This document shows, in pieces, positions 1 through 64,000 of a DNA stretch of 64,000 nucleotides. The position numbers were made by a program, and so were the translations under genes. Source of the stretch: an uncultured Bacteroidales bacterium (GTDB taxonomy: Bacteria > Bacteroidota > Bacteroidia > Bacteroidales > F082); the NCBI GenBank assembly GCA_900318265.1, contig ONKA01000010.1:1-64000 (forward strand). The letters run 5' to 3'. The notes below the pieces were generated by a model. The model saw only the letters and a list, made by a program, of their open reading frames with translations. It had not been told where the DNA came from and searched no databases. Every line of letters begins with the position of its first letter. Within the stretch, counting starts at the first letter, position 1.

Positions 1-535
1 GCTGAGCCACACCGAGGTGGTGAGCAAGCCTGCCGACCTGAGCTTCATGCACCGTGCCGAGATCGTGAAGTACAACGTGTACCGTTCGACCAGCGCCACA
101 GGCGACTACACCTTGATTGGTGAGGTCACCGAGGAGAGCGCTCCGAACTACTACGAGTACATCGACACACCTGCCACGGCTGGTACATACTACTACCAGG
201 TGACTGCAGTGTATGACAACGAATGCGAGTCCGAGCCCGCTGCGGCCTACGACGATCCGAGCGTGAACTACGTGAGCGCCAGCGTCGACGCCGTCGGCGA
301 GAACAACGGCAATGTCGCCCTCTATCCTAACCCGACGAAGGGCAACGTGACGATCGAGGCTGCTGGTATGAGCCGCATCACCGTGGTGAGCGTGCTCGGC
401 CAGGTGGTCTACGACACCGAAGTCAATGCCGACACCTACACCTTGAACATGGCCCAGTTCAACGCTGGCATGTACATGGTGCGTGTCTACACTGAGGAAG
501 GTGTGACCGTCAAGCGCGTCACTGTCATGCAATAA
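1..535 (+). CDS. C-terminal part of a T9SS-sorted secreted protein (5' end outside window)
   Basis: The frame is open from base 2 to the TAA at 533-535, with no convincing start inside the window, so this is a 3' fragment of about 177 residues. The first half looks like a fibronectin type III sandwich (YNVYRS, then YYYQVTAVYDNE). The last ~75 residues are a type A T9SS C-terminal sorting domain: LYPNPTKGNVTI, then a VLGQVVYD strand and GMYMVRVYTEEG, ending VKRVTVMQ. Family knowledge: such domains direct export through the type IX (Por) secretion system and are removed at the cell surface. The enzymatic or adhesive part lies upstream, so the molecular function is unknown. Confidence 0.9.
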   Translation, partial: LSHTEVVSKPADLSFMHRAEIVKYNVYRSTSATGDYTLIGEVTEESAPNYYEYIDTPATAGTYYYQVTAVYDNECESEPAAAYDDPSVNYVSASVDAVGENNGNVALYPNPTKGNVTIEAAGMSRITVVSVLGQVVYDTEVNADTYTLNMAQFNAGMYMVRVYTEEGVTVKRVTVMQ

Positions 536-550
536 ATGACAATCGGTTGA

Positions 551-580
551 TGTAGAGACGGTGCATGCACCGTCTCTACA
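551..580. repeat. Perfect 30-bp palindrome, GTAGAGACG family, copy 1
   Basis: TGTAGAGACGGTGCA is followed directly by its exact reverse complement. It sits 15 bp after the stop codon of the T9SS protein. The same arms recur at 17503, 40683, 43118, 43172 and 43952, so this is a dispersed palindromic repeat. It could also act as a transcription end here. Confidence 0.95.
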
Positions 581-650
581 AGACCCGATGAAAAATTGGG
601 CGGCATCCCACGTCTCTACAAGACCCGATGAAAAATTGGGCGGCATCCCA
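571..650. repeat. Tandem duplication of a 40-bp unit
   Basis: Bases 571-610 and 611-650 are identical: each starts CGTCTCTACAAGACCCGATG and ends in the GGGCGGCATCCCA arm. The unit takes in the right arm of the upstream palindrome and the left arm of the terminator hairpin, so the duplication joined the two structures. Confidence 0.95.
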
Positions 651-668
651 CTGGGGTGCCGCCCTTTT
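638..668 (+). terminator. Rho-independent terminator-like hairpin
   Basis: GGGCGGCATCCC (638-649) pairs with GGGGTGCCGCCC (653-664) with one G-T pair and a three-base loop, followed by TTTTTT. It lies downstream of the T9SS gene and just before the sufE promoter. Confidence 0.8.
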
Positions 669-672
669 TTAT

Positions 673-680
673 TATTTTTG
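673..680 (+). promoter_or_regulatory. Bacteroidota -7 promoter element (sufE)
   Basis: TATTTTTG matches the TAnnTTTG -7 consensus of the Bacteroidota primary sigma factor. It lies 17 nt before the ATG at 698 and directly after the terminator hairpin, which supports 698 rather than an upstream start for SufE. Confidence 0.7.
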
Positions 681-697
681 CAACCAAATTTCAGACT

Positions 698-1126
698 ATG
701 ACCATCAAGGAGATACAAGACAGCATCGTACAAGATTTCTCTATGTTTGACGACTGGATGGATCGTTACGCCATGCTGATAGAGATGGGGAAGGAGTGCC
801 CCATCATTGATGACAAATACCGCGATGAGGCTCACCTTATCAACGGCTGCCAGTCACGCGTGTGGCTCAATGCCGAGTTAAAGGAAGGCAAAGTATATTA
901 TAGCGCCGACAGCGACGCGGTCATCACCAAGGGTATTGTCAACTTATTAATAAAGGTGTTCTCTGGTCAGACACCGGAGGATATTCTTGCCGCCGACCTT
1001 TCGTTCTTGGACAAAATCGGGTTGAAGGAACACTTGTCACCCACACGTTCAAATGGATTGTTGGCTATGTTGAAACAAATGCTGCTTTATGCAGAAGCTT
1101 TTAAACTGAAGGAGGAACAGGCATGA
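698..1126 (+). CDS. sufE: SufE family Fe-S cluster assembly protein
   Basis: 142 residues from the ATG at 698; a longer frame opens at 656 but would begin inside the terminator. SufE accepts sulfur from the cysteine desulfurase SufS and hands it to the SufBCD scaffold. The family hallmark is the loop with the acceptor cysteine, here HLINGCQSRVWL (Cys about residue 50), preceded by the family stretch MIDRYA-like WMDRYAMLIEMG. Length is normal for the family. The stop overlaps the next start by 4 bp (ATGA), so it is translationally coupled to the SufT-like gene, which fits a small Fe-S assembly operon. No sufBCDS genes lie in the window. Confidence 0.92.
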   Translation: MTIKEIQDSIVQDFSMFDDWMDRYAMLIEMGKECPIIDDKYRDEAHLINGCQSRVWLNAELKEGKVYYSADSDAVITKGIVNLLIKVFSGQTPEDILAADLSFLDKIGLKEHLSPTRSNGLLAMLKQMLLYAEAFKLKEEQA

Positions 1127-1482
1127 CACAGGAAGAGATCAACACCTTGAAAGAGACTGTTATTTCGGTTCTCAAAACGATATATGACCCTGAAATCCCC
1201 GTCGACATCTGGACACTGCACCTGATCTATGGTGTAGACGTCGATGAAGAGGGTAATGTGAAGATTGTCATGACGGTGACGGCGCCCAACTGTCCCGTTG
1301 CCGAGACCTTGCCTGCTGAAGTGCGTAACCGTGTACAGGCCATCATGGGCGTGAAAAACGTTGATGTGGAGCTTACCTTCGATCCCGTCTGGAGCATCGA
1401 CATGCTCTCCGACGAAGCCAAAGCTGAATTGGGTTTGGATGGGGATTTTGGAAGCTTTACTGCGGCAGACTTCCTGTATTGA
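1123..1482 (+). CDS. MIP18/DUF59 family Fe-S assembly protein (SufT-like)
   Basis: 119 residues, starting in the ATGA overlap with sufE. It has the DUF59 signature: the DPEIPVDIW motif (about residues 23-31), then LIYGVDVDE, then TAPNCPVAETLP with the single conserved cysteine (about residue 56). Members act in Fe-S cluster maturation or transfer (SufT, Cia2/MIP18). Coupling to SufE supports that role. One deviation is visible: most Bacteroidota homologues read W-E-L-G-L-I-Y after the DPEIPVDI motif, here the turn is WTLHLIY. The biochemical step of SufT-type proteins is known only in outline. Confidence 0.88.
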   Translation: MTQEEINTLKETVISVLKTIYDPEIPVDIWTLHLIYGVDVDEEGNVKIVMTVTAPNCPVAETLPAEVRNRVQAIMGVKNVDVELTFDPVWSIDMLSDEAKAELGLDGDFGSFTAADFLY

Positions 1483-1483
1483 A

Positions 1484-1553
1484 AAATCCTGTCTCTCATG
1501 TCATTCCAGCAGAGGTATGTGCGCTGCGGGAATCTGTGAGGGACAGGATTTTT
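1484..1553. repeat. Foldback element with TGTCATTCC core, between convergent genes
   Basis: AAAAATCCTGTCTCTCATGT at the left pairs with GTGAGGGACAGGATTTTT at the right; inside are TCATTCC and GGGAAT arms. It lies immediately 3' of the SufT-like gene and may end its transcript. Its core resembles the neighbouring element and the 105-bp repeats at 56527 and 58251. Confidence 0.75.
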
Positions 1554-1561
1554 CTTTTGAC

Positions 1562-1629
1562 GGTTTTAGAAGCCATAGATCCCATGCTCGCACACTTGCC
1601 AGCGTTGGGATGACATGCCTTCTAAAACC
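1562..1629. repeat. Foldback element with AGATCCCA/TGGGATGACAT core
   Basis: GGTTTTAGAAGCCATAGATC plus CCA pairs with TGGGATGACATGCCTTCTAA plus AACC: stems of about 23 bp with a few mismatches. It ends at the stop codon of the LicA-like gene on the other strand. With the preceding hairpin it fills the whole 150-bp convergent gap and could stop transcription from both sides. Confidence 0.75.
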
Positions 1630-1631
1630 TG

Positions 1632-2501
1632 CTAGAGATTATCGTAGTTTTCTAGCAAATCCTTCGCCATTCCAAGGAACATAAACGCCACGGCGTTAAA
1701 GTCCATGTTGAGGTCTTTGCTGAGGCCCACGCGATCCTTGAAGATGGCCACGTTGAACCATTGCAGGCACTGGAAGGCGCGGTGGAAATAAAGGCGTTGC
1801 AGCTCTTCCTTGGTGGGCTTGTGACCAACGTAGGCTTCCAATAGCGACAAGGCCTTATCGAAACCTACATTGCCGTAACAGGCGATGTCGTAGAAGGGGT
1901 CGTTCATTCCTGCAAACTCCCAGTCCAATACATACAGCTTGTCACCGCTGATGACGAGGTTGGTGGGCTGGTAGTCGCAATGGCAGGGTACCTTGGGCAC
2001 ATTGACTTGAGTGGCGCGGATGTTGTCGAGCTTCTTGCGAAGGTCGAGGTATTCTTGAGGGAACACATAACCCGTCTCAAGGCAGTAGTTCTGGTCGGCA
2101 TCGAGGCGCCCAAAAGCGTTGTAGTCGCGGAACTTCATGTCGCTGTTGTGGATCTTCTTCAGTGCTTTCACCGACATCTCGTTGTAGGAGACCACATCGG
2201 TGGTGCTCATGATGGTGCCTTCCACATATTCGGCCAGTTTCTCACCCGAGCGAATCTCGACATATTCCGTGATATTGTTCAGTCCTAGGCGGTTGACTTC
2301 CTGGATGTTGGCCCATTCCTCTTCGCGGTCGACGAACTTCTCGGCAAACTTGCCTGGTACACGGTATGTGTATTTCTTGCCGCCGCTTTCAACGACGTAG
2401 GTGTAGTTGCTCATGCCACCTTCGAGGCGCATCACGATCTTGGCATCGTGGGCATGAAGTAGTGCGTTTACTCTAAAAATGATATAGTCTTCAATAGTCA
2501 T
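1632..2501 (-). CDS. LicA/choline-kinase-like phosphotransferase
   Basis: 289 residues. The protein-kinase-like fold of the choline/aminoglycoside kinase group is shown by the catalytic loop CHCDYQPTNLV (Brenner motif H-x-D-x4-N, about residue 165-175) and the Mg-binding VLDWEFAGMNDPFYD (about residue 185-200). The N-terminal lobe has a glycine loop (LEGGMSNYTYVV). Relatives phosphorylate choline, ethanolamine or related amino alcohols, often for surface decoration; the substrate here cannot be read from the sequence. It has its own promoter-like TATTTTTG at 2568-2575 on this strand, and no partner nucleotidyltransferase (LicC) lies nearby. Confidence 0.85.
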   Translation of the reverse strand: MTIEDYIIFRVNALLHAHDAKIVMRLEGGMSNYTYVVESGGKKYTYRVPGKFAEKFVDREEEWANIQEVNRLGLNNITEYVEIRSGEKLAEYVEGTIMSTTDVVSYNEMSVKALKKIHNSDMKFRDYNAFGRLDADQNYCLETGYVFPQEYLDLRKKLDNIRATQVNVPKVPCHCDYQPTNLVISGDKLYVLDWEFAGMNDPFYDIACYGNVGFDKALSLLEAYVGHKPTKEELQRLYFHRAFQCLQWFNVAIFKDRVGLSKDLNMDFNAVAFMFLGMAKDLLENYDNL

Positions 2502-2567
2502 TGTAGTATGTTTTTTAAATCATATTGTCTATAGGCCTCATTGCAGGCGTTGCCTCACAATGGTCTG

Positions 2568-2575
2568 CAAAAATA
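2568..2575 (-). promoter_or_regulatory. Bacteroidota -7 element (LicA-like gene)
   Basis: The minus strand reads TATTTTTG about 67 nt upstream of the start codon at 2501. Confidence 0.6.
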
Positions 2576-2658
2576 CGTTTTATTCTTCAAAGAATTGAGT
2601 GTTTTGGTTGGATTGTAAATAATTTCTTTCAAGAATGCCCTGATAAGCATTTTTGTTG

Positions 2659-2666
2659 TATTTTTG
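2659..2666 (+). promoter_or_regulatory. Bacteroidota -7 element (tRNA-Ala)
   Basis: TATTTTTG ends 11 nt before the first tRNA base at 2678, the spacing expected if transcription starts just ahead of the tRNA. Confidence 0.75.
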
Positions 2667-2677
2667 CAAACTCAAAA

Positions 2678-2750
2678 GGGGATTTAGCTCATCTGGTAGA
2701 GCGTCAGGTTCGCAATCTGAAGGTGGCCGGTTCGAGTCCGGTAATCTCCA
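2678..2750 (+). tRNA. tRNA-Ala (anticodon CGC)
   Basis: 73-nt cloverleaf. Acceptor GGGGATT pairs with AATCTCC and contains the G3-U70 wobble that is the alanine identity element. The D arm is GCTC...GAGC. The anticodon stem TCAGG/TCTGA encloses loop TTCGCAA, giving anticodon CGC. The T arm is GCCGG-TTCGAGT-CCGGT. The discriminator is A and CCA is not encoded. A 2525-3061 reading frame across it is spurious. Confidence 0.95.
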
Positions 2751-2760
2751 CGAAATCAAT

Positions 2761-2790
2761 AAGAAAGCTGCTAATTGGCAGCTTTCTTTG
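2761..2790. terminator. Perfect hairpin shared by tRNA-Ala and DUF389 gene ends
   Basis: AAGAAAGCTGC and GCAGCTTTCTT form an 11-bp perfect stem with loop TAATTG. It follows the tRNA by 10 nt and contains the last codons and stop of the opposing DUF389 gene, so it may terminate both convergent transcripts. Confidence 0.7.
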
Positions 2791-4144
2791 TTTCTGCGAT
2801 TTGGTTGACCACAATGACATTTTCGTTCTTCAGACGCACCTTCAGCCAGCGTTCGATGCGGTCGTGGTTCTCTGTAGGCATTGGTTTTTGGGTGGTGATG
2901 AAAGCGACAATCTGTTCGGAGGCAATGCTGTCGGTTACACTGATTGCAGCGCCACGGCTAAGGCTGACCTCAATGATGTTGGGGTATTGCGTGAACAATT
3001 CTTTGGAAATGGCATCGACGGGGATCTCCTTCGATTGATAGTCGGAAAGCGTTGTCGTTAGTTTGGCGATGCTGTCGTTCAGATTTTTGATTTGTTGGTC
3101 GTTGTGTTCCAAGAAGCCTTTCATCATCTCGGTTTCAGAGAATTCTTGACGCATACTGGTGGCATCTTCGTGGAAGACGATTTGGCTGCGCGTGATGCCG
3201 TATTCCTCTGCGTTTTTGTACAATTTGGCTTTGGCTTCGTCAGTTAGGGTTTCGCCTGCTAGGAACAGCTCCAGTTTTGGCGCTTTGCGCGAATAGGTAG
3301 CCTTGTGGTCGTATATGAAGCACTTGCCGAGGTTCTTGTTTTCGGCTACTACCTTCTCTGCGTGTATTTTGAAGTTGTTCTCCTTGATGACCGAAATAGC
3401 GGAAATGATGCTGGGCACGATGACGATGAGCAAGATGACGACCAGCCAATGTTTGGGAAGGCGTTTGTGGTTCTCATCCGTATTTTGGACGACAGGGAAA
3501 CGGAAATATTTCACGGCAGCGAAGGTGGCCAAAGCGATGAAGATGCTGTTGATGAGGAAAAGATAAAGCGCGCCAAAGATGACCGTTCCCTTCCAAATGG
3601 AGATGCCATAGCCGACAGTGCAGAGAGGCGGCATGAGGGCTGTGGCGATGGCCACGCCCGTGATGACGCTGCCCTTGTCCTTGCGTGAGGTCTCAATGAT
3701 GCCCGCCAAACCGCCGAAGAGGGCAATGAGCACGTCATAAATGGTGGGGTTGGTACGGGCCAACAGTTCCGAGGGGTTGGCCAGACTCAAAGGACTGAGT
3801 AGGAAAAACAGCGAAGAGGCGATGATGCTGATGCCCACCATCACGCCGAAGTTCTTCAATGATTCTTTCACAAGGTGGTTGTCCTCAGTGCCCAAACCCA
3901 ATCCAAAGCCCAATATGGGGCCCATCACAGGAGAGACCAACATGGCGCCGATGATGACAGGGATGGAGTTGACGTTCAAACCCACCGAAGCGATAATGAT
4001 GGCGCAGGCCAGGATGAAGACATTGGTGCCTTTGAAGGCGATGTTCTTTCGGATGCTGGTGCTGGCGTTCTCGTAGTCAATCTCATCGGCGATGTGGATG
4101 AGCGATTTCAAATATATGAGAATCCTTCGGATGATGTTTTTCAT
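2771..4144 (-). CDS. DUF389 (TIGR00341-type) inner membrane protein
   Basis: 457 residues. The N-terminal half is the DUF389 membrane domain with about six helices and glycine/proline-rich conserved turns (IIGAMLVSPVMGPI, VITGVAIATALMPPLCTVGY). The C-terminal ~200 residues after residue 240 are soluble, anchored by one further helix, and contain a coiled-coil-prone stretch (NDQQIKNLNDSIAKLTTTL). The family's transport substrate or function is not established. It follows trkH on the same strand with a 57-nt gap and no clear promoter, so the two are probably co-transcribed; a role linked to ion homeostasis is inference only. Confidence 0.85.
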   Translation of the reverse strand: MKNIIRRILIYLKSLIHIADEIDYENASTSIRKNIAFKGTNVFILACAIIIASVGLNVNSIPVIIGAMLVSPVMGPILGFGLGLGTEDNHLVKESLKNFGVMVGISIIASSLFFLLSPLSLANPSELLARTNPTIYDVLIALFGGLAGIIETSRKDKGSVITGVAIATALMPPLCTVGYGISIWKGTVIFGALYLFLINSIFIALATFAAVKYFRFPVVQNTDENHKRLPKHWLVVILLIVIVPSIISAISVIKENNFKIHAEKVVAENKNLGKCFIYDHKATYSRKAPKLELFLAGETLTDEAKAKLYKNAEEYGITRSQIVFHEDATSMRQEFSETEMMKGFLEHNDQQIKNLNDSIAKLTTTLSDYQSKEIPVDAISKELFTQYPNIIEVSLSRGAAISVTDSIASEQIVAFITTQKPMPTENHDRIERWLKVRLKNENVIVVNQIAETKKAAN

Positions 4145-4201
4145 GGCAGGATTGATTATTTAATCTGCAAAAAACGGCAAAAAAGTTGAATTGCGCAAGA
4201 G

Positions 4202-5656
4202 TCATCGGGTGAAAATGCTTCTGACCGCAATCAGCATGGGAAAGATTTCGACACGTCCCAGGAGCATGATGAGCATGGCAACCACCTTCTGAACACCTAG
4301 AAATCCCGCATAATTGCCCATGGAGCCAACTTCGCCAAAACCAGGTCCGACGCTGCCTATGCACGCAAAGGAAGCCGTGATGGAGGTTTTGAAATCCATG
4401 CTGAGGCCAAATACCAGTGCGCCAATGGCGATGATGAGGACGTACATGCCCATGAAGGCGATGATAGATGTGATGCTTTCTTCTGTTTTCACTTGCCCGT
4501 CGAGTTTGGTCCGGTTGACGTTCTTGACCCCGACGAGTGAACTTACCAAGCCTTTCAAACTCTTGACGACGATGACGAAACGGTCCATCTTGATGCCGCC
4601 CGAGGTGGAGCCTGAGCAGCCGCAGACCAAGGAGCAAAGCAAAAGAATGCCCATGCTGCCCGTGGGCCAGATGTCGGTGTCTGCGGTGGCAAATCCCGTG
4701 GTCGTACTGAGCGAACAGACTTGGAAGGCAGCCAAACGTAGGGCTCGTGGGAAAGTGGCGCAGTAACCACTGAAATACAGGTTGGCCGTGACGCCAAGGA
4801 TGGCTATTGCGACGAGGGAGAGAAACCATCTGACGACTTGGGTATTGAAAAGATTCTTACGAGTGCGTTTGTCGGGCCAAATGGTAGAGAACATGAGGCT
4901 GAAATTGGTGGCGCCCATGAGCATGGCCACGATTAGGATGATTTCAACGGCGACGTTGTCGTAGAAAGCTACACTGATGTTTTTTGTGCAGAAGCCACAG
5001 GTGCTGCAGGCCGACATGGCCAAAGTGGTGGCGTCGAACCAGGGCATCTTTGTGAGACGTAAGGCGATGGCAGAGGAGGAGGTGATGATCAGATAGACGG
5101 CAATCATTCTATAGACAAAGTGTTTTTTCCGCCCGCCATAATATGATTTGGCAAGGTCCGAAAGCTCAGCGCTGGCCAACACGGAATGACGGTCGTGCTG
5201 CCCAGAGATGACCAATGAAACCAAGGTGACGATGCCAATGCCACCCATCCAGGCCGTGGCAATGCGCCAAAACTGCATGCCCTTGGGTAAGGCCTCGATG
5301 TCGTTGAGGATGGAGGCTCCCGTGGTGGTGAAGCCCGACACGCTTTCGAAGAAGGCATTGACCACGGTGAACTCACCTCCATAAAACAAAAAAGGCAAGG
5401 CTCCAAAGACGCAAGCCGCAATCCAACAACCCGTGACGATGCGATAGCCTTCCTCTACGCTCATGTTCTCTTGTGGCTTTGTGGTGATGATGGCAAAAAT
5501 CCCGCTGAGAAGTGCAGCCATGCCTGAAAAGACCAAAGGATTGAAACTGTCGTCCATGTTGTTCCTGAAGGCGATGAACGCTGAAATAAACATAAGTAAG
5601 GCAACACCTATCAAAGAGAAACCTGCATAGCGGATGGTAGTATTCCATTTCTTCAT
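4202..5656 (-). CDS. trkH: TrkH/KtrB family potassium uptake channel subunit
   Basis: 484 residues, polytopic. The four selectivity-filter repeats of the Trk/Ktr family are visible: GFTTTGA (about residue 108), STCGF (about 220), STTTGF (about 315) and GSTSGGI (about 350). The protein forms the K+-conducting subunit and normally needs a cytoplasmic TrkA/KtrA RCK-domain regulator, which is not in this window. Length matches TrkH. The start at 5656 is supported by a TATTTTTG motif at 5683-5690 on this strand, 27 nt upstream. Divergent from the OxyR-like regulator; DUF389 follows downstream. Confidence 0.93.
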   Translation of the reverse strand: MKKWNTTIRYAGFSLIGVALLMFISAFIAFRNNMDDSFNPLVFSGMAALLSGIFAIITTKPQENMSVEEGYRIVTGCWIAACVFGALPFLFYGGEFTVVNAFFESVSGFTTTGASILNDIEALPKGMQFWRIATAWMGGIGIVTLVSLVISGQHDRHSVLASAELSDLAKSYYGGRKKHFVYRMIAVYLIITSSSAIALRLTKMPWFDATTLAMSACSTCGFCTKNISVAFYDNVAVEIILIVAMLMGATNFSLMFSTIWPDKRTRKNLFNTQVVRWFLSLVAIAILGVTANLYFSGYCATFPRALRLAAFQVCSLSTTTGFATADTDIWPTGSMGILLLCSLVCGCSGSTSGGIKMDRFVIVVKSLKGLVSSLVGVKNVNRTKLDGQVKTEESITSIIAFMGMYVLIIAIGALVFGLSMDFKTSITASFACIGSVGPGFGEVGSMGNYAGFLGVQKVVAMLIMLLGRVEIFPMLIAVRSIFTR

Positions 5657-5682
5657 TTATCGTCGATTTTGAAAAACAGAAG

Positions 5683-5690
5683 CAAAAATA
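5683..5690 (-). promoter_or_regulatory. Bacteroidota -7 element (trkH)
   Basis: The minus strand reads TATTTTTG 27 nt before the trkH start; divergent from the regulator promoter at 5726. Confidence 0.65.
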
Positions 5691-5725
5691 TTTCGGTGCT
5701 TTTTATGAGTCAATGCAATAATATT

Positions 5726-5733
5726 TATCTTTG
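5726..5733 (+). promoter_or_regulatory. Bacteroidota -7 element (LysR-type regulator)
   Basis: TATCTTTG lies 22 nt before the ATG at 5756 and rules out the upstream start at 5669 as the normal one. Confidence 0.7.
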
Positions 5734-5755
5734 CATTGATAAAATCAATAAAGAG

Positions 5756-6682
5756 ATGACTTTGCAACAATTGGAATACATCATTGCCGTGGAGCAGCAC
5801 GGCTATTTCGTCAACGCGGCTGATGCCTGTGGCGTGACGCAATCAACACTGAGTCTGATGATTAAGAAATTGGAGGAGGAGTTGGATGTCAAAATCTTCA
5901 ACCGTGACACGCATCCTGTCACGGTCACCGAAATGGGAAGAAGAGTGATTGACGAGGCGAAGATGGCGGTCTATCACACGAAGCAGCTGCTGGAGTTGAC
6001 CCGTACGGCAAAGGAACAAGCCTCGGGTGACCTCAGCATAGCTTTGACGACTACAGTGGCTCCCGTGATCATGCCGGGTCTGTTCCATTATATGCGAACG
6101 AAACATTCGGCGATTCAACTCCGAGTGGAAGAGATGATATCGGCAACGATAATTGATAAGGTGAAGAAAGCTGAAATCGACATGGGGATTTTGACTTATC
6201 CTGTCAATGACCCTGATTTGTTGGAGATACCCTTGTTTCACGAACGGTTTTTTGCCTACGTATCACCACAAGATGCCTTGTATCAAGCGGAAAGCATAGA
6301 GCGAAAGCATCTGCTAGAGCATAAGGTATGGACGATGAAAGAAGGCGTGAGGCTATTCGACCGTTCAAAGGTGAGGTCGGAGGAGGAGATTAAATACGAT
6401 AAGTTGTATGAAGGTGGTAGAGTGGGTATGTTAATTCAGATTACTGATGAAAACGGGGGCATCACCATCGTGCCAGAGTCGCATTTGCATTTGTTGCCAG
6501 AGTCCGTAAAAGACCGTATCAGGCCGATTGTCAACCCAGAGCCTCAGCGAACGATAGGCCTGGTGTTCAGGAAGGACTATGTGCACGAGCGCATGATGAA
6601 CATCGTCGTCAAGGCCATCAAGACGGTGGTGCCGTCGGAGTTCCTCGACGGCGTAATCCGTGCGGACTATCTGAGACTATAA
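5756..6682 (+). CDS. LysR-type transcriptional regulator, OxyR-like but without a redox cysteine
   Basis: 308 residues from 5756; the longer frame starting at 5669 would begin upstream of the promoter. The N-terminal winged helix (LQQLEYIIAVEQHGYFVNAA through FNRDTHPVTVTEMGRR) is typical of OxyR-group LysR regulators in Bacteroidota, and the C-terminal LysR substrate-binding fold follows. In OxyR the peroxide-sensing cysteine sits in a motif like E-x-G-H-C-x-R; the matching stretch here is MKEGVRLFDRSK, with no cysteine, and the only cysteine in the protein is in the DNA-binding domain (ADACGVTQ). Peroxide sensing by disulfide is therefore unlikely. It faces trkH divergently. Confidence 0.85.
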   Translation: MTLQQLEYIIAVEQHGYFVNAADACGVTQSTLSLMIKKLEEELDVKIFNRDTHPVTVTEMGRRVIDEAKMAVYHTKQLLELTRTAKEQASGDLSIALTTTVAPVIMPGLFHYMRTKHSAIQLRVEEMISATIIDKVKKAEIDMGILTYPVNDPDLLEIPLFHERFFAYVSPQDALYQAESIERKHLLEHKVWTMKEGVRLFDRSKVRSEEEIKYDKLYEGGRVGMLIQITDENGGITIVPESHLHLLPESVKDRIRPIVNPEPQRTIGLVFRKDYVHERMMNIVVKAIKTVVPSEFLDGVIRADYLRL

Positions 6683-6750
6683 GGGACGTGGGACGTGAGA
6701 CTGGGGACGTGAGACTACTAGCAGGGTCCCTGAGCCCGTCGAAGGGCCCG
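6683..6750. repeat. GGGACGTG direct repeats plus CCTGAGCCYGTCGAAGG repeat, copy 1
   Basis: The gap between convergent genes holds four GGGACGTG-like words (6683-6711) and then GGTCCCTGAGCCCGTCGAAG plus GGCCC (6725-6749). The second element recurs at 28846, 37150 (inverted) and 53422. Confidence 0.8.
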
Positions 6751-6765
6751 TGTTTCGCATAAAAA

Positions 6766-7218
6766 CTAAATCGCAGCCGAAACAACTTCGGCAATCTGTT
6801 CCAACCATTCCTTGTCGACGGCATCGAACGTGGCCAGTTTCTCGCTGTCGATGTCCAACACGCCGATGACTTCCTCTCCTTTAAATAAAGGCACTACAAT
6901 CTCGCTACGCGATTCCGAGCTGCAGGCGATATGTCCGGGAAACTGCTCGACATCTTCCACGACGTATGTCTTTTTCTCTTTCCATGAAGTGCCGCAAACG
7001 CCCTTGCCGAAGCCGATGCGGGTGCAGGCCACAGGGCCTTGGAAGGGACCCAGCACCAGCTGCTCGCCGATGACACGGTAGAAGCCCGTCCACCAGAAGT
7101 GGAAGGCATCTTGGATCAGTGCGGCTACATTGGCCATATTGGCGACAGCGTCGGTCTCGTCCTTTACCATCGCCTTGACTTGGGCGAGGAGGAGTTTGTA
7201 GTCTTCTTGTTTGTCCAT
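6766..7218 (-). CDS. msrC: Free methionine-(R)-sulfoxide reductase (GAF domain)
   Basis: 150 residues, a single GAF domain. It reduces free L-methionine-(R)-sulfoxide using cysteines in the GAF pocket. The fRMsr signature is complete: GPFQGPVACTRI, GKGVCGTSW and FPGHIACSSESRSEIVVP, giving the three family cysteines (about residues 76, 86, 110). Start at 7218 (MDKQEDYK) is preferred over the frame extension at 7242, because the extension crosses a hairpin. A TACTTTTG promoter motif lies upstream at 7301-7308. The cytoplasmic role is repair of oxidised methionine. Confidence 0.93.
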   Translation of the reverse strand: MDKQEDYKLLLAQVKAMVKDETDAVANMANVAALIQDAFHFWWTGFYRVIGEQLVLGPFQGPVACTRIGFGKGVCGTSWKEKKTYVVEDVEQFPGHIACSSESRSEIVVPLFKGEEVIGVLDIDSEKLATFDAVDKEWLEQIAEVVSAAI

Positions 7219-7234
7219 GTTTTGCTTGTTAGGC

Positions 7235-7289
7235 CCCCACACTGCGCTGCGCTGGTGTGGGGTAAATAAAGTGTCGTCTCTTCGAGACG
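7235..7289. repeat. Two hairpins in the 5' leader of the methionine sulfoxide reductase
   Basis: CCCCACAC (7235-7242) pairs with GTGTGGGG (7255-7262), and CGTCTC/GAGACG forms a second stem at about 7275-7289. Both lie between the -7 motif and the start codon, so they would be in the transcript leader. The core of the second (GTCTC/GAGAC) resembles the GTAGAGACG palindromes. Confidence 0.55.
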
Positions 7290-7300
7290 GGTTTGGACTG

Positions 7301-7308
7301 CAAAAGTA
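7301..7308 (-). promoter_or_regulatory. Bacteroidota -7 element (msrC)
   Basis: The minus strand reads TACTTTTG, 83 nt upstream of the start codon. Confidence 0.6.
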
Positions 7309-7357
7309 ATGAAAATCTTAAATCTTAAATTTTGAATCTTTAAATCTTGATTTTTCT

Positions 7358-7365
7358 TACCTTTG
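7358..7365 (+). promoter_or_regulatory. Bacteroidota -7 element (cobW-like gene)
   Basis: TACCTTTG lies 25 nt before the ATG at 7391; the AT-rich stretch before it contains several AAATCTT words. Confidence 0.7.
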
Positions 7366-7390
7366 CGCCTCGTTTAAAAAAGCATGTAAA

Positions 7391-8644
7391 ATGAAGAAAG
7401 ATATTCCCGTATTGCTGCTCACCGGTTACCTCGGTAGCGGCAAGACCACTGTGGTCAACAAGATATTGAACAACCGTAAAGGCATCAAATTCGCCGTGAT
7501 TGTCAACGACATAGGCGAGGTGAACATCGATGCCGACCTGATTGAGAAAGGTGGCGTGGTAGGTCAGAAGGACGACAGTTTGGTCGCCTTGCAGAATGGC
7601 TGCATCTGCTGCACCTTGAAGATGGACTTAATCCAGCAGCTTCATGAGATCATCGTTATGCAGAAGTTCGACTATATCGTCATCGAGGCCAGCGGTATCT
7701 GTGAGCCGGAGCCCATCGCCCAAACAATTTGTTCGTTCCCCGACATGGCATGGCAACTCACCAAGGACGGTATTCCGATTCTTGACTGCATCGTGACCGT
7801 GGTCGATGCGTTGCGTATGCAGAGCGAGTTTGGGTGCGGTGATGACCTGATGAAGAAGAATCTGGCCGAGGATGACTTGGAAAGCCTTGTCATACAGCAG
7901 ATTGAGTTCTGCAATATCATTTTGCTCAACAAGGCTTCAGAGGTCACGCCTGAAGAGTTGGCTCGTGTGAAGAGCATCATCCGCGCCTTGCAGCCCACCG
8001 CCGAGATCATCACTTGCGACTATGGCGATGTCGACTTCGACAAGATCCTCAATACTAAGATGTTCGACTTCGACCAGGTGGCCACCTCTGCCGCATGGAT
8101 TAAGGGTGTGGAAGGTGCTATGGAGGAAGAAGAACATCATCACGATGATGACGATGATGACGAGGACGAACATGAGCATCATCACCATCATCACGACCAT
8201 GACGATGATGACGAGGAAGAGGAGCATGGCCATCACCACCATCATCACCATGACCATGAAGGCGGTGAGGTGGAGGAATACGGCATCGGCACCTTCGTGT
8301 ACTACCGTCGTGAGCCGTTCAATATGGCGCGTTTCGATGAGTTTGTGGCGCGCAAGATGCCGAAGAATGTCATTCGTGTGAAGGGCATCTGCTACTTCAA
8401 GAACGAAATGGACAACTGCTACATCTTCGAGCAGGCAGGCAAGCAGGTGCAGCTGCGCGATGCAGGTTTGTGGTTTGCCACCATGCCCGCCAACGAGTTG
8501 GCCATGATGATGGATCGCGAGCCCACCCTCCGCCGCGACTGGGACGACACCTACGGCGACCGCATGCAGAAGCTCGTCTTCATCGGCCAGCATCTGGACA
8601 AGGATGCCTTGGTGAAGGACTTGGATGCTTGCTTGACACGGTAA
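7391..8644 (+). CDS. CobW/COG0523 family GTP-dependent metallochaperone with His/Asp-rich loop
   Basis: 417 residues. The G domain has the Walker A GYLGSGKTT (about residues 12-20), the family metal motif CICC (about residues 71-74), the Walker B/switch region and LNKASE as guanine-specificity motif (about 179). Between G domain and CobW C-terminal domain is a loop of about 50 residues (bases 8131-8256) made almost entirely of His, Asp and Glu, a probable metal store. COG0523 proteins insert or deliver metals (Zn, Co, Ni) to client proteins; the metal here is unknown. The ferredoxin-like C-terminal domain (RREPFNMARFDEF) is present, so the gene is complete. No Zur box could be recognised by eye. 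Confidence 0.92.
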   Translation: MKKDIPVLLLTGYLGSGKTTVVNKILNNRKGIKFAVIVNDIGEVNIDADLIEKGGVVGQKDDSLVALQNGCICCTLKMDLIQQLHEIIVMQKFDYIVIEASGICEPEPIAQTICSFPDMAWQLTKDGIPILDCIVTVVDALRMQSEFGCGDDLMKKNLAEDDLESLVIQQIEFCNIILLNKASEVTPEELARVKSIIRALQPTAEIITCDYGDVDFDKILNTKMFDFDQVATSAAWIKGVEGAMEEEEHHHDDDDDDEDEHEHHHHHHDHDDDDEEEEHGHHHHHHHDHEGGEVEEYGIGTFVYYRREPFNMARFDEFVARKMPKNVIRVKGICYFKNEMDNCYIFEQAGKQVQLRDAGLWFATMPANELAMMMDREPTLRRDWDDTYGDRMQKLVFIGQHLDKDALVKDLDACLTR

Positions 8645-8749
8645 TATAAAGACCCGACATTGCATATCGGGGTGTGTTCGGGTCGTCCCTTCAGGACTTT
8701 GCTTTTTGTGTTGCTATGTGACTCTTACTACACTAGTGTCCTCGCCGTC

Positions 8750-8822
8750 ATTGACTCGCTTTGCATCGTCGAATCGGGGATTTGCGGACTTGATCCGCAA
8801 ATCGAAGATTCGACGTAGTCAA
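8750..8822. repeat. 73-bp foldback (MITE-like) element
   Basis: Nested inverted arms: outer TTGACT/AGTCAA, middle CGTCGAATC/GATTCGACG, inner GATTTGCGGA/TCCGCAAATC with a CTTGA loop. No second full copy is seen in this window. Confidence 0.7.
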
Positions 8823-8875
8823 TCTCCTACACGGGAATGGCGATTTCTCTTCTTGTTCTTTTTCAATACTATACC

Positions 8876-8939
8876 CGACAACAAACGACAACAAACGACT
8901 GCTGTCGACTACAAACGTTTAATCAACGGGTTGGTCTTG
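8876..8939 (+). promoter_or_regulatory. 64-bp upstream module, copy 1
   Basis: It begins CGACAACAAACGACAACAAA and ends TTGGTCTTG. It matches the inverted copy at 56389-56452 at roughly nine bases in ten, and both copies sit 45-50 bp upstream of a small accessory gene read away from them. A TTTCTTTG word (-7-like) follows at 8950. The repeated CGAC-A/T-ACAAACG words suggest a protein-binding site or a promoter brought in with the gene. Confidence 0.6.
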
Positions 8940-8984
8940 TCGGATGGTGTTTCTTTGCGTCAAAATCAGATAAGAGCAAAGAGA

Positions 8985-9407
8985 ATGGAAGAATTACAAT
9001 TAGGAGAGTTTGGTCCTATCTTCACACAATTCAGGGGCAAACCAAAAGAGGCTATTAAATTCCTAAGGCAGCAGAAACAAGGTGAATGCATCGCATCTCT
9101 ACACCGTGATGACATTGGTGACATTGATATTGTTTGGGGAGAAGTGACAGATACAATAAAACATAAAGGATTTGGATTGTCTCATATCATTGACAAACAT
9201 GAGGCAGAAATAAAGCAACTTGGTTTTGAAGTGGAGGATTTTGTGCCTATCGTTGTTCAATTTGGAGAGTTGAAAGAGAAGAAATCTGATGACAAGAAAA
9301 TCACTTTGGAAAGCCAAATGTTTAGAGTCATTATCCAAAAGAAATGGAATGGGAAGGACAAGACATTTCTTCTTTCTGCTTTTGACTTAAGAAAAAAGCC
9401 CAGATGA
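8985..9407 (+). CDS. Barnase/EndoU/colicin E5-RelE-like (PBECR-type) nuclease domain protein
   Basis: 140 residues from the ATG at 8985. The core matches the PBECR-like family: GEFGPIFTQFRGKPKEAI, HRDDIGDIDIVWGE, GFGLSHIIDKHE with the conserved histidine, then FLLSAFD near the end. Family members are predicted RNases in phage and polymorphic-toxin contexts; activity here is inference. No immunity gene is adjacent on this strand. The gene is AT-rich (hand count for 9121-9180: 19 of 60 G+C) compared with cobW before it, which suggests acquisition. The stop codon lies inside a perfect hairpin. Confidence 0.7.
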   Translation: MEELQLGEFGPIFTQFRGKPKEAIKFLRQQKQGECIASLHRDDIGDIDIVWGEVTDTIKHKGFGLSHIIDKHEAEIKQLGFEVEDFVPIVVQFGELKEKKSDDKKITLESQMFRVIIQKKWNGKDKTFLLSAFDLRKKPR

Positions 9408-9415
9408 ACTGGGCT
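9397..9415 (+). terminator. Hairpin over the stop codon
   Basis: AGCCCAG-ATGAA-CTGGGCT: 7-bp perfect stem containing the TGA, followed by ATTCTTT. Likely an intrinsic terminator for the nuclease-like gene. Confidence 0.55.
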
Positions 9416-9573
9416 ATTCTTTCGTAAATCGGCAGGACTGCACTCATTGTCGATTTTACCTGAGAGATACTCCCCCTCAGAACGACAGTGCAAAATTACA
9501 ACTTTTTAATAAACCCGCAAGAGGGATGGCGAAAAACACTCATTTTTGGGTCGTTGCATGATCCAGAAAAGGC

Positions 9574-10266
9574 CTACTCTTCCTCTGTTTCTTGGCTTTC
9601 AACTTCTTGGCGTAAGTCTGATAAGATTTTCCCATTATAGGTGAAATACTTGGGACCTTGATATGCTCCAGAGGTATTACGTTTTTCAGCAGGCATAAAT
9701 GTCCCTACAAAAGGAGATAATTTATATATCCTTCCTTCATACTCAATTTGATTATCACTTGCAACCTTTACGGTGATACCTGTCGGGATAAAAACTAACG
9801 TCGCCCCAATAGGTATGTTAACCATGCTGAACTTGAAATTGGGCTTTGGCTTCTTGTGGGTAACCTTGTTTTCGTCATCAGACTCAATGAATTCGTTTTC
9901 TTTGATGGGCATGTTGTTTTGGTATCTAGTAACTACAGCATCATCTAACAATGAAGCCTCATCTTTAAGAATTTCAAAAGCAAGCTCGGGCTGGATATTG
10001 AAAAACTCTCGGTTTTGACGGATGCGAAGATCTGTTAAACGGTCGATTTGCTTGTGGATTTTCTTTTCTACTATATCGTATTTTGAGGTTTGCAAAGTGG
10101 CATAGATTTCAAATGGTAATGGAACAGCAGTATTGTCAAGTTCTTTTGATCTGACATCAACGGGTCTGGAACTCTTGCCGATCTTTACCCAATCTTCTCT
10201 GAAGCTAGGATTTGTCAGAATGTAAACATATCCTTGTTGATCTTCGCATTTTTTCATTTTCGTCAT
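9574..10266 (-). CDS. T5orf172/GIY-YIG superfamily protein
   Basis: About 230 residues. The N-terminal ~95 residues are a T5orf172-type GIY-YIG domain: GYVYILTNPSF, VKIGKSSRPVDVRSKELDN, then the helical part with REFFNI. The remainder holds a second small domain (IPIGATLVFIPTGITVKV, IEYEGRIYKLSPF) that resembles the DUF4357-type tail found in such proteins. Function is unknown; relatives are predicted nucleases in phages and accessory regions. Starts at 10266 or 10257 are both possible; 10284 is excluded because it falls in the TATCTTTG promoter motif (10282-10289). AT-rich like the preceding gene. Confidence 0.75.
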   Translation of the reverse strand: MTKMKKCEDQQGYVYILTNPSFREDWVKIGKSSRPVDVRSKELDNTAVPLPFEIYATLQTSKYDIVEKKIHKQIDRLTDLRIRQNREFFNIQPELAFEILKDEASLLDDAVVTRYQNNMPIKENEFIESDDENKVTHKKPKPNFKFSMVNIPIGATLVFIPTGITVKVASDNQIEYEGRIYKLSPFVGTFMPAEKRNTSGAYQGPKYFTYNGKILSDLRQEVESQETEEE

Positions 10267-10281
10267 CGTTTTACCAAAATG

Positions 10282-10289
10282 CAAAGATA
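10282..10289 (-). promoter_or_regulatory. Bacteroidota -7 element (GIY-YIG gene)
   Basis: The minus strand reads TATCTTTG 16 nt upstream of the start at 10266. Confidence 0.65.
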
Positions 10290-10331
10290 GTGTTTTTTGA
10301 ATCAGAAGGGGCTTTGTTTACATTATTTCTC

Positions 10332-10339
10332 TATCTTTG
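10332..10339 (+). promoter_or_regulatory. Bacteroidota -7 element (symporter)
   Basis: TATCTTTG lies 20 nt before the ATG at 10360 and argues against the start at 10297. Confidence 0.7.
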
Positions 10340-10359
10340 ACCCTTCAAAACAGGGCAAT

Positions 10360-11811
10360 ATGGAACAAATCATACAAACAATCAGCGGATGGGTGTGGAG
10401 CCCGGCCTTGGTGGCCATCTGCCTTTTGGCAGGACTCTATTTCTCCGTCGGCACACGCTTCGTGCAGGTGCGCCGCCTGCGTGAGATGGCCAAACTGCTT
10501 TTCTCGACGGACAAGAGCCAGAAAACGGGCATCACCTCGTTTCAGGCGTTCTCCATGGCGCTGTCGGGACGCGTGGGTACAGGTAACATCGTAGGCGTGG
10601 CCACGGCCATCGGCTACGGCGGACCTGGTGCCATTGTTTGGATGTGGATCATCGCTTTCTTGGGTGCGGGTTCGGCCTTCTCCGAGGCCACCTTGGCGCA
10701 GATTTATAAGGAAGAACACAAGGGTCAGTTCCGCGGTGGTCCGGCTTATTATATTGAAAAAGGCTTGCACAGCAAATGGCTCGGCGTGCTGTTCGCCATC
10801 ATCGCCGTGGTGGCTTGCGGTTTGCTCTTGCCGCCGGTGCAGTGCAACGGCATCGCGGCCTCTTTTTCCAATACCTTTGATATCAGCCCCGTGGCGGTTG
10901 GCGCCGTGGTGGCGGTGCTCATTGGCATCGTGGTGATTGGTGGCGTGAATCGCATCGCCAACGTGGCGCAGATCGTGGCACCTTTCATGGCCATCCTTTA
11001 TATCTTGTTGTCCATCGTTGTCTTGATTGTCAATGCAAAAGTGGTGCCTTCCGTTTTTATGGACATGATTCGTGGCGCTTTCGGCATGCATCAGGTCTTG
11101 GGCGGCATCTTGGGCTCGACCATCGCCTGGGGCGTGAAGCGTGGTATCTATTCCAACGAGGCGGGGCAGGGCACGGGTGCCATCGTGGCGGGCGCAGCCA
11201 AGGTGTCTCACCCCGTCAAGCAGGGACTGGTACAGGCATTTTCGGTGTATATCGACACCTTGTTGGTGTGCACCGCTACGGCCGTAATGATTTTGGCTTG
11301 TAAGACCTACAATGTCTTCGATGCTTCGGGCAATCTTCTTCTGACTGCCAACGGCACGGAGATGGGCGCTCCAGGTGTAGGCTACACAACGGCGGCATTA
11401 GGCACGCTGCTTGGCGTCAAGACGGGTGGCATCATCATCTCCATCGCCCTGTTTTTCTTTGCCTTCACGACTATCATGGCATATTACTACTATGCGGAGA
11501 CCAACCTCGTGTATCTTTTCGGTAAGGGCCGCAAGGAGCATGTCCTGATATGGGTGCTGCGTCTCGGCGTGGTGGGTATGGTGTTCTTTGGCTCCCTCTA
11601 TGAGGCCAAGGCCATGTGGGACCTTGGTGACATCGGTGTGGGCATGATGGCGTGGATCAATATCATCGCCATTCTGTTGCTTTCACCTAAGGCGTTCAAG
11701 GCACTGAAGTCATACGAACGCCAGAAGAAGGAAGGAAAGGAACCCGTCTTCGACCCGAAGGAAATCGGTGCCAAGGGTGCGGAGTTTTGGGAGTCGCGTC
11801 ACGCGGAATGA
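10360..11811 (+). CDS. Sodium:alanine/glycine symporter (AGCS family)
   Basis: 483 residues, about ten to eleven membrane helices. Family signatures are clear: FQAFSMALSGRVGTGNIVGV near residue 60 and GVKRGIYSNEAGQGTGAIVA near residue 260, typical of AlsT/DagA proteins. It imports small neutral amino acids with Na+ through the inner membrane. Start at 10360 (MEQIIQTISGW) follows the promoter; the extension at 10297 would precede the -7 motif. The C-terminal tail (EGKEPVFDPKEIG) is cytoplasmic. It is transcribed alone, convergent with mfd. Confidence 0.93.
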   Translation: MEQIIQTISGWVWSPALVAICLLAGLYFSVGTRFVQVRRLREMAKLLFSTDKSQKTGITSFQAFSMALSGRVGTGNIVGVATAIGYGGPGAIVWMWIIAFLGAGSAFSEATLAQIYKEEHKGQFRGGPAYYIEKGLHSKWLGVLFAIIAVVACGLLLPPVQCNGIAASFSNTFDISPVAVGAVVAVLIGIVVIGGVNRIANVAQIVAPFMAILYILLSIVVLIVNAKVVPSVFMDMIRGAFGMHQVLGGILGSTIAWGVKRGIYSNEAGQGTGAIVAGAAKVSHPVKQGLVQAFSVYIDTLLVCTATAVMILACKTYNVFDASGNLLLTANGTEMGAPGVGYTTAALGTLLGVKTGGIIISIALFFFAFTTIMAYYYYAETNLVYLFGKGRKEHVLIWVLRLGVVGMVFFGSLYEAKAMWDLGDIGVGMMAWINIIAILLLSPKAFKALKSYERQKKEGKEPVFDPKEIGAKGAEFWESRHAE

Positions 11812-11818
11812 GTTTTTG

Positions 11819-11897
11819 TTTCACGCAGAATGCGCAGAAAGCGCAGAACCTGCCGGACGCAACCTAATTTCATATAATTCTGCGGTTTCTGCGTGAG
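11819..11897. repeat. Foldback repeat TTTCACGCAGA...TCTGCGTGA
   Basis: TTTCACGCAGAATGCGCAGA at the left pairs imperfectly with TTCTGCGGTTTCTGCGTGA at the right, filling the gap between convergent genes. It may end both transcripts. Confidence 0.65.
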
Positions 11898-11898
11898 A

Positions 11899-14800
11899 TT
11901 AATTCTGCATCTCTCTCAGCAATTCCAGCGCCTGTGTCACTGTGCTGACTTCCTTGACGGTCAACTGCAGCTTGTCGTTGGTCTCCTTGAGTGCAGTGCG
12001 CTTCGGGTGGCTCATGATGTACTGCATGATCTGCATGTAGGTGCTACTCTCGAAGTATTTTGAGGCTGGGTTGCTGACGAAATAGGCCGTCATGTTGTGA
12101 TGGCGTAGTAAGATCTTTTCAAAGCCAAGGTCTTTGGCAATCCAGCGCAGGCGCACGGTGTTCAATAGGTCGTTGACTTGCTTGGGGATAGGCCCGAAAC
12201 GGTCGATGAGGTGGTCGGTGAACTTCATCAGGCTCTCCTCGGTCTTGGTGCGGTCGAGTTCGCTGTAGAGGCTCACGCGCTCCTGCGTCGAGTTGATATA
12301 GTCGGCGGGGAAACGCACCTCCATGTCGGTCTCAATGGTGCAGTCAGCGACATACGATTTCTCTTCTTCCTTATCGAAGATATCCTGAAATTCAGTCTCT
12401 TTTAGTTCGAGGATGGCCTCGTCGAGGATCTTGTGGTAGGTCTCGAATCCGATGTCGTTGATGAAACCGCTCTGTTCGGCACCGAGGATGTTGCCTGCGC
12501 CACGGATGTCCAAGTCACGCATGGCGATGTTGATGCCTTCGCCGAGGTCGGAGAACTCTTCCAATGCGCGGAGTCGTTTTTGGGCGTCTTGGGTCAAGGT
12601 GTTGAGCGGAGGTGTCAGCAGGTAGCAGAAGGCCTTCTTGTTGGAACGGCCTACGCGTCCACGCAGTTGGTGCAGGTCGCTGAGGCCATAACGGTGCGCG
12701 TCGTTGATGATGATGGTGTTGGCATTGGGAATATCCAAACCCGACTCGACGATGGTGGTGCAGAGCAGCACGTCATAGTCGCCGTTGATGAAGCCGAGCA
12801 TGATGTCCTCGAGCTTCGAGCCTTCCATCTGGCCATGGGCGACGGCGATGCGCACCCCCGGCACGTACTTCAGGATGAAGTCGTGCACGTCCATGATGTT
12901 CTGGATGCGGTTGTGGATGAAGAAGACCTGTCCGTTGCGTGCGAGTTCAAACTGGATGGCGTCGCGGATGAGCTCGCCGTCAAAGCCGCGCAACTCGGTC
13001 TGCACGGGATAGCGGTTGGGTGGGGGTGTGGTGATGACGCTGAGGTCGCGGGCACCCATCATGGAGAACTGCAGGGTTCTCGGGATAGGCGTGGCGGTCA
13101 AGGTCAGTGTGTCGACATTGGCCTTCATCTCTTTCAGTTTCTCCTTCGCGGCCACGCCGAATTTCTGTTCCTCGTCGATGACAAGCAAGCCCAAGTCCTT
13201 GAATTTCACATCCTTTCCAGTGAGGCGATGCGTCCCGATAATGATGTCGATTTCGCCTTTCTCTAAGCGTTTCAAGATTTCGGTCTGTTGCTTGGTGGTC
13301 TTGAAGCGGTTGAGGTATTCTATGGTGACGGGGAAGCCGTTGAAGCGTTCGGTGAAGGTGTGGTAGTGTTGCAGGGCCAACACGGTCGTCGGCACGAGCA
13401 CAGCCACCTGTTTCGAGTCGCAGCATGCCTTGAAGGCGGCGCGCATGGCCACCTCGGTCTTGCCGAAGCCCACGTCGCCGCACACGAGGCGGTCCATAGG
13501 GTTCTCGCTCTCCATGTCGCGTTTCACATCGTTGGTGGCTTTCAGTTGGTCGGGGGTGTCCTCGTAGATGAACGAAGCCTCCAACTCGTTTTGCAGGTAG
13601 TTATCGGGCGAGAACTTGAAGCCAGGTGTACGTTTGCGTTCAGCGTAGAGTTTGATGAGTTCGCGCGCGATGTCCTTGACCTTGCTCTTGGTCTTGTTCT
13701 TCAGTCGGTTCCAAGCGCCACTGCCAAGGGTGCTGAGTTTGGGCTCGGTCCCATCCTTGCTGCTGTATTTGGCGATGCGGTGCAGCGAGTGAATGCTTAC
13801 ATAAAGCAGGTCGCCGTTGTTGTAAATCAGACGGATGGCCTCTTGCGGCTTGCCGTTGTTGTCAATGGTCTCCAAGCCATCGAAGCGACCGATGCCGTGG
13901 TCGATGTGGGTGACATAGTCACCGGGCTTCAGCTCATAGAGGTCTTTCAGCGTGATGGCTTGCTTGGTCGAGAAGTTGTCGCGCAGGTGGAAGCGGTGGT
14001 AACGCTCAAAGATCTGGTGGTCGGTGTAGCAGCACACCTTCAGGTCTTCGTCGATGAAGCCGCCGTGGATGGCGATGGTCTCGGTTTCGAAGTCGCGATG
14101 GCTTTCTTCGTTGTGATTGATGTCGTTCAGAATCGCTTGGATACGAGAGAGTTGTTTGCTGCTTTCGGAGAAGACGATGACGCGGTAGCCTTCCTCCTTA
14201 TGCTCGGAGATGTCGTCGATGAGCAGGTTGAAGTTCTTGCTGAATATCGGTTGAGGCTTGGTGTGGAAATTGACAATTGATAATTGAGAATTGATAATTG
14301 ACAATTTGCTGGAAACGCCAAACTCTACTGTTGTGTGTTTTGTAAGGCTTGCCAACAACTCATCCGATTTACTGAACAGTTGTCCAGGTTTCAAAGCCTT
14401 CACTTCCTCGTCCTGTTCTTGCATCTTTTCGAAGGCTTCCACGGCGCGGTCGTATTCCTTGTCGACCTGCGTAGCAAAGAAGGCCATGTCGGTGAGCCAC
14501 ACGGTGGTGGTGTCGGGCAGGTATTGCAGGATGGCCTCGCGGTCCTCGATGAAGGCGCGTTCCTGCATGTTGGGCAACAGCACAATTTGTTTCAGCTGCT
14601 CAATGGAGAGCTGGTCGGCGATGTTGAAGCTACGGATGCTATCGACCTCGTCACCAAAGAACTCGATACGGTAGGGGTAGTCGTTGGCGAAAGAAAACAC
14701 GTCCACCAGGCCGCCACGGATGGCAAACTGTCCCGGCTCCACCACGAAATCGACGTTCTCAAACTCGTAGTCGTAAAGCAAGTCGGTGAGGAAATCAAGG

Positions 14801-15270
14801 TTGACTTTCTCGCCGACCTTGAGCTTAAAGGTGTTCTTGGCCAAGAGCTTACGGGTGAAGACCTTCTCGCTCAAGGCTTCTGGGTAGCTGACAATCAAGG
14901 TCTTGCGTTCGGAGGTGGAGACGCGTTGCAGCACCTCGGTGCGCGAGAGGATATAGGTGTTATCGGGCTTCTCGGGTTCGTAAGGACGCTTGTAAGAGGT
15001 GGGGTAGAAGAGCACCTGCTTCTTGCTGTAGTCCATGCCACGCTCGCCGAGCAGACTCTCGAGGTCATTGTAAAAATAGGCTGCGTCTTCCTTGTCGGCG
15101 CATACGATGAGGTGCTGGCCGCCTATCTGACGGAAGGTTTCCTCCACGACGAAGGCCTTCGACGAAGCCGCCAGGTTCGAACAAAGCAAATGCCCTCCAT
15201 CGCGCAAAGCCTTGACTATCGCGTCGATGTGGGCATCAGCTTTATAAGGTTGGTACTTTATGCTTGCCAC
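11899..15270 (-). CDS. mfd: Transcription-repair coupling factor Mfd
   Basis: 1123 residues. Mfd removes RNA polymerase stalled at lesions and recruits UvrA. Order of domains: UvrB-homology N-terminal region, RNA-polymerase interaction domain (about residues 440-510, with YVTHIDHGIGRFDGLE), translocase Walker A DVGFGKTEVAMRA (about 595), DEEQKFGV (about 693), VSSG-type helicase motifs and the TRCF C-terminal domain. Near residues 321-334 the frame contains a stretch (KLSIINSQLSIVNF) encoded by an AT-rich repeat at 14269-14306, unlike its surroundings. Its own TATCTTTG motif lies upstream at 15291-15298. Confidence 0.97.
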   Translation of the reverse strand: MASIKYQPYKADAHIDAIVKALRDGGHLLCSNLAASSKAFVVEETFRQIGGQHLIVCADKEDAAYFYNDLESLLGERGMDYSKKQVLFYPTSYKRPYEPEKPDNTYILSRTEVLQRVSTSERKTLIVSYPEALSEKVFTRKLLAKNTFKLKVGEKVNLDFLTDLLYDYEFENVDFVVEPGQFAIRGGLVDVFSFANDYPYRIEFFGDEVDSIRSFNIADQLSIEQLKQIVLLPNMQERAFIEDREAILQYLPDTTTVWLTDMAFFATQVDKEYDRAVEAFEKMQEQDEEVKALKPGQLFSKSDELLASLTKHTTVEFGVSSKLSIINSQLSIVNFHTKPQPIFSKNFNLLIDDISEHKEEGYRVIVFSESSKQLSRIQAILNDINHNEESHRDFETETIAIHGGFIDEDLKVCCYTDHQIFERYHRFHLRDNFSTKQAITLKDLYELKPGDYVTHIDHGIGRFDGLETIDNNGKPQEAIRLIYNNGDLLYVSIHSLHRIAKYSSKDGTEPKLSTLGSGAWNRLKNKTKSKVKDIARELIKLYAERKRTPGFKFSPDNYLQNELEASFIYEDTPDQLKATNDVKRDMESENPMDRLVCGDVGFGKTEVAMRAAFKACCDSKQVAVLVPTTVLALQHYHTFTERFNGFPVTIEYLNRFKTTKQQTEILKRLEKGEIDIIIGTHRLTGKDVKFKDLGLLVIDEEQKFGVAAKEKLKEMKANVDTLTLTATPIPRTLQFSMMGARDLSVITTPPPNRYPVQTELRGFDGELIRDAIQFELARNGQVFFIHNRIQNIMDVHDFILKYVPGVRIAVAHGQMEGSKLEDIMLGFINGDYDVLLCTTIVESGLDIPNANTIIINDAHRYGLSDLHQLRGRVGRSNKKAFCYLLTPPLNTLTQDAQKRLRALEEFSDLGEGINIAMRDLDIRGAGNILGAEQSGFINDIGFETYHKILDEAILELKETEFQDIFDKEEEKSYVADCTIETDMEVRFPADYINSTQERVSLYSELDRTKTEESLMKFTDHLIDRFGPIPKQVNDLLNTVRLRWIAKDLGFEKILLRHHNMTAYFVSNPASKYFESSTYMQIMQYIMSHPKRTALKETNDKLQLTVKEVSTVTQALELLREMQN
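14269..14306. repeat. AATTGATAATTGA repeat embedded in mfd
   Basis: Tandem and mirror-like words ATTGACAATTGATAATTGAG then AATTGATAATTGACAATTT. Length keeps the mfd frame open. Such AT-rich words are usually intergenic repeats in Bacteroidota. Confidence 0.75.
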
Positions 15271-15290
15271 AGTGTTCTTAAATTGTGGCG

Positions 15291-15298
15291 CAAAGATA
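15291..15298 (-). promoter_or_regulatory. Bacteroidota -7 element (mfd)
   Basis: The minus strand reads TATCTTTG 20 nt before the mfd start, in the short gap after the OPT stop codon. Confidence 0.7.
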
Positions 15299-15303
15299 CA
15301 AAA

Positions 15304-17310
15304 TTATTCTTCTTCTACCTTCGCTCGCTTCGAGTCCCAAATCATGTAGATGATGATGGCGATGTACATCACCAAGGCGATGAGGCCGGCCCATGGGGTT
15401 TCGTTGAAGAAGCCACCATCGGCAGTACGTGCCACGGCATCCACATTGCAGAACTTGAGGATGGCACTCACCACACCCATCAAGGCGCCACCGGCGATGA
15501 AGCCCGAGGCGATGAGGGTACCACGGTTGTAGCGGGCATCGTTGAGTTTCTGGTCCTTGCTGCGGCTGCTCACGAACCATGAGATGGCGCCACCGATGAG
15601 CAACGGGATGTTGAGGTCGATGGGGATGAACATACCCAAGGCGAAGGGCAATGCCGGCACCTTGCAGAAGTTGAGGATCAAGGCGATGGCGGCACCGATG
15701 CCGTAGAGCAGCCAGGGGGCGCTACCGCCCGACATCATGGGCTCGATGACGGCACTCATGGCGTTGGCCTGTGGCGCGACCAAGGCTCCGTCGCCCACGA
15801 AGCCGTAGGCCTTGTTCAGAATCATGATGACACCAGCGACGGTGGCGGCGGCCACGGCCACGCCGACGAACTTCCATATCTCTTGCTTCTTGGGCGTCGT
15901 GCCAATCCAGTAACCCACTTTCAAGTCGGTGATGAAAGCACCTGCCACAGCCAAGGCTGTGCAGACCACACCACCTATGATCAAGGTGGCGGTCATGCCA
16001 CTAGGACCGCTCAGTCCAGCGGCGACCATCACCAAGGAGGCCAATATCAAGGTCATCAGTGTCATGCCGCTCACGGGGTTGCTACCCACGATGGCGATGG
16101 CATTGGCTGCCACCGTCGTGAACAGGAAGGCGATGACGGCCACGACCAGGATGCCAATCAAGGCGTGCCAGCCGTTGTGTACCACGCCAAACCAGAAGAA
16201 GAAGAAAGTGACGATGAGTACGGCCACGATGCCAATCACGACAACTTTCATGGAGATGTCGCTTTGGGTGCGATCGACAGGCTCAGCCGAGGCTTTCTTG
16301 CCTTTGAATTCGTTGGCGGCAAGGCTCACCGACGACTTGATGACTTTCCATGATTTGATGATACTGATGACACCTGCCATGGCAATGCCGCCGATGCCGA
16401 TGTGACGTGCATAGTCCTTGAAAATCTGTTCGGGTGACATTTCACCTATGGTTTGCAGCACGCCCGTGTTCATCAGGTCAACGATTTGGTCGCCCCAGAT
16501 GAGGTTCATGCCCGGGATGATGATGAACCACACCAGCATGGAGCCGCAGCAGATGATGAAGGCATATTTCAGACCGATGATATAGCCCAGGCCGAGCACG
16601 GCGGCACCAGTGTTCACCTTGAACATCAACTTGGCTTTGTCGGCCACGGCCGCGCCCCAACCCATCATGCGGGTGGTGAGGGTCTCCGACCACCAGCCGA
16701 AGGTGGAGACGATGAAGTCGTACAAACCGCCAATCAAGCCGCTGACAACCAGCAATAGGGAGTCCTTGCCTTTTTTCTGTCCGCTGACCAACACCTGTGT
16801 GGTGGCCGTGGCTTCGGGGAAGGGAAACTTGCCGTGTTGTTCCTTGACGAAGTATTTGCGGAAGGGGATGAGGAACAGGATACCCAGGATGCCGCCGAGC
16901 AAGGAGGCGATAAACACCTGCCAGAAGTTGATTTCGATTTGGTAACCCTTGCCTTGCAAGATGTAGAGAGCGGGCAAGGTGAAGATGGCACCTGCCACCA
17001 CGCCGCCAGAGCATCCACCGATGCTTTGTATGATGACATTTTGTGACAAGGCATCGTTCTTGCGGGCCAGTCCCGTGAGGCCGATGGCGATAATGGCAAT
17101 CGGGATGGCGGCTTCAAACACCTGTCCGACCTTCAGGCCGAGGTAGGCGGCGGCAGCCGAAAACAGGATGGTCATCAGCAGGCCGATGCACACCGACCAT
17201 ACCGTAACTTCCTGGTACTTCTTGTTTTTCGAGAGTATAGGCTCATACTCTTCGCCCGGCTTCAGTTCGCGTTGCGCGTTCTCGGGCAGTTTGAATTGAT
17301 CGTTTTCCAT
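15304..17310 (-). CDS. OPT family oligopeptide (or metal-chelate) transporter
   Basis: 668 residues with about 14-16 hydrophobic segments. The family pattern is visible: an N-terminal EVTVWSVCIGLLMTILFS helix followed by AYLGLKVGQVFEAAIPIAI, then NVIIQSIGGCSGGVVAGAIF. C-terminal helices contain FALGMFIPIDLNIPLLIGG, typical of bacterial OPT proteins. Members carry peptides or metal chelates across the inner membrane by proton coupling; the substrate is not readable. It starts 19 nt after the subtilase stop on the same strand, so DUF2851, subtilase and OPT may form an operon, consistent with secreted proteolysis plus peptide uptake (inference). Confidence 0.92.
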   Translation of the reverse strand: MENDQFKLPENAQRELKPGEEYEPILSKNKKYQEVTVWSVCIGLLMTILFSAAAAYLGLKVGQVFEAAIPIAIIAIGLTGLARKNDALSQNVIIQSIGGCSGGVVAGAIFTLPALYILQGKGYQIEINFWQVFIASLLGGILGILFLIPFRKYFVKEQHGKFPFPEATATTQVLVSGQKKGKDSLLLVVSGLIGGLYDFIVSTFGWWSETLTTRMMGWGAAVADKAKLMFKVNTGAAVLGLGYIIGLKYAFIICCGSMLVWFIIIPGMNLIWGDQIVDLMNTGVLQTIGEMSPEQIFKDYARHIGIGGIAMAGVISIIKSWKVIKSSVSLAANEFKGKKASAEPVDRTQSDISMKVVVIGIVAVLIVTFFFFWFGVVHNGWHALIGILVVAVIAFLFTTVAANAIAIVGSNPVSGMTLMTLILASLVMVAAGLSGPSGMTATLIIGGVVCTALAVAGAFITDLKVGYWIGTTPKKQEIWKFVGVAVAAATVAGVIMILNKAYGFVGDGALVAPQANAMSAVIEPMMSGGSAPWLLYGIGAAIALILNFCKVPALPFALGMFIPIDLNIPLLIGGAISWFVSSRSKDQKLNDARYNRGTLIASGFIAGGALMGVVSAILKFCNVDAVARTADGGFFNETPWAGLIALVMYIAIIIYMIWDSKRAKVEEE

Positions 17311-17329
17311 TATGGATGGTATTTGTAGA

Positions 17330-19945
17330 TTATCGTATTACATTGAATTTGCAAGTATGGATTGCGTTGTCACTCTGTATCCTAACGAAATACATTCCCT
17401 CGGCCAAACCAGTCACATCAATTTGTTGGATTTCATTGGTGATGTGGCCTGACAGCAGCGTTTGGCCTGTCACGTTGGTGATGAAATATTCGGTTTTCTC
17501 TGGTAGAGACGGTGTGCACACCGTCTCTACAAACAGAATACCGTTGGTGGGATTGGGATAAACCTTGATTTCCATCGCGTTATTCTCATCAACGGCCATC
17601 ACATCCTTGTCCAAACATTCCGACCAGGCAATGGTGTTTCCGCCATCGGTGTTGATGCCGTATTTGTATTGTCCAATCGGCAAGGCATCCCAACCATAAT
17701 CTACGTAATGGGCGTCGGCGACGTTTGAAGCGATCAGCTCGGCGTTGCTTCCATCGCAGTTGGCGCGGTAGATGCTGTAGGTGTTGCCCACGGTGATGTC
17801 GTCGATATAGAAGGCGTTATCGTATTCGCCCTCAGCGAGTTGGTTGGCATATTTCCATTCCAGGATGTGGTTGCCAGGACCGATAGCAACGGTGTAGCGC
17901 GTCCACGGCACTTCATCCTTCAAGGTCTCGCCATACTGCACGTTATCGATGAAGAAGCCACAGCCGTTGAGTGGGAAACAACTGACACGGGCATAGTAAC
18001 TTACCACACATGAGGTGGGCAGGTTGACCGCCAACGAGATTTTGCTGTTAGAAAACATACCCGTGTTGGTCGACTTGGCGCAGTAGGTGCCTGTGTTGGG
18101 CTGCGTGGTGGTGATGACCCAAGGGCTGGTGGCATCGTTGATCCACATGTTTTGGTAGAAGTCGCCCGACTCGAAGCCATCGTAAATGCCCGCAGGCAGG
18201 TTCCACGACAAAGAGACGCGCGTGTTGTTGATGACCTCAGCCTCAATCTCAACAGCTTTTGTCAGAGTAACATAATTGGAGGGGAGCGAGGTCATGTCGT
18301 TTTCCAGATGGGCGATAATATAATAGGTGTAGGTACCTGCATAGCTGATGTGGTCGGTATAGGTGGTCGCTGTCAGGTTGTTGGCGATGCGCATGCCATC
18401 GCGATAGACGTCGTAGGAGATGCCTTCGGGTGCGGCTGTCCAGTTGAGGACGACCTGCTCGCCGTCGAAGTCGGCGGTGAGGTTAGTGGGACCGTGGTGG
18501 AACAAGGCGTTCATGGCGGCCAAGGCATCGATGCGACCTGAGCCTACGCGATTGTTTTTCATGGTGTTGCCGACACGCACCGAGGTGAGCTCGATGATGG
18601 AATCCAGTTCGGCAGGACTCAGCTCAGGGTTGGCCTCAAGCAGCATGGCTAACACGCCTGCCACGCAGGGTGTAGCCATTGAGGTGCCGTCCAGCTCGGT
18701 GTAGCCGTTGGTGGTCAGGGAGTTCAGCGAGGTGATGTTGGCGCCAGGAGCCGAGATGTCGGGACGGATCAAGCCCGGTTGGTTGACGTCGCCGTTTTCG
18801 TAGGGGTAGTCGTTGTAGTTGCCGACATTGGATCCAGCGGCCCAAGTCGTGGGGCCTACGGAGGAGAAGCCGCAGCGCTCGTCGTTGGAGTCGGTGGCGC
18901 CCACGCTGATGACGGAGGTCAAGCCGCCTTCGATGAGGTTCCTTTGGTCGGGGTGGAGCCAAGCCGGAGGACAGTTGCCTGGAGCGCTGATGTTGAAGGG
19001 AACGGGGAAGGTGTATTGCGTTTGGCCTTCGTTGCCGCATGCCACGGCAGCTGCCACGCCCGCCTCGAGGCAGGTTGCGAAGACGTCACGGTAGTAGTAG
19101 CAAGGGCCAGCGCCTACGTCGCTGAGTGAGAGACTGAGGATATGGGCGCCATGTTCCAAGGCAAACTCAACACCTTGGATGAGGTGGGTGGCTTCACCTT
19201 GACCGTCTTCGCCCAAAACCTTGATGGACATGATCTTGGCACCTGGGGCGATGCCTGTTTGGGTGCCTGCCGTGCCTTGTCCCGCCAAGATGCCAGCGGT
19301 GTGTGTGCCGTGACCATCGTCGTCCATGGGGTCGTTGTCTTGATAGAAGACGTCATAGCCGTGGTGAGGGAACTCGCTGCCACCGTCCCACATACTGTTG
19401 GCGATGTCGATGTGGTTGTAGTTGACGCCCGTGTCGATGTGGCCGATGATGACGCCGTTGCCCGTATAGCCCGTGCCGTTGTAGTTCCAAACCGCTGGCG
19501 CGTTGATTTTGTCGACATGCCAGGCATTAGCTCTTGTGTTGGCCGAGTCACTCATCTCGTGTTGAGGAATCATCTGACGCATCTCGTCAGGGATAATCAT
19601 GGCAACATCCTTGCGCTGGGCGAGTTGTGCGATAACTTCGGCGCTGGCCGAGCAGCTGAAGCCATTGAACGACCAGAAGGTTTTTAGGTCGCTAACCATA
19701 TCAACGCTTTTAAAACCATCAAGAAAATCAAGCACTTGGGCTTGTGAAGCTTGACAGAACGACTTTCGTTCGGCAATGACGAAGTCGCGGCGTTGCTCCT
19801 TGGTCATCAAGGCGATCTTTTGCGATAACTGGCTGTCGTCGTAACGTTCCGCCATCATCACGATGACGTGTTGAAGATGGTTGGATTGGCCAAATAATGC
19901 ACTGAAGCAAAGGGCCAAGAGAAGGGTGAAAATGGGTTTCTTCAT
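17330..19945 (-). CDS. Secreted subtilisin-like (S8) protease with T9SS sorting domain
   Basis: 871 residues from 19945 (signal peptide MKKPIFTLLLALCFSALFGQ). The S8 catalytic triad is present: Asp in GHIDTGVNYNHID, His in DGHGTHTAGILAG, Ser in LDGTSMATPCVAGVLA. After the protease comes a fibronectin type III-like domain (LNWTAAPEGISYDVYRD), a jelly-roll-like adhesin segment (YDGFESGDF ... FYIDDITVG) and a type A T9SS sorting domain (IKVYPNPTNGILFVE ... GMYFVRIQ). Within the sorting domain, residues about 805-814 (VETVCTPSLP) are encoded by a perfect 28-bp dispersed palindrome at 17503-17530. Its start overlaps the DUF2851 stop by 4 bp. Confidence 0.95.
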   Translation of the reverse strand: MKKPIFTLLLALCFSALFGQSNHLQHVIVMMAERYDDSQLSQKIALMTKEQRRDFVIAERKSFCQASQAQVLDFLDGFKSVDMVSDLKTFWSFNGFSCSASAEVIAQLAQRKDVAMIIPDEMRQMIPQHEMSDSANTRANAWHVDKINAPAVWNYNGTGYTGNGVIIGHIDTGVNYNHIDIANSMWDGGSEFPHHGYDVFYQDNDPMDDDGHGTHTAGILAGQGTAGTQTGIAPGAKIMSIKVLGEDGQGEATHLIQGVEFALEHGAHILSLSLSDVGAGPCYYYRDVFATCLEAGVAAAVACGNEGQTQYTFPVPFNISAPGNCPPAWLHPDQRNLIEGGLTSVISVGATDSNDERCGFSSVGPTTWAAGSNVGNYNDYPYENGDVNQPGLIRPDISAPGANITSLNSLTTNGYTELDGTSMATPCVAGVLAMLLEANPELSPAELDSIIELTSVRVGNTMKNNRVGSGRIDALAAMNALFHHGPTNLTADFDGEQVVLNWTAAPEGISYDVYRDGMRIANNLTATTYTDHISYAGTYTYYIIAHLENDMTSLPSNYVTLTKAVEIEAEVINNTRVSLSWNLPAGIYDGFESGDFYQNMWINDATSPWVITTTQPNTGTYCAKSTNTGMFSNSKISLAVNLPTSCVVSYYARVSCFPLNGCGFFIDNVQYGETLKDEVPWTRYTVAIGPGNHILEWKYANQLAEGEYDNAFYIDDITVGNTYSIYRANCDGSNAELIASNVADAHYVDYGWDALPIGQYKYGINTDGGNTIAWSECLDKDVMAVDENNAMEIKVYPNPTNGILFVETVCTPSLPEKTEYFITNVTGQTLLSGHITNEIQQIDVTGLAEGMYFVRIQSDNAIHTCKFNVIR
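17503..17530. repeat. Perfect 28-bp palindrome, GTAGAGACG family, copy 2 (inside the subtilase frame)
   Basis: GTAGAGACGGTGTG followed by its exact reverse complement. It lies within the T9SS sorting-domain coding sequence and is read through in frame. Confidence 0.95.
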
Positions 19946-21210
19946 GATATTTGGTTGATTTTGTGTAACAAAACATTTCCGATACGGCATTCAAGACACC
20001 GTTTGCGTTTGCAAAAATAGGAATAAAGGTGTAACAAGGCTTGTGTCTGCATGGCATTTTCTGCCGTGATGCCGCATTGGGCAAAATGGCGGATGACGGC
20101 ATTGTCTTCGGCCTCAGTGTCTTCCAGGAATTGTAACGCGGTCTCGCAATAGGAATCGTCTTTGTGTAATTTGCCATAGCAAAATAGTAATGGCGCCACG
20201 GCATTGATAATCAATACATCAGCCGTTGTTTCACCTAGGTGTTTGGGTTTCGATTCGGTTGAAACACCAAACCGCCAATGTGTTTCCCAATATTCCGATG
20301 CAGCCACGTCAAACAAAGCCTTGGCTTTGGCGGTGTCTTTCGCTGCCTTGATTTTGGAGAACAGAGGCCCGTTTTTATGGATGAGCTGCGCCATTTGTGC
20401 CAAGCGGATGGTAGGAAAATTTGAAGGTCGCATTCTCATAAACCGCCACCTCTCGGCAGGCATGGTCAGCAGGTTGAACTTGGCTTTCATCACGCTAAAT
20501 TCACGCTTGAGCAGCAGGGGATATTCCTCCGTGAAGTCATCTTCGAGGAATCCCGCACAACCCATAAGCATGGCTTCCACCTGAAGCAGGTTGTCGGCAT
20601 GTTTCAGCAAGGTCTTGAAAGGCAATATGTTGGCCAAATACTCAAAAGCCTCGTTGTTGACTTTCAGGCCGAAATAGCGCATGAGCAGTTTGTAAAGGGC
20701 GTCCTCCCAATCAAATTGGTTGGCTTCCAGTGTCTTGGTGACGGCGCCCGACTTGCTCTCCAAGCGTTCCACAGCCATACGGTCGAGCCACGAAAGCCTG
20801 GTGAAAACTGGTACTTGTGCAATGCTTTTCTCACAGGGGATCCAAGTCTTGGAGGCAATAAGTCTCTGGTATTGTGCAAAGAGGCTTTCGTCGAAACGCC
20901 CCCTCAACTCCAAGGTAGGGATGTCGTTGACTTGCAGGTCGTTTTCGTATACCACATGCAGGATGACGTTTTTGTACGCCTTGTCGTTTTGGTGGCCATG
21001 GCGGTTCCAGTCTGAGGACTTCACATGGATCTCCACATGTCCAGCCCAGAGTTTGTCGCCGATTTGGATTTTGGCTTCAAGGAAGTCGGGACCCGAATCG
21101 GTGTTGCGGTAGCCCGTGGTCACCACTTCAACCGACTCGCCTTCCGTGGTCTTCAAGTCCTTGTCGGTCAGGCGATTCTCCCAAATGTAGTATAGGAATT
21201 CTTCTCTCAT
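19942..21210 (-). CDS. DUF2851 family protein
   Basis: 422 residues. The N-terminal block MREEFLYYIWENRL ... NTDSGPDFLEAKIQIGDKLW, WAGHVEIHVKSSDWNRHGH and NVILHVVYEND is the DUF2851 signature seen throughout Bacteroidota; the Asp/Glu...Glu-His arrangement (PDFLEAKI, GHVEIHVKSSDW) resembles a PD-(D/E)xK-like nuclease core, which is inference. Three cysteines near the C-terminus (CKRKRCLECRIGN) could bind a metal. No experimental function is known to me. The stop overlaps the subtilase start by 4 bp. Confidence 0.88.
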   Translation of the reverse strand: MREEFLYYIWENRLTDKDLKTTEGESVEVVTTGYRNTDSGPDFLEAKIQIGDKLWAGHVEIHVKSSDWNRHGHQNDKAYKNVILHVVYENDLQVNDIPTLELRGRFDESLFAQYQRLIASKTWIPCEKSIAQVPVFTRLSWLDRMAVERLESKSGAVTKTLEANQFDWEDALYKLLMRYFGLKVNNEAFEYLANILPFKTLLKHADNLLQVEAMLMGCAGFLEDDFTEEYPLLLKREFSVMKAKFNLLTMPAERWRFMRMRPSNFPTIRLAQMAQLIHKNGPLFSKIKAAKDTAKAKALFDVAASEYWETHWRFGVSTESKPKHLGETTADVLIINAVAPLLFCYGKLHKDDSYCETALQFLEDTEAEDNAVIRHFAQCGITAENAMQTQALLHLYSYFCKRKRCLECRIGNVLLHKINQIS

Positions 21211-21265
21211 TGTTTCTTTTTTGTCACAAAACCTGCAAAACGTTCAAAACTTGTTTTTCGGGTAG

Positions 21266-21317
21266 GGAAAGCGGCCAACTGGCCCGCTTTCCGGCGGCAA
21301 CCCGGTTGGGTGCCGCC
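21266..21317. repeat. Two adjacent GC-rich hairpins
   Basis: GGAAAGCGGCCAACTGGCCC plus GCTTTCC folds on itself; GGCGGCAACCCGGTTGGGTG plus CCGCC folds next to it. They lie between the nucleotidase and DUF2851 genes, both minus strand, and probably end the nucleotidase transcript or belong to the DUF2851 leader. Confidence 0.6.
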
Positions 21318-21360
21318 ACACTTCTTTCATTGGGTTTTGTTAGTTTTGTCGGTTTTGTGA

Positions 21361-22929
21361 TTATTTGATTTTCCAGCAGTTCAATGGTTCAGAGTCCAAA
21401 ACACCTTTCTTTGTGGCCCAGTCGATGAAGAGGGATCGCAAGTCACGGTCGCTCTGCCAGACCACGTGGTCCTTGATCTCTTCCTGCGCCCAGCCGATGC
21501 CGTTGATGAGGTGGTTGCCGCCGCCCATCGAGCGGTAGGAGTTCATCACCACGTTGTAGGTCTTCTCCGTGTCGAAGGGCGTGCCGTCGGCCATGCTGAG
21601 GATGGTGATGCGTTCGCCCATGGGGTTCTTGTCGGTCACCTCGTAGCGGATGCCCGCGGCACAGTCGAAGTTATAGATGGGGTTCTTCATTTCGTATGCG
21701 TATTCGATGAAGTCTTTCACTTCCTTGCCGGTCAAGGCCATGACGGCCAGCGAGTTTTCGAAGGGGTACCAAGTGAAGAAGTCCTTGACTTTCAGCATAC
21801 CCGCTTCGAGGGTCTTGCCGCCACCGAGAGGAGCCGCCATCGAGATGTCGGCATGGACGCCTTCGGCTTCGACGGTCTCCAGTTGGCAGCGGTGGATTTC
21901 GTCGACCCAAAGGCAAGGCCCCTTGAAAATGTCGTCGCTACTGATGCTGACGGGCAGTTCGGCCACCTCCTTGTTTTGGTAGGCTTCTGCGCGGTCGATA
22001 TAGGGTTGGAGCATGGCGAGGAAAGCTTCGTCCTTCTCATCGCCTTCGGTGGGCATGAGTTCGACGCTGATTTGCGGTTTTTGGCCTTTCTTGAGCGTCA
22101 CTTCGGCTTTGGCCAATCCTTGCCCGCGGCAGCCTGAATTGAGCACATAAACGGGCTCACCATTGGGGTTTGTCAGTTTCTCGGCTTTGGCACGATGGTC
22201 GTGACCAAAGAAGATGAGGTCGAAGCCAGGCACGTTCTCGGCAACCCATTTCACGGCATTCTCACGCCCAAGCGGATGGTCCTCGGGAAGATTCTGTGCC
22301 TGAGGCTCATAGCCAGAGTGGAAGAGACCTATCATCAGGTCGGGATGCTCTTTCTCTTGGATGATCTTCACCCATTTGGCTGCAGCTTCTTCCAGATTGT
22401 CGAAACGTAGTCCAGGACGTAATCTGTCTGGTACCCAAGTGACTACGTAGGGCGTCAGCAGACCGAGGACGGCGATTTTGTAACCCTCGCGTTCCAAGAC
22501 TATATAAGGTGTGAAATAGGGCTCGCCCGTGGTTTCGTCAATGACATTGGCGGTGAGGACGGGCACTTGGGTCTCGGAATAAACACGGTCAAACACTTTG
22601 CGACCCGCCTCTATGTCATGGTTGCCTACACAAGCTACGTCGTAAGGGAAGAAGTTGAGCACTTCGGAAACCAAATTGGGATGTTCAGCATCTTGGTTGG
22701 AGCAATATTGGAAAGGCGTGCCTTGCATGTCGTCTCCGTTGTCCAAGAGGATGAGTCGGTCACCAAGTTCAGCTTTCATCTGCTTGATGACATGGACATC
22801 GTTGGCAAATTCGTCATAACGGCCGTGAGTATCAGTGGTTTCGATGAGTGTCAAGGTGGTCTCTTTTGGAGCGCATGAGGCTAAAATGGCTGTCATTGCA
22901 ATCATTAGGGTGAGTCTTTTTGTTTTCAT
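21361..22929 (-). CDS. UshA-type 5'-nucleotidase/2',3'-cyclic phosphodiesterase lipoprotein
   Basis: 522 residues. The signal peptide ends in lipobox LASC (Cys about residue 19), so the protein is lipid-anchored in the envelope. The calcineurin-like metallophosphatase domain has IETTDTHGRYD, LLDNGDDMQGTP, CVGNHDIEAG, and HDHRA metal-binding motifs. The C-terminal 5'-nucleotidase domain carries ITILSMADGTPFDTEKTY and NSYRSMGGGNHL. These enzymes hydrolyse extracytoplasmic nucleotides and cyclic nucleotides for nucleoside and phosphate salvage. Complete; monocistronic by spacing. Confidence 0.93.
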   Translation of the reverse strand: MKTKRLTLMIAMTAILASCAPKETTLTLIETTDTHGRYDEFANDVHVIKQMKAELGDRLILLDNGDDMQGTPFQYCSNQDAEHPNLVSEVLNFFPYDVACVGNHDIEAGRKVFDRVYSETQVPVLTANVIDETTGEPYFTPYIVLEREGYKIAVLGLLTPYVVTWVPDRLRPGLRFDNLEEAAAKWVKIIQEKEHPDLMIGLFHSGYEPQAQNLPEDHPLGRENAVKWVAENVPGFDLIFFGHDHRAKAEKLTNPNGEPVYVLNSGCRGQGLAKAEVTLKKGQKPQISVELMPTEGDEKDEAFLAMLQPYIDRAEAYQNKEVAELPVSISSDDIFKGPCLWVDEIHRCQLETVEAEGVHADISMAAPLGGGKTLEAGMLKVKDFFTWYPFENSLAVMALTGKEVKDFIEYAYEMKNPIYNFDCAAGIRYEVTDKNPMGERITILSMADGTPFDTEKTYNVVMNSYRSMGGGNHLINGIGWAQEEIKDHVVWQSDRDLRSLFIDWATKKGVLDSEPLNCWKIK

Positions 22930-23034
22930 TGTGAATGTTGGTTTTTAAAGCCATAAAAGTAGGACTTTTTCGGCCTTGTGCGACAATTTAAGGAAAAAAT
23001 TTCTCAAATCGAGGCGGGGTAACGTTTAATTGCG

Positions 23035-23042
23035 TATTTTTG
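23035..23042 (+). promoter_or_regulatory. Bacteroidota -7 element (zapB-like/zapA operon)
   Basis: TATTTTTG lies 27 nt before the ATG at 23070 and after the divergent nucleotidase gene. Confidence 0.7.
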
Positions 23043-23069
23043 TGGCACAATTCCAAGACCGTTTGTAAC

Positions 23070-23363
23070 ATGGCCGACTTGAGCATCATAGTATCCGAGA
23101 TTGAATTGAAATTGAGGAAATTGATTGATGAGAAGAATCAGTTGGCGGTGGAGAACAAGCGGCTCACCGAGGAAAACGCCACGTTGGATCAGGAGAATCT
23201 GACGCTGCGCCGTTCGGTGGAGGAGTTGCAGGACAAAATAAATAAATCTACAATTGTTAACGCACTCGACAACGAGGGAGAAGTAGAAGAAGGAAGAAAG
23301 CTCATTAAAGAGTTGGTGAGAGAAATTGACCGGTGCGTTTCGATTTTGAATAGTAAGGAATAA
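23070..23363 (+). CDS. Small coiled-coil protein upstream of zapA (ZapB-like)
   Basis: 97 residues, almost wholly a coiled coil: heptad-rich IELKLRKLIDEKNQLAVEN and LTEENATLDQENLTLRRSV. No catalytic motif. The same gene order (coiled-coil protein, zapA, 6S RNA, rny) is common in Bacteroidota. A divisome role together with ZapA is inference from position and shape. Start 23070 (MADLS) follows the -7 motif at 23035; the longer frame from 23040 starts within it. Confidence 0.75.
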   Translation: MADLSIIVSEIELKLRKLIDEKNQLAVENKRLTEENATLDQENLTLRRSVEELQDKINKSTIVNALDNEGEVEEGRKLIKELVREIDRCVSILNSKE

Positions 23364-23387
23364 CTCAGATACTTGATAGTCAGCGAG

Positions 23388-23672
23388 ATGGATGAGATTA
23401 CAATCAATATCACCCTGTTGGATAGGCCCTACCGCTTGTCGGTGGCCCGCGCTGACGAAGAGAAGGTCCGCAAGGCCGGCAACCTCATCAACGAGAGGAT
23501 CAAATACTACTCGAAGCATTACGCCTACAAGGATGTGCAGGATTTGCTTTCGATGACCGCCTTGCAATTTGCCACCTCGGTGGTGAAGATGGATGCTGAA
23601 CTGACCTATCGTAATCAGAATCTGGAACGCAAGTTGGAAGACTTGAACGACTTATTGAGCGAACAATCATAG
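23388..23672 (+). CDS. zapA: Cell division protein ZapA
   Basis: 94 residues from the ATG at 23388 (MDEITINI). ZapA binds FtsZ and bundles protofilaments at the division ring. The N-terminal beta-hairpin ITINITLLDRPYRLSVAR and the helical KAGNLINERIKYYSKHYAYK followed by a C-terminal coiled coil are the family pattern. It follows the coiled-coil gene by 24 nt, so the two are co-transcribed. Confidence 0.9.
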   Translation: MDEITINITLLDRPYRLSVARADEEKVRKAGNLINERIKYYSKHYAYKDVQDLLSMTALQFATSVVKMDAELTYRNQNLERKLEDLNDLLSEQS

Positions 23673-23699
23673 TTTCACGCCAACCCGTGGAATCGTTCT

Positions 23700-23905
23700 T
23701 TGAAGATCTGGAACTGCCTGTTCAGCGCATTTGGTAAACTCAACACTATCAACACATCAATCGGTCTACTCGCGCTTTGTAAAAACAGGCCTCATTCCCT
23801 TCGGGGAAGTACCTTCTGGTGCCGGTGGACGTTTGCGCAACGCGGTGGCCACAAGCGTATTATTTGGAGTTTACGCATCTCCAAGAGCAGGCAGTTTCTC
23901 TTTGT
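23700..23905 (+). ncRNA. ssrS: Probable 6S RNA
   Basis: A roughly 205-nt non-coding stretch between zapA and rny. Its ends pair: GGAACTGCCTG (23710-23720) with CAGGCAGTTTC (23889-23899), and further in GTAAACTC with GAGTTTAC (about 23734 and 23867), leaving an unpaired central region and an inner CATTCCCTTCGGGGAA hairpin. A long rod with a central bubble is the 6S shape that mimics an open promoter and sequesters RNA polymerase. Position after zapA is also the position of ssrS in many bacteria. Boundaries are estimated; a covariance-model search would be decisive. Confidence 0.68.
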
Positions 23906-23941
23906 TTCCTCCTCATTTTTCGAGTAAAAACAGAGTTTAAA

Positions 23942-25513
23942 ATGTTATTACTCACCATCACAAACACTACTTGGATTATTATTGCCGCAGCGGCTGCTTT
24001 GGTCGTGGGCCTTGCGGTGGGTTATTTCATCACGGCCACCCTGCTGAAAAAAGCGGTCACCAAAGAAGAACAGGCTTTGCTCGAAGAAGCCAAGGAAAAG
24101 GCCGAAGTCATTAAGAAAGAGCGCATTCTGCAAGCCAAGGAGAAGTTCCTTCAGATGAAGGACGAGCACGAAAAGGCTTGCGAAGAACGCAACCGCGCCG
24201 CCCAAAAGGTGGAGCAGAAGGCCAACCAACTGAAGCAGGACGCCAGCCAGAAGATGGACGAGGCACAACGCAAAGCCAAAGAGGTGCAAGCCGCCCAGCA
24301 GAAGCTGGAGAGCCAGATAGAGACCTTCAACAAGAAAAAGGCCGACCTCGATCGCATGCACAGCGAAGCCTCCAAGAAATTGGAGACCATCTCGGGCCTC
24401 TCGGCCAAGGAAGCCAAGGAACAGCTCGTCGAGTTGATCAAGGAAGAGGCCCAGGCCGACGCTATGGTCTATGTGAAGGAAGTCACCGAAGAGGCCAAGA
24501 TGAGCGCTGCCCAAACGGCCAAGAAGATCGTGCTGGAGACCATCCAACGCACGGCTTCGGAAACGGCTATCGAAAACACCGTCAGCGTGTTCAATATTGA
24601 AAATGACGAGATTAAGGGTCGTATCATCGGTCGTGAAGGTCGTAACATCCGCACCCTCGAGTCGCTCACAGGTGTCGAAATCATCATCGACGACAGCCCG
24701 GATGCCATCCTTATCTCTGGCTTTGACCCCATCCGCCGCGAAATCGCCCGCCTCTCCTTGCAGAAGCTCGTCGTCGACGGCCGTATCCACCCCGCCCGTA
24801 TCGAAGAGGTGGTGCATAAGGTGGAAAAGCAAGTGGATCAAGAGATTATGGAGACGGGTAAGCGTACTTCCATCGACCTCGGCATCCACAACCTCAACCC
24901 CGAGCTGATCAAGATGATTGGTCGTATGAAGTACCGTACCAGCTACGGCCAAAATCTGTTGCAGCACTCCATCGAAACCGCCAAGCTCTGCGCCACTATG
25001 GCTGCCGAACTCGGCCTCAACGTGAAGGCTGCCAAGCGTGCTGGTCTGTTGCACGACATCGGTAAAGTGGCTGAAAATGAGGAAGAACTGCCGCACGCCA
25101 TCTTGGGTATGAAGGTCGCCGAGCGCCTGAAAGAGAAACCCGACATCTGCAATGCCATCGGTGCCCACCACGAGGAGATCGAGATGGACAACCTGATTTC
25201 GCCTATCGTGCAGGTGTGCGACGCCATCTCTGGTGCCCGTCCGGGTGCCCGTCGCGAGGTGGTGGAAGCCTACATCCAGCGTCTCAATAAGTTGGAGGAG
25301 ATGGCCATGAGCTATCCGGGTGTGGTGAAGACCTACGCCATCCAGGCTGGCCGTGAGCTGCGCGTCATCGTGGGTGCCGACAAGGTGAGCGACCAAGACG
25401 CCGACCGCATCGCCTACGACCTCTCGAAGCAGATTCAGACTGAGATGACCTATCCGGGCCAGATCAAGATCACGGTCATCCGCGAAACGAGAGCCGTCCA
25501 GTACGCAAAGTAA
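23942..25513 (+). CDS. rny: Ribonuclease Y
   Basis: 523 residues from the ATG at 23942. N-terminal membrane helix ([19 protein letters not shown]), then a long charged coiled coil (residues about 40-210), a KH domain ([18 protein letters not shown], about 225-290) and an HD domain with LLHDIGKV (about 365) and AHHEEI. RNase Y is a membrane-bound endoribonuclease that starts mRNA decay. Length and domain order are canonical. The frame extension upstream to 23819 runs through the 6S RNA and is not used. Confidence 0.96.
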
Positions 25514-25516
25514 CTT

Positions 25517-25524
25517 TATCTTTG
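25517..25524 (+). promoter_or_regulatory. Bacteroidota -7 element before the radical SAM gene
   Basis: TATCTTTG lies 108 nt before the ATG at 25633; the leader between would contain the 89-bp foldback repeat. Confidence 0.5.
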
Positions 25525-25613
25525 TTGGCTGTTAGCTATTAGCCATTAGCCGTTAGCTTACGGGCAACCGAGCTAATAGCTAATGGCTAACTGCTAAAAG
25601 CCAAACAGCCAAC
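25525..25613. repeat. TTAGCTATTAGCC-type 89-bp foldback repeat
   Basis: GTTGGCTGTT at the left pairs with AACAGCCAAC at the right; inside, TAGCTATTAGCCATTAGCCG faces AGCTAATAGCTAATGGCTAA. A typical short-word intergenic repeat of Bacteroidota. Confidence 0.75.
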
Positions 25614-25632
25614 TTGTTCAAAACCAGAATCT

Positions 25633-26388
25633 ATGATCAGAGAAGAAGTCGTTTTCGGTCCCATCCACAGCCGTCGTCTCGGTAGCTCGTTGGGAATCAA
25701 TTTGTTGCCTGAAAAGGGCAAGATTTGCACTTTCGACTGCATTTATTGCGAGTGCGGTTGGAACAAGGACGGGCGTAACGACACCCAATTGCCCTCTGCA
25801 GAAAAGGTTCGCAAAGCCTTGGAAACCAAGTTGCAACAATGCCAAAAAGATGGTGTGAACATCGATTCCATCACTTTCAGTGGCGACGGTGAGCCGACCA
25901 TCAATCCAGAGTTTCCGCAAATCATTGACGATACGATAAGGCTTCGTGATCAGTATTATCCCAACTCGAAGATCACTGTGCTGTCGAACGCCACGATGGT
26001 ACATAAACTTGAGGTTTTCAACGCTTTGCGCAAGGTCGACAATCCAACGATGAAAATCGATGCCCCAACTAACGAATGGATTGAAAAGATCAACCATCCC
26101 GCGCCGGGCTACGACATCAATCGCGTGGTAGAGGCATTGAAACAGTTTAACGGTGACTTCATCCTTCAGACTATGTTCTTGAAGAGCAAGGACTTCGACT
26201 CGTCAAGTGCTGAAGTCTTAAATGGCTGGATGGACATCGTCCGTCAGCTAAAGCCCCGCGAAATCATGGTCTACACCATCGATAGGCCGACTCCAGAGGA
26301 AGGCTTACAAAAGTTCACGGTGGATGAGATGAGAGCATTTGTGCAGCCGCTCATCGACGAAGGATTTGTGATTCAAATCAAGGGATAA
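25633..26388 (+). CDS. Radical SAM protein
   Basis: 251 residues. The 4Fe-4S ligand motif is CTFDCIYC (CxxxCxxC, about residues 36-43), followed by ECGW and the SAM-binding SGDGEPTINPEF (about 80). The N-terminal VFGPIHSRRLGSSLGINLLP is typical of the COG0731-like group of radical SAM proteins. The reaction is unknown; relatives were proposed to modify tRNA or peptides, and nothing here decides. It has no auxiliary cluster motif near the C-terminus. Convergent with the glycosyltransferase gene (2-nt gap). Confidence 0.85.
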   Translation: MIREEVVFGPIHSRRLGSSLGINLLPEKGKICTFDCIYCECGWNKDGRNDTQLPSAEKVRKALETKLQQCQKDGVNIDSITFSGDGEPTINPEFPQIIDDTIRLRDQYYPNSKITVLSNATMVHKLEVFNALRKVDNPTMKIDAPTNEWIEKINHPAPGYDINRVVEALKQFNGDFILQTMFLKSKDFDSSSAEVLNGWMDIVRQLKPREIMVYTIDRPTPEEGLQKFTVDEMRAFVQPLIDEGFVIQIKG

Positions 26389-26390
26389 CT

Positions 26391-27560
26391 TTATTCCACG
26401 CCCACATTCATTCTTCCCATCAATCTTTGCCAAGGCGAGAGGAAAGCGAACAGGAAATCATAAAGGATGAGTCCTGGCAGTAGGCCTTTTTCGCCTAAAC
26501 GCTTGGAAGCTTTATGGTAGATAAACAACTGGCTGCCAAAGCGTAAGAGGAAGAAAAATACCAAGATGGGAATATAAAATACCTCGCCGCCAGTGATGGT
26601 GAAGGCAGGCTTGGCGCAGAGGGCAAGCAGCGCAATAAAGGACGCATAGAAGAAGAACTGTGAAACGTAAAACAGACTCAGCATCAGGCGTGATCTTGAG
26701 TCGTATTTCGACACGGTGGAGTAACGGCTGCTCTTCTGTCGCATCCAGAGGTGGAAACTGCTGGGCGGGGTGGTGAGGATGGCGTCTTCAGCGTCGATGA
26801 GGACTTCCGTATTCTTTCTGGTAGCCACTTGGTTGATGAACAAATCGTCGTCGCCGACGGCCGTGGTGTAATGTGAAATGAAGCCTTGGTTCCTGTAGAA
26901 CAGCTCTTTACGATACGATAGGTTCTTGCCGATGCCCATATAGGCGTGACGGTTCAAGGCAGCCGAAAGGTAGAGTAGGCCGTTTTGGAGGGAGTCGAAA
27001 CGCATGATGCGGTTCAGGCTGCTCTTCTTTTGCACGTAGGGACTGTAGCCGATGACGATTTCGGTTTTGTTGTTGTAGCGGTTCACTACGCTGCGCAGCC
27101 ATTGGTCGTTGACGGGCATGCAGTTGCAGTCGGTGAGGATGATGAGGTCGTTTTGTGCCGACTTGATACCCATTGAGAGTGGGAACTTCTTGCCGTTGAA
27201 GAAGTTAAGGTGCTGCTTGAGTTGCACTGGCTTCACACGGCTTTCCTTACGTTCCAGGTCTTTCAGGTATTCCTCGGTCTCATCGTCGGAACAGTCGTTC
27301 ACCACAACGATTTCAAAATCAGGGTAGTCTTGTTTAAGTAGGGCAGGGATCAACTCAATGAGGTACTCGTAGGCGTCGCGGGCGCAGATCACCACGGAGA
27401 CAGGTTCAAGCTCCTCGTCGAGTTTCGGGCGCGCGCTCCTCTTGTATAAGGCCACTTTCGTGAAAAAGCCCCAATGGTAGAGCAATTGGATGATAAGACA
27501 AATGCCAAAGACGATTAAAATGATGAAACTTAGGCTGTTATAGTTAAAATTGAACTGCAT
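26391..27560 (-). CDS. Membrane-anchored family 2 glycosyltransferase
   Basis: 389 residues from 27560 (MQFNFNYNSL). One N-terminal helix (FIILIVFGICLIIQLLY), then a GT-A domain: VSVVICARDAYEYLIELIP, VVVNDCSDDETEEYL, LTDCNCMP and the QxxRW-like region WMRQKSSRY; two or three C-terminal helices. GT2 enzymes of this form build surface polysaccharide or glycolipid; donor and acceptor are unknown. A TACCTTTG motif at 27583-27590 supports this start over 27617. Confidence 0.88.
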   Translation of the reverse strand: MQFNFNYNSLSFIILIVFGICLIIQLLYHWGFFTKVALYKRSARPKLDEELEPVSVVICARDAYEYLIELIPALLKQDYPDFEIVVVNDCSDDETEEYLKDLERKESRVKPVQLKQHLNFFNGKKFPLSMGIKSAQNDLIILTDCNCMPVNDQWLRSVVNRYNNKTEIVIGYSPYVQKKSSLNRIMRFDSLQNGLLYLSAALNRHAYMGIGKNLSYRKELFYRNQGFISHYTTAVGDDDLFINQVATRKNTEVLIDAEDAILTTPPSSFHLWMRQKSSRYSTVSKYDSRSRLMLSLFYVSQFFFYASFIALLALCAKPAFTITGGEVFYIPILVFFFLLRFGSQLFIYHKASKRLGEKGLLPGLILYDFLFAFLSPWQRLMGRMNVGVE

Positions 27561-27582
27561 CGCTTCGATATGTTTAGTTTTG

Positions 27583-27590
27583 CAAAGGTA
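27583..27590 (-). promoter_or_regulatory. Bacteroidota -7 element (glycosyltransferase)
   Basis: The minus strand reads TACCTTTG, 22 nt upstream of the start at 27560. Confidence 0.65.
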
Positions 27591-27684
27591 ATAAAAAAGC
27601 GTATTTCTTGATAGCAAAAAACAATATTTTTGAAAGATTTCTCGGCCTTGGCCGATACCGAAAAATTACAATCAAAAAAAGTCG

Positions 27685-27692
27685 TACTTTTG
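27685..27692 (+). promoter_or_regulatory. Bacteroidota -7 element (tgt)
   Basis: TACTTTTG lies 15 nt before the ATG at 27708 and excludes the frame extension at 27630. Confidence 0.7.
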
Positions 27693-27707
27693 CGCAAAAT
27701 TACAACA

Positions 27708-28838
27708 ATGAATTTCACAATTGCTGCAAACGACCCGAAAAGCAATGCTCGTGCTGGCATTCTGAATACCGACCATGGTCCCATCGAGACCCCGATTTTC
27801 ATGCCGGTAGGCACGGCGGGCACGGTGAAGGCATGTCATCTGCGTGATGTGCGCGACGAGGTGAAGGCGCAAATCATTTTGGGCAACACCTACCATCTGT
27901 ATTTGCGTCCAGGGCTTGACGTGCTCGAAGCCGCCGGAGGGCTTCACAAGTTCAACGGTTGGGACCGTCCCATACTGACCGATAGCGGTGGCTTTCAGGT
28001 GTTTTCGCTGACGGGCATCCGCAAGATGAAAGAGGAAGGCGTCACCTTCCAGTCGCATATCGACGGCTCACGGCACCTCTTTACCCCCGAGCGTGTGATG
28101 GACATCCAGCGCAGCATCGGTGCCGACATCATGATGGCTTTCGACGAATGCACGCCTGGCACGGCCGACTACAAATATGCCAAGCCTTCGATGGAACGCA
28201 CCCACCGCTGGCTCGACCGCTGCTTGGAGCGGTTTAATGCCACTGAGCCCAAGTATGGCTATGAGCAAGCGTTGTTCCCCATCGTCCAAGGTTGCGTCTA
28301 CCGTGACTTGCGTGAGCAGTCGGCCGAATACATCGCCTCAAAAAACGCTGTCGGCAATGCCATCGGTGGCCTGGCTGTGGGAGAGCCGACGGAGACGATG
28401 TACGAGATGATCGAATTGGTGAACACCATCTTGCCGAAAGACAAGCCCCGTTATCTGATGGGGGTGGGCACGCCTGCCAACATCCTTGAAAGCATCTCGC
28501 GCGGCGTGGACATGTTCGACTGCGTGATGCCTACCCGCAACGGCCGTAACGGCATGATTTTCACCTCCGAAGGCATCATCAACATCAAGAACGAGAAGTG
28601 GAAACTCGATTTCTCGCCCGTCGACCCCAACGGCGAAACTTTCGTCGATGCACAATATACGAGGGCTTATCTGCGTCATCTCTTCGTCGCAGGCGAGATC
28701 CTTGGTCCCATGATTGCCAGCTTGCACAACATTGGCTTCTACCTCTGGTTGGTGCGCGAAGCAAGGAAGCACATCATCGCCGGTGACTTCGCCGAATGGC
28801 GCGACCTGATGCTCCAAAAAGTTACAAGGAGATTGTGA
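27708..28838 (+). CDS. tgt: tRNA-guanine transglycosylase (Tgt)
   Basis: 376 residues. Exchanges guanine for a queuosine precursor at position 34 of GUN tRNAs. Active-site motifs are clear: GNTYHLYLRPG, LTDSGGFQVFSL with the catalytic-region Asp, DECTPG, GGLAVGEP and DCVMPTRNGRNG. The usual zinc site CxCxxC before RAYLRHL is absent: the stretch reads FSPVDPNGETFVDAQYT and then RAYLRHL. The same change is, to my recollection, common in Bacteroidota. lptF follows 51 nt downstream with a dispersed repeat between. Confidence 0.95.
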   Translation: MNFTIAANDPKSNARAGILNTDHGPIETPIFMPVGTAGTVKACHLRDVRDEVKAQIILGNTYHLYLRPGLDVLEAAGGLHKFNGWDRPILTDSGGFQVFSLTGIRKMKEEGVTFQSHIDGSRHLFTPERVMDIQRSIGADIMMAFDECTPGTADYKYAKPSMERTHRWLDRCLERFNATEPKYGYEQALFPIVQGCVYRDLREQSAEYIASKNAVGNAIGGLAVGEPTETMYEMIELVNTILPKDKPRYLMGVGTPANILESISRGVDMFDCVMPTRNGRNGMIFTSEGIINIKNEKWKLDFSPVDPNGETFVDAQYTRAYLRHLFVAGEILGPMIASLHNIGFYLWLVREARKHIIAGDFAEWRDLMLQKVTRRL

Positions 28839-28845
28839 TTTCATC

Positions 28846-28873
28846 AGGGTCCCTGAGCCTGTCGAAGGGCCCT
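28846..28873. repeat. CCTGAGCCTGTCGAAGG repeat, copy 2
   Basis: AGGGTCCCTGAGCCTGTCGA plus AGGGCCCT, with AGGG/CCCT ends, between tgt and the lptF-like gene. Confidence 0.85.
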
Positions 28874-28889
28874 GGTTAAACAAATATGA

Positions 28890-29969
28890 ATGAAAAAAAT
28901 AGACGCATATATCTTCAAGAAGTATCTTGGCACTTTCTTCTTTGCCATCTCGATGCTGCTTTTGGTCGTCATCATCTTTGACTTGTCCGAAAACATCGAC
29001 AGCTTCCTGAAACACCATGCGCCTTGGCAACGGGTGGTGGTCGACTATTACATCATGTCGGTGCCCTATTACATCAACCTGTTCATCCATCTCTTCGCCT
29101 TTATTGCCGTGGTGTTTTTCACCTCCAAGATGGCTGCCCGCACCGAGATTGTTGCCATTTTGAGTAGCGGCATCAGTTTCTGGCGCTTTCTCGTTCCCTA
29201 TATGTTTGCGGCAATCTGCATTGCTGTAATGTCGCTGTACTTTGGTAACTTCTTGATTCCCAAGACCAATGAAATCCGACGACAGTTCAAGGACGAGTAT
29301 ATGGAGAAGCTGAGCCAGAGCGCGGGACGCAATGTGCATGTGCAGATGAGCAAGGACGAGTTCGTGTATGTGGAGAGTTATAACATCGCCAAACAACACG
29401 GTTACAAGTTCTCATGGGAGAAATATGATGGCAACGAGTTGAAATACAAGGTGATGGCAGACATGCTCTATCATGACACGCTGGCCCTCAATAGTTGGAA
29501 AATCGACCCGTATGCCATCCGCCACATTGACGGGAGGGAGGAAAGTATTGTGAAAGGTCGTAACCTCGACACCATCATCAACCTGTATCCGACCGACCTT
29601 TACAAGATGAAGGAAGACTTCGAGGAGATGGACTACTTCGAGTTGCGCGACCATATCCGTGGCATGAAAGAGAAAGGCTCGGAGGGTGTGAAGGCCTATC
29701 AGGTGGAGATGCACACCCGCATGTCGGCACCCGCCGCCGTGCTTATCCTTACGCTCATCGGTGCCGCCTTGTCGAGCCGGAAGATAAGGGGAGGCATTGG
29801 CATGCATCTCGGCATCGGCATCACCATCGCCTTTGCCTACATCCTCTTCATGCAGATTTCAAAGTCGTTTGCCATCTCTGGCAGCTTGTCGCCTTTCCTC
29901 GCCGCTTGGATCCCCAATTTCATCTTTTGCGTGCTAGGCATCTATCTGTTGATAAAAGCACCAAAATAA
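28890..29969 (+). CDS. LptF/LptG (YjgP/YjgQ) family permease
   Basis: 359 residues. Three N-terminal helices (LGTFFFAISMLLLVVIIFDL, YINLFIHLFAFIAVVFF, FLVPYMFAAICIAVMSLYF), a periplasmic jelly-roll (about residues 125-270) and three C-terminal helices, the layout of the LPS-export permeases LptF/LptG. They form the LptB2FG ABC complex that extracts lipopolysaccharide from the inner membrane. Whether this is the F or the G subunit cannot be decided. Downstream of tgt as in many Bacteroidales. Confidence 0.9.
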   Translation: MKKIDAYIFKKYLGTFFFAISMLLLVVIIFDLSENIDSFLKHHAPWQRVVVDYYIMSVPYYINLFIHLFAFIAVVFFTSKMAARTEIVAILSSGISFWRFLVPYMFAAICIAVMSLYFGNFLIPKTNEIRRQFKDEYMEKLSQSAGRNVHVQMSKDEFVYVESYNIAKQHGYKFSWEKYDGNELKYKVMADMLYHDTLALNSWKIDPYAIRHIDGREESIVKGRNLDTIINLYPTDLYKMKEDFEEMDYFELRDHIRGMKEKGSEGVKAYQVEMHTRMSAPAAVLILTLIGAALSSRKIRGGIGMHLGIGITIAFAYILFMQISKSFAISGSLSPFLAAWIPNFIFCVLGIYLLIKAPK

Positions 29970-30071
29970 GCTGAAACTCAGTAAGTTGTTATTTTTCTGC
30001 AAAAAAACAGGCTCCTTTTGCCGACTTTTCTTTATTTTAGCAACTTCTTATCACCCTAAAACAAGAGTATT

Positions 30072-30683
30072 ATGCATATCGCAGTAGCTGGCAACATAGG
30101 CTCGGGCAAGACGACCCTGACGGGACTCCTGGCCAAGCATTTCAACTGGAAGCCTCATTACGAGGAGGTGGAGCACAATCCGTATCTCGATAGTTTCTAC
30201 GAGGACATGCAACGCTGGTCGTTCAACATCCAGATCTTCTTCCTCAACAGCCGCTTCCGTCAGGTGATGGACATCCGCAATAGCGGTGAGGACGTCATCC
30301 AGGATCGCACCATCTACGAGGACGCCCATATCTTTGCGGCCAACCTCTATTCCATGGGCTTGATGGAAACCCGTGACTTCGAGAACTATAAGTCACTCTT
30401 CGAGCTGATGACGAAGTTCCTCCAGCCGCCCGATTTGCTGATTTACCTCCGTGCTTCGGTGCCGACCTTGATCAGGCATATCGCCAAGCGTAACCGCGAG
30501 TTTGAGCAGTCGATCAGCATCAGCTACCTGACCAACCTCAACGAGCGTTATGAGGAATGGATCAACAACTACCATGAGGGCAAACTGCTCATCATCGACA
30601 CTGATAACCTTGAACTCGAAAACCCCGAGGATCTCAGTACTGTCGTCGACCGTATTGAGGCCTCATTGAATGGATTGTTCTGA
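30072..30683 (+). CDS. Deoxynucleoside kinase
   Basis: 203 residues. Phosphorylates deoxynucleosides for salvage. P-loop GNIGSGKTT (about residues 7-15), EEVEHNPYLDSFYED substrate site, DRTIYEDAHIF (the family DRS-type motif) and the arginine-rich lid IAKRNREFEQSIS. Most similar in pattern to the dAK/dGK group. kdsB follows 2 nt later and the HU-SPOR gene 1 nt after that, so the three are one operon. Confidence 0.92.
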   Translation: MHIAVAGNIGSGKTTLTGLLAKHFNWKPHYEEVEHNPYLDSFYEDMQRWSFNIQIFFLNSRFRQVMDIRNSGEDVIQDRTIYEDAHIFAANLYSMGLMETRDFENYKSLFELMTKFLQPPDLLIYLRASVPTLIRHIAKRNREFEQSISISYLTNLNERYEEWINNYHEGKLLIIDTDNLELENPEDLSTVVDRIEASLNGLF

Positions 30684-30685
30684 AT

Positions 30686-31438
30686 ATGAAAGTAATAGGA
30701 ATCATACCCTCACGTTATGCCTCGACACGCTTCCCGAGCAAACCTTTATCCATGATTAAAGGGAAGACGATGATCCAACGTGTTTGGGAACAGGCTTGGA
30801 AATCGAAATTGGATGCTGTCGTGGTAGCCACCGATGACATGCGCATCGCCGACGAAGTGTTGAAGTTTGGTGGCCAATACGTGCTGACCGACCCCAACCA
30901 TCGCAGTGGCACCGATCGTTGCCGCGAGGCTCTGTATATGGTTGAAGGCCAGTATGATGCCGTGGTTAATATCCAAGGAGACGAACCTTTCATCGACCCT
31001 GAGCAAATCAACCAAGTCATCGAGTTGATCAGCCGCGACGACACGCAGTTGGCATCGTTGGCCAAACGCATTGAGGATGAGGACGAGCTTTTCAGTCCCA
31101 ATGTGGTGAAAGTGGTGATGGATAAACAAGGTAACGCGCTGTATTTCAGTCGTAATTCCATTCCATTCATGCGCAATCTGGACCATGGCAAATGGTTGCA
31201 AAAGGGTGAATTCTACAAGCATATCGGTCTTTATGCATACAAGACCGAGACCTTGTGTAAAGTTGCTGAAATGCAGACTACTCCGCTTGAAGAGGCTGAG
31301 TCGTTGGAGCAACTGCGCTGGTTGGAAAACGGCTTGCGCATCCGTATGGGCATTACACAACACGAAAGCATCTCCATTGACACACAGGAAGACCTTGAGA
31401 AGGCCCTACAATTCGCTCAGAATCAACTGAAAGAATAA
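30686..31438 (+). CDS. kdsB: 3-deoxy-manno-octulosonate cytidylyltransferase (CMP-Kdo synthetase)
   Basis: 250 residues, normal for KdsB. Activates Kdo with CTP for lipid A inner-core synthesis. Motifs: IPSRYASTRFPSKPL at the N-terminus (nucleotide site), QGDEPFIDP (about residue 95), NHRSGTDRC and HIGLYAYK. Confirms a Gram-negative, LPS-making host. Starts 2 nt after the kinase. Confidence 0.97.
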   Translation: MKVIGIIPSRYASTRFPSKPLSMIKGKTMIQRVWEQAWKSKLDAVVVATDDMRIADEVLKFGGQYVLTDPNHRSGTDRCREALYMVEGQYDAVVNIQGDEPFIDPEQINQVIELISRDDTQLASLAKRIEDEDELFSPNVVKVVMDKQGNALYFSRNSIPFMRNLDHGKWLQKGEFYKHIGLYAYKTETLCKVAEMQTTPLEEAESLEQLRWLENGLRIRMGITQHESISIDTQEDLEKALQFAQNQLKE

Positions 31439-31439
31439 G

Positions 31440-32627
31440 ATGATTTCGATTGCTGAAGCCATATCAGACCTCTTGTTTGTGCGCGATACCGTGGTGGTGC
31501 CTGGCTTGGGCGCTTTTGTGAAGAAGCCCGTTTCAGCCAAGGTGAATCCCGTGGCGAATTACTTCGCCATGCCTTCGAGCGAGATCGTCTTCGATGCCAA
31601 TTTACGAGAGGATAATGATTTGGTTGTCAATTATATGTCGGAGAAGAACGACCTCCCGAAGGAAGAAGCACAGAAGCTGCTATCCATGTTCGTTTCCGAC
31701 TGCTTCAACAGCCTCAAGCAAGGGAAGAAGGTAGTGCTGAACCAAATAGGCACCTTGTCGTACGATTGGGCCAATGATCTAGTTTTTGAGCAGGACAAGA
31801 CGGTCAACTACAACGCCGACACCTTCGGCTTGAGCGACTTCTCGCCCGAGCCGGTATTGCGCTCGAAGACGAAGGATGAAATCAAGACCGAAATCGAGCA
31901 GCAGCAGAAGGACAAGAACACACCGATGTCCGTCGACGAAAAGGCTGTGCATAAGCAAGATGAGGAAGACGATTCGAGACGTGGTCTGGGTTGGTTGTGG
32001 ATCCTGTTGGGCCTCTTGCTGGTGGCGGGTGTCGTCTACGGATTGTATTATTTCAAGGTCATCAAATTGCCGTGGCAGCAGGAGCAGAGAACCTTTGTGA
32101 CCGAGCCTATGACTTATACTTTGCCCTTCTATCAGAAGACTTGGGAGTGGAAAGAGCCTGTGGCTCAAGATACGGTGCAGGTGGTTGGCGATACGGTCAA
32201 GAAGCCAGCGGAACAGCAACCCGTGGAAAAGCCGATAGAACAACCTGCTGCACAATCGGTTGCGCAACCCGTTGAGCAGCCGAAAACTCAGCCTGTTGAG
32301 CAACCGAAAACACAACCTGTTGAGCAACCTAAGACACAGCCTATAGAGCAGCCGAAGCCACAAGCTGTTGAGCAGCCAAAAGTTCAGCCTTCGGCTACCT
32401 CTGCGGAGGGCAACATTCTCATTATTGGCGGTTGCTTCGGTGTGGAGGAGAATGCCATTAAGTTGACAAATACCCTGAAGGAAAAAGGTTATGCAGGAGC
32501 CTTGTATGAGATGCACTACAACATGTGGTATGTTTCGTTTGGCCGCTATAAAACCGATGAAGAGGCTGCTGCTGCCTTGCGTGAAATCAGGGCCAACACC
32601 GAATACAAGGCATGGATCTTCAAATGA
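31440..32627 (+). CDS. HU-domain/SPOR-domain membrane protein
   Basis: 395 residues. The N-terminal ~140 residues form HU-like (HU-CCDC81-type bacterial) domains: DTVVVPGLGAFVKKP and QGKKVVLNQIGTLSYD. A single helix (WLWILLGLLLVAGVVYGLYY, about 185) is followed by a Pro/Gln spacer of repeated VEQPKTQP units (about 275-310) and a C-terminal SPOR domain (IIGGCFGVEENAIKL ... YNMWYVSFGRYKTDEEA), which binds denuded peptidoglycan glycan strands. Topology suggests a cytoplasmic HU part linked to division-site peptidoglycan. Last gene of its operon. Confidence 0.88.
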   Translation: MISIAEAISDLLFVRDTVVVPGLGAFVKKPVSAKVNPVANYFAMPSSEIVFDANLREDNDLVVNYMSEKNDLPKEEAQKLLSMFVSDCFNSLKQGKKVVLNQIGTLSYDWANDLVFEQDKTVNYNADTFGLSDFSPEPVLRSKTKDEIKTEIEQQQKDKNTPMSVDEKAVHKQDEEDDSRRGLGWLWILLGLLLVAGVVYGLYYFKVIKLPWQQEQRTFVTEPMTYTLPFYQKTWEWKEPVAQDTVQVVGDTVKKPAEQQPVEKPIEQPAAQSVAQPVEQPKTQPVEQPKTQPVEQPKTQPIEQPKPQAVEQPKVQPSATSAEGNILIIGGCFGVEENAIKLTNTLKEKGYAGALYEMHYNMWYVSFGRYKTDEEAAAALREIRANTEYKAWIFK

Positions 32628-32783
32628 GCCCCGTAGGGGCGACAGCAAAACAGGCAGGTGGTGTAAACCTCTGCCGACAAAAAAAGCAACGACCGATTAG
32701 CCCCGTAGGGGCGACAGAATGTAAGCAGGCGGTGTAAACCCCTGCTGACAACAAAGGTAACGACCAAAAAGCCCCGTAGGGGC
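32628..32783. repeat. Tandem ~71-bp repeat with GCCCCGTAGGGGC hairpin, 2.2 units
   Basis: The GCCCCGTAGGGGC palindrome with trailing GACAG occurs at 32628, 32700 and 32771. The spacer between (GTGTAAACC and CTGC core words) is also conserved, so the whole unit of 71-72 bp is tandem. It occupies the gap between the HU-SPOR gene and trmB. Confidence 0.9.
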
Positions 32784-32800
32784 GACAGGATATTAGAACA

Positions 32801-33484
32801 ATGTCAAAGAAGAACAAACTAGAGCGATTTGCCGAGAACAAGACCTTCCCCAACTTGTTCGAATACAGCTATGAGCGTATCATGAGCGAAGGCTTCCCCC
32901 TGCAAGGGAAGTGGCATGCCGACTTCTTCCACAACGACAACCCCATCGTGTTGGAGTTGGGTTGTGGCAAGGGGGAGTACACGGTTGGCTTGGCTCGTGC
33001 GCATCGTGACATTAATTATATAGGTGTCGACATCAAAGGCGCCCGCATCTGGCGCGGCCTGAAGCAGTCGAACGAGGAAGGCTTGAAGAATGTGGCGTTT
33101 CTCCGTGCCCGCATCGACCAAATAGAGCATTTCTTTGCCAAGGACGAAGTGGCTGAGATTTGGGTCACCTTCCCCGACCCGCATCCTGGTGAAGGCGAAC
33201 GTAACGCGCGCCATCGCCTCACCTCGCCAGAGTTCCTCAACCGGTATCGCAAGATTGTCCGTCCCGACGGCATCCTCAACCTCAAGACCGACAGTCCCAT
33301 CATGTATGAGTTCACCCTCCACGATGTGGTGGAGCCCCAGGGTCTGCCGTTGCTTTATGCCACAGACGACCTCTACGCGAACGATGACAACCTCGAAGTG
33401 AAGACCATCCGCACCTTCTACGAGCAGATGTGGCTCGACCAAGGTCTGACGATAAAGTATATCCGATTTAGAATCAACAAATAA
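32801..33484 (+). CDS. trmB: tRNA (guanine-N7-)-methyltransferase
   Basis: 227 residues. Methylates G46 of tRNAs. SAM-binding [15 protein letters not shown] (about residue 50), acidic loop [11 protein letters not shown], catalytic [19 protein letters not shown] (about 125-143) and the C-terminal [19 protein letters not shown] are the TrmB pattern. Start ATG at 32801 follows the repeat array; HerA-like ATPase gene 10 nt downstream. Confidence 0.95.
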
Positions 33485-33494
33485 AACTATTGCT

Positions 33495-35012
33495 ATGTAT
33501 ACAGAAGACAAACAACTCTACATCGCACATTGCGACAACGGCCCCATCTATATGATTGGCAAGATGGCCAACCGACACGGCATGATTGCGGGCGCCACGG
33601 GTACAGGTAAGACCGTCACCCTGCAGGTGCTTGCCGAAACCTTCTGCGAGGCAGGCGTGCCTTGCTTCATGGCCGATATGAAAGGCGACCTCTCAGGCAT
33701 CAGCCAGCCGGGACAGATGAGCAGCTTCATCGAGAAACGTTGCCCCGAATTTGGCATCGAGAACCCCGACTTCCATGGCTGCCCCACACGTTTCTTCGAC
33801 GTGTATGGCGAGCAGGGTCACCCCCTCCGTGCCACCATCTCGGAGATGGGTCCCCAACTCTTGGCCCGTCTGCTCGACCTCAACGAAACACAAACGGGCA
33901 TCCTCAACATCGTCTTCAAGATTGCCGATGATCAAGGGTTGATGCTTATCGACATGAAGGACTTGCGGATGATGCTCGACTATGTGGCAAAGAACGCCAA
34001 GGAGTTTACCACCACCTACGGAACGGTGTCGTCGGTGAGCGTGGGTGCCATCCAGCGCGCCCTGTTGGCTTTGGAGGCCGAAGGCGGCGAGATCTTCTTT
34101 GGCGAGCCTTCGTTCAATGCCTTGGACTTCCTCCAGACCGAAGGCGGTCGCGGTGTGATGAATGTGTTGGCTGCCGACAAGCTGATGCTCAATCCCAAGC
34201 TCTATTCCACCTTCCTGCTGTGGCTCCTGAGCGAACTCTACGAACAATTGCCCGAAGTCGGTGACCTCGAATTGCCCAAGCTGGTATTCTTCTTCGACGA
34301 AGCCCACATGCTGTTTAAGGACACCTCCAAGGCCTTGATTGACAAGATTGAACAGGTCATCCGCTTGGTGCGTTCCAAGGGCGTGGGCGTCTATTTCGTC
34401 ACGCAAAGCCCGAGCGACATTCCGGAGGTCATTGCGGGACAGTTGGGTAACCGTGTCTTGCATGGATTGAGAGCTTATACGCCCAAAGACCAGAAGACCG
34501 TCAAGGCGGCGGCACAAACCTTCCGCGCCAATCCCAACTTCAACACCGAGGCGGCTATCCTCGAACTCGGCACAGGCGAGGCCTTGGTCTCCTTCCTTGA
34601 CGCGAAAGGCGCGCCTTGCATCGTCGAACGTGCCAAGATCCTCTTCCCGTTGAGCCAAATTGGTGCTATTACCGAGGGACAGCGCACTGCTTTGATCCGC
34701 AACTCGCGCCTCTATGGCATCTATGATAAGAGCTTCGACCGCGAGAGCGCCTACGAACTCCTTCTCGAACAGCAGAAGCAGGAAGAGAAACGTCGCCAGC
34801 GTGAAGAAGAAGAGGAAGAGAAGCGCCTGGCCAAGGAAGCCAAGGAAAGAGAACGCTCAAGAAGCACCAGCTCGCGTAGCACAAGCACCAAGAAGAAGTC
34901 GACCACGAGGAAAGCCGTCGAGAAGACCATCAACACGACGGCGACGACCTTCGGACGCCAACTCGGAAAGTCGATTTTCCGAGGGCTTTTGGGCGGCATA
35001 TTCAAGAAATAA
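33495..35012 (+). CDS. HerA-like P-loop ATPase (DUF853 family)
   Basis: 505 residues. Walker [13 protein letters not shown] (about residue 35), [15 protein letters not shown], Walker [14 protein letters not shown] (about 270) and the sensor region [20 protein letters not shown] match the DUF853/HerA-FtsK group. The tail (residues about 425-490) is a highly charged KR/E helix plus Ser/Thr/Lys-rich linker, ending in [16 protein letters not shown]. Physiological role is not known; relatives are predicted DNA translocases. Probably co-transcribed with trmB. Confidence 0.88.
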
Positions 35013-35034
35013 TGAAAGTGAGCTTCTAAATGTT

Positions 35035-35097
35035 GCTCCGTAGGAGCTTTCGTTTAATAACAAAACAATATTCCGGTAAGTTATGCTCCGTAGGAGC
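35035..35097. repeat. GCTCCGTAGGAGC hairpins, two copies
   Basis: GCTCCGTAGGAGC at 35035-35047 and 35085-35097, each followed by TTTC. Same CCGTAGG core as the repeats at 32628 and 54327. Confidence 0.85.
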
Positions 35098-35128
35098 TTT
35101 CTATTGATTGATTTTTAGAAGTCCACTA

Positions 35129-35157
35129 AAAAAGGAAGGCTGCGGCCTTCCTTTTTC
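35129..35157. terminator. Intrinsic terminator hairpin
   Basis: AAAAGGAAGGC-TGCG-GCCTTCCTTTTT, usable in both directions. It lies just beyond the leftover pcm 3' end at 35160, so it is probably the original terminator of pcm. Confidence 0.85.
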
Positions 35158-35159
35158 AT

Positions 35160-35207
35160 TCATTCCCAATCTCTTTCAGCATCGGCACAAACTTGAAATC
35201 GTCGAAT
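35160..35207 (-). pseudogene. Duplicated 3' end of pcm (48 bp)
   Basis: 46 of 48 bases equal the 3' end of the intact pcm gene (36478-36525). On the minus strand it reads FDDFKFVPMLKEIGNE and a stop; pcm ends GDFKFVPMLKEIGND. It forms the far-side direct repeat of the Fic cassette. Confidence 0.9.
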
Positions 35208-35282
35208 AAAGCTACATTTCTGAAAATGTGTGTTTTCGAAAAGTGAAAACACACATTTTTTTGGTGATTTCATATTTCTTTG

Positions 35283-35290
35283 TATTTTTG
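35283..35290 (+). promoter_or_regulatory. Bacteroidota -7 element (Fic gene)
   Basis: TATTTTTG about 115 nt before the Fic start; the operator-like boxes lie between. Confidence 0.65.
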
Positions 35291-35300
35291 CAATCGTTAA

Positions 35301-35402
35301 AAAGGTGGTATATACCCCACCTAAAATGGTGGTATGTATAATAAATTGGAAGATAATTACATTTTAAGGTGGTATATACCCCACTTAAAAAGGTAGTACG
35401 AT
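35301..35402 (+). promoter_or_regulatory. Repeated GGTGGTATATACCCCAC boxes in the Fic leader
   Basis: Full boxes GGTGGTATATACCCCAC start at 35304 and 35368; each is followed 24 bp later by a degenerate half box (GGTGGTATGTA at 35328, GGTAGTACGAT at 35392). The ~42-bp unit is therefore present twice, 64 bp apart. The core GGTATATACC is self-complementary. All lie downstream of the -7 motif, the place for a repressor. The Fic protein itself has a C-terminal winged helix and is the obvious candidate to bind. Confidence 0.7.
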
Positions 35403-35403
35403 T

Positions 35404-36477
35404 ATGAAGATGGAAGAAATATACAATGAATGGAAGGCTCTTTTTCCGCTTTCGAAAGAACAAACGGAGTTGTTGCGCAATAAGTTTACCACAGAGTATA
35501 ACTATAATAGTAACCATTTAGAAGGCAACACGCTGACCTATGGGCAGACCGAGTTGCTTTTGTTGTTCGGCAAAGTGAGTGGCGAAGGTGATTTGAAGGA
35601 CTTCGTTGACATGAAAGCCAGCCAAGTGACTGTTGAAATGGTGAAGGATGCCGTACAGAACAAAAGCATGCCTTTGACTCAAAATTTCATTCGTCAACTA
35701 CACAAGGTGCTATTGCGTGAAGACTACACCGTTTATCGTGACTTACCTGGTGGAGGAACCAGTAGCCATACCGTCCATGCAGGACAATATAAGACGCGCC
35801 CCAACAGTGTCATCACACGCTATGGCGACCGCTTCGAGTATGCTTCACCAGAAGAAACACCTTCGTTGATGAGCGACCTTGTGTACTGGTACAACGCTGC
35901 CGAACAGGAAGGTCAACTGTCTCCCGTGGAATTAGCGGCATTGTTCCACTACCGCTATATCCGCATACATCCCTTCGAGGACGGTAACGGTCGCATCGCC
36001 CGCCTGATGGTGAACTACATATTGGCGCGCCACGGCTGGCCAATGATAGTTATTCGTAACCGTAAAAAGCCGGAATACCTCGAAGCCTTGCATCGGTCGG
36101 ATCAAAAAATCGGCAAAGTCCCTTCGGAAGGCGCCAGTGCTCCGATTGGAAAGATAACCTCGTTTCTTGCTTTTTTCCGCAAGACGGTGTGCGAGGAAAT
36201 GCAGTGTGAGATAGATATTGTCAATAATTCCGCGAATGATACTTGGTGGTACGATGGACAAAGAATTGTTTTCAGAAGCGGAAACGGAGCACGCCTGCTC
36301 GGTTTAATGAGAGATAAACCGTTTGTGACTTTTTCCGAGATGGCGGAACATTTGGCTGTGAACCGCTCAGCTGTGCAAAAACAGATTGAAGGCTTTCGAA
36401 AGAAAGGTTATGTCGACAGGCGTGATGATGGCAGTTGGCATGTCTTGGCTCTAAACTCAAGGATAAAAGGGATTTAG
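35404..36477 (+). CDS. Fic/DOC family AMP-transferase-like protein with winged helix
   Basis: 357 residues. Fic enzymes transfer AMP or other phosphate groups to hydroxyls of target proteins. The active-site loop is canonical, HPFEDGNGRIAR (about residues 190-201). The inhibitory helix motif S-x-x-x-E-G-N is present N-terminally as SNHLEGN (about residue 37), so the enzyme is self-inhibited (class II layout). The C-terminal ~70 residues form a winged helix (VTFSEMAEHLAVNRSAVQKQ). The ATG at 35404 directly follows the repeated operator-like boxes; the start of the frame is AT-rich. The gene ends within 4 bp of the pcm stop, on the opposite strand, and sits between the pcm direct repeats. Confidence 0.9.
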   Translation: MKMEEIYNEWKALFPLSKEQTELLRNKFTTEYNYNSNHLEGNTLTYGQTELLLLFGKVSGEGDLKDFVDMKASQVTVEMVKDAVQNKSMPLTQNFIRQLHKVLLREDYTVYRDLPGGGTSSHTVHAGQYKTRPNSVITRYGDRFEYASPEETPSLMSDLVYWYNAAEQEGQLSPVELAALFHYRYIRIHPFEDGNGRIARLMVNYILARHGWPMIVIRNRKKPEYLEALHRSDQKIGKVPSEGASAPIGKITSFLAFFRKTVCEEMQCEIDIVNNSANDTWWYDGQRIVFRSGNGARLLGLMRDKPFVTFSEMAEHLAVNRSAVQKQIEGFRKKGYVDRRDDGSWHVLALNSRIKGI

Positions 36478-37139
36478 TCATTCCCAATCTCTTTCAGCAT
36501 CGGCACAAACTTGAAGTCGCCGAATTCCTCTTTTTTTAGTGAACCATCTTCCATCTTGGTGACCCTCAGCATGGTTTGGCCATCGCCTTCGGAGTTGTCC
36601 ATGGGGATGACCATGATGCCACCAGGTTTCAGCTGTTCGATGAGTGTCTCAGGGATGCTGGGCGCACCGGCAGTGATGATGATGCGGTCGAAAGGTTGGT
36701 AGGTGGTCAAGCCCTCGTAGCCGTCGCCTAAGAAAGTCTTCACGCGAAACGGCAATTGTTCAAGGATTTCCTTGGTCTTGAAGAAGAGGTTACGTTGCCG
36801 CTCTATGCTGAATACCTTGGCGCCCATGGCAGCTAGCACACAGGCTTGGTAGCCCGACCCAGTGCCGATCTCAAGCACCTTCATGCCTTTCTTCACTTGT
36901 AGCAATTGGGTTTGGAAAGCGACGGTGTGCGGCTGCGAGATGGTTTGTCCCGAGCCGATGGGGAAGGCCTTGTCCTGATAGGCGAGTTCGACAAAGGAGG
37001 AGTCGAGGAAGATATGGCGCGGCACTTCGTTGATGGCCGCAAGCACGGCTTCGTCGGTGATGCCCTTGGTGCGCAACAGGTCGACGAGTTGCTTGCGCAG
37101 TCCTTTGTGGCGGTAGTTGTCTTCTAAACTAGTGCTCAT
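36474..37139 (-). CDS. pcm: Protein-L-isoaspartate O-methyltransferase
   Basis: 221 residues from 37139 (MSTSLEDNYR). Repairs isoaspartyl residues in aged proteins. Motifs: VPRHIFLDSSFVELAYQDKA-like N-terminal region, PIGSGQTISQPHTVA (about residue 55), SAM motif VLEIGTGSGYQACVLA (about 80) and IITAGAPSIPETL. A frame extension to 37214 would encode PEPVEGP, the translation of a dispersed repeat (37150-37173), so it is rejected. The 3' end overlaps the Fic gene by 4 bp and is duplicated at 35160. Confidence 0.95.
   Translation of the reverse strand: MSTSLEDNYRHKGLRKQLVDLLRTKGITDEAVLAAINEVPRHIFLDSSFVELAYQDKAFPIGSGQTISQPHTVAFQTQLLQVKKGMKVLEIGTGSGYQACVLAAMGAKVFSIERQRNLFFKTKEILEQLPFRVKTFLGDGYEGLTTYQPFDRIIITAGAPSIPETLIEQLKPGGIMVIPMDNSEGDGQTMLRVTKMEDGSLKKEEFGDFKFVPMLKEIGND
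36478..36525. repeat. 48-bp direct repeat, pcm-proximal copy
   Basis: Right boundary of the Fic cassette, inside the intact pcm 3' end. Partner at 35160-35207, same orientation, two mismatches. Confidence 0.9.
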
Positions 37140-37149
37140 ATTGCGTTTC

Positions 37150-37173
37150 GGCCCTTCGACAGGCTCAGGGACC
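37150..37173. repeat. CCTGAGCCTGTCGAAGG repeat, copy 3 (inverted)
   Basis: GGCCCTTCGACAGGCTCAGG plus GACC, upstream of pcm. Confidence 0.85.
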
Positions 37174-37227
37174 TCGGTTTTTCTGTTTTGCGGCGCGAAA
37201 TTACGCCAAACCAAAGGATAAAAAAAC

Positions 37228-37235
37228 TATTTTTG
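37228..37235 (+). promoter_or_regulatory. Bacteroidota -7 element (oxidoreductase)
   Basis: TATTTTTG, 16 nt before the ATG at 37252. Confidence 0.7.
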
Positions 37236-37251
37236 CCGAAAATTTTTTCAA

Positions 37252-38238
37252 ATGCTGAAAATCGGTGTTTTAGGTGCAGGCCATTTGGGCAAGATCCACC
37301 TGAACTGCATCAAACAGATAGAGAAGTACGATTTGGTCGGGTTTTATGATCCTGCCATGGAGACGGCGCGGCAAGTGGAAGCCGAGATGAACGTGAAGTG
37401 TTTCGACTCCATCGACGCTTTGATTGATGCCGTGGATGTGGTCGACATCGTCACTCCCACCATCCGTCATTTCGAATGTGCCTCCAAGGCCTTGCAGAAG
37501 CGCAAGCATGTCTTCATCGAGAAACCCATCGTGGCCACGCCCGACGAGGCCAACGCTTTGAAAAAACTGGCTGACGAAGCTGGCGTGAAGGTGCAGGTGG
37601 GCCATGTGGAGCGTTTCAATCCGGCTTTTGTCGTGGCTGAACCTTTCATCCAAGACCCGCTCTTCATCGAGGCGCATCGCTTGGCCTTGTTTAACCCGCG
37701 CGGTACCGACGTGCCTGTTGTACTTGACCTTATGGTACACGATCTCGACATCTTGCTCACCATCGTCAAGTCACCCGTGGCACACATCAGCGCCAGCGGC
37801 GTGAGCATCGTCAGCCCCACACCCGACATCACCAACGTACGCATCGAGTTTGAGAACGGCACAGTGGCCAACCTCACCGCATCACGCCTGTCGATGAAGA
37901 ACATGCGCAAGACCCGCATCTTCCAGAAAGGTGCCTACATCACGGTGGACTTTTTGGATAAGGTGGCGGAGATTTTCCGCATCCATGACGAAGTGGATGA
38001 GAGCAATCCGCTCTCGGCGACCATCACCTTGGGTGACGGCTCCGAAAAACAGATCACCTTCGAACGCCCCGAGATCCATCCCATCAACGCCATCAAGACG
38101 GAGCTTGAGAGTTTCTATGACGCTATCATTCACAACACTACGCCCGCCGTCACCATCGACGACGGCATCAACGTACTTAAGCTGGCCTACCGTATCTTGG
38201 CCGCTGTGGATGAGGCCATTGCCAAGGTGCAGAAATAA
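37252..38238 (+). CDS. Gfo/Idh/MocA family NAD(P)-dependent oxidoreductase
   Basis: 328 residues. Rossmann nucleotide site VLGAGHLGKIHLN (residues about 6-18), the EKP motif in VFIEKPIVATPDEA (about 90) with the conserved Lys, and the C-terminal alpha/beta domain (VDFLDKVAEIF). The position of catalytic His in VLDLMVHDLDIL fits the family. Substrate unknown; such enzymes act on sugars, inositols or biliverdin-like compounds. A lipoprotein and a sugar-phosphate transferase follow on the same strand. Confidence 0.9.
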   Translation: MLKIGVLGAGHLGKIHLNCIKQIEKYDLVGFYDPAMETARQVEAEMNVKCFDSIDALIDAVDVVDIVTPTIRHFECASKALQKRKHVFIEKPIVATPDEANALKKLADEAGVKVQVGHVERFNPAFVVAEPFIQDPLFIEAHRLALFNPRGTDVPVVLDLMVHDLDILLTIVKSPVAHISASGVSIVSPTPDITNVRIEFENGTVANLTASRLSMKNMRKTRIFQKGAYITVDFLDKVAEIFRIHDEVDESNPLSATITLGDGSEKQITFERPEIHPINAIKTELESFYDAIIHNTTPAVTIDDGINVLKLAYRILAAVDEAIAKVQK

Positions 38239-38295
38239 AAGCCTTTTTAGACAATATTCATGAAGCCCCGTCGTTACCTTATTAAATACAGTTCT

Positions 38296-39258
38296 ATGAC
38301 AAGGAATTCTATCTTTTCTGTCATGCTGGGTCTCTTTTTCCTGGCGCTGGCAGCCACTTCGTGCAACAAGTTTGAAGGCTCGCAAACCGTGCCCTCTTAC
38401 ATTCATATCGAGTCCATCGAGGTGGATTCGCTCACGGATTATTTTGTCTACGGCGCCAACACGAGCAAAATCACAGATGCTTGGGTGTATGTCGACGATA
38501 ACCCCATTGGCTGCTATGAACTCCCCAGCACGTTCCCGATCCTGAAGAAAGGTCCCCACAAGGTGTCCATCTACGGAGGCATCAAGGTGGACGGCAGGTC
38601 ACCCGCACGCGACGACTACCCCTTTTATATGCCTCGTGTCTACAAAGACCTGAACCTCGTGGAAGACAGCATCATCAACCTGAGTCCTGTGCTGAACTAT
38701 TATCCCATCGGCGAAGGTATCAATGTGGCTTGGATGGAGGATTTCGAGAACACCAACTCCCTGCAACCTTATGGCGGCAGCGACACGAGCATGGTGCGCT
38801 TCTCCGGCAGTGGGGCTTGGCATTCGGCCAACTCGTTTTTCTCGGGCAAGGTGGAACTGCCACCCGACACCATGGATTTCACCGTCATGACCGCCGATCA
38901 GTTCGACTTCTATAAAGGCACCAACGGTGTGTATTGCATGCTTGAGATGGACTACAACTGCAACGACACCTTCTTCGTTGGCGTACAGTACTTTAAGAAC
39001 TATCAGTTGGAGATGATGCCGCTGGTGAAGGTGACGCCCACCGACAAGCAACACGACAGACCGCAGCGTTGGAACAAGATCTACATCAACATCGGCCCGA
39101 TGATGAACAACAATGTGACTTCCAACTATTTCAAGCTATACCTTACTTCCGACCTGACTACCGATCAGGATATTCTATACGGCCATGTGTATCACCCCAT
39201 CAACGAGCCGCGTTATTATTATTTCGATAACCTGAAACTGCTCTATCGCAACTTTTAA
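38296..39258 (+). CDS. Lipoprotein of unknown function
   Basis: 320 residues from 38296 (MTRNSIFSVML). The signal peptide ends in lipobox AATSC, so the protein is lipid-anchored. The mature part is beta-rich; DAWVYVDDNPIGCYELP and KKGPHKVSIYGGIKVDGRS suggest an Ig-like carboxypeptidase-regulatory type fold, and the C-terminal half (WMEDFENTNSLQPYGG ... RYYYFDNLKLLYR) looks like a jelly-roll. No catalytic motif seen. It ends 3 nt before the glycosylphosphotransferase gene, suggesting co-transcription; a link to surface polysaccharide is inference. The alternative start at 38260 is less likely because it puts charged residues ahead of the signal peptide. Confidence 0.8.
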   Translation: MTRNSIFSVMLGLFFLALAATSCNKFEGSQTVPSYIHIESIEVDSLTDYFVYGANTSKITDAWVYVDDNPIGCYELPSTFPILKKGPHKVSIYGGIKVDGRSPARDDYPFYMPRVYKDLNLVEDSIINLSPVLNYYPIGEGINVAWMEDFENTNSLQPYGGSDTSMVRFSGSGAWHSANSFFSGKVELPPDTMDFTVMTADQFDFYKGTNGVYCMLEMDYNCNDTFFVGVQYFKNYQLEMMPLVKVTPTDKQHDRPQRWNKIYINIGPMMNNNVTSNYFKLYLTSDLTTDQDILYGHVYHPINEPRYYYFDNLKLLYRNF

Positions 39259-39261
39259 CCA

Positions 39262-40686
39262 ATGAACAAGAAACGGTTAGCAACGCTCTATTTCGTCGTC
39301 GATTGGTTGGCTTCCATTCTGGCGTGGTCCTTGTTTTACTTCTTCCGTAAGGCGCACGAAGACCTTTACATCAACTATTGGGACCGCATCACGAATTCGT
39401 TCAACACGCCGAGTTTTTGGTTGGGTGTGATCATCATCCCCATCTGTTGGCTCATCCTTCATGCTGTGACGGGGGCCTATGAGAAGGTCTACCAAAAGTC
39501 GAGGCTGAAGGAGTTGGGACAGACGTTCTTCATCACCTTATTGGGCGTTGTCGTGCTTTTCTTTGTGGTTATCTTGGATGATGAAGTAGCTTCTTACAAG
39601 TCTTATTATCAGTCGTTTATAGCATTATTTACCCTTCAGTTTACCATTACTTACATTCCGCGTGTCATCATCACCACCTCGGTGATTTCGAGGATACGAA
39701 ACAAGAAGATTGGATTCAACACGCTTATCGTGGGTAGCAACGACAATGCCTGCGCCATCTTCAAGGAAATTGAAGAGGAGGTGAAGCCCTCGGGCCGCCG
39801 GCTGATTGGTTTCCTCAATGTGTACGACAAAAAGGAATACAAGCTGGCGGAGTATCTCCCGCGTTTGGGCTCTTACCATGAAATTGAACAAATCGTGAAG
39901 GAACACAACGTGGAAGAAGTCATCATCGCCATCGAGCGCTCCGAGGTGGAGACGATGAAGGTGTTGCTTTCGGTGGTCGACACGACAGACGCCAACGTGA
40001 AGATCATCCCCGCCATGCAGGACTTGGTGTTCGGCACCGTCAAGCAGTCGGCCATCTGGCAGGCGCCTTTGGTGCAGGTTACGCCCGAACTGATGCCCAT
40101 TTGGCAGAGGGTAGTCAAACGTGCTTTCGACATCGTGGCTTCCATCCTGGCTCTCGTCATCCTGTCGCCGGTGTTCCTGGCCTGCGCCATCATCGTGAAG
40201 GCCACCTCCAAAGGCCCGGTCTTCTATGCACAGGAACGCATTGGCAAAGGTGGCAAGCCTTTCAAGATGTCTAAGTTCCGCAGCATGAGGGTCGATGCCG
40301 AGTCGAGTGGCACGCCACAGCTGTCGAGCGACGACGACCCGCGCATCACCAAGTTCGGTAAGTTCATGCGTAAGGTGCGCCTCGATGAGATCCCACAGTT
40401 CTGGACGGTGCTGAAAGGCGACATGTCGCTGGTGGGCTATCGCCCTGAACGTCAGTATTTCATCGACAAGATCATGGAGAAGGCACCTTATTACCGCCTG
40501 CTGCTGAAGGTGAAGCCTGGCATCACCAGCTGGGGCGAGGTGAAATATGGCTATGCCGAGAATGTCGATGAGATGGTCGAGCGCCTGAAATACGATGTGC
40601 TTTATATCGAGAACGTGAGCCTTGCTCTCGATATAAAAATCTTGATTTACACGGTTCTGATTGTTATCCAAGGGCGAGGCAAGTAG
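39262..40686 (+). CDS. Polyprenyl glycosylphosphotransferase (WcaJ/PglC superfamily, long form)
   Basis: 474 residues. Four N-terminal helices, a CoA-binding-like central domain (IGFNTLIVGSNDNACAIFKE) and the C-terminal bacterial sugar transferase domain: KRAFDIVASILALVILSPVF, YAQERIGKGGKPF, KFRSM, RKVRLDEIPQFWTVLKG and LVGYRPERQ. These enzymes move a sugar-1-phosphate to undecaprenyl phosphate, the first step of capsule or exopolysaccharide units. The TAG stop lies inside a dispersed palindrome (40683-40709). No polysaccharide cluster follows. Confidence 0.93.
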   Translation: MNKKRLATLYFVVDWLASILAWSLFYFFRKAHEDLYINYWDRITNSFNTPSFWLGVIIIPICWLILHAVTGAYEKVYQKSRLKELGQTFFITLLGVVVLFFVVILDDEVASYKSYYQSFIALFTLQFTITYIPRVIITTSVISRIRNKKIGFNTLIVGSNDNACAIFKEIEEEVKPSGRRLIGFLNVYDKKEYKLAEYLPRLGSYHEIEQIVKEHNVEEVIIAIERSEVETMKVLLSVVDTTDANVKIIPAMQDLVFGTVKQSAIWQAPLVQVTPELMPIWQRVVKRAFDIVASILALVILSPVFLACAIIVKATSKGPVFYAQERIGKGGKPFKMSKFRSMRVDAESSGTPQLSSDDDPRITKFGKFMRKVRLDEIPQFWTVLKGDMSLVGYRPERQYFIDKIMEKAPYYRLLLKVKPGITSWGEVKYGYAENVDEMVERLKYDVLYIENVSLALDIKILIYTVLIVIQGRGK

Positions 40687-40709
40687 AGACGCAATGCTTG
40701 CGTCTCTAT
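40683..40709. repeat. GTAGAGACG palindrome family, copy 3
   Basis: GTAGAGACGCAA-TGC-TTGCGTCTCTAT. It provides the stop codon of the preceding gene and touches the 3' end of tdk. Confidence 0.9.
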
Positions 40710-41302
40710 GAAGACAGCCCATTATCCCTTTCCTGTCTTGCCTTCAAATAACACGAGCGGCACAAGGGTTCGTAGCTTTCCGTCTCTCCCAACACCACCA
40801 ATTTGTCGCCGGCGATGGTACGGTGTGAGAACTGCGCGGGACTGCCGCAACGCACGCAGATGGCATGTACCTTGGTGACGTCTTCAGCGATAGCCATGAG
40901 CTTGGGCATGGGACCGAATGGATTGCCCATGAAGTCCATGTCCAAGCCTGCGATGATGACGCGCACGCCTTGGTTGGCCAGTTGCTCGCACACATTAGGC
41001 AGCTCATCGTCAAGGAATTGGGCTTCGTCGATGCCGATGACATCCACGTCATTGGCATAGAAAAGGATCTCACTGGCGCTCTCCACAGGAATGGAGTGCA
41101 AGGCTGTGGCGTTGTGCGACACCACGTCCTCCTCGCTATAGCGCGTGTCGACACCCGGCTTGAAGATTTCCACCTTCAGCTTGGCGATTTTGGCGCGTTT
41201 CAAACGACGAATCAACTCTTCCGTCTTGCCCGAAAACATGGAGCCGCAAATCACTTCAATCCAGCCCTGCGACCTATTGTGAGAATCTTTTTCCAGAAAC
41301 AT
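40706..41302 (-). CDS. tdk: Thymidine kinase
   Basis: 198 residues. Phosphorylates thymidine with ATP (type II TK). P-loop [14 protein letters not shown] (about residues 20-33), Walker [11 protein letters not shown], the lasso-loop/FxP region, and a structural zinc site of CVRCG and CRSC. Convergent with the glycosylphosphotransferase gene; the last codons lie next to the palindromic repeat. Confidence 0.96.
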
Positions 41303-41359
41303 AGCGATGGTAGTTAGAATATTTGTAATTTAGCACCCAAAATTAGAGATTAATCTTAT

Positions 41360-42448
41360 ATGAACGACAAATTTGAGAGCCAAAAAGAACGGCTGGTTTC
41401 TATTAAGCAGGAAATCAGTTTGTTATACCAACAAGTCAACTACCTTTTAAGAAACGAGAAACCTCTTGAACTCCTCGACCTGGACGTGCTGATGAATCGC
41501 ACGCACACCCTTTACGACCAGCTCTGCGCCATCAATGTGGGCGACGAGAGCATCGATGAGGATCTTCCCTTCGATGCCGATGCCCTCGCGGGTCTCTTTG
41601 GCGGCATGACGCAGGAAGAACCTGCCCAACCTACTGAAGAAGAAAGCGCTGTCGTTGAGGAACAAGCTGTCGCTGCAGCGCCTGTTGTGGAAGCACCCCA
41701 ACCCGAGCCCGAACCTGTGGTGGAACCCCCAACCGTGGTTGAGTTCCAACCTGAGCCGGTCAAGGTGGAGGAACCTGAACCCGAGCCGACGCCTGTGGTA
41801 GAAGAGGTGCAACCTCAGCCAGTGCCTGAACCCGAACCAGAGAGCAAGCCGCTGGGCGATGAGTTTGGTTTCTTCTTCCGTTTCGAGGATATCCCCGAGA
41901 AGAAAGAGCCTGAGGTGGTGACGGAGCAGTCCGAAGGTAGAGTCGTTCATGTGATGGAGGCCATCCCCGAAGAGGAAATTCCTGAGCGCGACCGCGTGCA
42001 TGGCGACGACTTGGTGATGGATAACCCACTGGTGATGCCGCGACTGGATGAAGAGAGAAAGGCCGAGAAGGCTGAAATCGAGCAGCAGTCGTCGGAAGGC
42101 ATGCCCAATTTCTTCGAGCAGGACGACGCCGGTTTTGAACTGTCGACAGGCGAGACCCTGGGCGAGAAGATGATGGGCGAGGACAACTCCTTGGCCGCCA
42201 AGCTGCAACAAAACCCCGTCCGCGACCTGAAATCAGTGATCGGCATCAATGACAAGTTTTTGTTTGTCAACGAGCTGTTTGGCGGCAGCATGGAGAAGTA
42301 CAACAAGTCCATCGAGAACCTCAACGACTTGAAGACCTTGAATGGCGCCATGATCTATCTCAACGAGCTGAAGATCGAGTTGCAGTGGAACAGCAGCAAC
42401 GAGGCCTACTTGAAGCTCAAGGAATTGATTTCCCGTAAGTTTGAATAA
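41360..42448 (+). CDS. Acidic Pro/Glu-rich conserved hypothetical protein
   Basis: 362 residues. N-terminal ~50 residues are helical (EQ-rich, LLYQQVNYLLRNEKPLEL), the middle (about residues 85-215) is a disordered Pro/Glu/Val spacer, and the C-terminal ~75 residues form a conserved globular piece, with IGINDKFLFVNELFGGS and MIYLNELKIELQWNSSN. No signal peptide, no enzymatic motif. The C-terminal block recurs in Bacteroidota proteins of unknown role. It precedes rsmI by 8 nt and is probably co-transcribed with it. Confidence 0.75.
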   Translation: MNDKFESQKERLVSIKQEISLLYQQVNYLLRNEKPLELLDLDVLMNRTHTLYDQLCAINVGDESIDEDLPFDADALAGLFGGMTQEEPAQPTEEESAVVEEQAVAAAPVVEAPQPEPEPVVEPPTVVEFQPEPVKVEEPEPEPTPVVEEVQPQPVPEPEPESKPLGDEFGFFFRFEDIPEKKEPEVVTEQSEGRVVHVMEAIPEEEIPERDRVHGDDLVMDNPLVMPRLDEERKAEKAEIEQQSSEGMPNFFEQDDAGFELSTGETLGEKMMGEDNSLAAKLQQNPVRDLKSVIGINDKFLFVNELFGGSMEKYNKSIENLNDLKTLNGAMIYLNELKIELQWNSSNEAYLKLKELISRKFE

Positions 42449-42456
42449 TCACTACC

Positions 42457-43167
42457 ATGCCGAAGCTCTATCTTGTGCCCACGCCCATCGGCAACCTTGA
42501 GGACATCACCTTGAGGGCCATCCGTGTGTTGAAGGAAGTCGACGGCATTCTTGCCGAGGACACCCGCACGTCGGGCAACCTGTTGCGTCATCTCGACATC
42601 AGCAAGCCGATGACGGCCTTCCATATCCGCAACGAGCATCAGGTGGTGGAACGCATTGCCGAACGCATCGAGGCAGGGGAGACCTTGGCCTTGGTAACCG
42701 ATGCAGGCACGCCTGCCATCTCCGACCCGGGTTTCCTGTTGGTGCGCGAGTGCGTCAAGCGCGGCATCGAGGTGGAGTGTTTGCCAGGGCCTACGGCTTT
42801 TGTGCCCGCCTTGGTCAATTCGGGCCTGCCGGCCGAGAAGTTCATCTTCGAGGGCTTCTTGCCGCACAAGAAAGGCCGTCAGACCAAGCTGCAGGCGGTG
42901 GCGGAATACCCTTATACGACCATCCTTTATGAATCGCCTTTCCGCCTGCTGAAGACCTTGCAGCAGCTGGCTGAGGTCTGCGGCCCCGAAAGGAAGGTCT
43001 GCGTCTCACGCGAACTGACCAAGATCCACGAGGAAAACGCACGAGGCACTTTAGCCGAGGTGATCGAACATTTTTCCAAAAAGGAAATCAAAGGCGAAAT
43101 CGTCATTATCCTAGAAGGTAGAGACGGTGCATGCACCGTCTCTACAGACGACGATTCCGACGAATAA
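42457..43167 (+). CDS. rsmI: 16S rRNA (cytidine-1402-2'-O)-methyltransferase
   Basis: 236 residues. TP-methylase fold: VPTPIGNLEDITLRAIRVL at the N-terminus, AEDTRTSGNLL, VTDAGTPAISDPG (SAM site, about residue 80), then GPTAFVPALVNSG. Modifies C1402 in the decoding centre. The last ~17 residues (from EGRDGACTVSTDD) are encoded by a perfect 28-bp dispersed palindrome (43118-43145) and following bases, so the natural C-terminus seems to have been replaced or extended by the repeat. Confidence 0.95.
   Translation: MPKLYLVPTPIGNLEDITLRAIRVLKEVDGILAEDTRTSGNLLRHLDISKPMTAFHIRNEHQVVERIAERIEAGETLALVTDAGTPAISDPGFLLVRECVKRGIEVECLPGPTAFVPALVNSGLPAEKFIFEGFLPHKKGRQTKLQAVAEYPYTTILYESPFRLLKTLQQLAEVCGPERKVCVSRELTKIHEENARGTLAEVIEHFSKKEIKGEIVIILEGRDGACTVSTDDDSDE
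43118..43145. repeat. GTAGAGACG palindrome family, copy 4 (inside rsmI)
   Basis: GTAGAGACGGTGCA and its exact reverse complement; same core as copy 1. Read in frame as the end of RsmI. Confidence 0.95.
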
Positions 43168-43171
43168 AAAT

Positions 43172-43201
43172 TGTAGAGACGCGGCGCGCCACGTCTCTAC
43201 A
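43172..43201. repeat. GTAGAGACG palindrome family, copy 5
   Basis: TGTAGAGACG arms around a GC-rich centre, 26 bp after copy 4 and just downstream of the rsmI stop, between convergent genes. Confidence 0.9.
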
Positions 43202-43229
43202 CATTATATCCCATATTGTTTTTTTCAGG

Positions 43230-43898
43230 TCAAAATGCGACCGACAGCCGCACGTAGTAGTCGGTGATGACGTCCATCCTAGGACTGTTGATACCGAGGT
43301 CGGCATCCACCACGTCGATGGTCGACATGCCGAAGCTGAGGTAGGTGCGGTAGATCTTGAGACCGATGGCACCACCTGTGTACAATCCCATGGATTGGTA
43401 GTGATAAACGCCTTCAGGGTCGTTGCAAGTCACCCTGCCCAGCGGCAGCGAATAGCCGATACGTCCTTCGATGAAGGGGCTGATGGGCGAGTTGGGCAAT
43501 TGGAGTTTCAGGTTGGCATAGATGGGCAGCGTTTGGAGGTAGGTCTCCTGCATGTTGTAGAACAGGTCGCAGTGCTCGCCGTAGGTGGCATAGTATTCTG
43601 CGCCTACACCGATGTTTGTGAGGTAGCCTAATTGGTACTCGGCCATGCCGCCTACGCTGAAGTGGTAGGGGATTTCGTGCATGATGATGGCACCCAAGTC
43701 GTCGTCACCCAATTCGCCATACACATGGAAACGGAACTCTCCGACGGGATTATAGAGGCGAGGCGCACGAGTTTCACGAGGTTCCACCACCGTTCTTCTG
43801 GGGTGGTGGCGATAGCGGTGATGAGGTGGGCGGATTTGTGCCTCGGCCGTCATCGACAGCACGAAGAGGAGGCACAGCGCTAACATGGTCTTTTTCAT
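43230..43898 (-). CDS. Outer membrane beta-barrel protein, unknown function
   Basis: 222 residues from 43898 (signal peptide MKKTMLALCLLFVLSMTAEA). The mature start is His/Arg/Pro-rich (PPHHRYRHHPRR), then alternating beta strands with aromatic girdles (GVGAEYYATYGEHCDLFYN, ISPFIEGRIGYSL) and a terminal YVRLSVAF, ending in Phe as expected for BAM-assembled barrels. No recognised enzymatic function. Confidence 0.8.
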   Translation of the reverse strand: MKKTMLALCLLFVLSMTAEAQIRPPHHRYRHHPRRTVVEPRETRAPRLYNPVGEFRFHVYGELGDDDLGAIIMHEIPYHFSVGGMAEYQLGYLTNIGVGAEYYATYGEHCDLFYNMQETYLQTLPIYANLKLQLPNSPISPFIEGRIGYSLPLGRVTCNDPEGVYHYQSMGLYTGGAIGLKIYRTYLSFGMSTIDVVDADLGINSPRMDVITDYYVRLSVAF

Positions 43899-43951
43899 AG
43901 TCAATATCATTTTGATGTTGACCTATGAATTACAAATACCATACCAAAATC

Positions 43952-43979
43952 GTAGAGACGCGCCATGGCACGTCTCTAC
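43952..43979. repeat. GTAGAGACG palindrome family, copy 6
   Basis: GTAGAGACG-CGCCATGGCA-CGTCTCTAC, between the beta-barrel and FMN-binding genes. Confidence 0.9.
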
Positions 43980-43984
43980 AATTA

Positions 43985-44476
43985 TCATTTCACCTGTTTC
44001 TGGTATGCCTTCAGTCGCGCGACAAGGCTTTTTTTCACTCCTGTGGAGGTGTAGGTGGCGCCGCTGACGGCGTCCACTTCCTTGGCGAGGGCTTCGTCGA
44101 CGGTGAGACCGTTCCAAGCTTCGTAAAGGCCTCCGTCAACGACGCGTTGCGCGAAGTTGGGCGTTTCCTGGTTGTCCAAGAGGACGACGTTCTTGATGCG
44201 CCCTTCGGCATCCAAGGCAATCAACAGAGGCGTGGGGCCGTTGAAGCCTTTCACGTTGTCGGAATAAGGCGAGGAATACAAGACCGTGCCCAGTTTGGCG
44301 CCCTTGGCGTTTTTGACTTCATAGAAAGCCGTGTCGATGGCCTTGGTCTTTGCAGCATCGGCGAAATAAGGCTTGACATTTTCAACGGGAAGTTCAGGCA
44401 GTTTGGGACCGCAGTTACACAAGCCCAAAACGGCGGCAAGTAGGAATAAACCTGCGAATTTGTGCATTGTTTTCAT
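43985..44476 (-). CDS. FMN-binding domain lipoprotein (RnfG/NqrC-like domain)
   Basis: 163 residues. Signal peptide with lipobox LCNC (Cys about residue 22). The FMN-binding domain has GFNGPTPLLIALDAEGRI and the flavinylation motif DAVSGATYTSTGV, in which FMN would be attached through the Thr of S-G-A-T. It is a stand-alone domain without the Rnf or Nqr genes nearby. Likely an extracytoplasmic electron carrier; partners unknown. An ApbE-type flavin transferase is not in the window. M1 and M4 are equally possible starts. Confidence 0.88.
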   Translation of the reverse strand: MKTMHKFAGLFLLAAVLGLCNCGPKLPELPVENVKPYFADAAKTKAIDTAFYEVKNAKGAKLGTVLYSSPYSDNVKGFNGPTPLLIALDAEGRIKNVVLLDNQETPNFAQRVVDGGLYEAWNGLTVDEALAKEVDAVSGATYTSTGVKKSLVARLKAYQKQVK

Positions 44477-44582
44477 TCTTTTGGCTTTGTATTTTTCGGC
44501 AAAACTACTGAAAAAACGAATGCAATAGGTTGTTTTTTTCCATTCCGCATTCTGTATTCCGCATTCTGAATTAAATTATTCC

Positions 44583-44590
44583 TATCTTTG
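44583..44590 (+). promoter_or_regulatory. Bacteroidota -7 element (udk and lipoprotein array)
   Basis: TATCTTTG, 22 nt before the udk ATG. Directly upstream is a short repeat of ATTCCGCATTCTG. No second clear -7 motif appears before the lipoprotein array, so this may drive all seven genes. Confidence 0.65.
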
Positions 44591-44612
44591 TGCCATCTAA
44601 AACCATAAGATT

Positions 44613-45221
44613 ATGTTAGTCATTGGAATCGCAGGCGGCTCGGGCTCAGGAAAGACCACCGTCGTCAAAGAGCTGGTCAGCCAGCTGCCAGAGAACTCAG
44701 TATCAGTCATTTCGCAAGATGCTTATTACTATGACAATGGCGACAAGACGCCTGAAGAGAAGAAGCAAATCAACTTCGACCACCCCGATGCCATCGAGTG
44801 GGACTTGCTTATCGACCACCTCGACCGACTGAAAAAGGGTGAGACCATTCCCATGCCTATCTACACCTACGTCACTTGTGCCCGTTCGCAGGAGGTGATT
44901 TATGTGCATCCCACCGAGGTCATCATCGTGGAAGGCATCATGGTGCTGACGCAAGAGGAACTGCGCAATCGCATGGACATCAAGGTGTTTGTGGATACCG
45001 ACAGCGACGAGCGCCTGATGCGCATCATCCGCCGCGACATCGCCGAGCGCGGCCGCACCTGGGAGGATGTGCTGCGCCACTACCAGACTTTCGTGAAACC
45101 CATGCACCAGCAGTTCATCGAGCCCACCAAGCGCACGGCCGACATCATCCTGCCCCGCGGCTCCAGCCCCGTGGTGGTCGACATCCTCGCCTCTAGGATT
45201 CGTATGCATTTGGGTAAGTGA
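44613..45221 (+). CDS. udk: Uridine kinase
   Basis: 202 residues. Phosphorylates uridine and cytidine. P-loop GIAGGSGSGKTTVVKE (about residues 5-20), SQDAYYYDNG, NFDHPDAIEWDLL and VEGIMVL are the Udk pattern; the lid RRDIAERGRTWEDVL is intact. The lipoprotein array follows 35 nt later. Confidence 0.95.
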   Translation: MLVIGIAGGSGSGKTTVVKELVSQLPENSVSVISQDAYYYDNGDKTPEEKKQINFDHPDAIEWDLLIDHLDRLKKGETIPMPIYTYVTCARSQEVIYVHPTEVIIVEGIMVLTQEELRNRMDIKVFVDTDSDERLMRIIRRDIAERGRTWEDVLRHYQTFVKPMHQQFIEPTKRTADIILPRGSSPVVVDILASRIRMHLGK

Positions 45222-45256
45222 TTTTTTTCAATTAGAACACTAAAACTCAGACCATT

Positions 45257-46204
45257 ATGAAAAGACAACTCTATTTTCTGCTAATGGCGTTGCTGATACC
45301 CTTTTTCGGCTGCGGCAATGCGACCTCGACCAGTGCTAGCAACAATTCAACGCAACCTGACGTGCAATTTAATATGGCCATTATGGATAAAGGCCATGTG
45401 ATCCTCTATGACCTGACCAACAGAATTGCAGCCCCAATCGAGGCAGAAACGGACTCTGTGTTTAATATGGTTTTTGGATCAGATCGTGTCTATTATTCTG
45501 TGAAACAAGGTAATAAAACCTTCTTGAAATATGTGGTTCTTAACGATCCGGACCTCAAACCGCAGTTGGCTGCTGATTGGGAGGTACCCTACGATTGCTG
45601 TGTGGGCACGGCTTATTACTGTTTGGAAGCACCCGCGTTGCAGTATGTCCCGGAGCAAAACATCCTCGCCATGAACTATATGATGGAGCCCAACTACGGC
45701 TATTCCGAATACCGCATCTTTGACCCCGCCACCGGAAAGTCGGTCAATGCCATGGATTGGGAAGGAGACCTGACCTTCCTCAATTACGACATGTTCGATC
45801 CGTTTGAAGGCCAGTTTGCCTGTGCGGAGGACAACGGCGACTTGTACTATCGTCAAGGCGACGACATGATCTTCCTTAGCGACCAACTTGAATTTGAGGT
45901 TGACAGTGACACCCCGGACGAGCTTCCCTTTTTCGAGGTGCTCTCCATGGATCCGACTGGAAAATACGTTCTGTTCAAGGCAGCAACCACTTTTGGCGAG
46001 GATGATGATTATCATGGTCCACAATGTTATGCCTCGTTGGATGGCAAAGTGCAGAAAGTCTTGGGCACATACGATGAAAAGTATCCCGGCCAATGGTTGC
46101 CCGATGGTTCGCTCGTCTATGGCTCGGAAGGTATCCACCTGCTTGCCCCCAGTGGGAAAGACATAGTACTGTGTCCTGGCCGCTCCTTTGTGCTTCGCCC
46201 ATAA
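45257..46204 (+). CDS. Array lipoprotein 1 (unrecognised beta-propeller-like domain)
   Basis: 315 residues, first of six tandem paralogues. Lipobox FFGC, so lipid-anchored. The N-terminal block of the family is present but divergent (NMAIMDKGHVILYDLTNRI, then ETDSVFNMVF and YYSVKQGNKTFLK); the C-terminal block reads MDPTGKYVLF, GPQCYASLDGKVQKVLG, WLPDGSLVYGSEGIHLLAPS. Repeats of S-P-x-G, L-D-G-K and W-L-x-D-G-x-L-x-Y recall TolB/WD-type propeller blades. Most divergent copy; no enzymatic motif. Confidence 0.8.
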   Translation: MKRQLYFLLMALLIPFFGCGNATSTSASNNSTQPDVQFNMAIMDKGHVILYDLTNRIAAPIEAETDSVFNMVFGSDRVYYSVKQGNKTFLKYVVLNDPDLKPQLAADWEVPYDCCVGTAYYCLEAPALQYVPEQNILAMNYMMEPNYGYSEYRIFDPATGKSVNAMDWEGDLTFLNYDMFDPFEGQFACAEDNGDLYYRQGDDMIFLSDQLEFEVDSDTPDELPFFEVLSMDPTGKYVLFKAATTFGEDDDYHGPQCYASLDGKVQKVLGTYDEKYPGQWLPDGSLVYGSEGIHLLAPSGKDIVLCPGRSFVLRP

Positions 46205-46238
46205 AGGCATTGTTTTTAATGGAACATAATATCACAAT

Positions 46239-47141
46239 ATGAAAAGACTTTATTGCATTCTCATCACCATAATGGCAGTAGGGATCATGGGTTGTGACCA
46301 CAACCCCAAGCCTGCCCTCAATCCCATCGATAAGCCATTGGATCCGGTCAAGGAGAAACAAGCCCTTTTGGGTGGGTGCGACATGGCCATTTTTGATGAA
46401 GGAAAAGTGACTTTCTACAATTCATCCACCAATACCATCATTCCTTTCGTGGCCGAAGACGATTACGTGGTTACTGGAGTCTTTGTTGATAATTCCTTTT
46501 ATTACACCGTCGCTATCGGTGACGAATTGTATCTGAAACGAATCTATGCTGCAGACTATCTGAACTATCCCGAATTGCTCACCGATTGGGATCTGAAGCT
46601 GAGTGATTGTGTCAACGATGAATGTGAGAAGGTCGCTTCGATGGTGGGTTATCCAGGTTTCCAGGAGATAGGAATACTCCATGGGGTGGATCCCGAATAT
46701 TGTAATTTCAAGGATTACAGATTTTATGACATTTATGCCCAAACCCAATGGGATGGTTGGGGCGATGACGGCATGTTGGGAAAGCATCTCGAAAATGAGG
46801 ACTTGTTTAACGAGATTGCCCTGGGTTTGGAAGAGAAGGGAATCTCTGCAGTATTGTTAGAGATGAATCCATCCCATCAATATATTGCTTTCGGTGATAT
46901 TAAAGACTGGATGGATCAAGACATAGTCAATATCCCAGGCCATGGCCCGCTTTGCTTCTCTAGTCTTGATGGCAAGATGCAGGTGGCTTTGGAAGAAATC
47001 GACGTTGCCAATATGTACAACTGGGGCTGGCTGACCGATGACACGTTTGTCTTTTCCGATCGTGAAGGCATCAAGACGGTGTCTCTTGACGGCACCATAA
47101 AGGAGCTTTCGCCAGGCCGTTGGTTCGTGACGGGCTATTGA
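46239..47141 (+). CDS. Array lipoprotein 2
   Basis: 300 residues. Lipobox IMGC. Strong family blocks: GCDMAIFDEGKVTFYNSS, AEDDYVVTGVFV, YYTVAIGDELYLKRI, TDWDLKLSDC followed by VNDEC; C-terminal NPSHQYIAF, HGPLCFSSLDGKMQVALE, GWLTDDTFVFSDREGIKTVS and SPGRWFVTGY. Most like copies 5, 6 and the second half of copy 4 (type B). Gap to copy 1 is 34 nt. Function unknown. Confidence 0.8.
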   Translation: MKRLYCILITIMAVGIMGCDHNPKPALNPIDKPLDPVKEKQALLGGCDMAIFDEGKVTFYNSSTNTIIPFVAEDDYVVTGVFVDNSFYYTVAIGDELYLKRIYAADYLNYPELLTDWDLKLSDCVNDECEKVASMVGYPGFQEIGILHGVDPEYCNFKDYRFYDIYAQTQWDGWGDDGMLGKHLENEDLFNEIALGLEEKGISAVLLEMNPSHQYIAFGDIKDWMDQDIVNIPGHGPLCFSSLDGKMQVALEEIDVANMYNWGWLTDDTFVFSDREGIKTVSLDGTIKELSPGRWFVTGY

Positions 47142-47168
47142 AAATAATAACAACAAATACCTACTACT

Positions 47169-48299
47169 ATGAAAAGACACATTTATTCTCTCCTAATGCT
47201 ACTGACGATGGGTTTGGCCAGTTGCAACATTACCATCAAACCCGACCCGAACAGTGTTACGACGAATGTCGATAGTGTGGAAGTTACCGTCAATATGAAA
47301 GTGTATGGAGATTCTATTGTCTCCCAACCTGTCGACCTCACGCAATGCGACATGGCGATGCTCGACATGGGCAGACTCTTCTTCTACAATACGACTACAG
47401 CGGTCATGACGCCTTTTGAGGCCGAAAAGGACAGCGTGGTGAATTGCGTCTTCACCGGCGACAACAAAGTGTATTATTGCGTGGCCACCGGACCGAAGAT
47501 CCTGCTACGCTGCGTCGACCTGGAACAAGCCGACCCACAGCCGCAGGAGCTCGCCGACTGGGGCGTTCCCTACGAAAAATGCGTGACCGAGACCTATGGT
47601 ACGGTATCACCATTGGAGTATTACCGTGGAAAAAACACCTTGGGCCTGAATCACAACTTTAGTTGGGATGGCTATTGGTTCACCGACAAAAAGCTCTATA
47701 ACATTGAAACGGGCGAAATCACAGACTGGACCTGGAAATGGGAAGAAGAATACCAGCGTATGCAAAACAGGAATGACGAAGAACAGACCGAGGAGAACTA
47801 CCATTATATCAGCACGGCTAACGAGCTACAAGAGTATCTTACTCGGAGTGAAGGTCAGTATTATTTGACAGACGGCAACGGCGACGACATTGCGTGCCTT
47901 ACCGACCAGATTGACTTCAGCAAATATGTTAGTGATCCCGAATATGCCAGCGACGTGGACTTCGAATATGTCTCTTCGTCACCCGACAACTTGAAGGTGC
48001 TCTATATGGCTATCTTGGAATGGAGCGATTTCGCTCATGGCATCCTGGCTGTCTCGAGCACCGACGGCAAGCTTCAGATACCGCTCGAAGACACCGACTG
48101 CACAGGCTTCACCGCTGAATGGCTCGACGACGGATCGCTGGTCTATGTCGGCGAGGAACCGCTCTCACCCGATGATCCCGATTACGATGCCAACTGGCAT
48201 TATCGCGCCCATTGCATCAAGCGCGTCTATCCTGACGGACACATTGACATTATCGCCCATTGCGGCGAATTTGTGAAAAAACAATCCTTGCTTCATTAA
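47169..48299 (+). CDS. Array lipoprotein 3
   Basis: 376 residues. Lipobox LASC. Family N-block: QCDMAMLDMGRLFFYNTTTA, EAEKDSVVNCVF, VYYCVATGPKILLRCVDL. The C-block is of a second type (A): EWLDDGSLVYVGEEPLSPDD then PDYDANWHYRAHCIKRVYPD, which is shared only with the first half of copy 4. A charged insert (about residues 190-215, NRNDEEQTEENYHY) separates the blocks. Gap to copy 2 is 27 nt. Confidence 0.8.
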   Translation: MKRHIYSLLMLLTMGLASCNITIKPDPNSVTTNVDSVEVTVNMKVYGDSIVSQPVDLTQCDMAMLDMGRLFFYNTTTAVMTPFEAEKDSVVNCVFTGDNKVYYCVATGPKILLRCVDLEQADPQPQELADWGVPYEKCVTETYGTVSPLEYYRGKNTLGLNHNFSWDGYWFTDKKLYNIETGEITDWTWKWEEEYQRMQNRNDEEQTEENYHYISTANELQEYLTRSEGQYYLTDGNGDDIACLTDQIDFSKYVSDPEYASDVDFEYVSSSPDNLKVLYMAILEWSDFAHGILAVSSTDGKLQIPLEDTDCTGFTAEWLDDGSLVYVGEEPLSPDDPDYDANWHYRAHCIKRVYPDGHIDIIAHCGEFVKKQSLLH

Positions 48300-48310
48300 A
48301 AACTTACCAC

Positions 48311-50110
48311 ATGAAAAAAACACTATTCGTTCTCATTGCAGCATTGGCACTGGGTGTCATGAGCTGCGACCGCACCATCCCTCGTGTCGATGTCGTGATC
48401 ATCAATCACGGGCAGATGCAATTCTACAACCATGCGACACAGAAACTGACGCCGTATGAAGCCGAAACCGACAGCGTGGTCAACGTCTTATTCGACAAGA
48501 GCGACCATCTGTTCTATACGGCAGCCCATCAGCAAGCCTTGACGCTGAAGTCCCTCGATCTTACGGAATCCCATCCGCAACCCAAGGTATGCGCCAACTG
48601 GAAGCTGACGTTGGATCAGATTACGGATTGGGTGTACGGAACGGGTGCCCAGGGTATGTTCTTGGATGAATCTTTGGAAAACCTCTATTTGATGAGGGGT
48701 AGCTTCGAAGATGATGATCCTATCTATGCAGAGACCTTCAATATCGCTTCTGGCACCAAAAAGGAATTGTCGTTCGAGGAATATGAACCTATCAGCGGCT
48801 TAAGCATCGCACTAGACCATTTCTATAGCGAACAAGAGAAGTTCTATTATGCGACTCCTGAAGGCAAAGTGTGCCTCAACGATCAAATCGATATCCGTAG
48901 CGATAACCATGACAAGTTTGCATGGGGAGACGTGGAGTACCTTCCGGTAAAGATGAGTCAGGATGGAAAGAAGATTGTGTTTGAATATACCTATGAGGTA
49001 GAAGGAGGTTATGGACGATACTGTGTTGCCGACAGCGACGGACAGCATCAAACGTTGCTGAAAGATTCGAATATGTGGACCATATCTCCCGAGTGGCTCG
49101 CCGATGGCTCCATGATCTATGTCGGAGGAGAACCCAGACCGGAAAGCGACCCGGATTACGATGCTGAATGGAACACGACCCGTTATTGCATCAAGATCAT
49201 CGATCCTCAAGGCGCGACTTCTTTGGTGGCTTCCGATGCCGAAGTTTATTATGTCAATCCGGTCGAGCCATTGAAGCCAAGAGAGAAACAAAACTCCATG
49301 TATGGCTGCGATATGGCCATCGTCGACAACGGAAAGTTGACGTTATACAACTCCACTGACAACACCTTCGTCCCCATGGTGATCGAAAAGGATCGCGTGG
49401 TCAGCGCCACCTTCGTCGAGGAAGACTGCTTGTATTACACCGTTGCGATTGGCGATAGACTCTATCTGAAAACGTTATATACGGCATCCTTCATGGGACC
49501 CTACATGGTCACCGACTGGGACCTGAAACTGGGCGATTGCTACTCGGAAAACTGCGGAATGGTTTCACCGATGCATCATGTTATCGCAAAATCTGCCGAC
49601 GACCCCTATGGTGTCCTGTTGGTCGGAATAGATTGTGGCTTGGATGAGGATTTGTGCGTGTTCAGTGGCGTCAAATACTACAACAACGAAAGCGGTGTGA
49701 TAACCGACTACTGGCCCGCAGAATACAACACCGACGATGAGTTTGCGGAGCGGGAAAAACTTATGAATGAATTGAAGCTGACGAACCTGACAAGGTTCGA
49801 CCTCGACATTCCTAGTGAGGTTGAGGAAAACAAACTGGAAGTGTATTCCATCTCGCCGTCCCACGATTGCATCGCCTACGCCTATTATACGGATTTGGGC
49901 CCCAAAGGAGGAAGTGGTCCGCTTTGCTTTGCCACGGTCGACGGCAAGGTGAAGATGGCCTTGGAAGGCACCGACGTCCAGAACATCTGTTATGGATGGC
50001 TGAACGACGGTCGACTGGCCTATTCCGACAAAGAAGGCATCAAGGCTGTTGCCGCTGATGGCACCATCACTAAGATTTCGGATGGCAAATTATTCGTAAC
50101 CGTACATTGA
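48311..50110 (+). CDS. Array lipoprotein 4, fusion of two paralogous domains
   Basis: 599 residues, about twice the length of its neighbours; start at 48311 (MKKTLFVLIAALALG, lipobox VMSC). Residues about 25-325 match copy 3 (type A: HGQMQFYNHATQKLTPYEAE ... EWLADGSMIYVGGEPRPESD, PDYDAEWN). Residues about 335-599 match type B (YGCDMAIVDNGKLTLYNSTD ... GPLCFATVDGKVKMALEGTD, DKEGIKAVAADGTI). The joint (NPVEPLKPREKQNSMYGCDM) resembles the mature N-terminus of copy 2 (NPIDKPLDPVKEKQALLGGC) without its signal peptide, showing that a type A gene ran into a type B gene. Confidence 0.82.
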   Translation: MKKTLFVLIAALALGVMSCDRTIPRVDVVIINHGQMQFYNHATQKLTPYEAETDSVVNVLFDKSDHLFYTAAHQQALTLKSLDLTESHPQPKVCANWKLTLDQITDWVYGTGAQGMFLDESLENLYLMRGSFEDDDPIYAETFNIASGTKKELSFEEYEPISGLSIALDHFYSEQEKFYYATPEGKVCLNDQIDIRSDNHDKFAWGDVEYLPVKMSQDGKKIVFEYTYEVEGGYGRYCVADSDGQHQTLLKDSNMWTISPEWLADGSMIYVGGEPRPESDPDYDAEWNTTRYCIKIIDPQGATSLVASDAEVYYVNPVEPLKPREKQNSMYGCDMAIVDNGKLTLYNSTDNTFVPMVIEKDRVVSATFVEEDCLYYTVAIGDRLYLKTLYTASFMGPYMVTDWDLKLGDCYSENCGMVSPMHHVIAKSADDPYGVLLVGIDCGLDEDLCVFSGVKYYNNESGVITDYWPAEYNTDDEFAEREKLMNELKLTNLTRFDLDIPSEVEENKLEVYSISPSHDCIAYAYYTDLGPKGGSGPLCFATVDGKVKMALEGTDVQNICYGWLNDGRLAYSDKEGIKAVAADGTITKISDGKLFVTVH

Positions 50111-50137
50111 AAATCAAACTTTAAATAATAATTAAAA

Positions 50138-51142
50138 ATGAAAAAAACATTTATTCTATTCATGATCGCCGCGGCATTCGTAATGATGGGCTGCGACAAC
50201 ACTCAAAAACCCAACAATGCAAACCTGACACAAGCTGAAGAGGTCGTCACCTTCAAGGGCTGCGACATGGCCGTCTTCGACAACGGAAAGGTGACGTTCT
50301 ACAGTTCATCCACTGACAAGTTTGTCCCGTTCGCCGACGAAAAGGATAACGTGATCAGCGGTGTTTTCAGCGATGAAAACGAGTTTTATTACACTGTCTC
50401 GGTCAATGACGAGCTCTATCTGAAAAAGGTTGATCTCTCTGCTGACAAACCTGCTCCGGTCCAGATTGTCGATTGGGGACTGAAGCTGAACGACTGTGTC
50501 GTCGACAGTTGCGAAAAGTGCGCATCAATGGTCTATTATTATATTGATGTCCCATTTGTCGGTATTGAATATAACATGGGCGAGATGTGCAAGGGTTTCA
50601 TAGATAATAAATACTATATGATTGAAGGACAAACCCTGAGTGACGGCTGGCCGGAAGGCGTGGATGAGGGTATGGTTGCGTATCAGAATTTCATTGATAA
50701 CGTGCATTTCATTGCTTTGCCCATCGAAGAAGGTGGAGAGGAGAAGCGTTACTATTACTGCGATGTAGATTTTGCCGTGTATCCTGAGGAAGAGTTGCCT
50801 AATCATCTGGTCTGCATCAGCGACAAAATCAATTTCCATGAAGGTAAATACGAGGGATATGAAGGCCAACCCGAGTTCACGTATCTTGCCCTCAGCCCCG
50901 AATCCGATTGCGTGGCATACGCTGCCATTATGGAATGGGGTCGCGGCGGCCGTGGTCCGCTGTGCTTCGCCACGCTCGACGGCAAGGTGCAGAAGCTGTT
51001 GGCCTATGATGCTTGCTACGGATGGCTGAACAATAACAAGTTGGCTTTCTCCGATGACGAAGGCATCAAGACGATTGCTCCCGATGGTACCATCACGAAA
51101 CTCTGCCCTGGCAGTAGGTTCGTGACCGTCAATGGGGAATGA
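50138..51142 (+). CDS. Array lipoprotein 5
   Basis: 334 residues, lipobox MMGC. Type B: KGCDMAVFDNGKVTFYSSST, EKDNVISGVF, YYTVSVNDELYLKKVDLS, VDWGLKLNDC with VDSCEKC; C-block SPESDCVAYAAIMEWG, GRGPLCFATLDGKVQKLLA, CYGWLNNNKLAFSDDEG. Gap to copy 4 is 27 nt. Close to copy 6, suggesting a recent duplication. Confidence 0.82.
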   Translation: MKKTFILFMIAAAFVMMGCDNTQKPNNANLTQAEEVVTFKGCDMAVFDNGKVTFYSSSTDKFVPFADEKDNVISGVFSDENEFYYTVSVNDELYLKKVDLSADKPAPVQIVDWGLKLNDCVVDSCEKCASMVYYYIDVPFVGIEYNMGEMCKGFIDNKYYMIEGQTLSDGWPEGVDEGMVAYQNFIDNVHFIALPIEEGGEEKRYYYCDVDFAVYPEEELPNHLVCISDKINFHEGKYEGYEGQPEFTYLALSPESDCVAYAAIMEWGRGGRGPLCFATLDGKVQKLLAYDACYGWLNNNKLAFSDDEGIKTIAPDGTITKLCPGSRFVTVNGE

Positions 51143-51161
51143 ACCAATAAAAGAGGTTGAC

Positions 51162-52151
51162 ATGAAAAAGACTCTATTGCTTCTCTTTGCCGTCCTGGCG
51201 TTTGGACTGTTGGGTTGCGACCGCAATCCGCTCCCTACCCAGACCAAAACGTCAGATGCTGTTGCTCCTCTTAAGGGCTGCGACATGGCTATCTTTGACG
51301 ACGGAAAGGTGACCTTCTTCAACTCACGCACGAACTCGCTTATTCCTTTCGCTGACGAGCAGGATCGTGTAATTAAAGGCGTTTTCCTCAACGAAAACGA
51401 GTTTTATTACACCGTCGTGATTGATGATGAGCTCTATCTGAAAAAGGTCGACCTCTTGGCTTCTCATCCCGCTCCTGTCATGCTCACGGACTGGGACCTG
51501 AAACTCAGCGATTGCTTCGATGACAATTGCGGTTATGCCCCTATGTTGAGGTATTCCAACGTCCCGATGATTGGAATTCAGCATAACTTGGAAAAGATGT
51601 ACTGCGAGTTTATGGATGACAGATACTATCTGCCAGACGATAATACGAAGAGCGAAGGATGGCCCGATGATGTCAACATGGGCGACGGAGCTGATGAGCA
51701 GGAGATTCAGCTTTTGAACGACCAAGACCTGTTCAAACAAGTAGATGTGGAGGTGGAAGGTGCCGACGAGGACAAGAGTTACTATTACTATGTTCCAGAT
51801 GAGTCGAGTGATGAGCGAATCTGCATCAGCGACAAGATTGACCTCGATAGCTTCAAAGGTGAGTATTCTTATGAGCCTCAGTTTGAGCTTCTTGGATTGA
51901 ACCCTCAGCGTGACTGCGTTGTCTACGGTGCGGCTGTTGACTTTGGTCATGTCGGCTACGGACCGCTTTGCTTCGCCACGCTCGACGGCAAGGTTCAGAA
52001 GGCTTTGTGCTACGATTATAATGGTGCTTGTTTTGGCTGGCTGGCCAACGGCAAACTGGCTTATTTCGGTAATGACGGCATCTATGTGGTTTCGCCCGAT
52101 GGGACGGAGCAAAAGATTGCGTCACCCCGTGAGTTTGTGACCAGCTATTAG
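51162..52151 (+). CDS. Array lipoprotein 6
   Basis: 329 residues from 51162 (MKKTLLLLFAV, lipobox LLGC); the frame extension at 51132 precedes the signal peptide. Type B: KGCDMAIFDDGKVTFFNSRT, EQDRVIKGVF, YYTVVIDDELYLKKVDLL, TDWDLKLSDC with FDDNC; C-block NPQRDCVVYGAAVDFG, YGPLCFATLDGKVQKALCY, GWLANGKLAYFGNDG. Last gene of the array, followed by a strong terminator. Confidence 0.82.
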   Translation: MKKTLLLLFAVLAFGLLGCDRNPLPTQTKTSDAVAPLKGCDMAIFDDGKVTFFNSRTNSLIPFADEQDRVIKGVFLNENEFYYTVVIDDELYLKKVDLLASHPAPVMLTDWDLKLSDCFDDNCGYAPMLRYSNVPMIGIQHNLEKMYCEFMDDRYYLPDDNTKSEGWPDDVNMGDGADEQEIQLLNDQDLFKQVDVEVEGADEDKSYYYYVPDESSDERICISDKIDLDSFKGEYSYEPQFELLGLNPQRDCVVYGAAVDFGHVGYGPLCFATLDGKVQKALCYDYNGACFGWLANGKLAYFGNDGIYVVSPDGTEQKIASPREFVTSY

Positions 52152-52177
52152 CACTGAATCAACTGGCTTAAAAACAA

Positions 52178-52207
52178 AAAAACCTCCGCGAAAACGGAGG
52201 TTTTTTG
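52178..52207 (+). terminator. Strong intrinsic terminator of the lipoprotein array
   Basis: AAAAACCTCCG-CGAAAA-CGGAGGTTTTTT, 27 nt after the stop of copy 6. Confidence 0.92.
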
Positions 52208-52278
52208 TTGCCCAACCAGGATTCGAACCTAGACTAACTGATCCAGAGTCAGTTGTGCTGCCATTACACCATTGGGCA
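52208..52278 (-). tRNA. tRNA-Gln (anticodon CTG)
   Basis: 71 nt on the minus strand. Acceptor TGCCCAA/TTGGGCA, D arm with GTGTAATGGCAGCAC, anticodon stem ACTGA/TCAGT enclosing CTCTGGA (anticodon CTG), T arm CTAGG-TTCGAAT-CCTGG, discriminator A, no encoded CCA. Confidence 0.94.
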
Positions 52279-52291
52279 TCCAAATCGGCTG

Positions 52292-52299
52292 CAAAAATA
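52292..52299 (-). promoter_or_regulatory. Bacteroidota -7 element (tRNA-Gln)
   Basis: The minus strand reads TATTTTTG, 13 nt upstream of the tRNA. Confidence 0.75.
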
Positions 52300-52391
52300 C
52301 GCTTTTTTTGAATGTTGCAACTAAAAACGAGGATTTTTTTTCGTTTTTTTTTTTGCTTGGCGAGAATGGAGGCGGGATAAGCCCCTCATTC

Positions 52392-53180
52392 TCAGTATTT
52401 GTTGAAACGCGATCCCCAGTTGTACGATAGCATGAAGGTGACAAAGAGCCAACGGTCGCGCTCCGAGTCGATGATGGAGACGCCCATGGGGAAACACTCT
52501 ACCTTGACGTCGACGTTGATGGCCTGCACCGAGGTGCGCGACTTGGCGATGTCGAAGCTGAGTCCCAACGAGGCATGGGCACCAGGCGAGAGCTTGCTCT
52601 CGCCGAGGCCTTTGGTGAAGGCCGAGCGCCCGAGGATGTCGATGCCTTCCTCGAAGGTCTGCTCTTGCACCGACTCCACAAAGCCGCCCGAGCCGTTGGG
52701 GATGTAGGTGACCACATAGTAGTAATAGGGCTTGAGCCAGGCCAACGATGCGCCAAATTCGTAGGTCCAGCGCGTCTCTATGCCGCCCCAATAGGGCTTG
52801 CCGAAGATGCGTCGCTCCTCGCCATAGCCGAAGCGGGCCACGTAGACGTAGTTCAGCTTGCCGTAGACGAAGGGTCTCATGTTGATGGTGGAGATGTTCA
52901 AGGTCTTGATTTCCTTGAGCGAGCGCAGCGACACCACCTCGGCCTCCCAGTTGCGTGTCAGGTTGATGCTCTTGATGCGCCCGATCTTGAATCCCGCGCC
53001 GAAGCCCCGCGAGTGGATGGCCACGTTGAAGGTGTTTTGGTGGTTGTAGACCAGCTTCTCTTCCAAGGGCTTGTTGTCATCGCTCTGGATGTCGATGTTT
53101 TGCGCAGGCAACAAAAAAGCGCACGCTCCGAAAAGCGTGAGCATGAGGATGCGCAATAGGCGTTGTTTGAGGGCAGTCAT
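52392..53180 (-). CDS. Probable outer membrane beta-barrel protein
   Basis: 262 residues from 53180 (MTALKQRLLRILMLTLFGAC, signal peptide ending near PAQ). The mature protein alternates polar and aromatic residues in strands (FVYGKLNYVYVARFGYGEER, YYYYVVTYIPNGSG) with glycine turns, and ends FVTFMLSYNWGSRFNKY. No family name is evident; a conserved Bacteroidota envelope protein is the likely reading. The small lipoprotein gene lies 23 nt upstream on the same strand. Confidence 0.75.
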   Translation of the reverse strand: MTALKQRLLRILMLTLFGACAFLLPAQNIDIQSDDNKPLEEKLVYNHQNTFNVAIHSRGFGAGFKIGRIKSINLTRNWEAEVVSLRSLKEIKTLNISTINMRPFVYGKLNYVYVARFGYGEERRIFGKPYWGGIETRWTYEFGASLAWLKPYYYYVVTYIPNGSGGFVESVQEQTFEEGIDILGRSAFTKGLGESKLSPGAHASLGLSFDIAKSRTSVQAINVDVKVECFPMGVSIIDSERDRWLFVTFMLSYNWGSRFNKY

Positions 53181-53203
53181 GGCATTGCCTCCCAACACCT
53201 AAA

Positions 53204-53335
53204 TTAATAGCGCGTCTCCTTGATGTATTTTGACGATTCGCCGTAGGCCGGGCAGGTCTTGCTTGACCCACAAGAAGTCAGGATAATGCCTGAGACAAAG
53301 GCGATTAACAGGGCGATGACAAGTTTTCTCTTCAT
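53204..53335 (-). CDS. Small lipoprotein (43 residues)
   Basis: MKRKLVIALLIAFVSGIILT followed by lipobox Cys in ILTSC, then a 21-residue mature peptide (GSSKTCPAYGESSKYIKETR plus Y). Start at 53335. The GSSKxCPAYG pattern is common in short Bacteroidota lipoproteins of unknown role. Located directly upstream of the beta-barrel gene on the same strand, so the two may be co-expressed. Confidence 0.72.
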   Translation of the reverse strand: MKRKLVIALLIAFVSGIILTSCGSSKTCPAYGESSKYIKETRY

Positions 53336-53421
53336 AGAAATCAAATTTGATTTGCAAAATAACGGATTTTTTCCCGAATTATTACCATCTTTGCAGAGAT
53401 TTTTGTGAACAAACGAGCTAA

Positions 53422-53445
53422 GGTCCCTGAGCCCGTCGAAGGGCC
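53422..53445. repeat. CCTGAGCCYGTCGAAGG repeat, copy 4
   Basis: GGTCCCTGAGCCCGTCGAAG plus GGCC, upstream of ung. A related half (TACTTCGACGGACTCAGTA) follows at about 53471. Confidence 0.85.
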
Positions 53446-53524
53446 GACAGTTAGAATGACGGTGCTTCGATACTTCGACGGACTCAGTACTCAGCAACCT
53501 GTTTTAACTGAACAACTAAAAACG

Positions 53525-54202
53525 ATGGAAGTAAAGAAACCCAATATTGACGAAAGCTGGTACCAAGTGCTGCGGCCGCAGTTTGAGGCACCTTATTTCG
53601 CCGACCTCAAGTCGTTCCTCGTCAGCGAGAAGCGGCAGTATGCCGTCTATCCTCCGGGTCCCTTGATCTTCAACGCCTTCAACCTCACGCCTTTCAACAA
53701 GGTGAAGGTGGTCATCTTGGGTCAGGACCCCTACCACGGCCCGGGACAGGCCCACGGCCTCTCGTTCTCGGTACCCGACGGCGTGCCTTTCCCACCAAGC
53801 CTGCAGAACATCTTCAAGGAGCTGCACGACGACCTTGGTGTGCCCATGGCGCGCTCGGGCAACCTCGAGAAGTGGGCTAGGGAAGGGGTGCTGCTCCTCA
53901 ACGCCTCGCTGACGGTGCGCGCCGGACAGGCCGCCTCGCACTCGCGCCACGGCTGGGAACAGTTCACCGACGCCGCCATCCGCGCCCTGTCGGAGCAACG
54001 CGAGCACCTCGTCTTCATCCTCTGGGGCAACTACGCCATCGCCAAACAGGCCCTGATCGACCCCTTCAAGCACCTGATCCTGAAGTCGGTGCACCCCTCG
54101 CCGCTCTCGGCAAGCCGCGGCTTCTTCGGGTGTCATCATTTTTCGCAAACGAATAATTACTTGATACAACACGGAATAGAACCTATTGACTGGAGTTTAT
54201 AA
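53525..54202 (+). CDS. ung: Uracil-DNA glycosylase (family 1)
   Basis: 225 residues from the ATG at 53525. Removes uracil from DNA. Catalytic [18 protein letters not shown] (Asp about residue 68), the uracil pocket [12 protein letters not shown], and [14 protein letters not shown] with the catalytic His. A frame extension to 53405 would encode PEPVEGP and YFDGLST, translations of dispersed repeats, and is rejected. Confidence 0.96.
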
Positions 54203-54326
54203 TGGGATTGCTTCGCAAGAAATCTTTAAAAAATCGAAAATAAAATCGATCAAAAATCTCTTTTCTACGTCTTTTTACTATGGTGGTGTTTTTGAAAGAT
54301 TTTAAAAATGATTTTTGATAGATTTC

Positions 54327-54341
54327 TTGTCCGTAGGACAA
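54327..54341. repeat. TTGTCCGTAGGACAA palindrome in the rdgB leader
   Basis: Perfect stem TTGTCC/GGACAA around GTA; shares the CCGTAGG core with the repeats at 32628 and 35035. It lies 20 nt before the rdgB start. Confidence 0.8.
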
Positions 54342-54361
54342 TTCCCCAAAACAAAAGAAAA

Positions 54362-54943
54362 ATGAAACAAATCGTATTTGCCACCAATAATAAGAACAAA
54401 CTGCGCGAGATGCGCGAAATCATGGAGGGCCTCTATGAGGTCCTGAGTCTTGAAGACATCGGCTGCCACGACGACATCGTCGAAGACGCCGACACCATCG
54501 AAGGCAACGCCAAGATCAAGGCGGACTTCGTCACCAACAAGTACCACGTGGACTGCTTCTCCGACGACTCCGGTCTCGAGGTGGAGGCCTTGGGCGGCGC
54601 CCCAGGCGTCTATTCGGCACGCTATGCCGGTGAGCATTGCACCTACCAGGACAATGTCGACAAGATGTTGGCGGCCATGAAGGGACAGACCAACCGCAAG
54701 GCGGCCTTCCGCACTTGCATCGCGCTGAATCTGGATGGGAAATCCTATTACTTCGAAGGCCGTTGCGACGGTCGCATCACCGAGGAGCAACGCGGCACCG
54801 ATGGCTTCGGCTACGACCCCATCTTCCAGCCCGACGGCTACGAGCAGACCTTCGCTGAACTGGGCCACGAAATGAAAAACGCCATCAGCCACCGTGGCAA
54901 GGCCACGCGTAAGCTGATCGCGTTTTTGAAGGACTTGGGTTGA
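54362..54943 (+). CDS. rdgB: XTP/dITP diphosphatase (RdgB/HAM1)
   Basis: 193 residues from 54362. Hydrolyses non-canonical purine triphosphates. N-terminal [32 protein letters not shown] (metal site), [13 protein letters not shown] and SHRGKAT are the full family pattern. The start at 54308 would run through the palindrome and is not used. Confidence 0.95.
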
Positions 54944-54959
54944 GTCGTAAACACAAAAG

Positions 54960-55134
54960 AAGGCATCCGGCATTCATAGTCAACCGGTCGGTAGTGCGCC
55001 GTGCGGCCTAAGCCGTGCATTCGACTGACAACGTGCTGAGCCTGCGCCGTGCTGTTCATCGTGAACGGGTGCTGCCGGCTCCGGGCAACGATCAGTGGTG
55101 GGGGTTCGGTTCGCCCTACAAATGCGGATGCCTT
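54960..55134. repeat. 175-bp stretch closed by inverted ends, between convergent genes
   Basis: AAGGCATCCGGCATT at the left pairs with AATGCGGATGCCTT at the right. The interior is GC-rich with many GCCGTGC-type words and no ORF with coding character. Could be a mobile foldback element or a structured RNA; nothing decides. Confidence 0.5.
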
Positions 55135-55139
55135 GTAGT

Positions 55140-55595
55140 TCAGACCAGCTCGGTCTGGAAGTTGAGCGCCTGTATCTCCATGTCGAGTTGGCGCAGCTGT
55201 GCGGAGCATTCGTCCACCTTCTTGCCGATGGCTTTCACGTCGACCACGGTCACCGTCTTGATCTCCGAGCGCGAGTAGCGGTCCTGTCCCGCCGAGGCGG
55301 TGTCGAAGATGCTGCGCAGGTTGCTGACGCGCATGGTCAGCACGTCCTTGCGGGCCATGAGTTGGGTGAGGGTGACGCCCTGGGCGTTGGTGGTCTGCAT
55401 GTTGGTGGCGTTGATGCGCCAGATGAGGTCTTCGAGCTGCGTGAGGCAGGTGTCGAGTTCCTTCATCAGCTCCGTGGGTTCTTCCGAAGGCGCGTCGCCT
55501 TCTTGCACCTTCACGTTGTTCTGGATGCGCTGTCCCAGCTGTTGGATGCGCTTCTGCAGGTCTTTCCTGATGCTTAATGCTTCTGCGAGTTTCAT
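55140..55595 (-). CDS. DIP1984 family protein
   Basis: 151 residues from 55595 (MKLAEALSIRKDLQKRIQQL). All-helical; the N-terminal MKLAEALSIRKDLQ, RINATNMQTTNAQG (conserved NxTN) and SKIRTVTVVDVK-like SEIKTVTVVDVKAI segments match the DIP1984 (septicolysin-like) family. Role unknown. A TATCTTTG motif at 55636-55643 on this strand fixes the start; the longer frame to 55706 is not used. Confidence 0.85.
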   Translation of the reverse strand: MKLAEALSIRKDLQKRIQQLGQRIQNNVKVQEGDAPSEEPTELMKELDTCLTQLEDLIWRINATNMQTTNAQGVTLTQLMARKDVLTMRVSNLRSIFDTASAGQDRYSRSEIKTVTVVDVKAIGKKVDECSAQLRQLDMEIQALNFQTELV

Positions 55596-55635
55596 AGGGG
55601 ATGGATTTAACTCCGTTGATTCTTCGAATTTGGCG

Positions 55636-55643
55636 CAAAGATA
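55636..55643 (-). promoter_or_regulatory. Bacteroidota -7 element (DIP1984)
   Basis: The minus strand reads TATCTTTG, 40 nt upstream of the start. Confidence 0.65.
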
Positions 55644-55731
55644 AGAAAAAACTGGGAAAGGGGAACGTTCTAGCTTTGTGGTTTGTGGCCGCATTTTGTG
55701 CCCCAAACCTTGCGGGTTGAGAAAAATGTAT

Positions 55732-55739
55732 TATTTTTG
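55732..55739 (+). promoter_or_regulatory. Bacteroidota -7 element (putative small RNA)
   Basis: TATTTTTG with no reading frame downstream; the transcript would run to the U-tract at 55898-55906. Confidence 0.65.
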
Positions 55740-55744
55740 CAGCC

Positions 55745-55904
55745 AGAAATAAGTCAGGGATCAGGTATGACCTTCCGAAAGTCCGCGCGGTGGCCTATCG
55801 TTTCAGTGCGACTTACCTCCTGCATTCTGCGGCAACCCTACGGGTGGAAATCGGGATGAGAGAACACCGACAACAGGACTCTTTAGATTTCCATCCGTTT
55901 TTTT
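55745..55904 (+). ncRNA. Putative stand-alone structured small RNA
   Basis: About 160 nt between a -7 promoter motif and a terminator-like structure: CGGGTGGAAATC (55841-55852) pairs with GATTTCCATCCG (55886-55897) and is followed by nine T. Inside are further short hairpins (AGGTATGACCT, ACCCTACGGGT, and AGTCC facing GGACT). No coding potential. It does not look like SRP RNA, tmRNA or RNase P RNA. Bacteroidales-1 type RNAs have the same promoter-plus-terminator layout, but identity was not established. Confidence 0.55.
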
Positions 55905-55910
55905 TTGTTG

Positions 55911-56342
55911 TTATGCCTTAATGACCGTGATGCAATACTGCACTTTATCGTTTGTCCGTCTTACTATGCCAACCATTAGTTTGACTTCGCCGACACCTGG
56001 TAGATTGTATCTCATCCACAAAAGTTTGTTGAATTGCTTCTGATTCTTGTTTTTTGGTTTGGCTTTGACTTCGCGATACTTTTTCGCCATAGTCAAGATG
56101 GAATCCAATTGGAGTACCGCCAGAGTGGAAAGGTAACTTTTCGCAGCCTGATGGCTGGTTTCGTCAATAGAGACATACTTGATATTGATGTAGTCTTTTA
56201 ATGCAAGGTTATACTTTTTTTGTGATGGGTTTTTCTTTTTCCAGTCTTGATAGAATTGCCAAATGATTTGTTTCCTGATTTTGAAATCGTCTTTGTTATT
56301 CCCTGTTGGAATCTCAACGATTTTGTTCTTTTGTGTTTCCAT
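55911..56342 (-). CDS. Conserved hypothetical accessory protein
   Basis: 143 residues from 56342 (METQKNKIVEIPTGNNKDDF). Not a recognised family. Basic, mostly helical N-terminal two thirds (KIRKQIIWQFYQDWKKKNPS, YINIKYVSIDETSHQAA), then LLWMRYNLPGVGEVKLMVGI and a final strand RRTNDKVQYCITVIKA. Similar unnamed proteins occur in Prevotella/Bacteroides accessory DNA (recollection). Its upstream region carries the same 64-bp module as the PBECR-like gene at 8985. AT-rich against the neighbours, suggesting acquisition. Confidence 0.65.
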   Translation of the reverse strand: METQKNKIVEIPTGNNKDDFKIRKQIIWQFYQDWKKKNPSQKKYNLALKDYINIKYVSIDETSHQAAKSYLSTLAVLQLDSILTMAKKYREVKAKPKNKNQKQFNKLLWMRYNLPGVGEVKLMVGIVRRTNDKVQYCITVIKA

Positions 56343-56388
56343 TTTTGCGGGTTTTAATTGTTTCACCCTGCAAAGGTGCAAACTCTGT

Positions 56389-56452
56389 CAAGACCAAGCT
56401 GTTGATTAATCGTTTGTAGTCGACTGTAGTCGTTTGTTGTCGTTTGTTGTCG
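56389..56452 (-). promoter_or_regulatory. 64-bp upstream module, copy 2
   Basis: On the minus strand it begins CGACAACAAACGACAACAAA and ends TTGGTCTTG, as at 8876-8939. A CACCTTTG (-7-like) follows before the gene start at 56342. Confidence 0.6.
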
Positions 56453-56992
56453 GATAAATTATTGGTTTTTATATTTTTATATTTGTTTTGTTATGGCAGC
56501 CATGTCCACCTGGCGTTGGCAAGAATCAGCAGCCATGTCATTCAAGCCTTTTTGCCCATGTCATCCCTACGTTGGCATGTGGGGAGGCTGGGATCTATGG
56601 GCAGAAAGCCAGTAGGCATCTATGGCTGCGGCATTTCTTCCTTCCTTTTCCTTGATGAAAAGTAAGCGAAAAATCAAGGCCGCCTCCATCGGACCTCCCC
56701 GCGGCTGTCTAAACGCCTGACTTTCAGGTCGCGGAGTACCTTCTGCGAAGGTAAACGACAAGCGCCGCTCTGTGAAAGCCAAGCGTTTAGCCATCCCTTG
56801 CGGGCGCTTCCCCGCACGGCGGCCGTGCCTCCCCGCCCAACCCGGCTGGGTTTTGGCTTTCCCGCTCACGGCATACGGGCGGGAAACAGCACTCCAACGG
56901 ACAACGCCCTCCCTTTACCCTCATCGCGGACCTCCCCCTTTCAAAGGGGGTGCCCGAAGGGCGGGGGATTAAGGGTCCGCGATCTCCTATAG
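56453..56992. other. Gene-free repeat region between accessory genes
   Basis: 540 bp without a credible gene. It contains the first 105-bp foldback repeat (56527-56631), a segment with TCCTTGATGAAAAGTAAGCG typical of Bacteroidales intergenic repeats, several GC-rich inverted words (GCCCGTATGCCG-type, AACCCGGCTGGGTT), and the element at 56924-56981 in which GCGGACCTCCCCC faces GGGTCCGC. Frames at 56444-56665, 56567-56869 and 56772-56992 are repeat translations. Confidence 0.7.
56527..56631. repeat. 105-bp foldback repeat, copy 1 (left of the second Fic gene)
   Basis: CAGCAGCCATGTCAT ... CTATGGCTGCGG with inner TGCCCATGTCATCCC facing GGGATCTATGGGCA. Copy 2 (58251-58355) has the same length, the same orientation and only a handful of differences. 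Confidence 0.9.
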
Positions 56993-58168
56993 CTATCCGA
57001 TTATTTCCTTATAAAGCATTACCCCTTTCGCCGTCAGCAAGTATTTCTGCCGTGGATGGCGTGGCTTGTCGGGATAAAGCAGACGGACGAAACCTTCGGA
57101 AATGGCGGGATTCAAATGGTATTCAATGAAGTTGGGTCTGTGTTTTAATCCTGTCTTTTCCATCAATTGCGAAATAGACAATTCTTCATATCCCAGTACC
57201 TTTATCAATTCAATAACCAAGGGGTTGTTTGTGTGGAATAAGTCACGAGCTTGTTCGGGTGCTTGTTCGGGTACTTGTTCGGGTGCTTGTCCGGTATTTG
57301 TTGGGTCAGCAAGATTAGGTTGCACACTCCATTCTTCCGTAGGATGGACATGCAGATAACGGTTGCGGAGGTCCCATTGCTCGCCGAGGAGTAGGTTACG
57401 GAAGAAACGTTCCAAATAGATAGGGGAGTAGTCGATGCCTTTCACGGCATTCTTGTAGTTGGCGCGGACAAGGGCGTTGCGGAAATACCACGAGTGTTTG
57501 GCAAACAGGTCGTTCTCAACGTCAAAGCCTATCGAGCGCAGGTACTGTATGGTGAACACAGCCGTGGTGCGGGTGTTGCCTTCGCCGAAGGCGTGGATTT
57601 GCCAAAGTCCGGAGACGAAATTGGCGATATGAGTGATAAGGTCGTCCTGTGCGAGGCCTTTGTAGCTGAACTCCCGTTCCTGCTTGATGTCGTAGTCCAA
57701 CGCTCGGCGCAGGTCTTCCCAGTTCAGGTAGTTCACCGTGTCGCCTTCCAGTACCCATTCCTTCTTGGTGATGTCGTAGTCGCGCAGTTGGCCGGCGTGT
57801 TTGAAGACGCCTTCAAAGATGCGGCGGTGCAACGAGATAAAACCATTGGCTGTGAAGTCGACCGTCTTCACGGAGAGTATCTTCTTGATGTTTCTCGATG
57901 CCTTGTCGGCTTCATTCTTGTCATCATCATGGGCTTCGCGCGCGGCCTTGCTTTCGTAATAGTTGTCGAGCAACGTGTCGACCTGATCCATGGTCAGTTC
58001 GCCTTCGATGTTGCGTCGTGCCAAGTCGTTGAGGTACTCGGAGGTTGTGAGCCCATCCACTGCCTGCAGTCCGATGGCCGTGCTCCACGCATAGGCGGCC
58101 TCGCGTTGAGCAGGCTCTCCTTGCCGGATATATTCGTCGAAGTCTATGTAATGCTGTTCTTTGGCCAT
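56993..58168 (-). CDS. Fic family protein with VbhA-like N-terminal helix and winged helix
   Basis: 391 residues from 58168 (MAKEQHYIDFDEYIRQ). The active-site loop is IHAFGEGNTRTTAVF, the HxFxxGNTR variant in which the second G-R of the classic motif is T-R, seen in a large Fic subgroup. An N-terminal helix with RRNIEGELTMDQVD (about residues 55-70) resembles the inhibitory S/TxxxEG helix of VbhA-type antitoxins fused in cis. C-terminally a PEQ-repeat linker (12-bp DNA repeats, 57249-57296) leads to a winged helix (LSISQLMEKTGLKHRPNFIE). Flanked by 105-bp direct repeats. Frame extension to 58246 lies in repeat DNA. Confidence 0.88.
   Translation of the reverse strand: MAKEQHYIDFDEYIRQGEPAQREAAYAWSTAIGLQAVDGLTTSEYLNDLARRNIEGELTMDQVDTLLDNYYESKAAREAHDDDKNEADKASRNIKKILSVKTVDFTANGFISLHRRIFEGVFKHAGQLRDYDITKKEWVLEGDTVNYLNWEDLRRALDYDIKQEREFSYKGLAQDDLITHIANFVSGLWQIHAFGEGNTRTTAVFTIQYLRSIGFDVENDLFAKHSWYFRNALVRANYKNAVKGIDYSPIYLERFFRNLLLGEQWDLRNRYLHVHPTEEWSVQPNLADPTNTGQAPEQVPEQAPEQARDLFHTNNPLVIELIKVLGYEELSISQLMEKTGLKHRPNFIEYHLNPAISEGFVRLLYPDKPRHPRQKYLLTAKGVMLYKEIIG
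57249..57296. repeat. Four 12-bp tandem repeats inside the Fic gene
   Basis: GCTTGTTCGGGT units encode A/V-P-E-Q repeats in the linker before the winged helix; copy number could vary without breaking the frame. Confidence 0.9.
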
Positions 58169-58250
58169 GGCGTGTCGTCGTGAATCAGGCTTCAAAGATA
58201 CGAAATTTTGGTGGATTATGGGCGGTTTTTTCTCGTTTTTATTCAAGGCT

Positions 58251-58355
58251 CAGCAGCCATGTCATGCCATCCTTTCTGCCCATGTCATCCCTACGTTGGC
58301 ATGAGGGGAGGCTGGGATCTATGGGCAGAAAGCCAGTAGGCATCTATGGCTGCGG
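58251..58355. repeat. 105-bp foldback repeat, copy 2 (right of the second Fic gene)
   Basis: Direct repeat of 56527-56631, same orientation. The bases differ mainly near position 16-26 and at one site in the middle. Confidence 0.9.
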
Positions 58356-58420
58356 TTTTGTCTCCTTTGTCCGGCAATAAGGAAAGAAGAGGATAGGCTT
58401 TCGCATACCCTAGGCAAGGT

Positions 58421-58460
58421 GTTGGCAAGGAGTTGGCAAGGAGTTGGCAAGGAGTTGGCA
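58421..58460. repeat. 11-bp tandem repeat GTTGGCAAGGA, 3.6 units
   Basis: Three exact units and a partial fourth, preceded by a degenerate GGCAAGGT unit. Confidence 0.9.
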
Positions 58461-58673
58461 TACTCAACTATACCCTTTGAGTATGGCTAGAGCGAAGGAA
58501 GGGCGAAGGAAGGACGAGAGAAGGGCGAAGGAAAAGCGAGAGAAGCCTGTGCTGAGAAGCATTGATGGAGTGTTTGGCGGTGCGGGGAGTTTCGTGGAGG
58601 ATGGTTTTTGGGTATTGAACTTGGAAAAATGAAAAAAATAGCAGTAAAATGAAAATTATTCAAATTTATTGTC

Positions 58674-58681
58674 TATTTTTG
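58674..58681 (+). promoter_or_regulatory. Bacteroidota -7 element (rloA)
   Basis: TATTTTTG, 27 nt before the ATG at 58709. Confidence 0.7.
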
Positions 58682-58708
58682 CAGGAAATCTACAAAATCA
58701 ATAGTCAA

Positions 58709-59938
58709 ATGATACTCAAAATTGAATTTGAAAACTTCTTCTCGATAAAGGAGCGTATAAGAATTGATTTTAGGGCTGCCAACATCAACACTGCCCTTGC
58801 CCGTGAACTTAGCCATAATGTAATGGAGTGGAAAGGTGTGCCTATACTCAAGACAATAGGATTATTTGGCCCCAACGCATCAGGCAAGTCGAATATTCTA
58901 AAGGCTATCGTTTTTTGTTGCAGGATGGTTTTGGATTCCCATCAATATAATGAGGGTAAGATATTCGATTTCGAACCTTTTAAGTTTGATGGTTGGCAGG
59001 AGAAGCCAAGTAAGTTTCTTATTGATTTTGTTTGTGATAATGTGGAATATGAGTATTCTTTTGAACTTACCCGTGAGCGCATCATCAGTGAGAGTTTGTA
59101 TCATTATCCATTAGGCAGACGAGCAAAGATGTTCGAACGCAGGGCCGGTGACAAGTATAGTTTTGGCACAGGCATCATGGCAAAGCCGTCGGACGTGGCA
59201 GTTAACACCAGTGAGAAGAACCTTTTTCTTAGCAGAGCCAGTTCCATGAATCGCGAGTTTGCCCAAAAGCTCTATCGCTATTTCCTAAATCAGTTCCTGC
59301 TTGGATTGGTGAATGTAAATGACATGGTGGTATTGGATAATTTCAACACCTATAAGCCACTAATTCTCGAGGCACTTGAAATATGCGATACGGATATTAC
59401 CGACATCGAGGCAAGGACAGAACAAGTTCCAGCTCCTGTTGTCGTTCCTGGTCAACAAGAACTGTCATATAGATTGGTAGACGTTCTCCGCTTTAAGACA
59501 TTTCATCGTTATCAGAAGGATGTTATGTTTGACATGGACATGGAAGAGTCTAATGGAACAAGGAAACTGTTCCAAATACTTATTCGACTTCTTGATGTGG
59601 TCAGGAACAAGAAAAGCATACTGATGGATGAATTTGACATGGGGCTACACACGCGTTTGGCCGATTTCGTTCTCGACTTGATCCATGCTTCAGAAAGCAG
59701 TCAGTTGTTGTTTACCTCACACAACACGAACCTCATTGACGTAAAAAGATTGAGACGTGACCAAATTGTGTTTGTCAACAAATCCGAAAATGGGGTTACG
59801 GAAGTTTATTCCTTGTACGACTTCAAGGATTTCCGTGAAAACATGGATGCAGAGAAGGGTTATATACAAGGCCGTTTCGATGCTATACCTTATGTAGACT
59901 CGTCTGTTGAGAGTGTCCAACAATTGCTGGAGGGTTAA
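58709..59938 (+). CDS. rloA: RloA-like AAA/ABC-type ATPase
   Basis: 409 residues from 58709 (MILKIEFENFFSIKERI). SMC/ABC-type AAA ATPase of the AAA_15/21 group: N-terminal FENFFSIKERIRIDF, Walker A GLFGPNASGKSNILKA (about residue 52), signature-like ESNGTRKLFQI (about 285), Walker B KSILMDEFDMGLHTRLA and switch His in LLFTSHNTNLID. With the RloB-like gene 2 nt downstream this is an RloAB pair, named from Campylobacter type I restriction loci, and the ATPase-nuclease layout is that of anti-phage modules such as OLD/PARIS. AT-rich (hand count for 58981-59040: 20 of 60 G+C). Confidence 0.85.
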   Translation: MILKIEFENFFSIKERIRIDFRAANINTALARELSHNVMEWKGVPILKTIGLFGPNASGKSNILKAIVFCCRMVLDSHQYNEGKIFDFEPFKFDGWQEKPSKFLIDFVCDNVEYEYSFELTRERIISESLYHYPLGRRAKMFERRAGDKYSFGTGIMAKPSDVAVNTSEKNLFLSRASSMNREFAQKLYRYFLNQFLLGLVNVNDMVVLDNFNTYKPLILEALEICDTDITDIEARTEQVPAPVVVPGQQELSYRLVDVLRFKTFHRYQKDVMFDMDMEESNGTRKLFQILIRLLDVVRNKKSILMDEFDMGLHTRLADFVLDLIHASESSQLLFTSHNTNLIDVKRLRRDQIVFVNKSENGVTEVYSLYDFKDFRENMDAEKGYIQGRFDAIPYVDSSVESVQQLLEG

Positions 59939-59940
59939 CC

Positions 59941-60489
59941 ATGGCAAGTAAAAGAGAAAAGGCTCCGTCGAAAAGAATGCGTAGAATTGCGCTCGTTATT
60001 TGTGAAGGCAAGACGGAAGAGAGCTATATCAACCTTCTGAAGAAATGGTATAAATCCCCCATAAGAATCGTGTCACACATAGAAGGCACAAAGATTACGC
60101 AATCTTTGATTGACAATCGTACTCGAGAACTAAAAATCTCTCCATGGGATAAAGTACAGTCTTTTCTTATGTACGACATGGATGTGCCTGCCGTCAATGA
60201 AAAACTGTTGAAATGCAAGGCAAACTTACTGCTGAGCAACCCTTGTTTTGAACTCTGGTTGCTTCTTCACATAGAAGAACAAAAGAACGCAATTAGCTCA
60301 GCCGCATTGATCAAAAAACTAAAGAAAAGCTCTTCTATCTGGAAAAGCTATGCGAAATCGACATTTTCTGAGCCTCAACAATCTTTTTTAAAAGACAACA
60401 CAGACATAGCCGTTGGTAGAGCCAAGGAACTGGAGGATTTAAATAATCCATCGACCGGAATATACAAACTGGTTGAACTTTTGAAATAA
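59941..60489 (+). CDS. rloB: RloB-like protein (TOPRIM-like putative nuclease)
   Basis: 182 residues. RloB domain: RIALVICEGKTEESYI (Glu of the TOPRIM-type motif, about residue 22), KVQSFLMYDMDVPAV (D-x-D, about residue 80) and NPCFELWLLLHIEEQ (about 100), the RloB signature. These acidic residues fit a metal-dependent active site; nuclease activity is inference. It follows the ATPase with a 2-nt gap and precedes a type I methylase, the classical RloAB position. Confidence 0.87.
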   Translation: MASKREKAPSKRMRRIALVICEGKTEESYINLLKKWYKSPIRIVSHIEGTKITQSLIDNRTRELKISPWDKVQSFLMYDMDVPAVNEKLLKCKANLLLSNPCFELWLLLHIEEQKNAISSAALIKKLKKSSSIWKSYAKSTFSEPQQSFLKDNTDIAVGRAKELEDLNNPSTGIYKLVELLK

Positions 60490-60491
60490 TA

Positions 60492-60644
60492 ATGGGGTCA
60501 AAAATCGCGGAAAGATGTGACTTCGAAGAGGAGGGACCGCCCGAAAACTTCGATGAGCAAAACACCGATGAGTGCACCACCGACGACCTTCCCGAAAGTG
60601 CTGACTCTACCAAGAGTGACGAGATGCCCGAGGCAGTAGCTTGA
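60492..60644 (+). CDS. Small acidic ORF (50 residues)
   Basis: Starts 2 nt after the rloB stop and ends 22 nt before a terminator hairpin. Begins MGSKIAERCDFEEEGPPENF and ends SDEMPEAVA; 19 of 50 residues are Asp or Glu. No family is recognised. Position in the operon and terminator placement suggest it is translated; it could be a small acidic inhibitor or the remnant of a longer gene. Confidence 0.4.
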   Translation: MGSKIAERCDFEEEGPPENFDEQNTDECTTDDLPESADSTKSDEMPEAVA

Positions 60645-60665
60645 TTTCGGTCGCTGCTGCCGATT

Positions 60666-60708
60666 GCCTCCCCATGAGCTGAATGGCTTGTGGGGAGGTG
60701 TTTTTTTA
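60666..60708 (+). terminator. Intrinsic terminator of the rloAB operon
   Basis: GCCTCCCCA and TGGGGAGG form the stem around a GAGCTGAATGGCT loop, followed by seven T. Confidence 0.85.
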
Positions 60709-60726
60709 TGCCTTCACAAAATGAAG

Positions 60727-60745
60727 TGGTTAGTCTCACTAACCA
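60727..60745. promoter_or_regulatory. Inverted repeat upstream of hsdM (operator candidate)
   Basis: TGGTTAG-TCTCA-CTAACCA, perfect 7-bp arms, 14 nt upstream of a -7 motif at 60759. Confidence 0.5.
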
Positions 60746-60758
60746 GTTGAGTCGATGT

Positions 60759-60766
60759 TATTTTTG
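60759..60766 (+). promoter_or_regulatory. Bacteroidota -7 element, distal (hsdM)
   Basis: TATTTTTG, 96 nt upstream of the hsdM start. Confidence 0.5.
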
Positions 60767-60836
60767 TAATAATTTAATAATCAATGATTTAATAACCATT
60801 TTAACTTGACTTTTGCATTTGCAAATCAAAAATCGC

Positions 60837-60844
60837 TATATTTG
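60837..60844 (+). promoter_or_regulatory. Bacteroidota -7 element, proximal (hsdM)
   Basis: TATATTTG, 18 nt before the ATG at 60863; a TTTTGCATTTGCAAA inverted word lies just upstream. Confidence 0.65.
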
Positions 60845-60862
60845 TAGGCTATTATTCAGATT

Positions 60863-62380
60863 ATGCCGAAAGAGAAAACAACAAAGTCCAAGAAGGTCGA
60901 AGAGATAGGCACCAGCCGCGAACTATACAACTTCTTGTTCGAGGCTTGTAATATCATCCGAGGACCCGTGTCGCAGGATGCCTTCAAGGAATATATCACC
61001 CCACTTTTGTATTTCAAACGCATCAGCGATGTGTATGACGAAGAGACGCAGGCCGCATTGGACCTGTCGGACGGTGATGAGGAATTCGCTGCATTGCCAG
61101 AGCAGCATCGCTTTGTGATTCCCGAAGGCTGCCACTGGGAGGATGTGCGTCAGCGCTCTGTGGATATTGGTAGCGCCATCATAGGTGCCATGCGTCAGAT
61201 TGAGTTGGCTAACCCCATGACGCTTTATGGCGTGCTCAGCGTGTTCTCGACCGCCAACTGGAGCAACAAGAATGTGTTTAGCGACGAGAAACTGCGCGAT
61301 TTGATTGAGCACATGAGCAAACGCCGCCTCGGCAACAACGATTATAATGCCGACCTGATGGGCGATGCCTACGAGATGCTGCTGAAGAAGTTCGCCGACC
61401 TCTCAAAAGCCAAGGCGGGCGAGTTCTATACGCCCCGTCCTGTGGTGAGGCTCTTGGTGCGCATACTCGACCCCAAGCCGGGTGAGACCGTCTACGACCC
61501 TGCGTGCGGATCGGGAGGCATGCTTATCGAGGCTGTCCATCACATGAAGAATGACGCCCAATGCTGCGGCTCCATCTTCGGACAGGAAAAGAACGTGACG
61601 AATGCAGCCGTGGCCAAGATGAACCTCTTCTTGCATGGCGCCAACGACTTCAATATCATGTGCGGTGATACGTTGCGCGACCCAAAAATCCTGCAAAACG
61701 AGCACATCGCCCACTTTGACTGTGTGATTGCCAATCCGCCGTTCTCGTTGAAAAACTGGGGTGCCGAGGCTTGGAAGACCGATCGCTATGGGCGCAACCT
61801 TTGGGGCACACCGCCTGAGACCATTGGTGACTTTGCCTGGCTTCAGCACATGGTGAGCAGCATGCGAAGCCTCACAGGCCGTTTGGCGGTGGTGTTGCCG
61901 CAAGGCGTGCTGTTTCGTGGCAATGAGGAAGCCAAAATCAGGGAAGAACTGGTGAAGCACGACTATGTGGAAGCTATCATCACCTTGGGCGACAAACTCT
62001 TTTATGGCACAGGGCTCTCGCCCTGCCTGCTGATCATCCGCGACCGTAAATCCGAAGCACACCAAGGCAAGGTGCTGATGATTGACGGCTCGAAGATATT
62101 GACCCCTCAACGCGCTCAAAACATCTTGAGCGATGACGATATTGACGAGTTGTATCGCCTCTATACTGCCTATCACGAAGAAGAAGACAAATCCATCGTG
62201 GTAAGCTTGGCCCAGATAGCCGAGAAGGGATACGACCTCTCACCCAACAAATATGTGAAATACCACAAGGAAGCGGTGAAACCTTATGCAGAAGTGTTGG
62301 CTGAGTTTAAGGCCGCTTACCAGCAGATGGTGGAGGCCGAAGCCAAGTTCCGTGAAATCCTTAACCGTGAAGCCGTATGA
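60863..62380 (+). CDS. hsdM: Type I restriction-modification DNA methylase (HsdM), first copy
   Basis: 505 residues. N-terminal HsdM_N helical domain (YNFLFEACNIIRGPVSQDAF), then the N6-adenine methylase domain: GEFYTPRPVVRLLV, SAM motif DPACGSGGMLIEA (about residue 211) and catalytic motif IANPPFSLKNWG (about 290), then LPQGVLFRGNEEAKIREELV. Methylates adenine in a bipartite target set by HsdS. Full length. Its stop overlaps the start of a second methylase by 4 bp (ATGA), an unusual tandem. Confidence 0.94.
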   Translation: MPKEKTTKSKKVEEIGTSRELYNFLFEACNIIRGPVSQDAFKEYITPLLYFKRISDVYDEETQAALDLSDGDEEFAALPEQHRFVIPEGCHWEDVRQRSVDIGSAIIGAMRQIELANPMTLYGVLSVFSTANWSNKNVFSDEKLRDLIEHMSKRRLGNNDYNADLMGDAYEMLLKKFADLSKAKAGEFYTPRPVVRLLVRILDPKPGETVYDPACGSGGMLIEAVHHMKNDAQCCGSIFGQEKNVTNAAVAKMNLFLHGANDFNIMCGDTLRDPKILQNEHIAHFDCVIANPPFSLKNWGAEAWKTDRYGRNLWGTPPETIGDFAWLQHMVSSMRSLTGRLAVVLPQGVLFRGNEEAKIREELVKHDYVEAIITLGDKLFYGTGLSPCLLIIRDRKSEAHQGKVLMIDGSKILTPQRAQNILSDDDIDELYRLYTAYHEEEDKSIVVSLAQIAEKGYDLSPNKYVKYHKEAVKPYAEVLAEFKAAYQQMVEAEAKFREILNREAV

Positions 62381-64000
62381 CACAACAGATTAGTTTAGAC
62401 GAATTGGAGCGATACCTCTGGCAGGCGGCTGTCGACCTCAGGGGACAGATTGATGCCGCGGCATACAAGGACTATATCTTCCCGTTGGTCTTCTTCAAGC
62501 GCATCTGTGATGTGCGCGACGAGGAGTACCAGCATTATGTGGACGAAGGCGGCGAGGAGTATGCCGAGATGATGATACAAGACTCGCCCATACAGATTCC
62601 CGAGGATGCGCATTGGAGCAAGGTCTTCAATGTGACCGAGAACATTGGGCAGGCTTTGGTGGATGCCTTTCGCCAGATTGAGAATGCCAACCCAGGCAAG
62701 AAGATTGACGACCGCATCGTGGGTGGCTTGGAGGGTATCTTTGGCGACAAGGCCATTTGGACCAACAAAAACAAGATGCCCGATGCCACCATCCGCAACC
62801 TGCTGAATAGCTTCAATAAGCTCACGCTCTCGTTGGCGGCTTGTCCTGCCGACGAGATGGGCACGGGCTATGAATACCTGATTGGCAAGTTTGCCGACGA
62901 CGCTGGCCACACCGCACAGGAGTTCTACACCAACCGTACCGTGGTGGAGTTGATGGCTGAAATCCTGCAGCTACAACCCCACGAGAGCATCTACGACCCC
63001 ACTTGCGGCTCGGGTGGCATGTTGATAAAGAGCCTGACCTATCTGAAAGAGAAAGGCGAGGAGTGGCGCGATGTAAAGGTCTTCGGCCAGGAAATCAATG
63101 CGGGCACAGCTGCCATTGCGCGTATGAACCTATACCTGCATGGCATCCACGACTTCTCCATTGTGAACGATGACACCCTACTGCGCCCCGCCTTCACCAA
63201 AAACGGCCGTGTGCAGCAGTTCGATGTGGTGCTGGCCAATCCGCCGTATTCCATTAAAACTTGGAACCGCGAAGCATTTGAACACGACAAATACGGAAGA
63301 TGCTTCTTGGGTGTTCCTCCACAATCAAGAGCCGACTATGCTTTTATTCAACATATATTGGCTTCTATGGATGAAAGAAATGGACGATGTGCGGTGCTTT
63401 TACCGCATGGCGTTCTGAACAGGAATGAAGAATCAGATATTCGAAAGAACCTTATCCAACTAGACAATATTGATGCTGTGATTGGGCTGGGCAGAAATCT
63501 GTTTTACAATTCGGGCTTGGAATCATTTATATTGGTGTGTAGCAATAGAAAACTGGCAGAAAGGAAAGGGAAAGTGCTTTTTATTGAGGCCGAGAACTGC
63601 ACACATAAAGACGGAAAGCAAGCCTATCTTCATCCAACGGACATTGAGAAGATTATGCATGCATACAATAATTTGGAAGATGAAAACGGATTCTCAAAAT
63701 GGGTGAAGAATGAAGATATTGAGGATGGAAACCTTAATATCAAACTTTATGTGAAGTCTGAAAACAAGAGTGCTACGGATTTTGAGAGAAGCATCGTTGA
63801 ATATGAAACACAACAAAACGAGCTCGCGAATGCTTTAAACGCTTTTGAATTGTTAGAATCTGAACCTTGCGAAATGGAGAAAGTCTGTGGCAGTTATCTT
63901 AATATTGACAAGTCTTTATGGAAAACGGTAAAACTTGGAGATGTAGCCTACGAATACGCCGCACGGATTGAAAACCCTTCTGAATCAGAGTATGATTTCT
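62377..64000 (+). CDS. Second N6-adenine methylase, apparently fused to an S-type specificity domain (3' end outside window)
   Basis: Open to the last base: at least 541 residues. HsdM_N domain (YLWQAAVDLRGQIDAAAYKD), GHTAQEFYTNRTVVELMAE, SAM motif DPTCGSGGMLIKS (about residue 206), catalytic LANPPYSIKTWN (about 287), then a helical C-terminal part. From about residue 510, SLWKTVKLGDVAYEYAARIE resembles the start of an HsdS target-recognition domain, so this may be an M-S fusion. Composition changes sharply near 63245 from GC-rich to AT-rich codons (hand counts: 37 of 60 G+C at 62401-62460, 19 of 60 at 63661-63720). HsdR is expected downstream. Confidence 0.88.
   Translation, partial: MTQQISLDELERYLWQAAVDLRGQIDAAAYKDYIFPLVFFKRICDVRDEEYQHYVDEGGEEYAEMMIQDSPIQIPEDAHWSKVFNVTENIGQALVDAFRQIENANPGKKIDDRIVGGLEGIFGDKAIWTNKNKMPDATIRNLLNSFNKLTLSLAACPADEMGTGYEYLIGKFADDAGHTAQEFYTNRTVVELMAEILQLQPHESIYDPTCGSGGMLIKSLTYLKEKGEEWRDVKVFGQEINAGTAAIARMNLYLHGIHDFSIVNDDTLLRPAFTKNGRVQQFDVVLANPPYSIKTWNREAFEHDKYGRCFLGVPPQSRADYAFIQHILASMDERNGRCAVLLPHGVLNRNEESDIRKNLIQLDNIDAVIGLGRNLFYNSGLESFILVCSNRKLAERKGKVLFIEAENCTHKDGKQAYLHPTDIEKIMHAYNNLEDENGFSKWVKNEDIEDGNLNIKLYVKSENKSATDFERSIVEYETQQNELANALNAFELLESEPCEMEKVCGSYLNIDKSLWKTVKLGDVAYEYAARIENPSESEYDF

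Follow-up and report, generated by a model that had tools for sequence, protein, structure and literature searches.

A probable exchange locus for lipid-anchored β-propellers between udk and tRNA-Gln in Bacteroidales

Our analysis favours the view that an accessory exchange locus for lipid-anchored β-propellers of the Bacteroidales lies between udk and tRNA-Gln. Homologous recombination, acting via the conserved flanks and between the copies, would swap and reshuffle the genes of the array found there, and selection would favour variety among them.

The array and its protein family

The window, a 64,000-nucleotide stretch of DNA from an uncultured Bacteroidales bacterium, carries at positions 45257–52151 six adjacent plus-strand lipoprotein ORFs, which the initial annotation had read as a tandem array and which their coordinates confirm as real. 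The array starts 35 nt past udk (44613–45221, plus strand; presumably uridine kinase, after the gene name in the initial annotation), the conserved left border of the putative exchange site, matched in 79 of the 99 genus genomes at E ≤ 1e-60. Spaced by 11–34 nt, genes 1 (45257–46204, P0001; one propeller domain, lineage A), 2 (46239–47141, P0002; one domain) and 3 (47169–48299, P0003; lineage S) are followed by the two-domain gene 4 (48311–50110, P0004; d1 at about 48311–49258, d2 at about 49280–50107) and by genes 5 (50138–51142, P0005) and 6 (51162–52151, P0006), each with one domain of the d2 lineage; the count of seven domain copies across six genes holds. In genes 4 and 6 the ATG of the signal peptide, at 48311 and 51162, lies downstream of the starts given by the ORF lister (48260 and 51132). 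Between the array and the tRNA lies a 13-pair hairpin with T-runs (52177–52206), probably a two-way terminator; the scan lists it on the minus strand, and its plus-strand T-run was read by eye. tRNA-Gln (anticodon CTG; 52208–52278, minus strand), the sole match of the Rfam scan, forms the right border, and F3 (52392–53198, minus strand; no Pfam match) is the next gene past udk where relatives have an empty site. The Bacteroidetes-type TTTG/TAnnTTTG promoter pattern had no match at 44–53 kb and four across the 64-kb window.

The seven domain copies share 23–49% identity in the alignments made, with 20 invariant columns. A profile built from them recovers each at E 3.1e-81 or better, gene 2 as two pieces, the second at 5.7e-36; this is far beyond chance, with the caveat that the copies searched were also those from which the profile derived. 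The N-block and C-block motifs quoted in the initial annotation do mark a common domain, but they are consensus forms, inexact in several copies: CDMA occurs in five of the seven (gene 1 has NMA and gene 4 domain 1 VDVV), GPLCFATLDGKVQ is exact in genes 5 and 6 only, and the segment with YYY...ICISDKI is missing from gene 2 and from gene 4 domain 2. Gene 3 retains 25 of the 25 columns conserved with distant families and has a conserved region with C138, G144, S165, D167 and H290.

That the family has no name was upheld by profile searches, in which none of the six proteins had a match near the Pfam or NCBIfam cut-off; the best NCBIfam TolB match was at E 0.13, for P0004 only, and a distant relative, L131, barely passed the PD40 cut-off (21.4 vs 20.9 bits). 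A PDB sequence search with P0005 returned nothing, PADLOC matched none of the six array proteins, and the full-text literature, mostly outside subscription journals, yielded no paper on this propeller lipoprotein family. A DUF3298 identity for one paralogue (C41) was rejected, the match being below the cut-off. The family profile matches 52 of the 99 genus genomes at E ≤ 1e-3, a figure that overstates the family because weakly matching proteins of about 700 aa are not counted as members; the single one examined (G000 C6, 751 aa) proved to be an S9 peptidase carrying PD40 repeats. At E ≤ 1e-8 there are 25 matching genomes, all of the window's genus. Within the genomes searched, members occur only in scattered Bacteroidales; absence in the family, order and class searches is weak evidence, since few candidates were scored per genome (at most 12, 5 and 5, respectively).

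A propeller fold had been suspected from the sequence blocks, and structure prediction agrees: two AlphaFold models, that of gene 5 (P0005; mean pLDDT 84.1, pTM 0.81) and a second one (mean pLDDT 83.1), are β-propellers, with about six blades each as judged from predicted strands. For both models the leading Foldseek matches were propellers, with low TM-scores. The array resembles TolB and PD40 (WD40-like) propellers in Foldseek matches (TolB at E about 1e-6, with query TM-scores of 0.35–0.41 among the TolB matches listed), and one TolB blade is weakly matched by the family profile (best E 0.004); the array differs in that its proteins are lipid-anchored and a single blade matches by sequence. 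TolB is a full-length protein with an N-terminal domain, the periplasmic partner of Pal. We rejected a TolB identity for the array proteins, given the one-blade sequence match and the NCBIfam E-value for P0004.

All six proteins start, as read by eye, with a signal peptide and a lipobox cysteine, as first annotated, and by this signature they are bacterial lipoproteins. The surface exposure attributed to them is not supported by their N-termini. Lauber et al. (PMC5080379) describe an acidic run at +2 to +6 as a lipoprotein export signal in Bacteroidota; it is absent from all six window proteins, each with at most one acidic residue at these positions. Among 28 recognised family N-termini (29 minus the S9 peptidase; several genuine members escaped the lipobox pattern, including four of the window's six, which were read by eye), none has three or more acidic residues there and two have two. 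The eight other lipoproteins of the same set also lack the run, and the comparison includes no known surface lipoprotein as a control; SusD was sought as a surface control, but the genome has no SusD_RagB and only a sub-cut-off SusD-like_3 match. The window's genus may use another export signal.

The site in related species

Copy number between udk and tRNA-Gln varies from 0 to 8 domains among related species: eight in G057 (one copy shortened), seven in the window and in G070, six in G095, four in G054, two in G037, and one each in G083, G052, G074 and G053, where the gene 3 form (lineage S) stands alone. Of 29 genomes that lack the array and have a udk no less than 94% identical, we took 20 and left out nine; in 12 of them the site is empty, with udk followed by F3 after 201–576 bp, in the other eight F3 was not found within the stretch fetched, and none of the 20 stretches holds a family match. 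Neither a known-family match nor a single-copy, invariant array was found. The description of the array as expanding in tandem calls for refinement, as most paralogues are old: in the tree, lineages A, S, d1 and d2 are common to species, at two separate sites, and the gene 1 clade includes only the window, G057, G032 and G015. Recent change appears instead to have come through loss of a domain, formation of a chimera and swapping between species.

Against G057 the array genes form a mosaic. Here dS is 0.010 for gene 1, 0.006 for the shared domain of gene 2 (which has no replacement change; the whole genes pair different domains), 0.052 for gene 4, 0.071 for gene 5 and 0.237 for gene 6, and 21 of the 22 syntenic flank ORFs lie at 0.27–2.4, all above these five of the six array genes, with a thin margin for gene 6; the remaining ORF (32819–33511; dN 0.114, dS 0.05) was left out because its dN exceeds its dS and it does not look coding, and udk and gene F4 are absent from the list as they have no reciprocal pair. 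Gene 3 stands apart, with dS of 0.58–0.60. Identity reaches at least 98% in six of the 14 array windows of 500 bp and in none of the 63 outside; genes 1 and 2 are at 99.4–100% (flank median 90.8%), while gene 3, between similar blocks, falls to 61–90% in 250-bp windows. In the comparison with G054, dS is 0.16–0.17 for genes 4 and 5, as compared to 0.53 for udk and 0.86 for rsmI (rows dropped: 23004–23567, 0.088/0.11; 31440–32627, dS not computable; 60863–62380, dN 0.887, not orthologous). This excess is visible by dS only; in simple identity, the array windows compared with G054 (68.8–93.2%) do not stand out from those outside (median 87.0, maximum 95.8). With G070 there is a modest excess: genes 3 and 6 are at 0.08–0.09 and gene 5 at 0.16, with the lowest flank kept at 0.14 (rows dropped: 23004–23567, identical; 54838–55638, 0.057/0.05), and gene 4 pairs different domains. 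In the pairs compared, dN/dS is 0.13–0.52 for the array and 0.02–0.19 for the flanks, and remains below 1 overall.

Gene 2 equals the second domain of a two-domain gene in G057 fused to the signal peptide of the same gene: it is shorter by exactly 885 bp, in frame, with the 4-base microhomology TGCC at the junction (46313–46316, plus strand; gene 2 positions 75–78). Gene 2 of G070 is a chimera of two paralogues, being 92–100% like window gene 4 over about 250 alignment columns and 86–96% like G057 gene 2 in the remainder, with a last 13-column block at 100%. Read as sequence comparisons, these genes show change by whole-domain, in-frame difference and by crossover between paralogues.

Possible origins and roles of the array

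Could a binding lipoprotein gene simply have been duplicated in tandem and inherited vertically, with copies lost differentially, low dS being chance or an assembly effect? The old lineages common to species fit such an origin, as do the second site and the lone genes, where the array and its flanks have mostly similar dS and descent is thus mostly vertical. The near-identity of genes 1 and 2 to G057 beside more divergent flanks and a divergent gene 3, together with the crossover chimera in G070, speaks against it, and we consider it an improbable account of the locus. As the relatives are partly MAGs, chimeric contigs could mimic part of the mosaic. Exchange between species, the reading we prefer, leaves the role of the propellers to be weighed. 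A Pfam scan of twenty neighbour proteins (ten from the window, ten others) found no toxin, integrase, recombinase, TonB transporter or SusD family, one second-site neighbour being Porin_O_P; the tRNA 3′ end has no repeat within the 64-kb window at up to 3 mismatches, and neither plasmids searched with P0003 nor phages searched with P0005 gave a match, so that these searches gave no hint of a mobile element. Tandem lipoprotein arrays that vary and shuffle are known above all from S. aureus. Reports on its Lpl/TilA genes (PMC10730906, PMC7360770) describe tandem divergent lipoproteins with variable copy number and shuffling by recombination, TilA being a shown toxin immunity protein (PMC10730906); esaG arrays are described as strings of non-identical immunity genes with variable copy number and paralogue shuffling (PMC9484751), and acquired interbacterial defence (rAID) systems as orphan arrays in gut Bacteroidales whose immunity paralogues have diverged (PMC12247911), with SUKH-domain proteins and a recombinase. 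By analogy, the array would be closest in behaviour to tandem immunity or lipoprotein arrays such as Lpl/TilA. It shares with the DUF576 lipoproteins (Lpl, Csa1, TilA) tandem divergent paralogues, copy-number variation and shuffling, but has no DUF576 or other Pfam match, is predicted to encode propellers, belongs to a Gram-negative order, has no linked toxin among the neighbours scanned and holds near-identical genes common to species. With rAID it shares divergent tandem paralogues in gut Bacteroidales; it differs in consisting of lipoprotein propellers with no recombinase family among the twenty neighbours.

This likeness to TilA/Lpl and esaG genetics, along with the copy-number differences and inter-paralogue recombination observed here, suggests, tentatively, a tandem set of immunity or decoy proteins directed at phages or the toxins of competitors and altered by swapping and inter-copy recombination, in which each propeller might bind a variable partner dangerous to the cell, for example a competitor's toxin; the lack of toxin families and of an rAID-like recombinase among the neighbours scanned, and of PADLOC matches, weighs against it. 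It is doubtful that the array represents a new class of defence repertoire shared between species, in which lipid-anchored propellers would be kept as tandem cassettes at a constant position beside a tRNA gene, would pass among the Bacteroidales of the rumen and recombine domain by domain, and would each block or decoy a particular toxin or phage. About as likely as the immunity or decoy repertoire, and equally tentative, is a nutrient-catching role, in which surface or periplasmic propellers would capture nutrients or glycans and their variety would track ligands. BtuG, a B12-binding propeller lipoprotein of Bacteroides, is the model here and, like the array, a propeller lipoprotein of gut Bacteroidales. 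The fold, the gut habitat of those relatives whose record titles name one, and a Foldseek match to BT2095 (8okv), a B12-binding Bacteroides lipoprotein, are in keeping with capture, although that match is weak (rank 50, TM 0.29), no btu gene, TonB transporter or SusD family was seen among the neighbours scanned, and neither SusD_RagB in the genome nor an export signal was found. Host-directed antigenic variation at the cell surface, which variable lipoproteins in ruminant gut bacteria (by record titles) might bring to mind, is very unlikely: the variation seen lies between species, and the 28 family N-termini show no export signal, albeit with a weak control.

Copy-number variation and apparent swapping form a pattern known elsewhere for arms-race genes. 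A propeller array apparently swapped between Bacteroidales species offers a concrete place to ask why gut bacteria trade envelope proteins, and that question is directly testable with the sites that are empty or hold a lone gene and with the one- and two-domain pair.

The lipoprotein array and its predicted fold

The six lipoprotein genes lie head-to-tail on the plus strand (45257-52151), separated by gaps of 11-34 nt, between udk and a tRNA-Gln gene. The flanking genes are housekeeping genes: seven of the ten window neighbours that we scanned match Pfam, including thymidine kinase, uracil DNA glycosylase, Ham1 and sugar transferase, and three have no Pfam match. One domain, roughly 270-370 residues long, occurs seven times in the array, twice within gene 4. 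As judged by alignments of the copies, identity to the reference copy ranges from 23% to 49%, with 20 columns invariant across all seven. The N- and C-terminal sequence blocks described in the initial annotation are real, but hold as a consensus only, the C-block being exact solely in genes 5 and 6. All six proteins fall far below every Pfam and NCBIfam family cut-off, and none matches a PADLOC model.

A 54-domain profile searched against the PDB yielded 11 TolB chains (E 0.004-0.012), with the match confined to one blade. The structures that AlphaFold predicts for gene 5 (mean pLDDT 84.1, pTM 0.81) and gene 3 (mean pLDDT 83.1, pTM 0.78) consist mainly of beta strands with some helix. Foldseek ranks propellers first for both models, with LRP/LDLR YWTD domains, TolB, Kelch and six-bladed designs at E-values from about 1e-6 to 1e-5 and low query TM-scores (0.18-0.42 in the best 50 rows per model). 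The models support the predicted propeller fold class, probably with about six blades per propeller.

The same annotation took the proteins to be surface-exposed. Judged by acidic residues at +2 to +6, the lipoprotein export signal described by Lauber et al. (PMC5080379), this appears doubtful: window proteins carry at most one such residue, and three or more are found in none of the 28 N-termini recognised as belonging to the family. The rule may, however, not be that of this genus. The signal was likewise absent from 8 other lipoproteins in the same comparison; SusD controls were absent: in the window's genome, a Bacteroidales genome of 89% completeness, SusD_RagB was not found and SusD-like_3 gave a single match, below cut-off.

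At least 25 of 173 genomes in the taxonomic family match at E <= 1e-8 (at most 12 candidates scored per genome), all 25 from the window's genus, of which 99 genomes were searched. At least 11 of 393 genomes match in the order, the window's included, spread over six of 206 genera, and the window's genome is the sole match among 395 in the class, among the candidates scored (at most five per genome in both searches). All 16 loci from a scan of named genomes are titled Bacteroidales or Bacteroidia, uncultured or MAG; six titles name a host, in each case a ruminant (yak, buffalo, goat, sheep), and seven further loci bear RUG or RUI names, which we take to denote rumen genome sets. Most distant relatives in other families stand as lone genes within the fetched stretches. 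Genome G365, from another taxonomic family, has its own tandem runs of distant members (four at L152:7062-11721, three at L153:5199-8157), and G444 encodes a 481-aa relative (L149:785-2230) whose second half holds most of the family domain and whose first part has no Pfam match.

Two genomic homes and variable copy number

The genes follow udk in 12 of the 25 carriers (G061 being assigned from contig ends) and lie in a second neighbourhood, identified via common neighbour genes, in 13; tRNA-Lys was found in 8 of 13 scanned stretches of the latter. G064 has an additional location on another contig, and eight genomes, seven of them fetched, have a further dispersed paralogue. In a tree of 82 domains, in which long branches leave some joins unsure, clades d1, d2 (including genes 2, 5 and 6), S (with gene 3) and A (with gene 1) are separate. 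Because several of these clades occur at both sites, the basic lineage set probably predates the split. In five second-home loci (L061, L063, L064, L065 and L066) the array end shares 4 bases with a TPM-domain gene (e.g. L065:7817-9370), which suggests a single transcript.

Domain counts at the udk site are eight in G057, seven in the window, seven plus a remnant in G070, six in G095, four in G054, two in G037 and one each in G083, G052, G074 and G053; the one copy in G021 is broken, and G061 shows just fragments at the ends of contigs. A udk of at least 94% identity occurs in 29 genomes that lack the array, and none of the 20 of these that were fetched has a family match in the udk stretch. 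In 12 of the 20, udk is followed after 201-576 bp by F3, the window's neighbour gene at 52392..53198 (minus strand), with tRNA-Gln found in 11 of these 12; F3 was not found within the fetched stretch in the other eight.

A second accessory gene of the udk site, F11 (258 aa, no Pfam match; L056:2540-3316), lies between the array and the tRNA-Gln side in G070, G057, G083, G052 and G074 and is absent from the window. Another G070 gene (L056:4149-10652), flanked by the end of the array and a 97-aa remnant of the family (L056:3416-3709), encodes a 2167-aa protein with a GLUG motif and, below cut-off, a T9SS sorting tail.

Mosaic divergence between species

Relative to G057, dS of 21 of 22 syntenic flanking ORFs is 0.27-2.4 (one ORF, with 0.05, was left out as not coding-like), as compared to 0.010 for gene 1, 0.006 for the shared domain of gene 2, 0.052 for gene 4 and 0.071 for gene 5. 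Gene 6 (0.237) is barely under the flank values, and gene 3 reaches 0.58-0.60. Of the 14 500-bp windows inside the array, six reach at least 98% identity, as does none of the 63 outside it (maximum 96.8%, median 90.8%); windows within genes 1-2 stand at 99.4-100%, and gene 3 drops to 61-90% in 250-bp windows. Relative to G054, dS of genes 4 and 5 (0.16-0.17) is under every kept flanking gene, an excess invisible in plain identity, and that of gene 3 is 1.18. The array excess relative to G070 is modest. The dispersed paralogue has a dS of 0.09 relative to G070, under its neighbours there (0.18-0.96), and of 0.77 relative to G057, on par with its neighbours. Low dS is not inherent to array genes, because gene 3 and lone copies elsewhere lack it. 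At the second home and for lone genes, array dS mostly resembles flank dS, and so we argue for exchange solely in expanded udk-site arrays. Outside the array, two 500-bp windows within 23001-24000 are 98.6-100% identical to G070 (median outside the array 92.3%); the minus-strand ORF there is non-coding in appearance.

Gene 2 matches its G057 counterpart exactly through base 78 and then continues as the second domain of that gene; 885 bp (295 codons) are absent, with TGCC common to both ends. Because G057 and G070 have the two-domain state, we infer a loss in the window's line. The start of G070 gene 2 is 92-100% like window gene 4 for about 250 alignment columns and the remainder 86-96% like G057 gene 2 (100% in a final 13-column block), which makes it a crossover between paralogues. 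G057, G070, G021, G032, G072 and G025 each have broken or shortened copies.

Array dN/dS is 0.13-0.52 (excluding gene 2 versus G057, which has zero replacement changes), versus 0.02-0.19 for flanking genes in the genome pairs compared. A few 30-codon windows exceed 1, each on few changes, and so do not establish positive selection. Of the columns that are conserved in the S clade as well as in distant families, gene 3 retains all 25 and each of the remaining six window domains 16-17, although the columns were picked on the S clade with gene 3 as reference and are biased toward it; this fits gene 3 keeping an old function from which the other copies diverged.

A probable exchange locus and its possible role

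The evidence is best explained if the stretch from udk to tRNA-Gln serves as a site of exchange for propeller lipoproteins. The main threat to this reading is that the exchange signal may stem from chimeric assembly. The array genetics resemble those of esaG arrays (PMC9484751) and of S. aureus tandem lipoproteins, which vary in number, are shuffled and include the immunity lipoprotein TilA (PMC10730906, PMC7360770); both likenesses are of behaviour and not of membership. As a tentative possibility, the propeller lipoproteins may serve in immunity or as decoys; ligand capture is slightly less likely.
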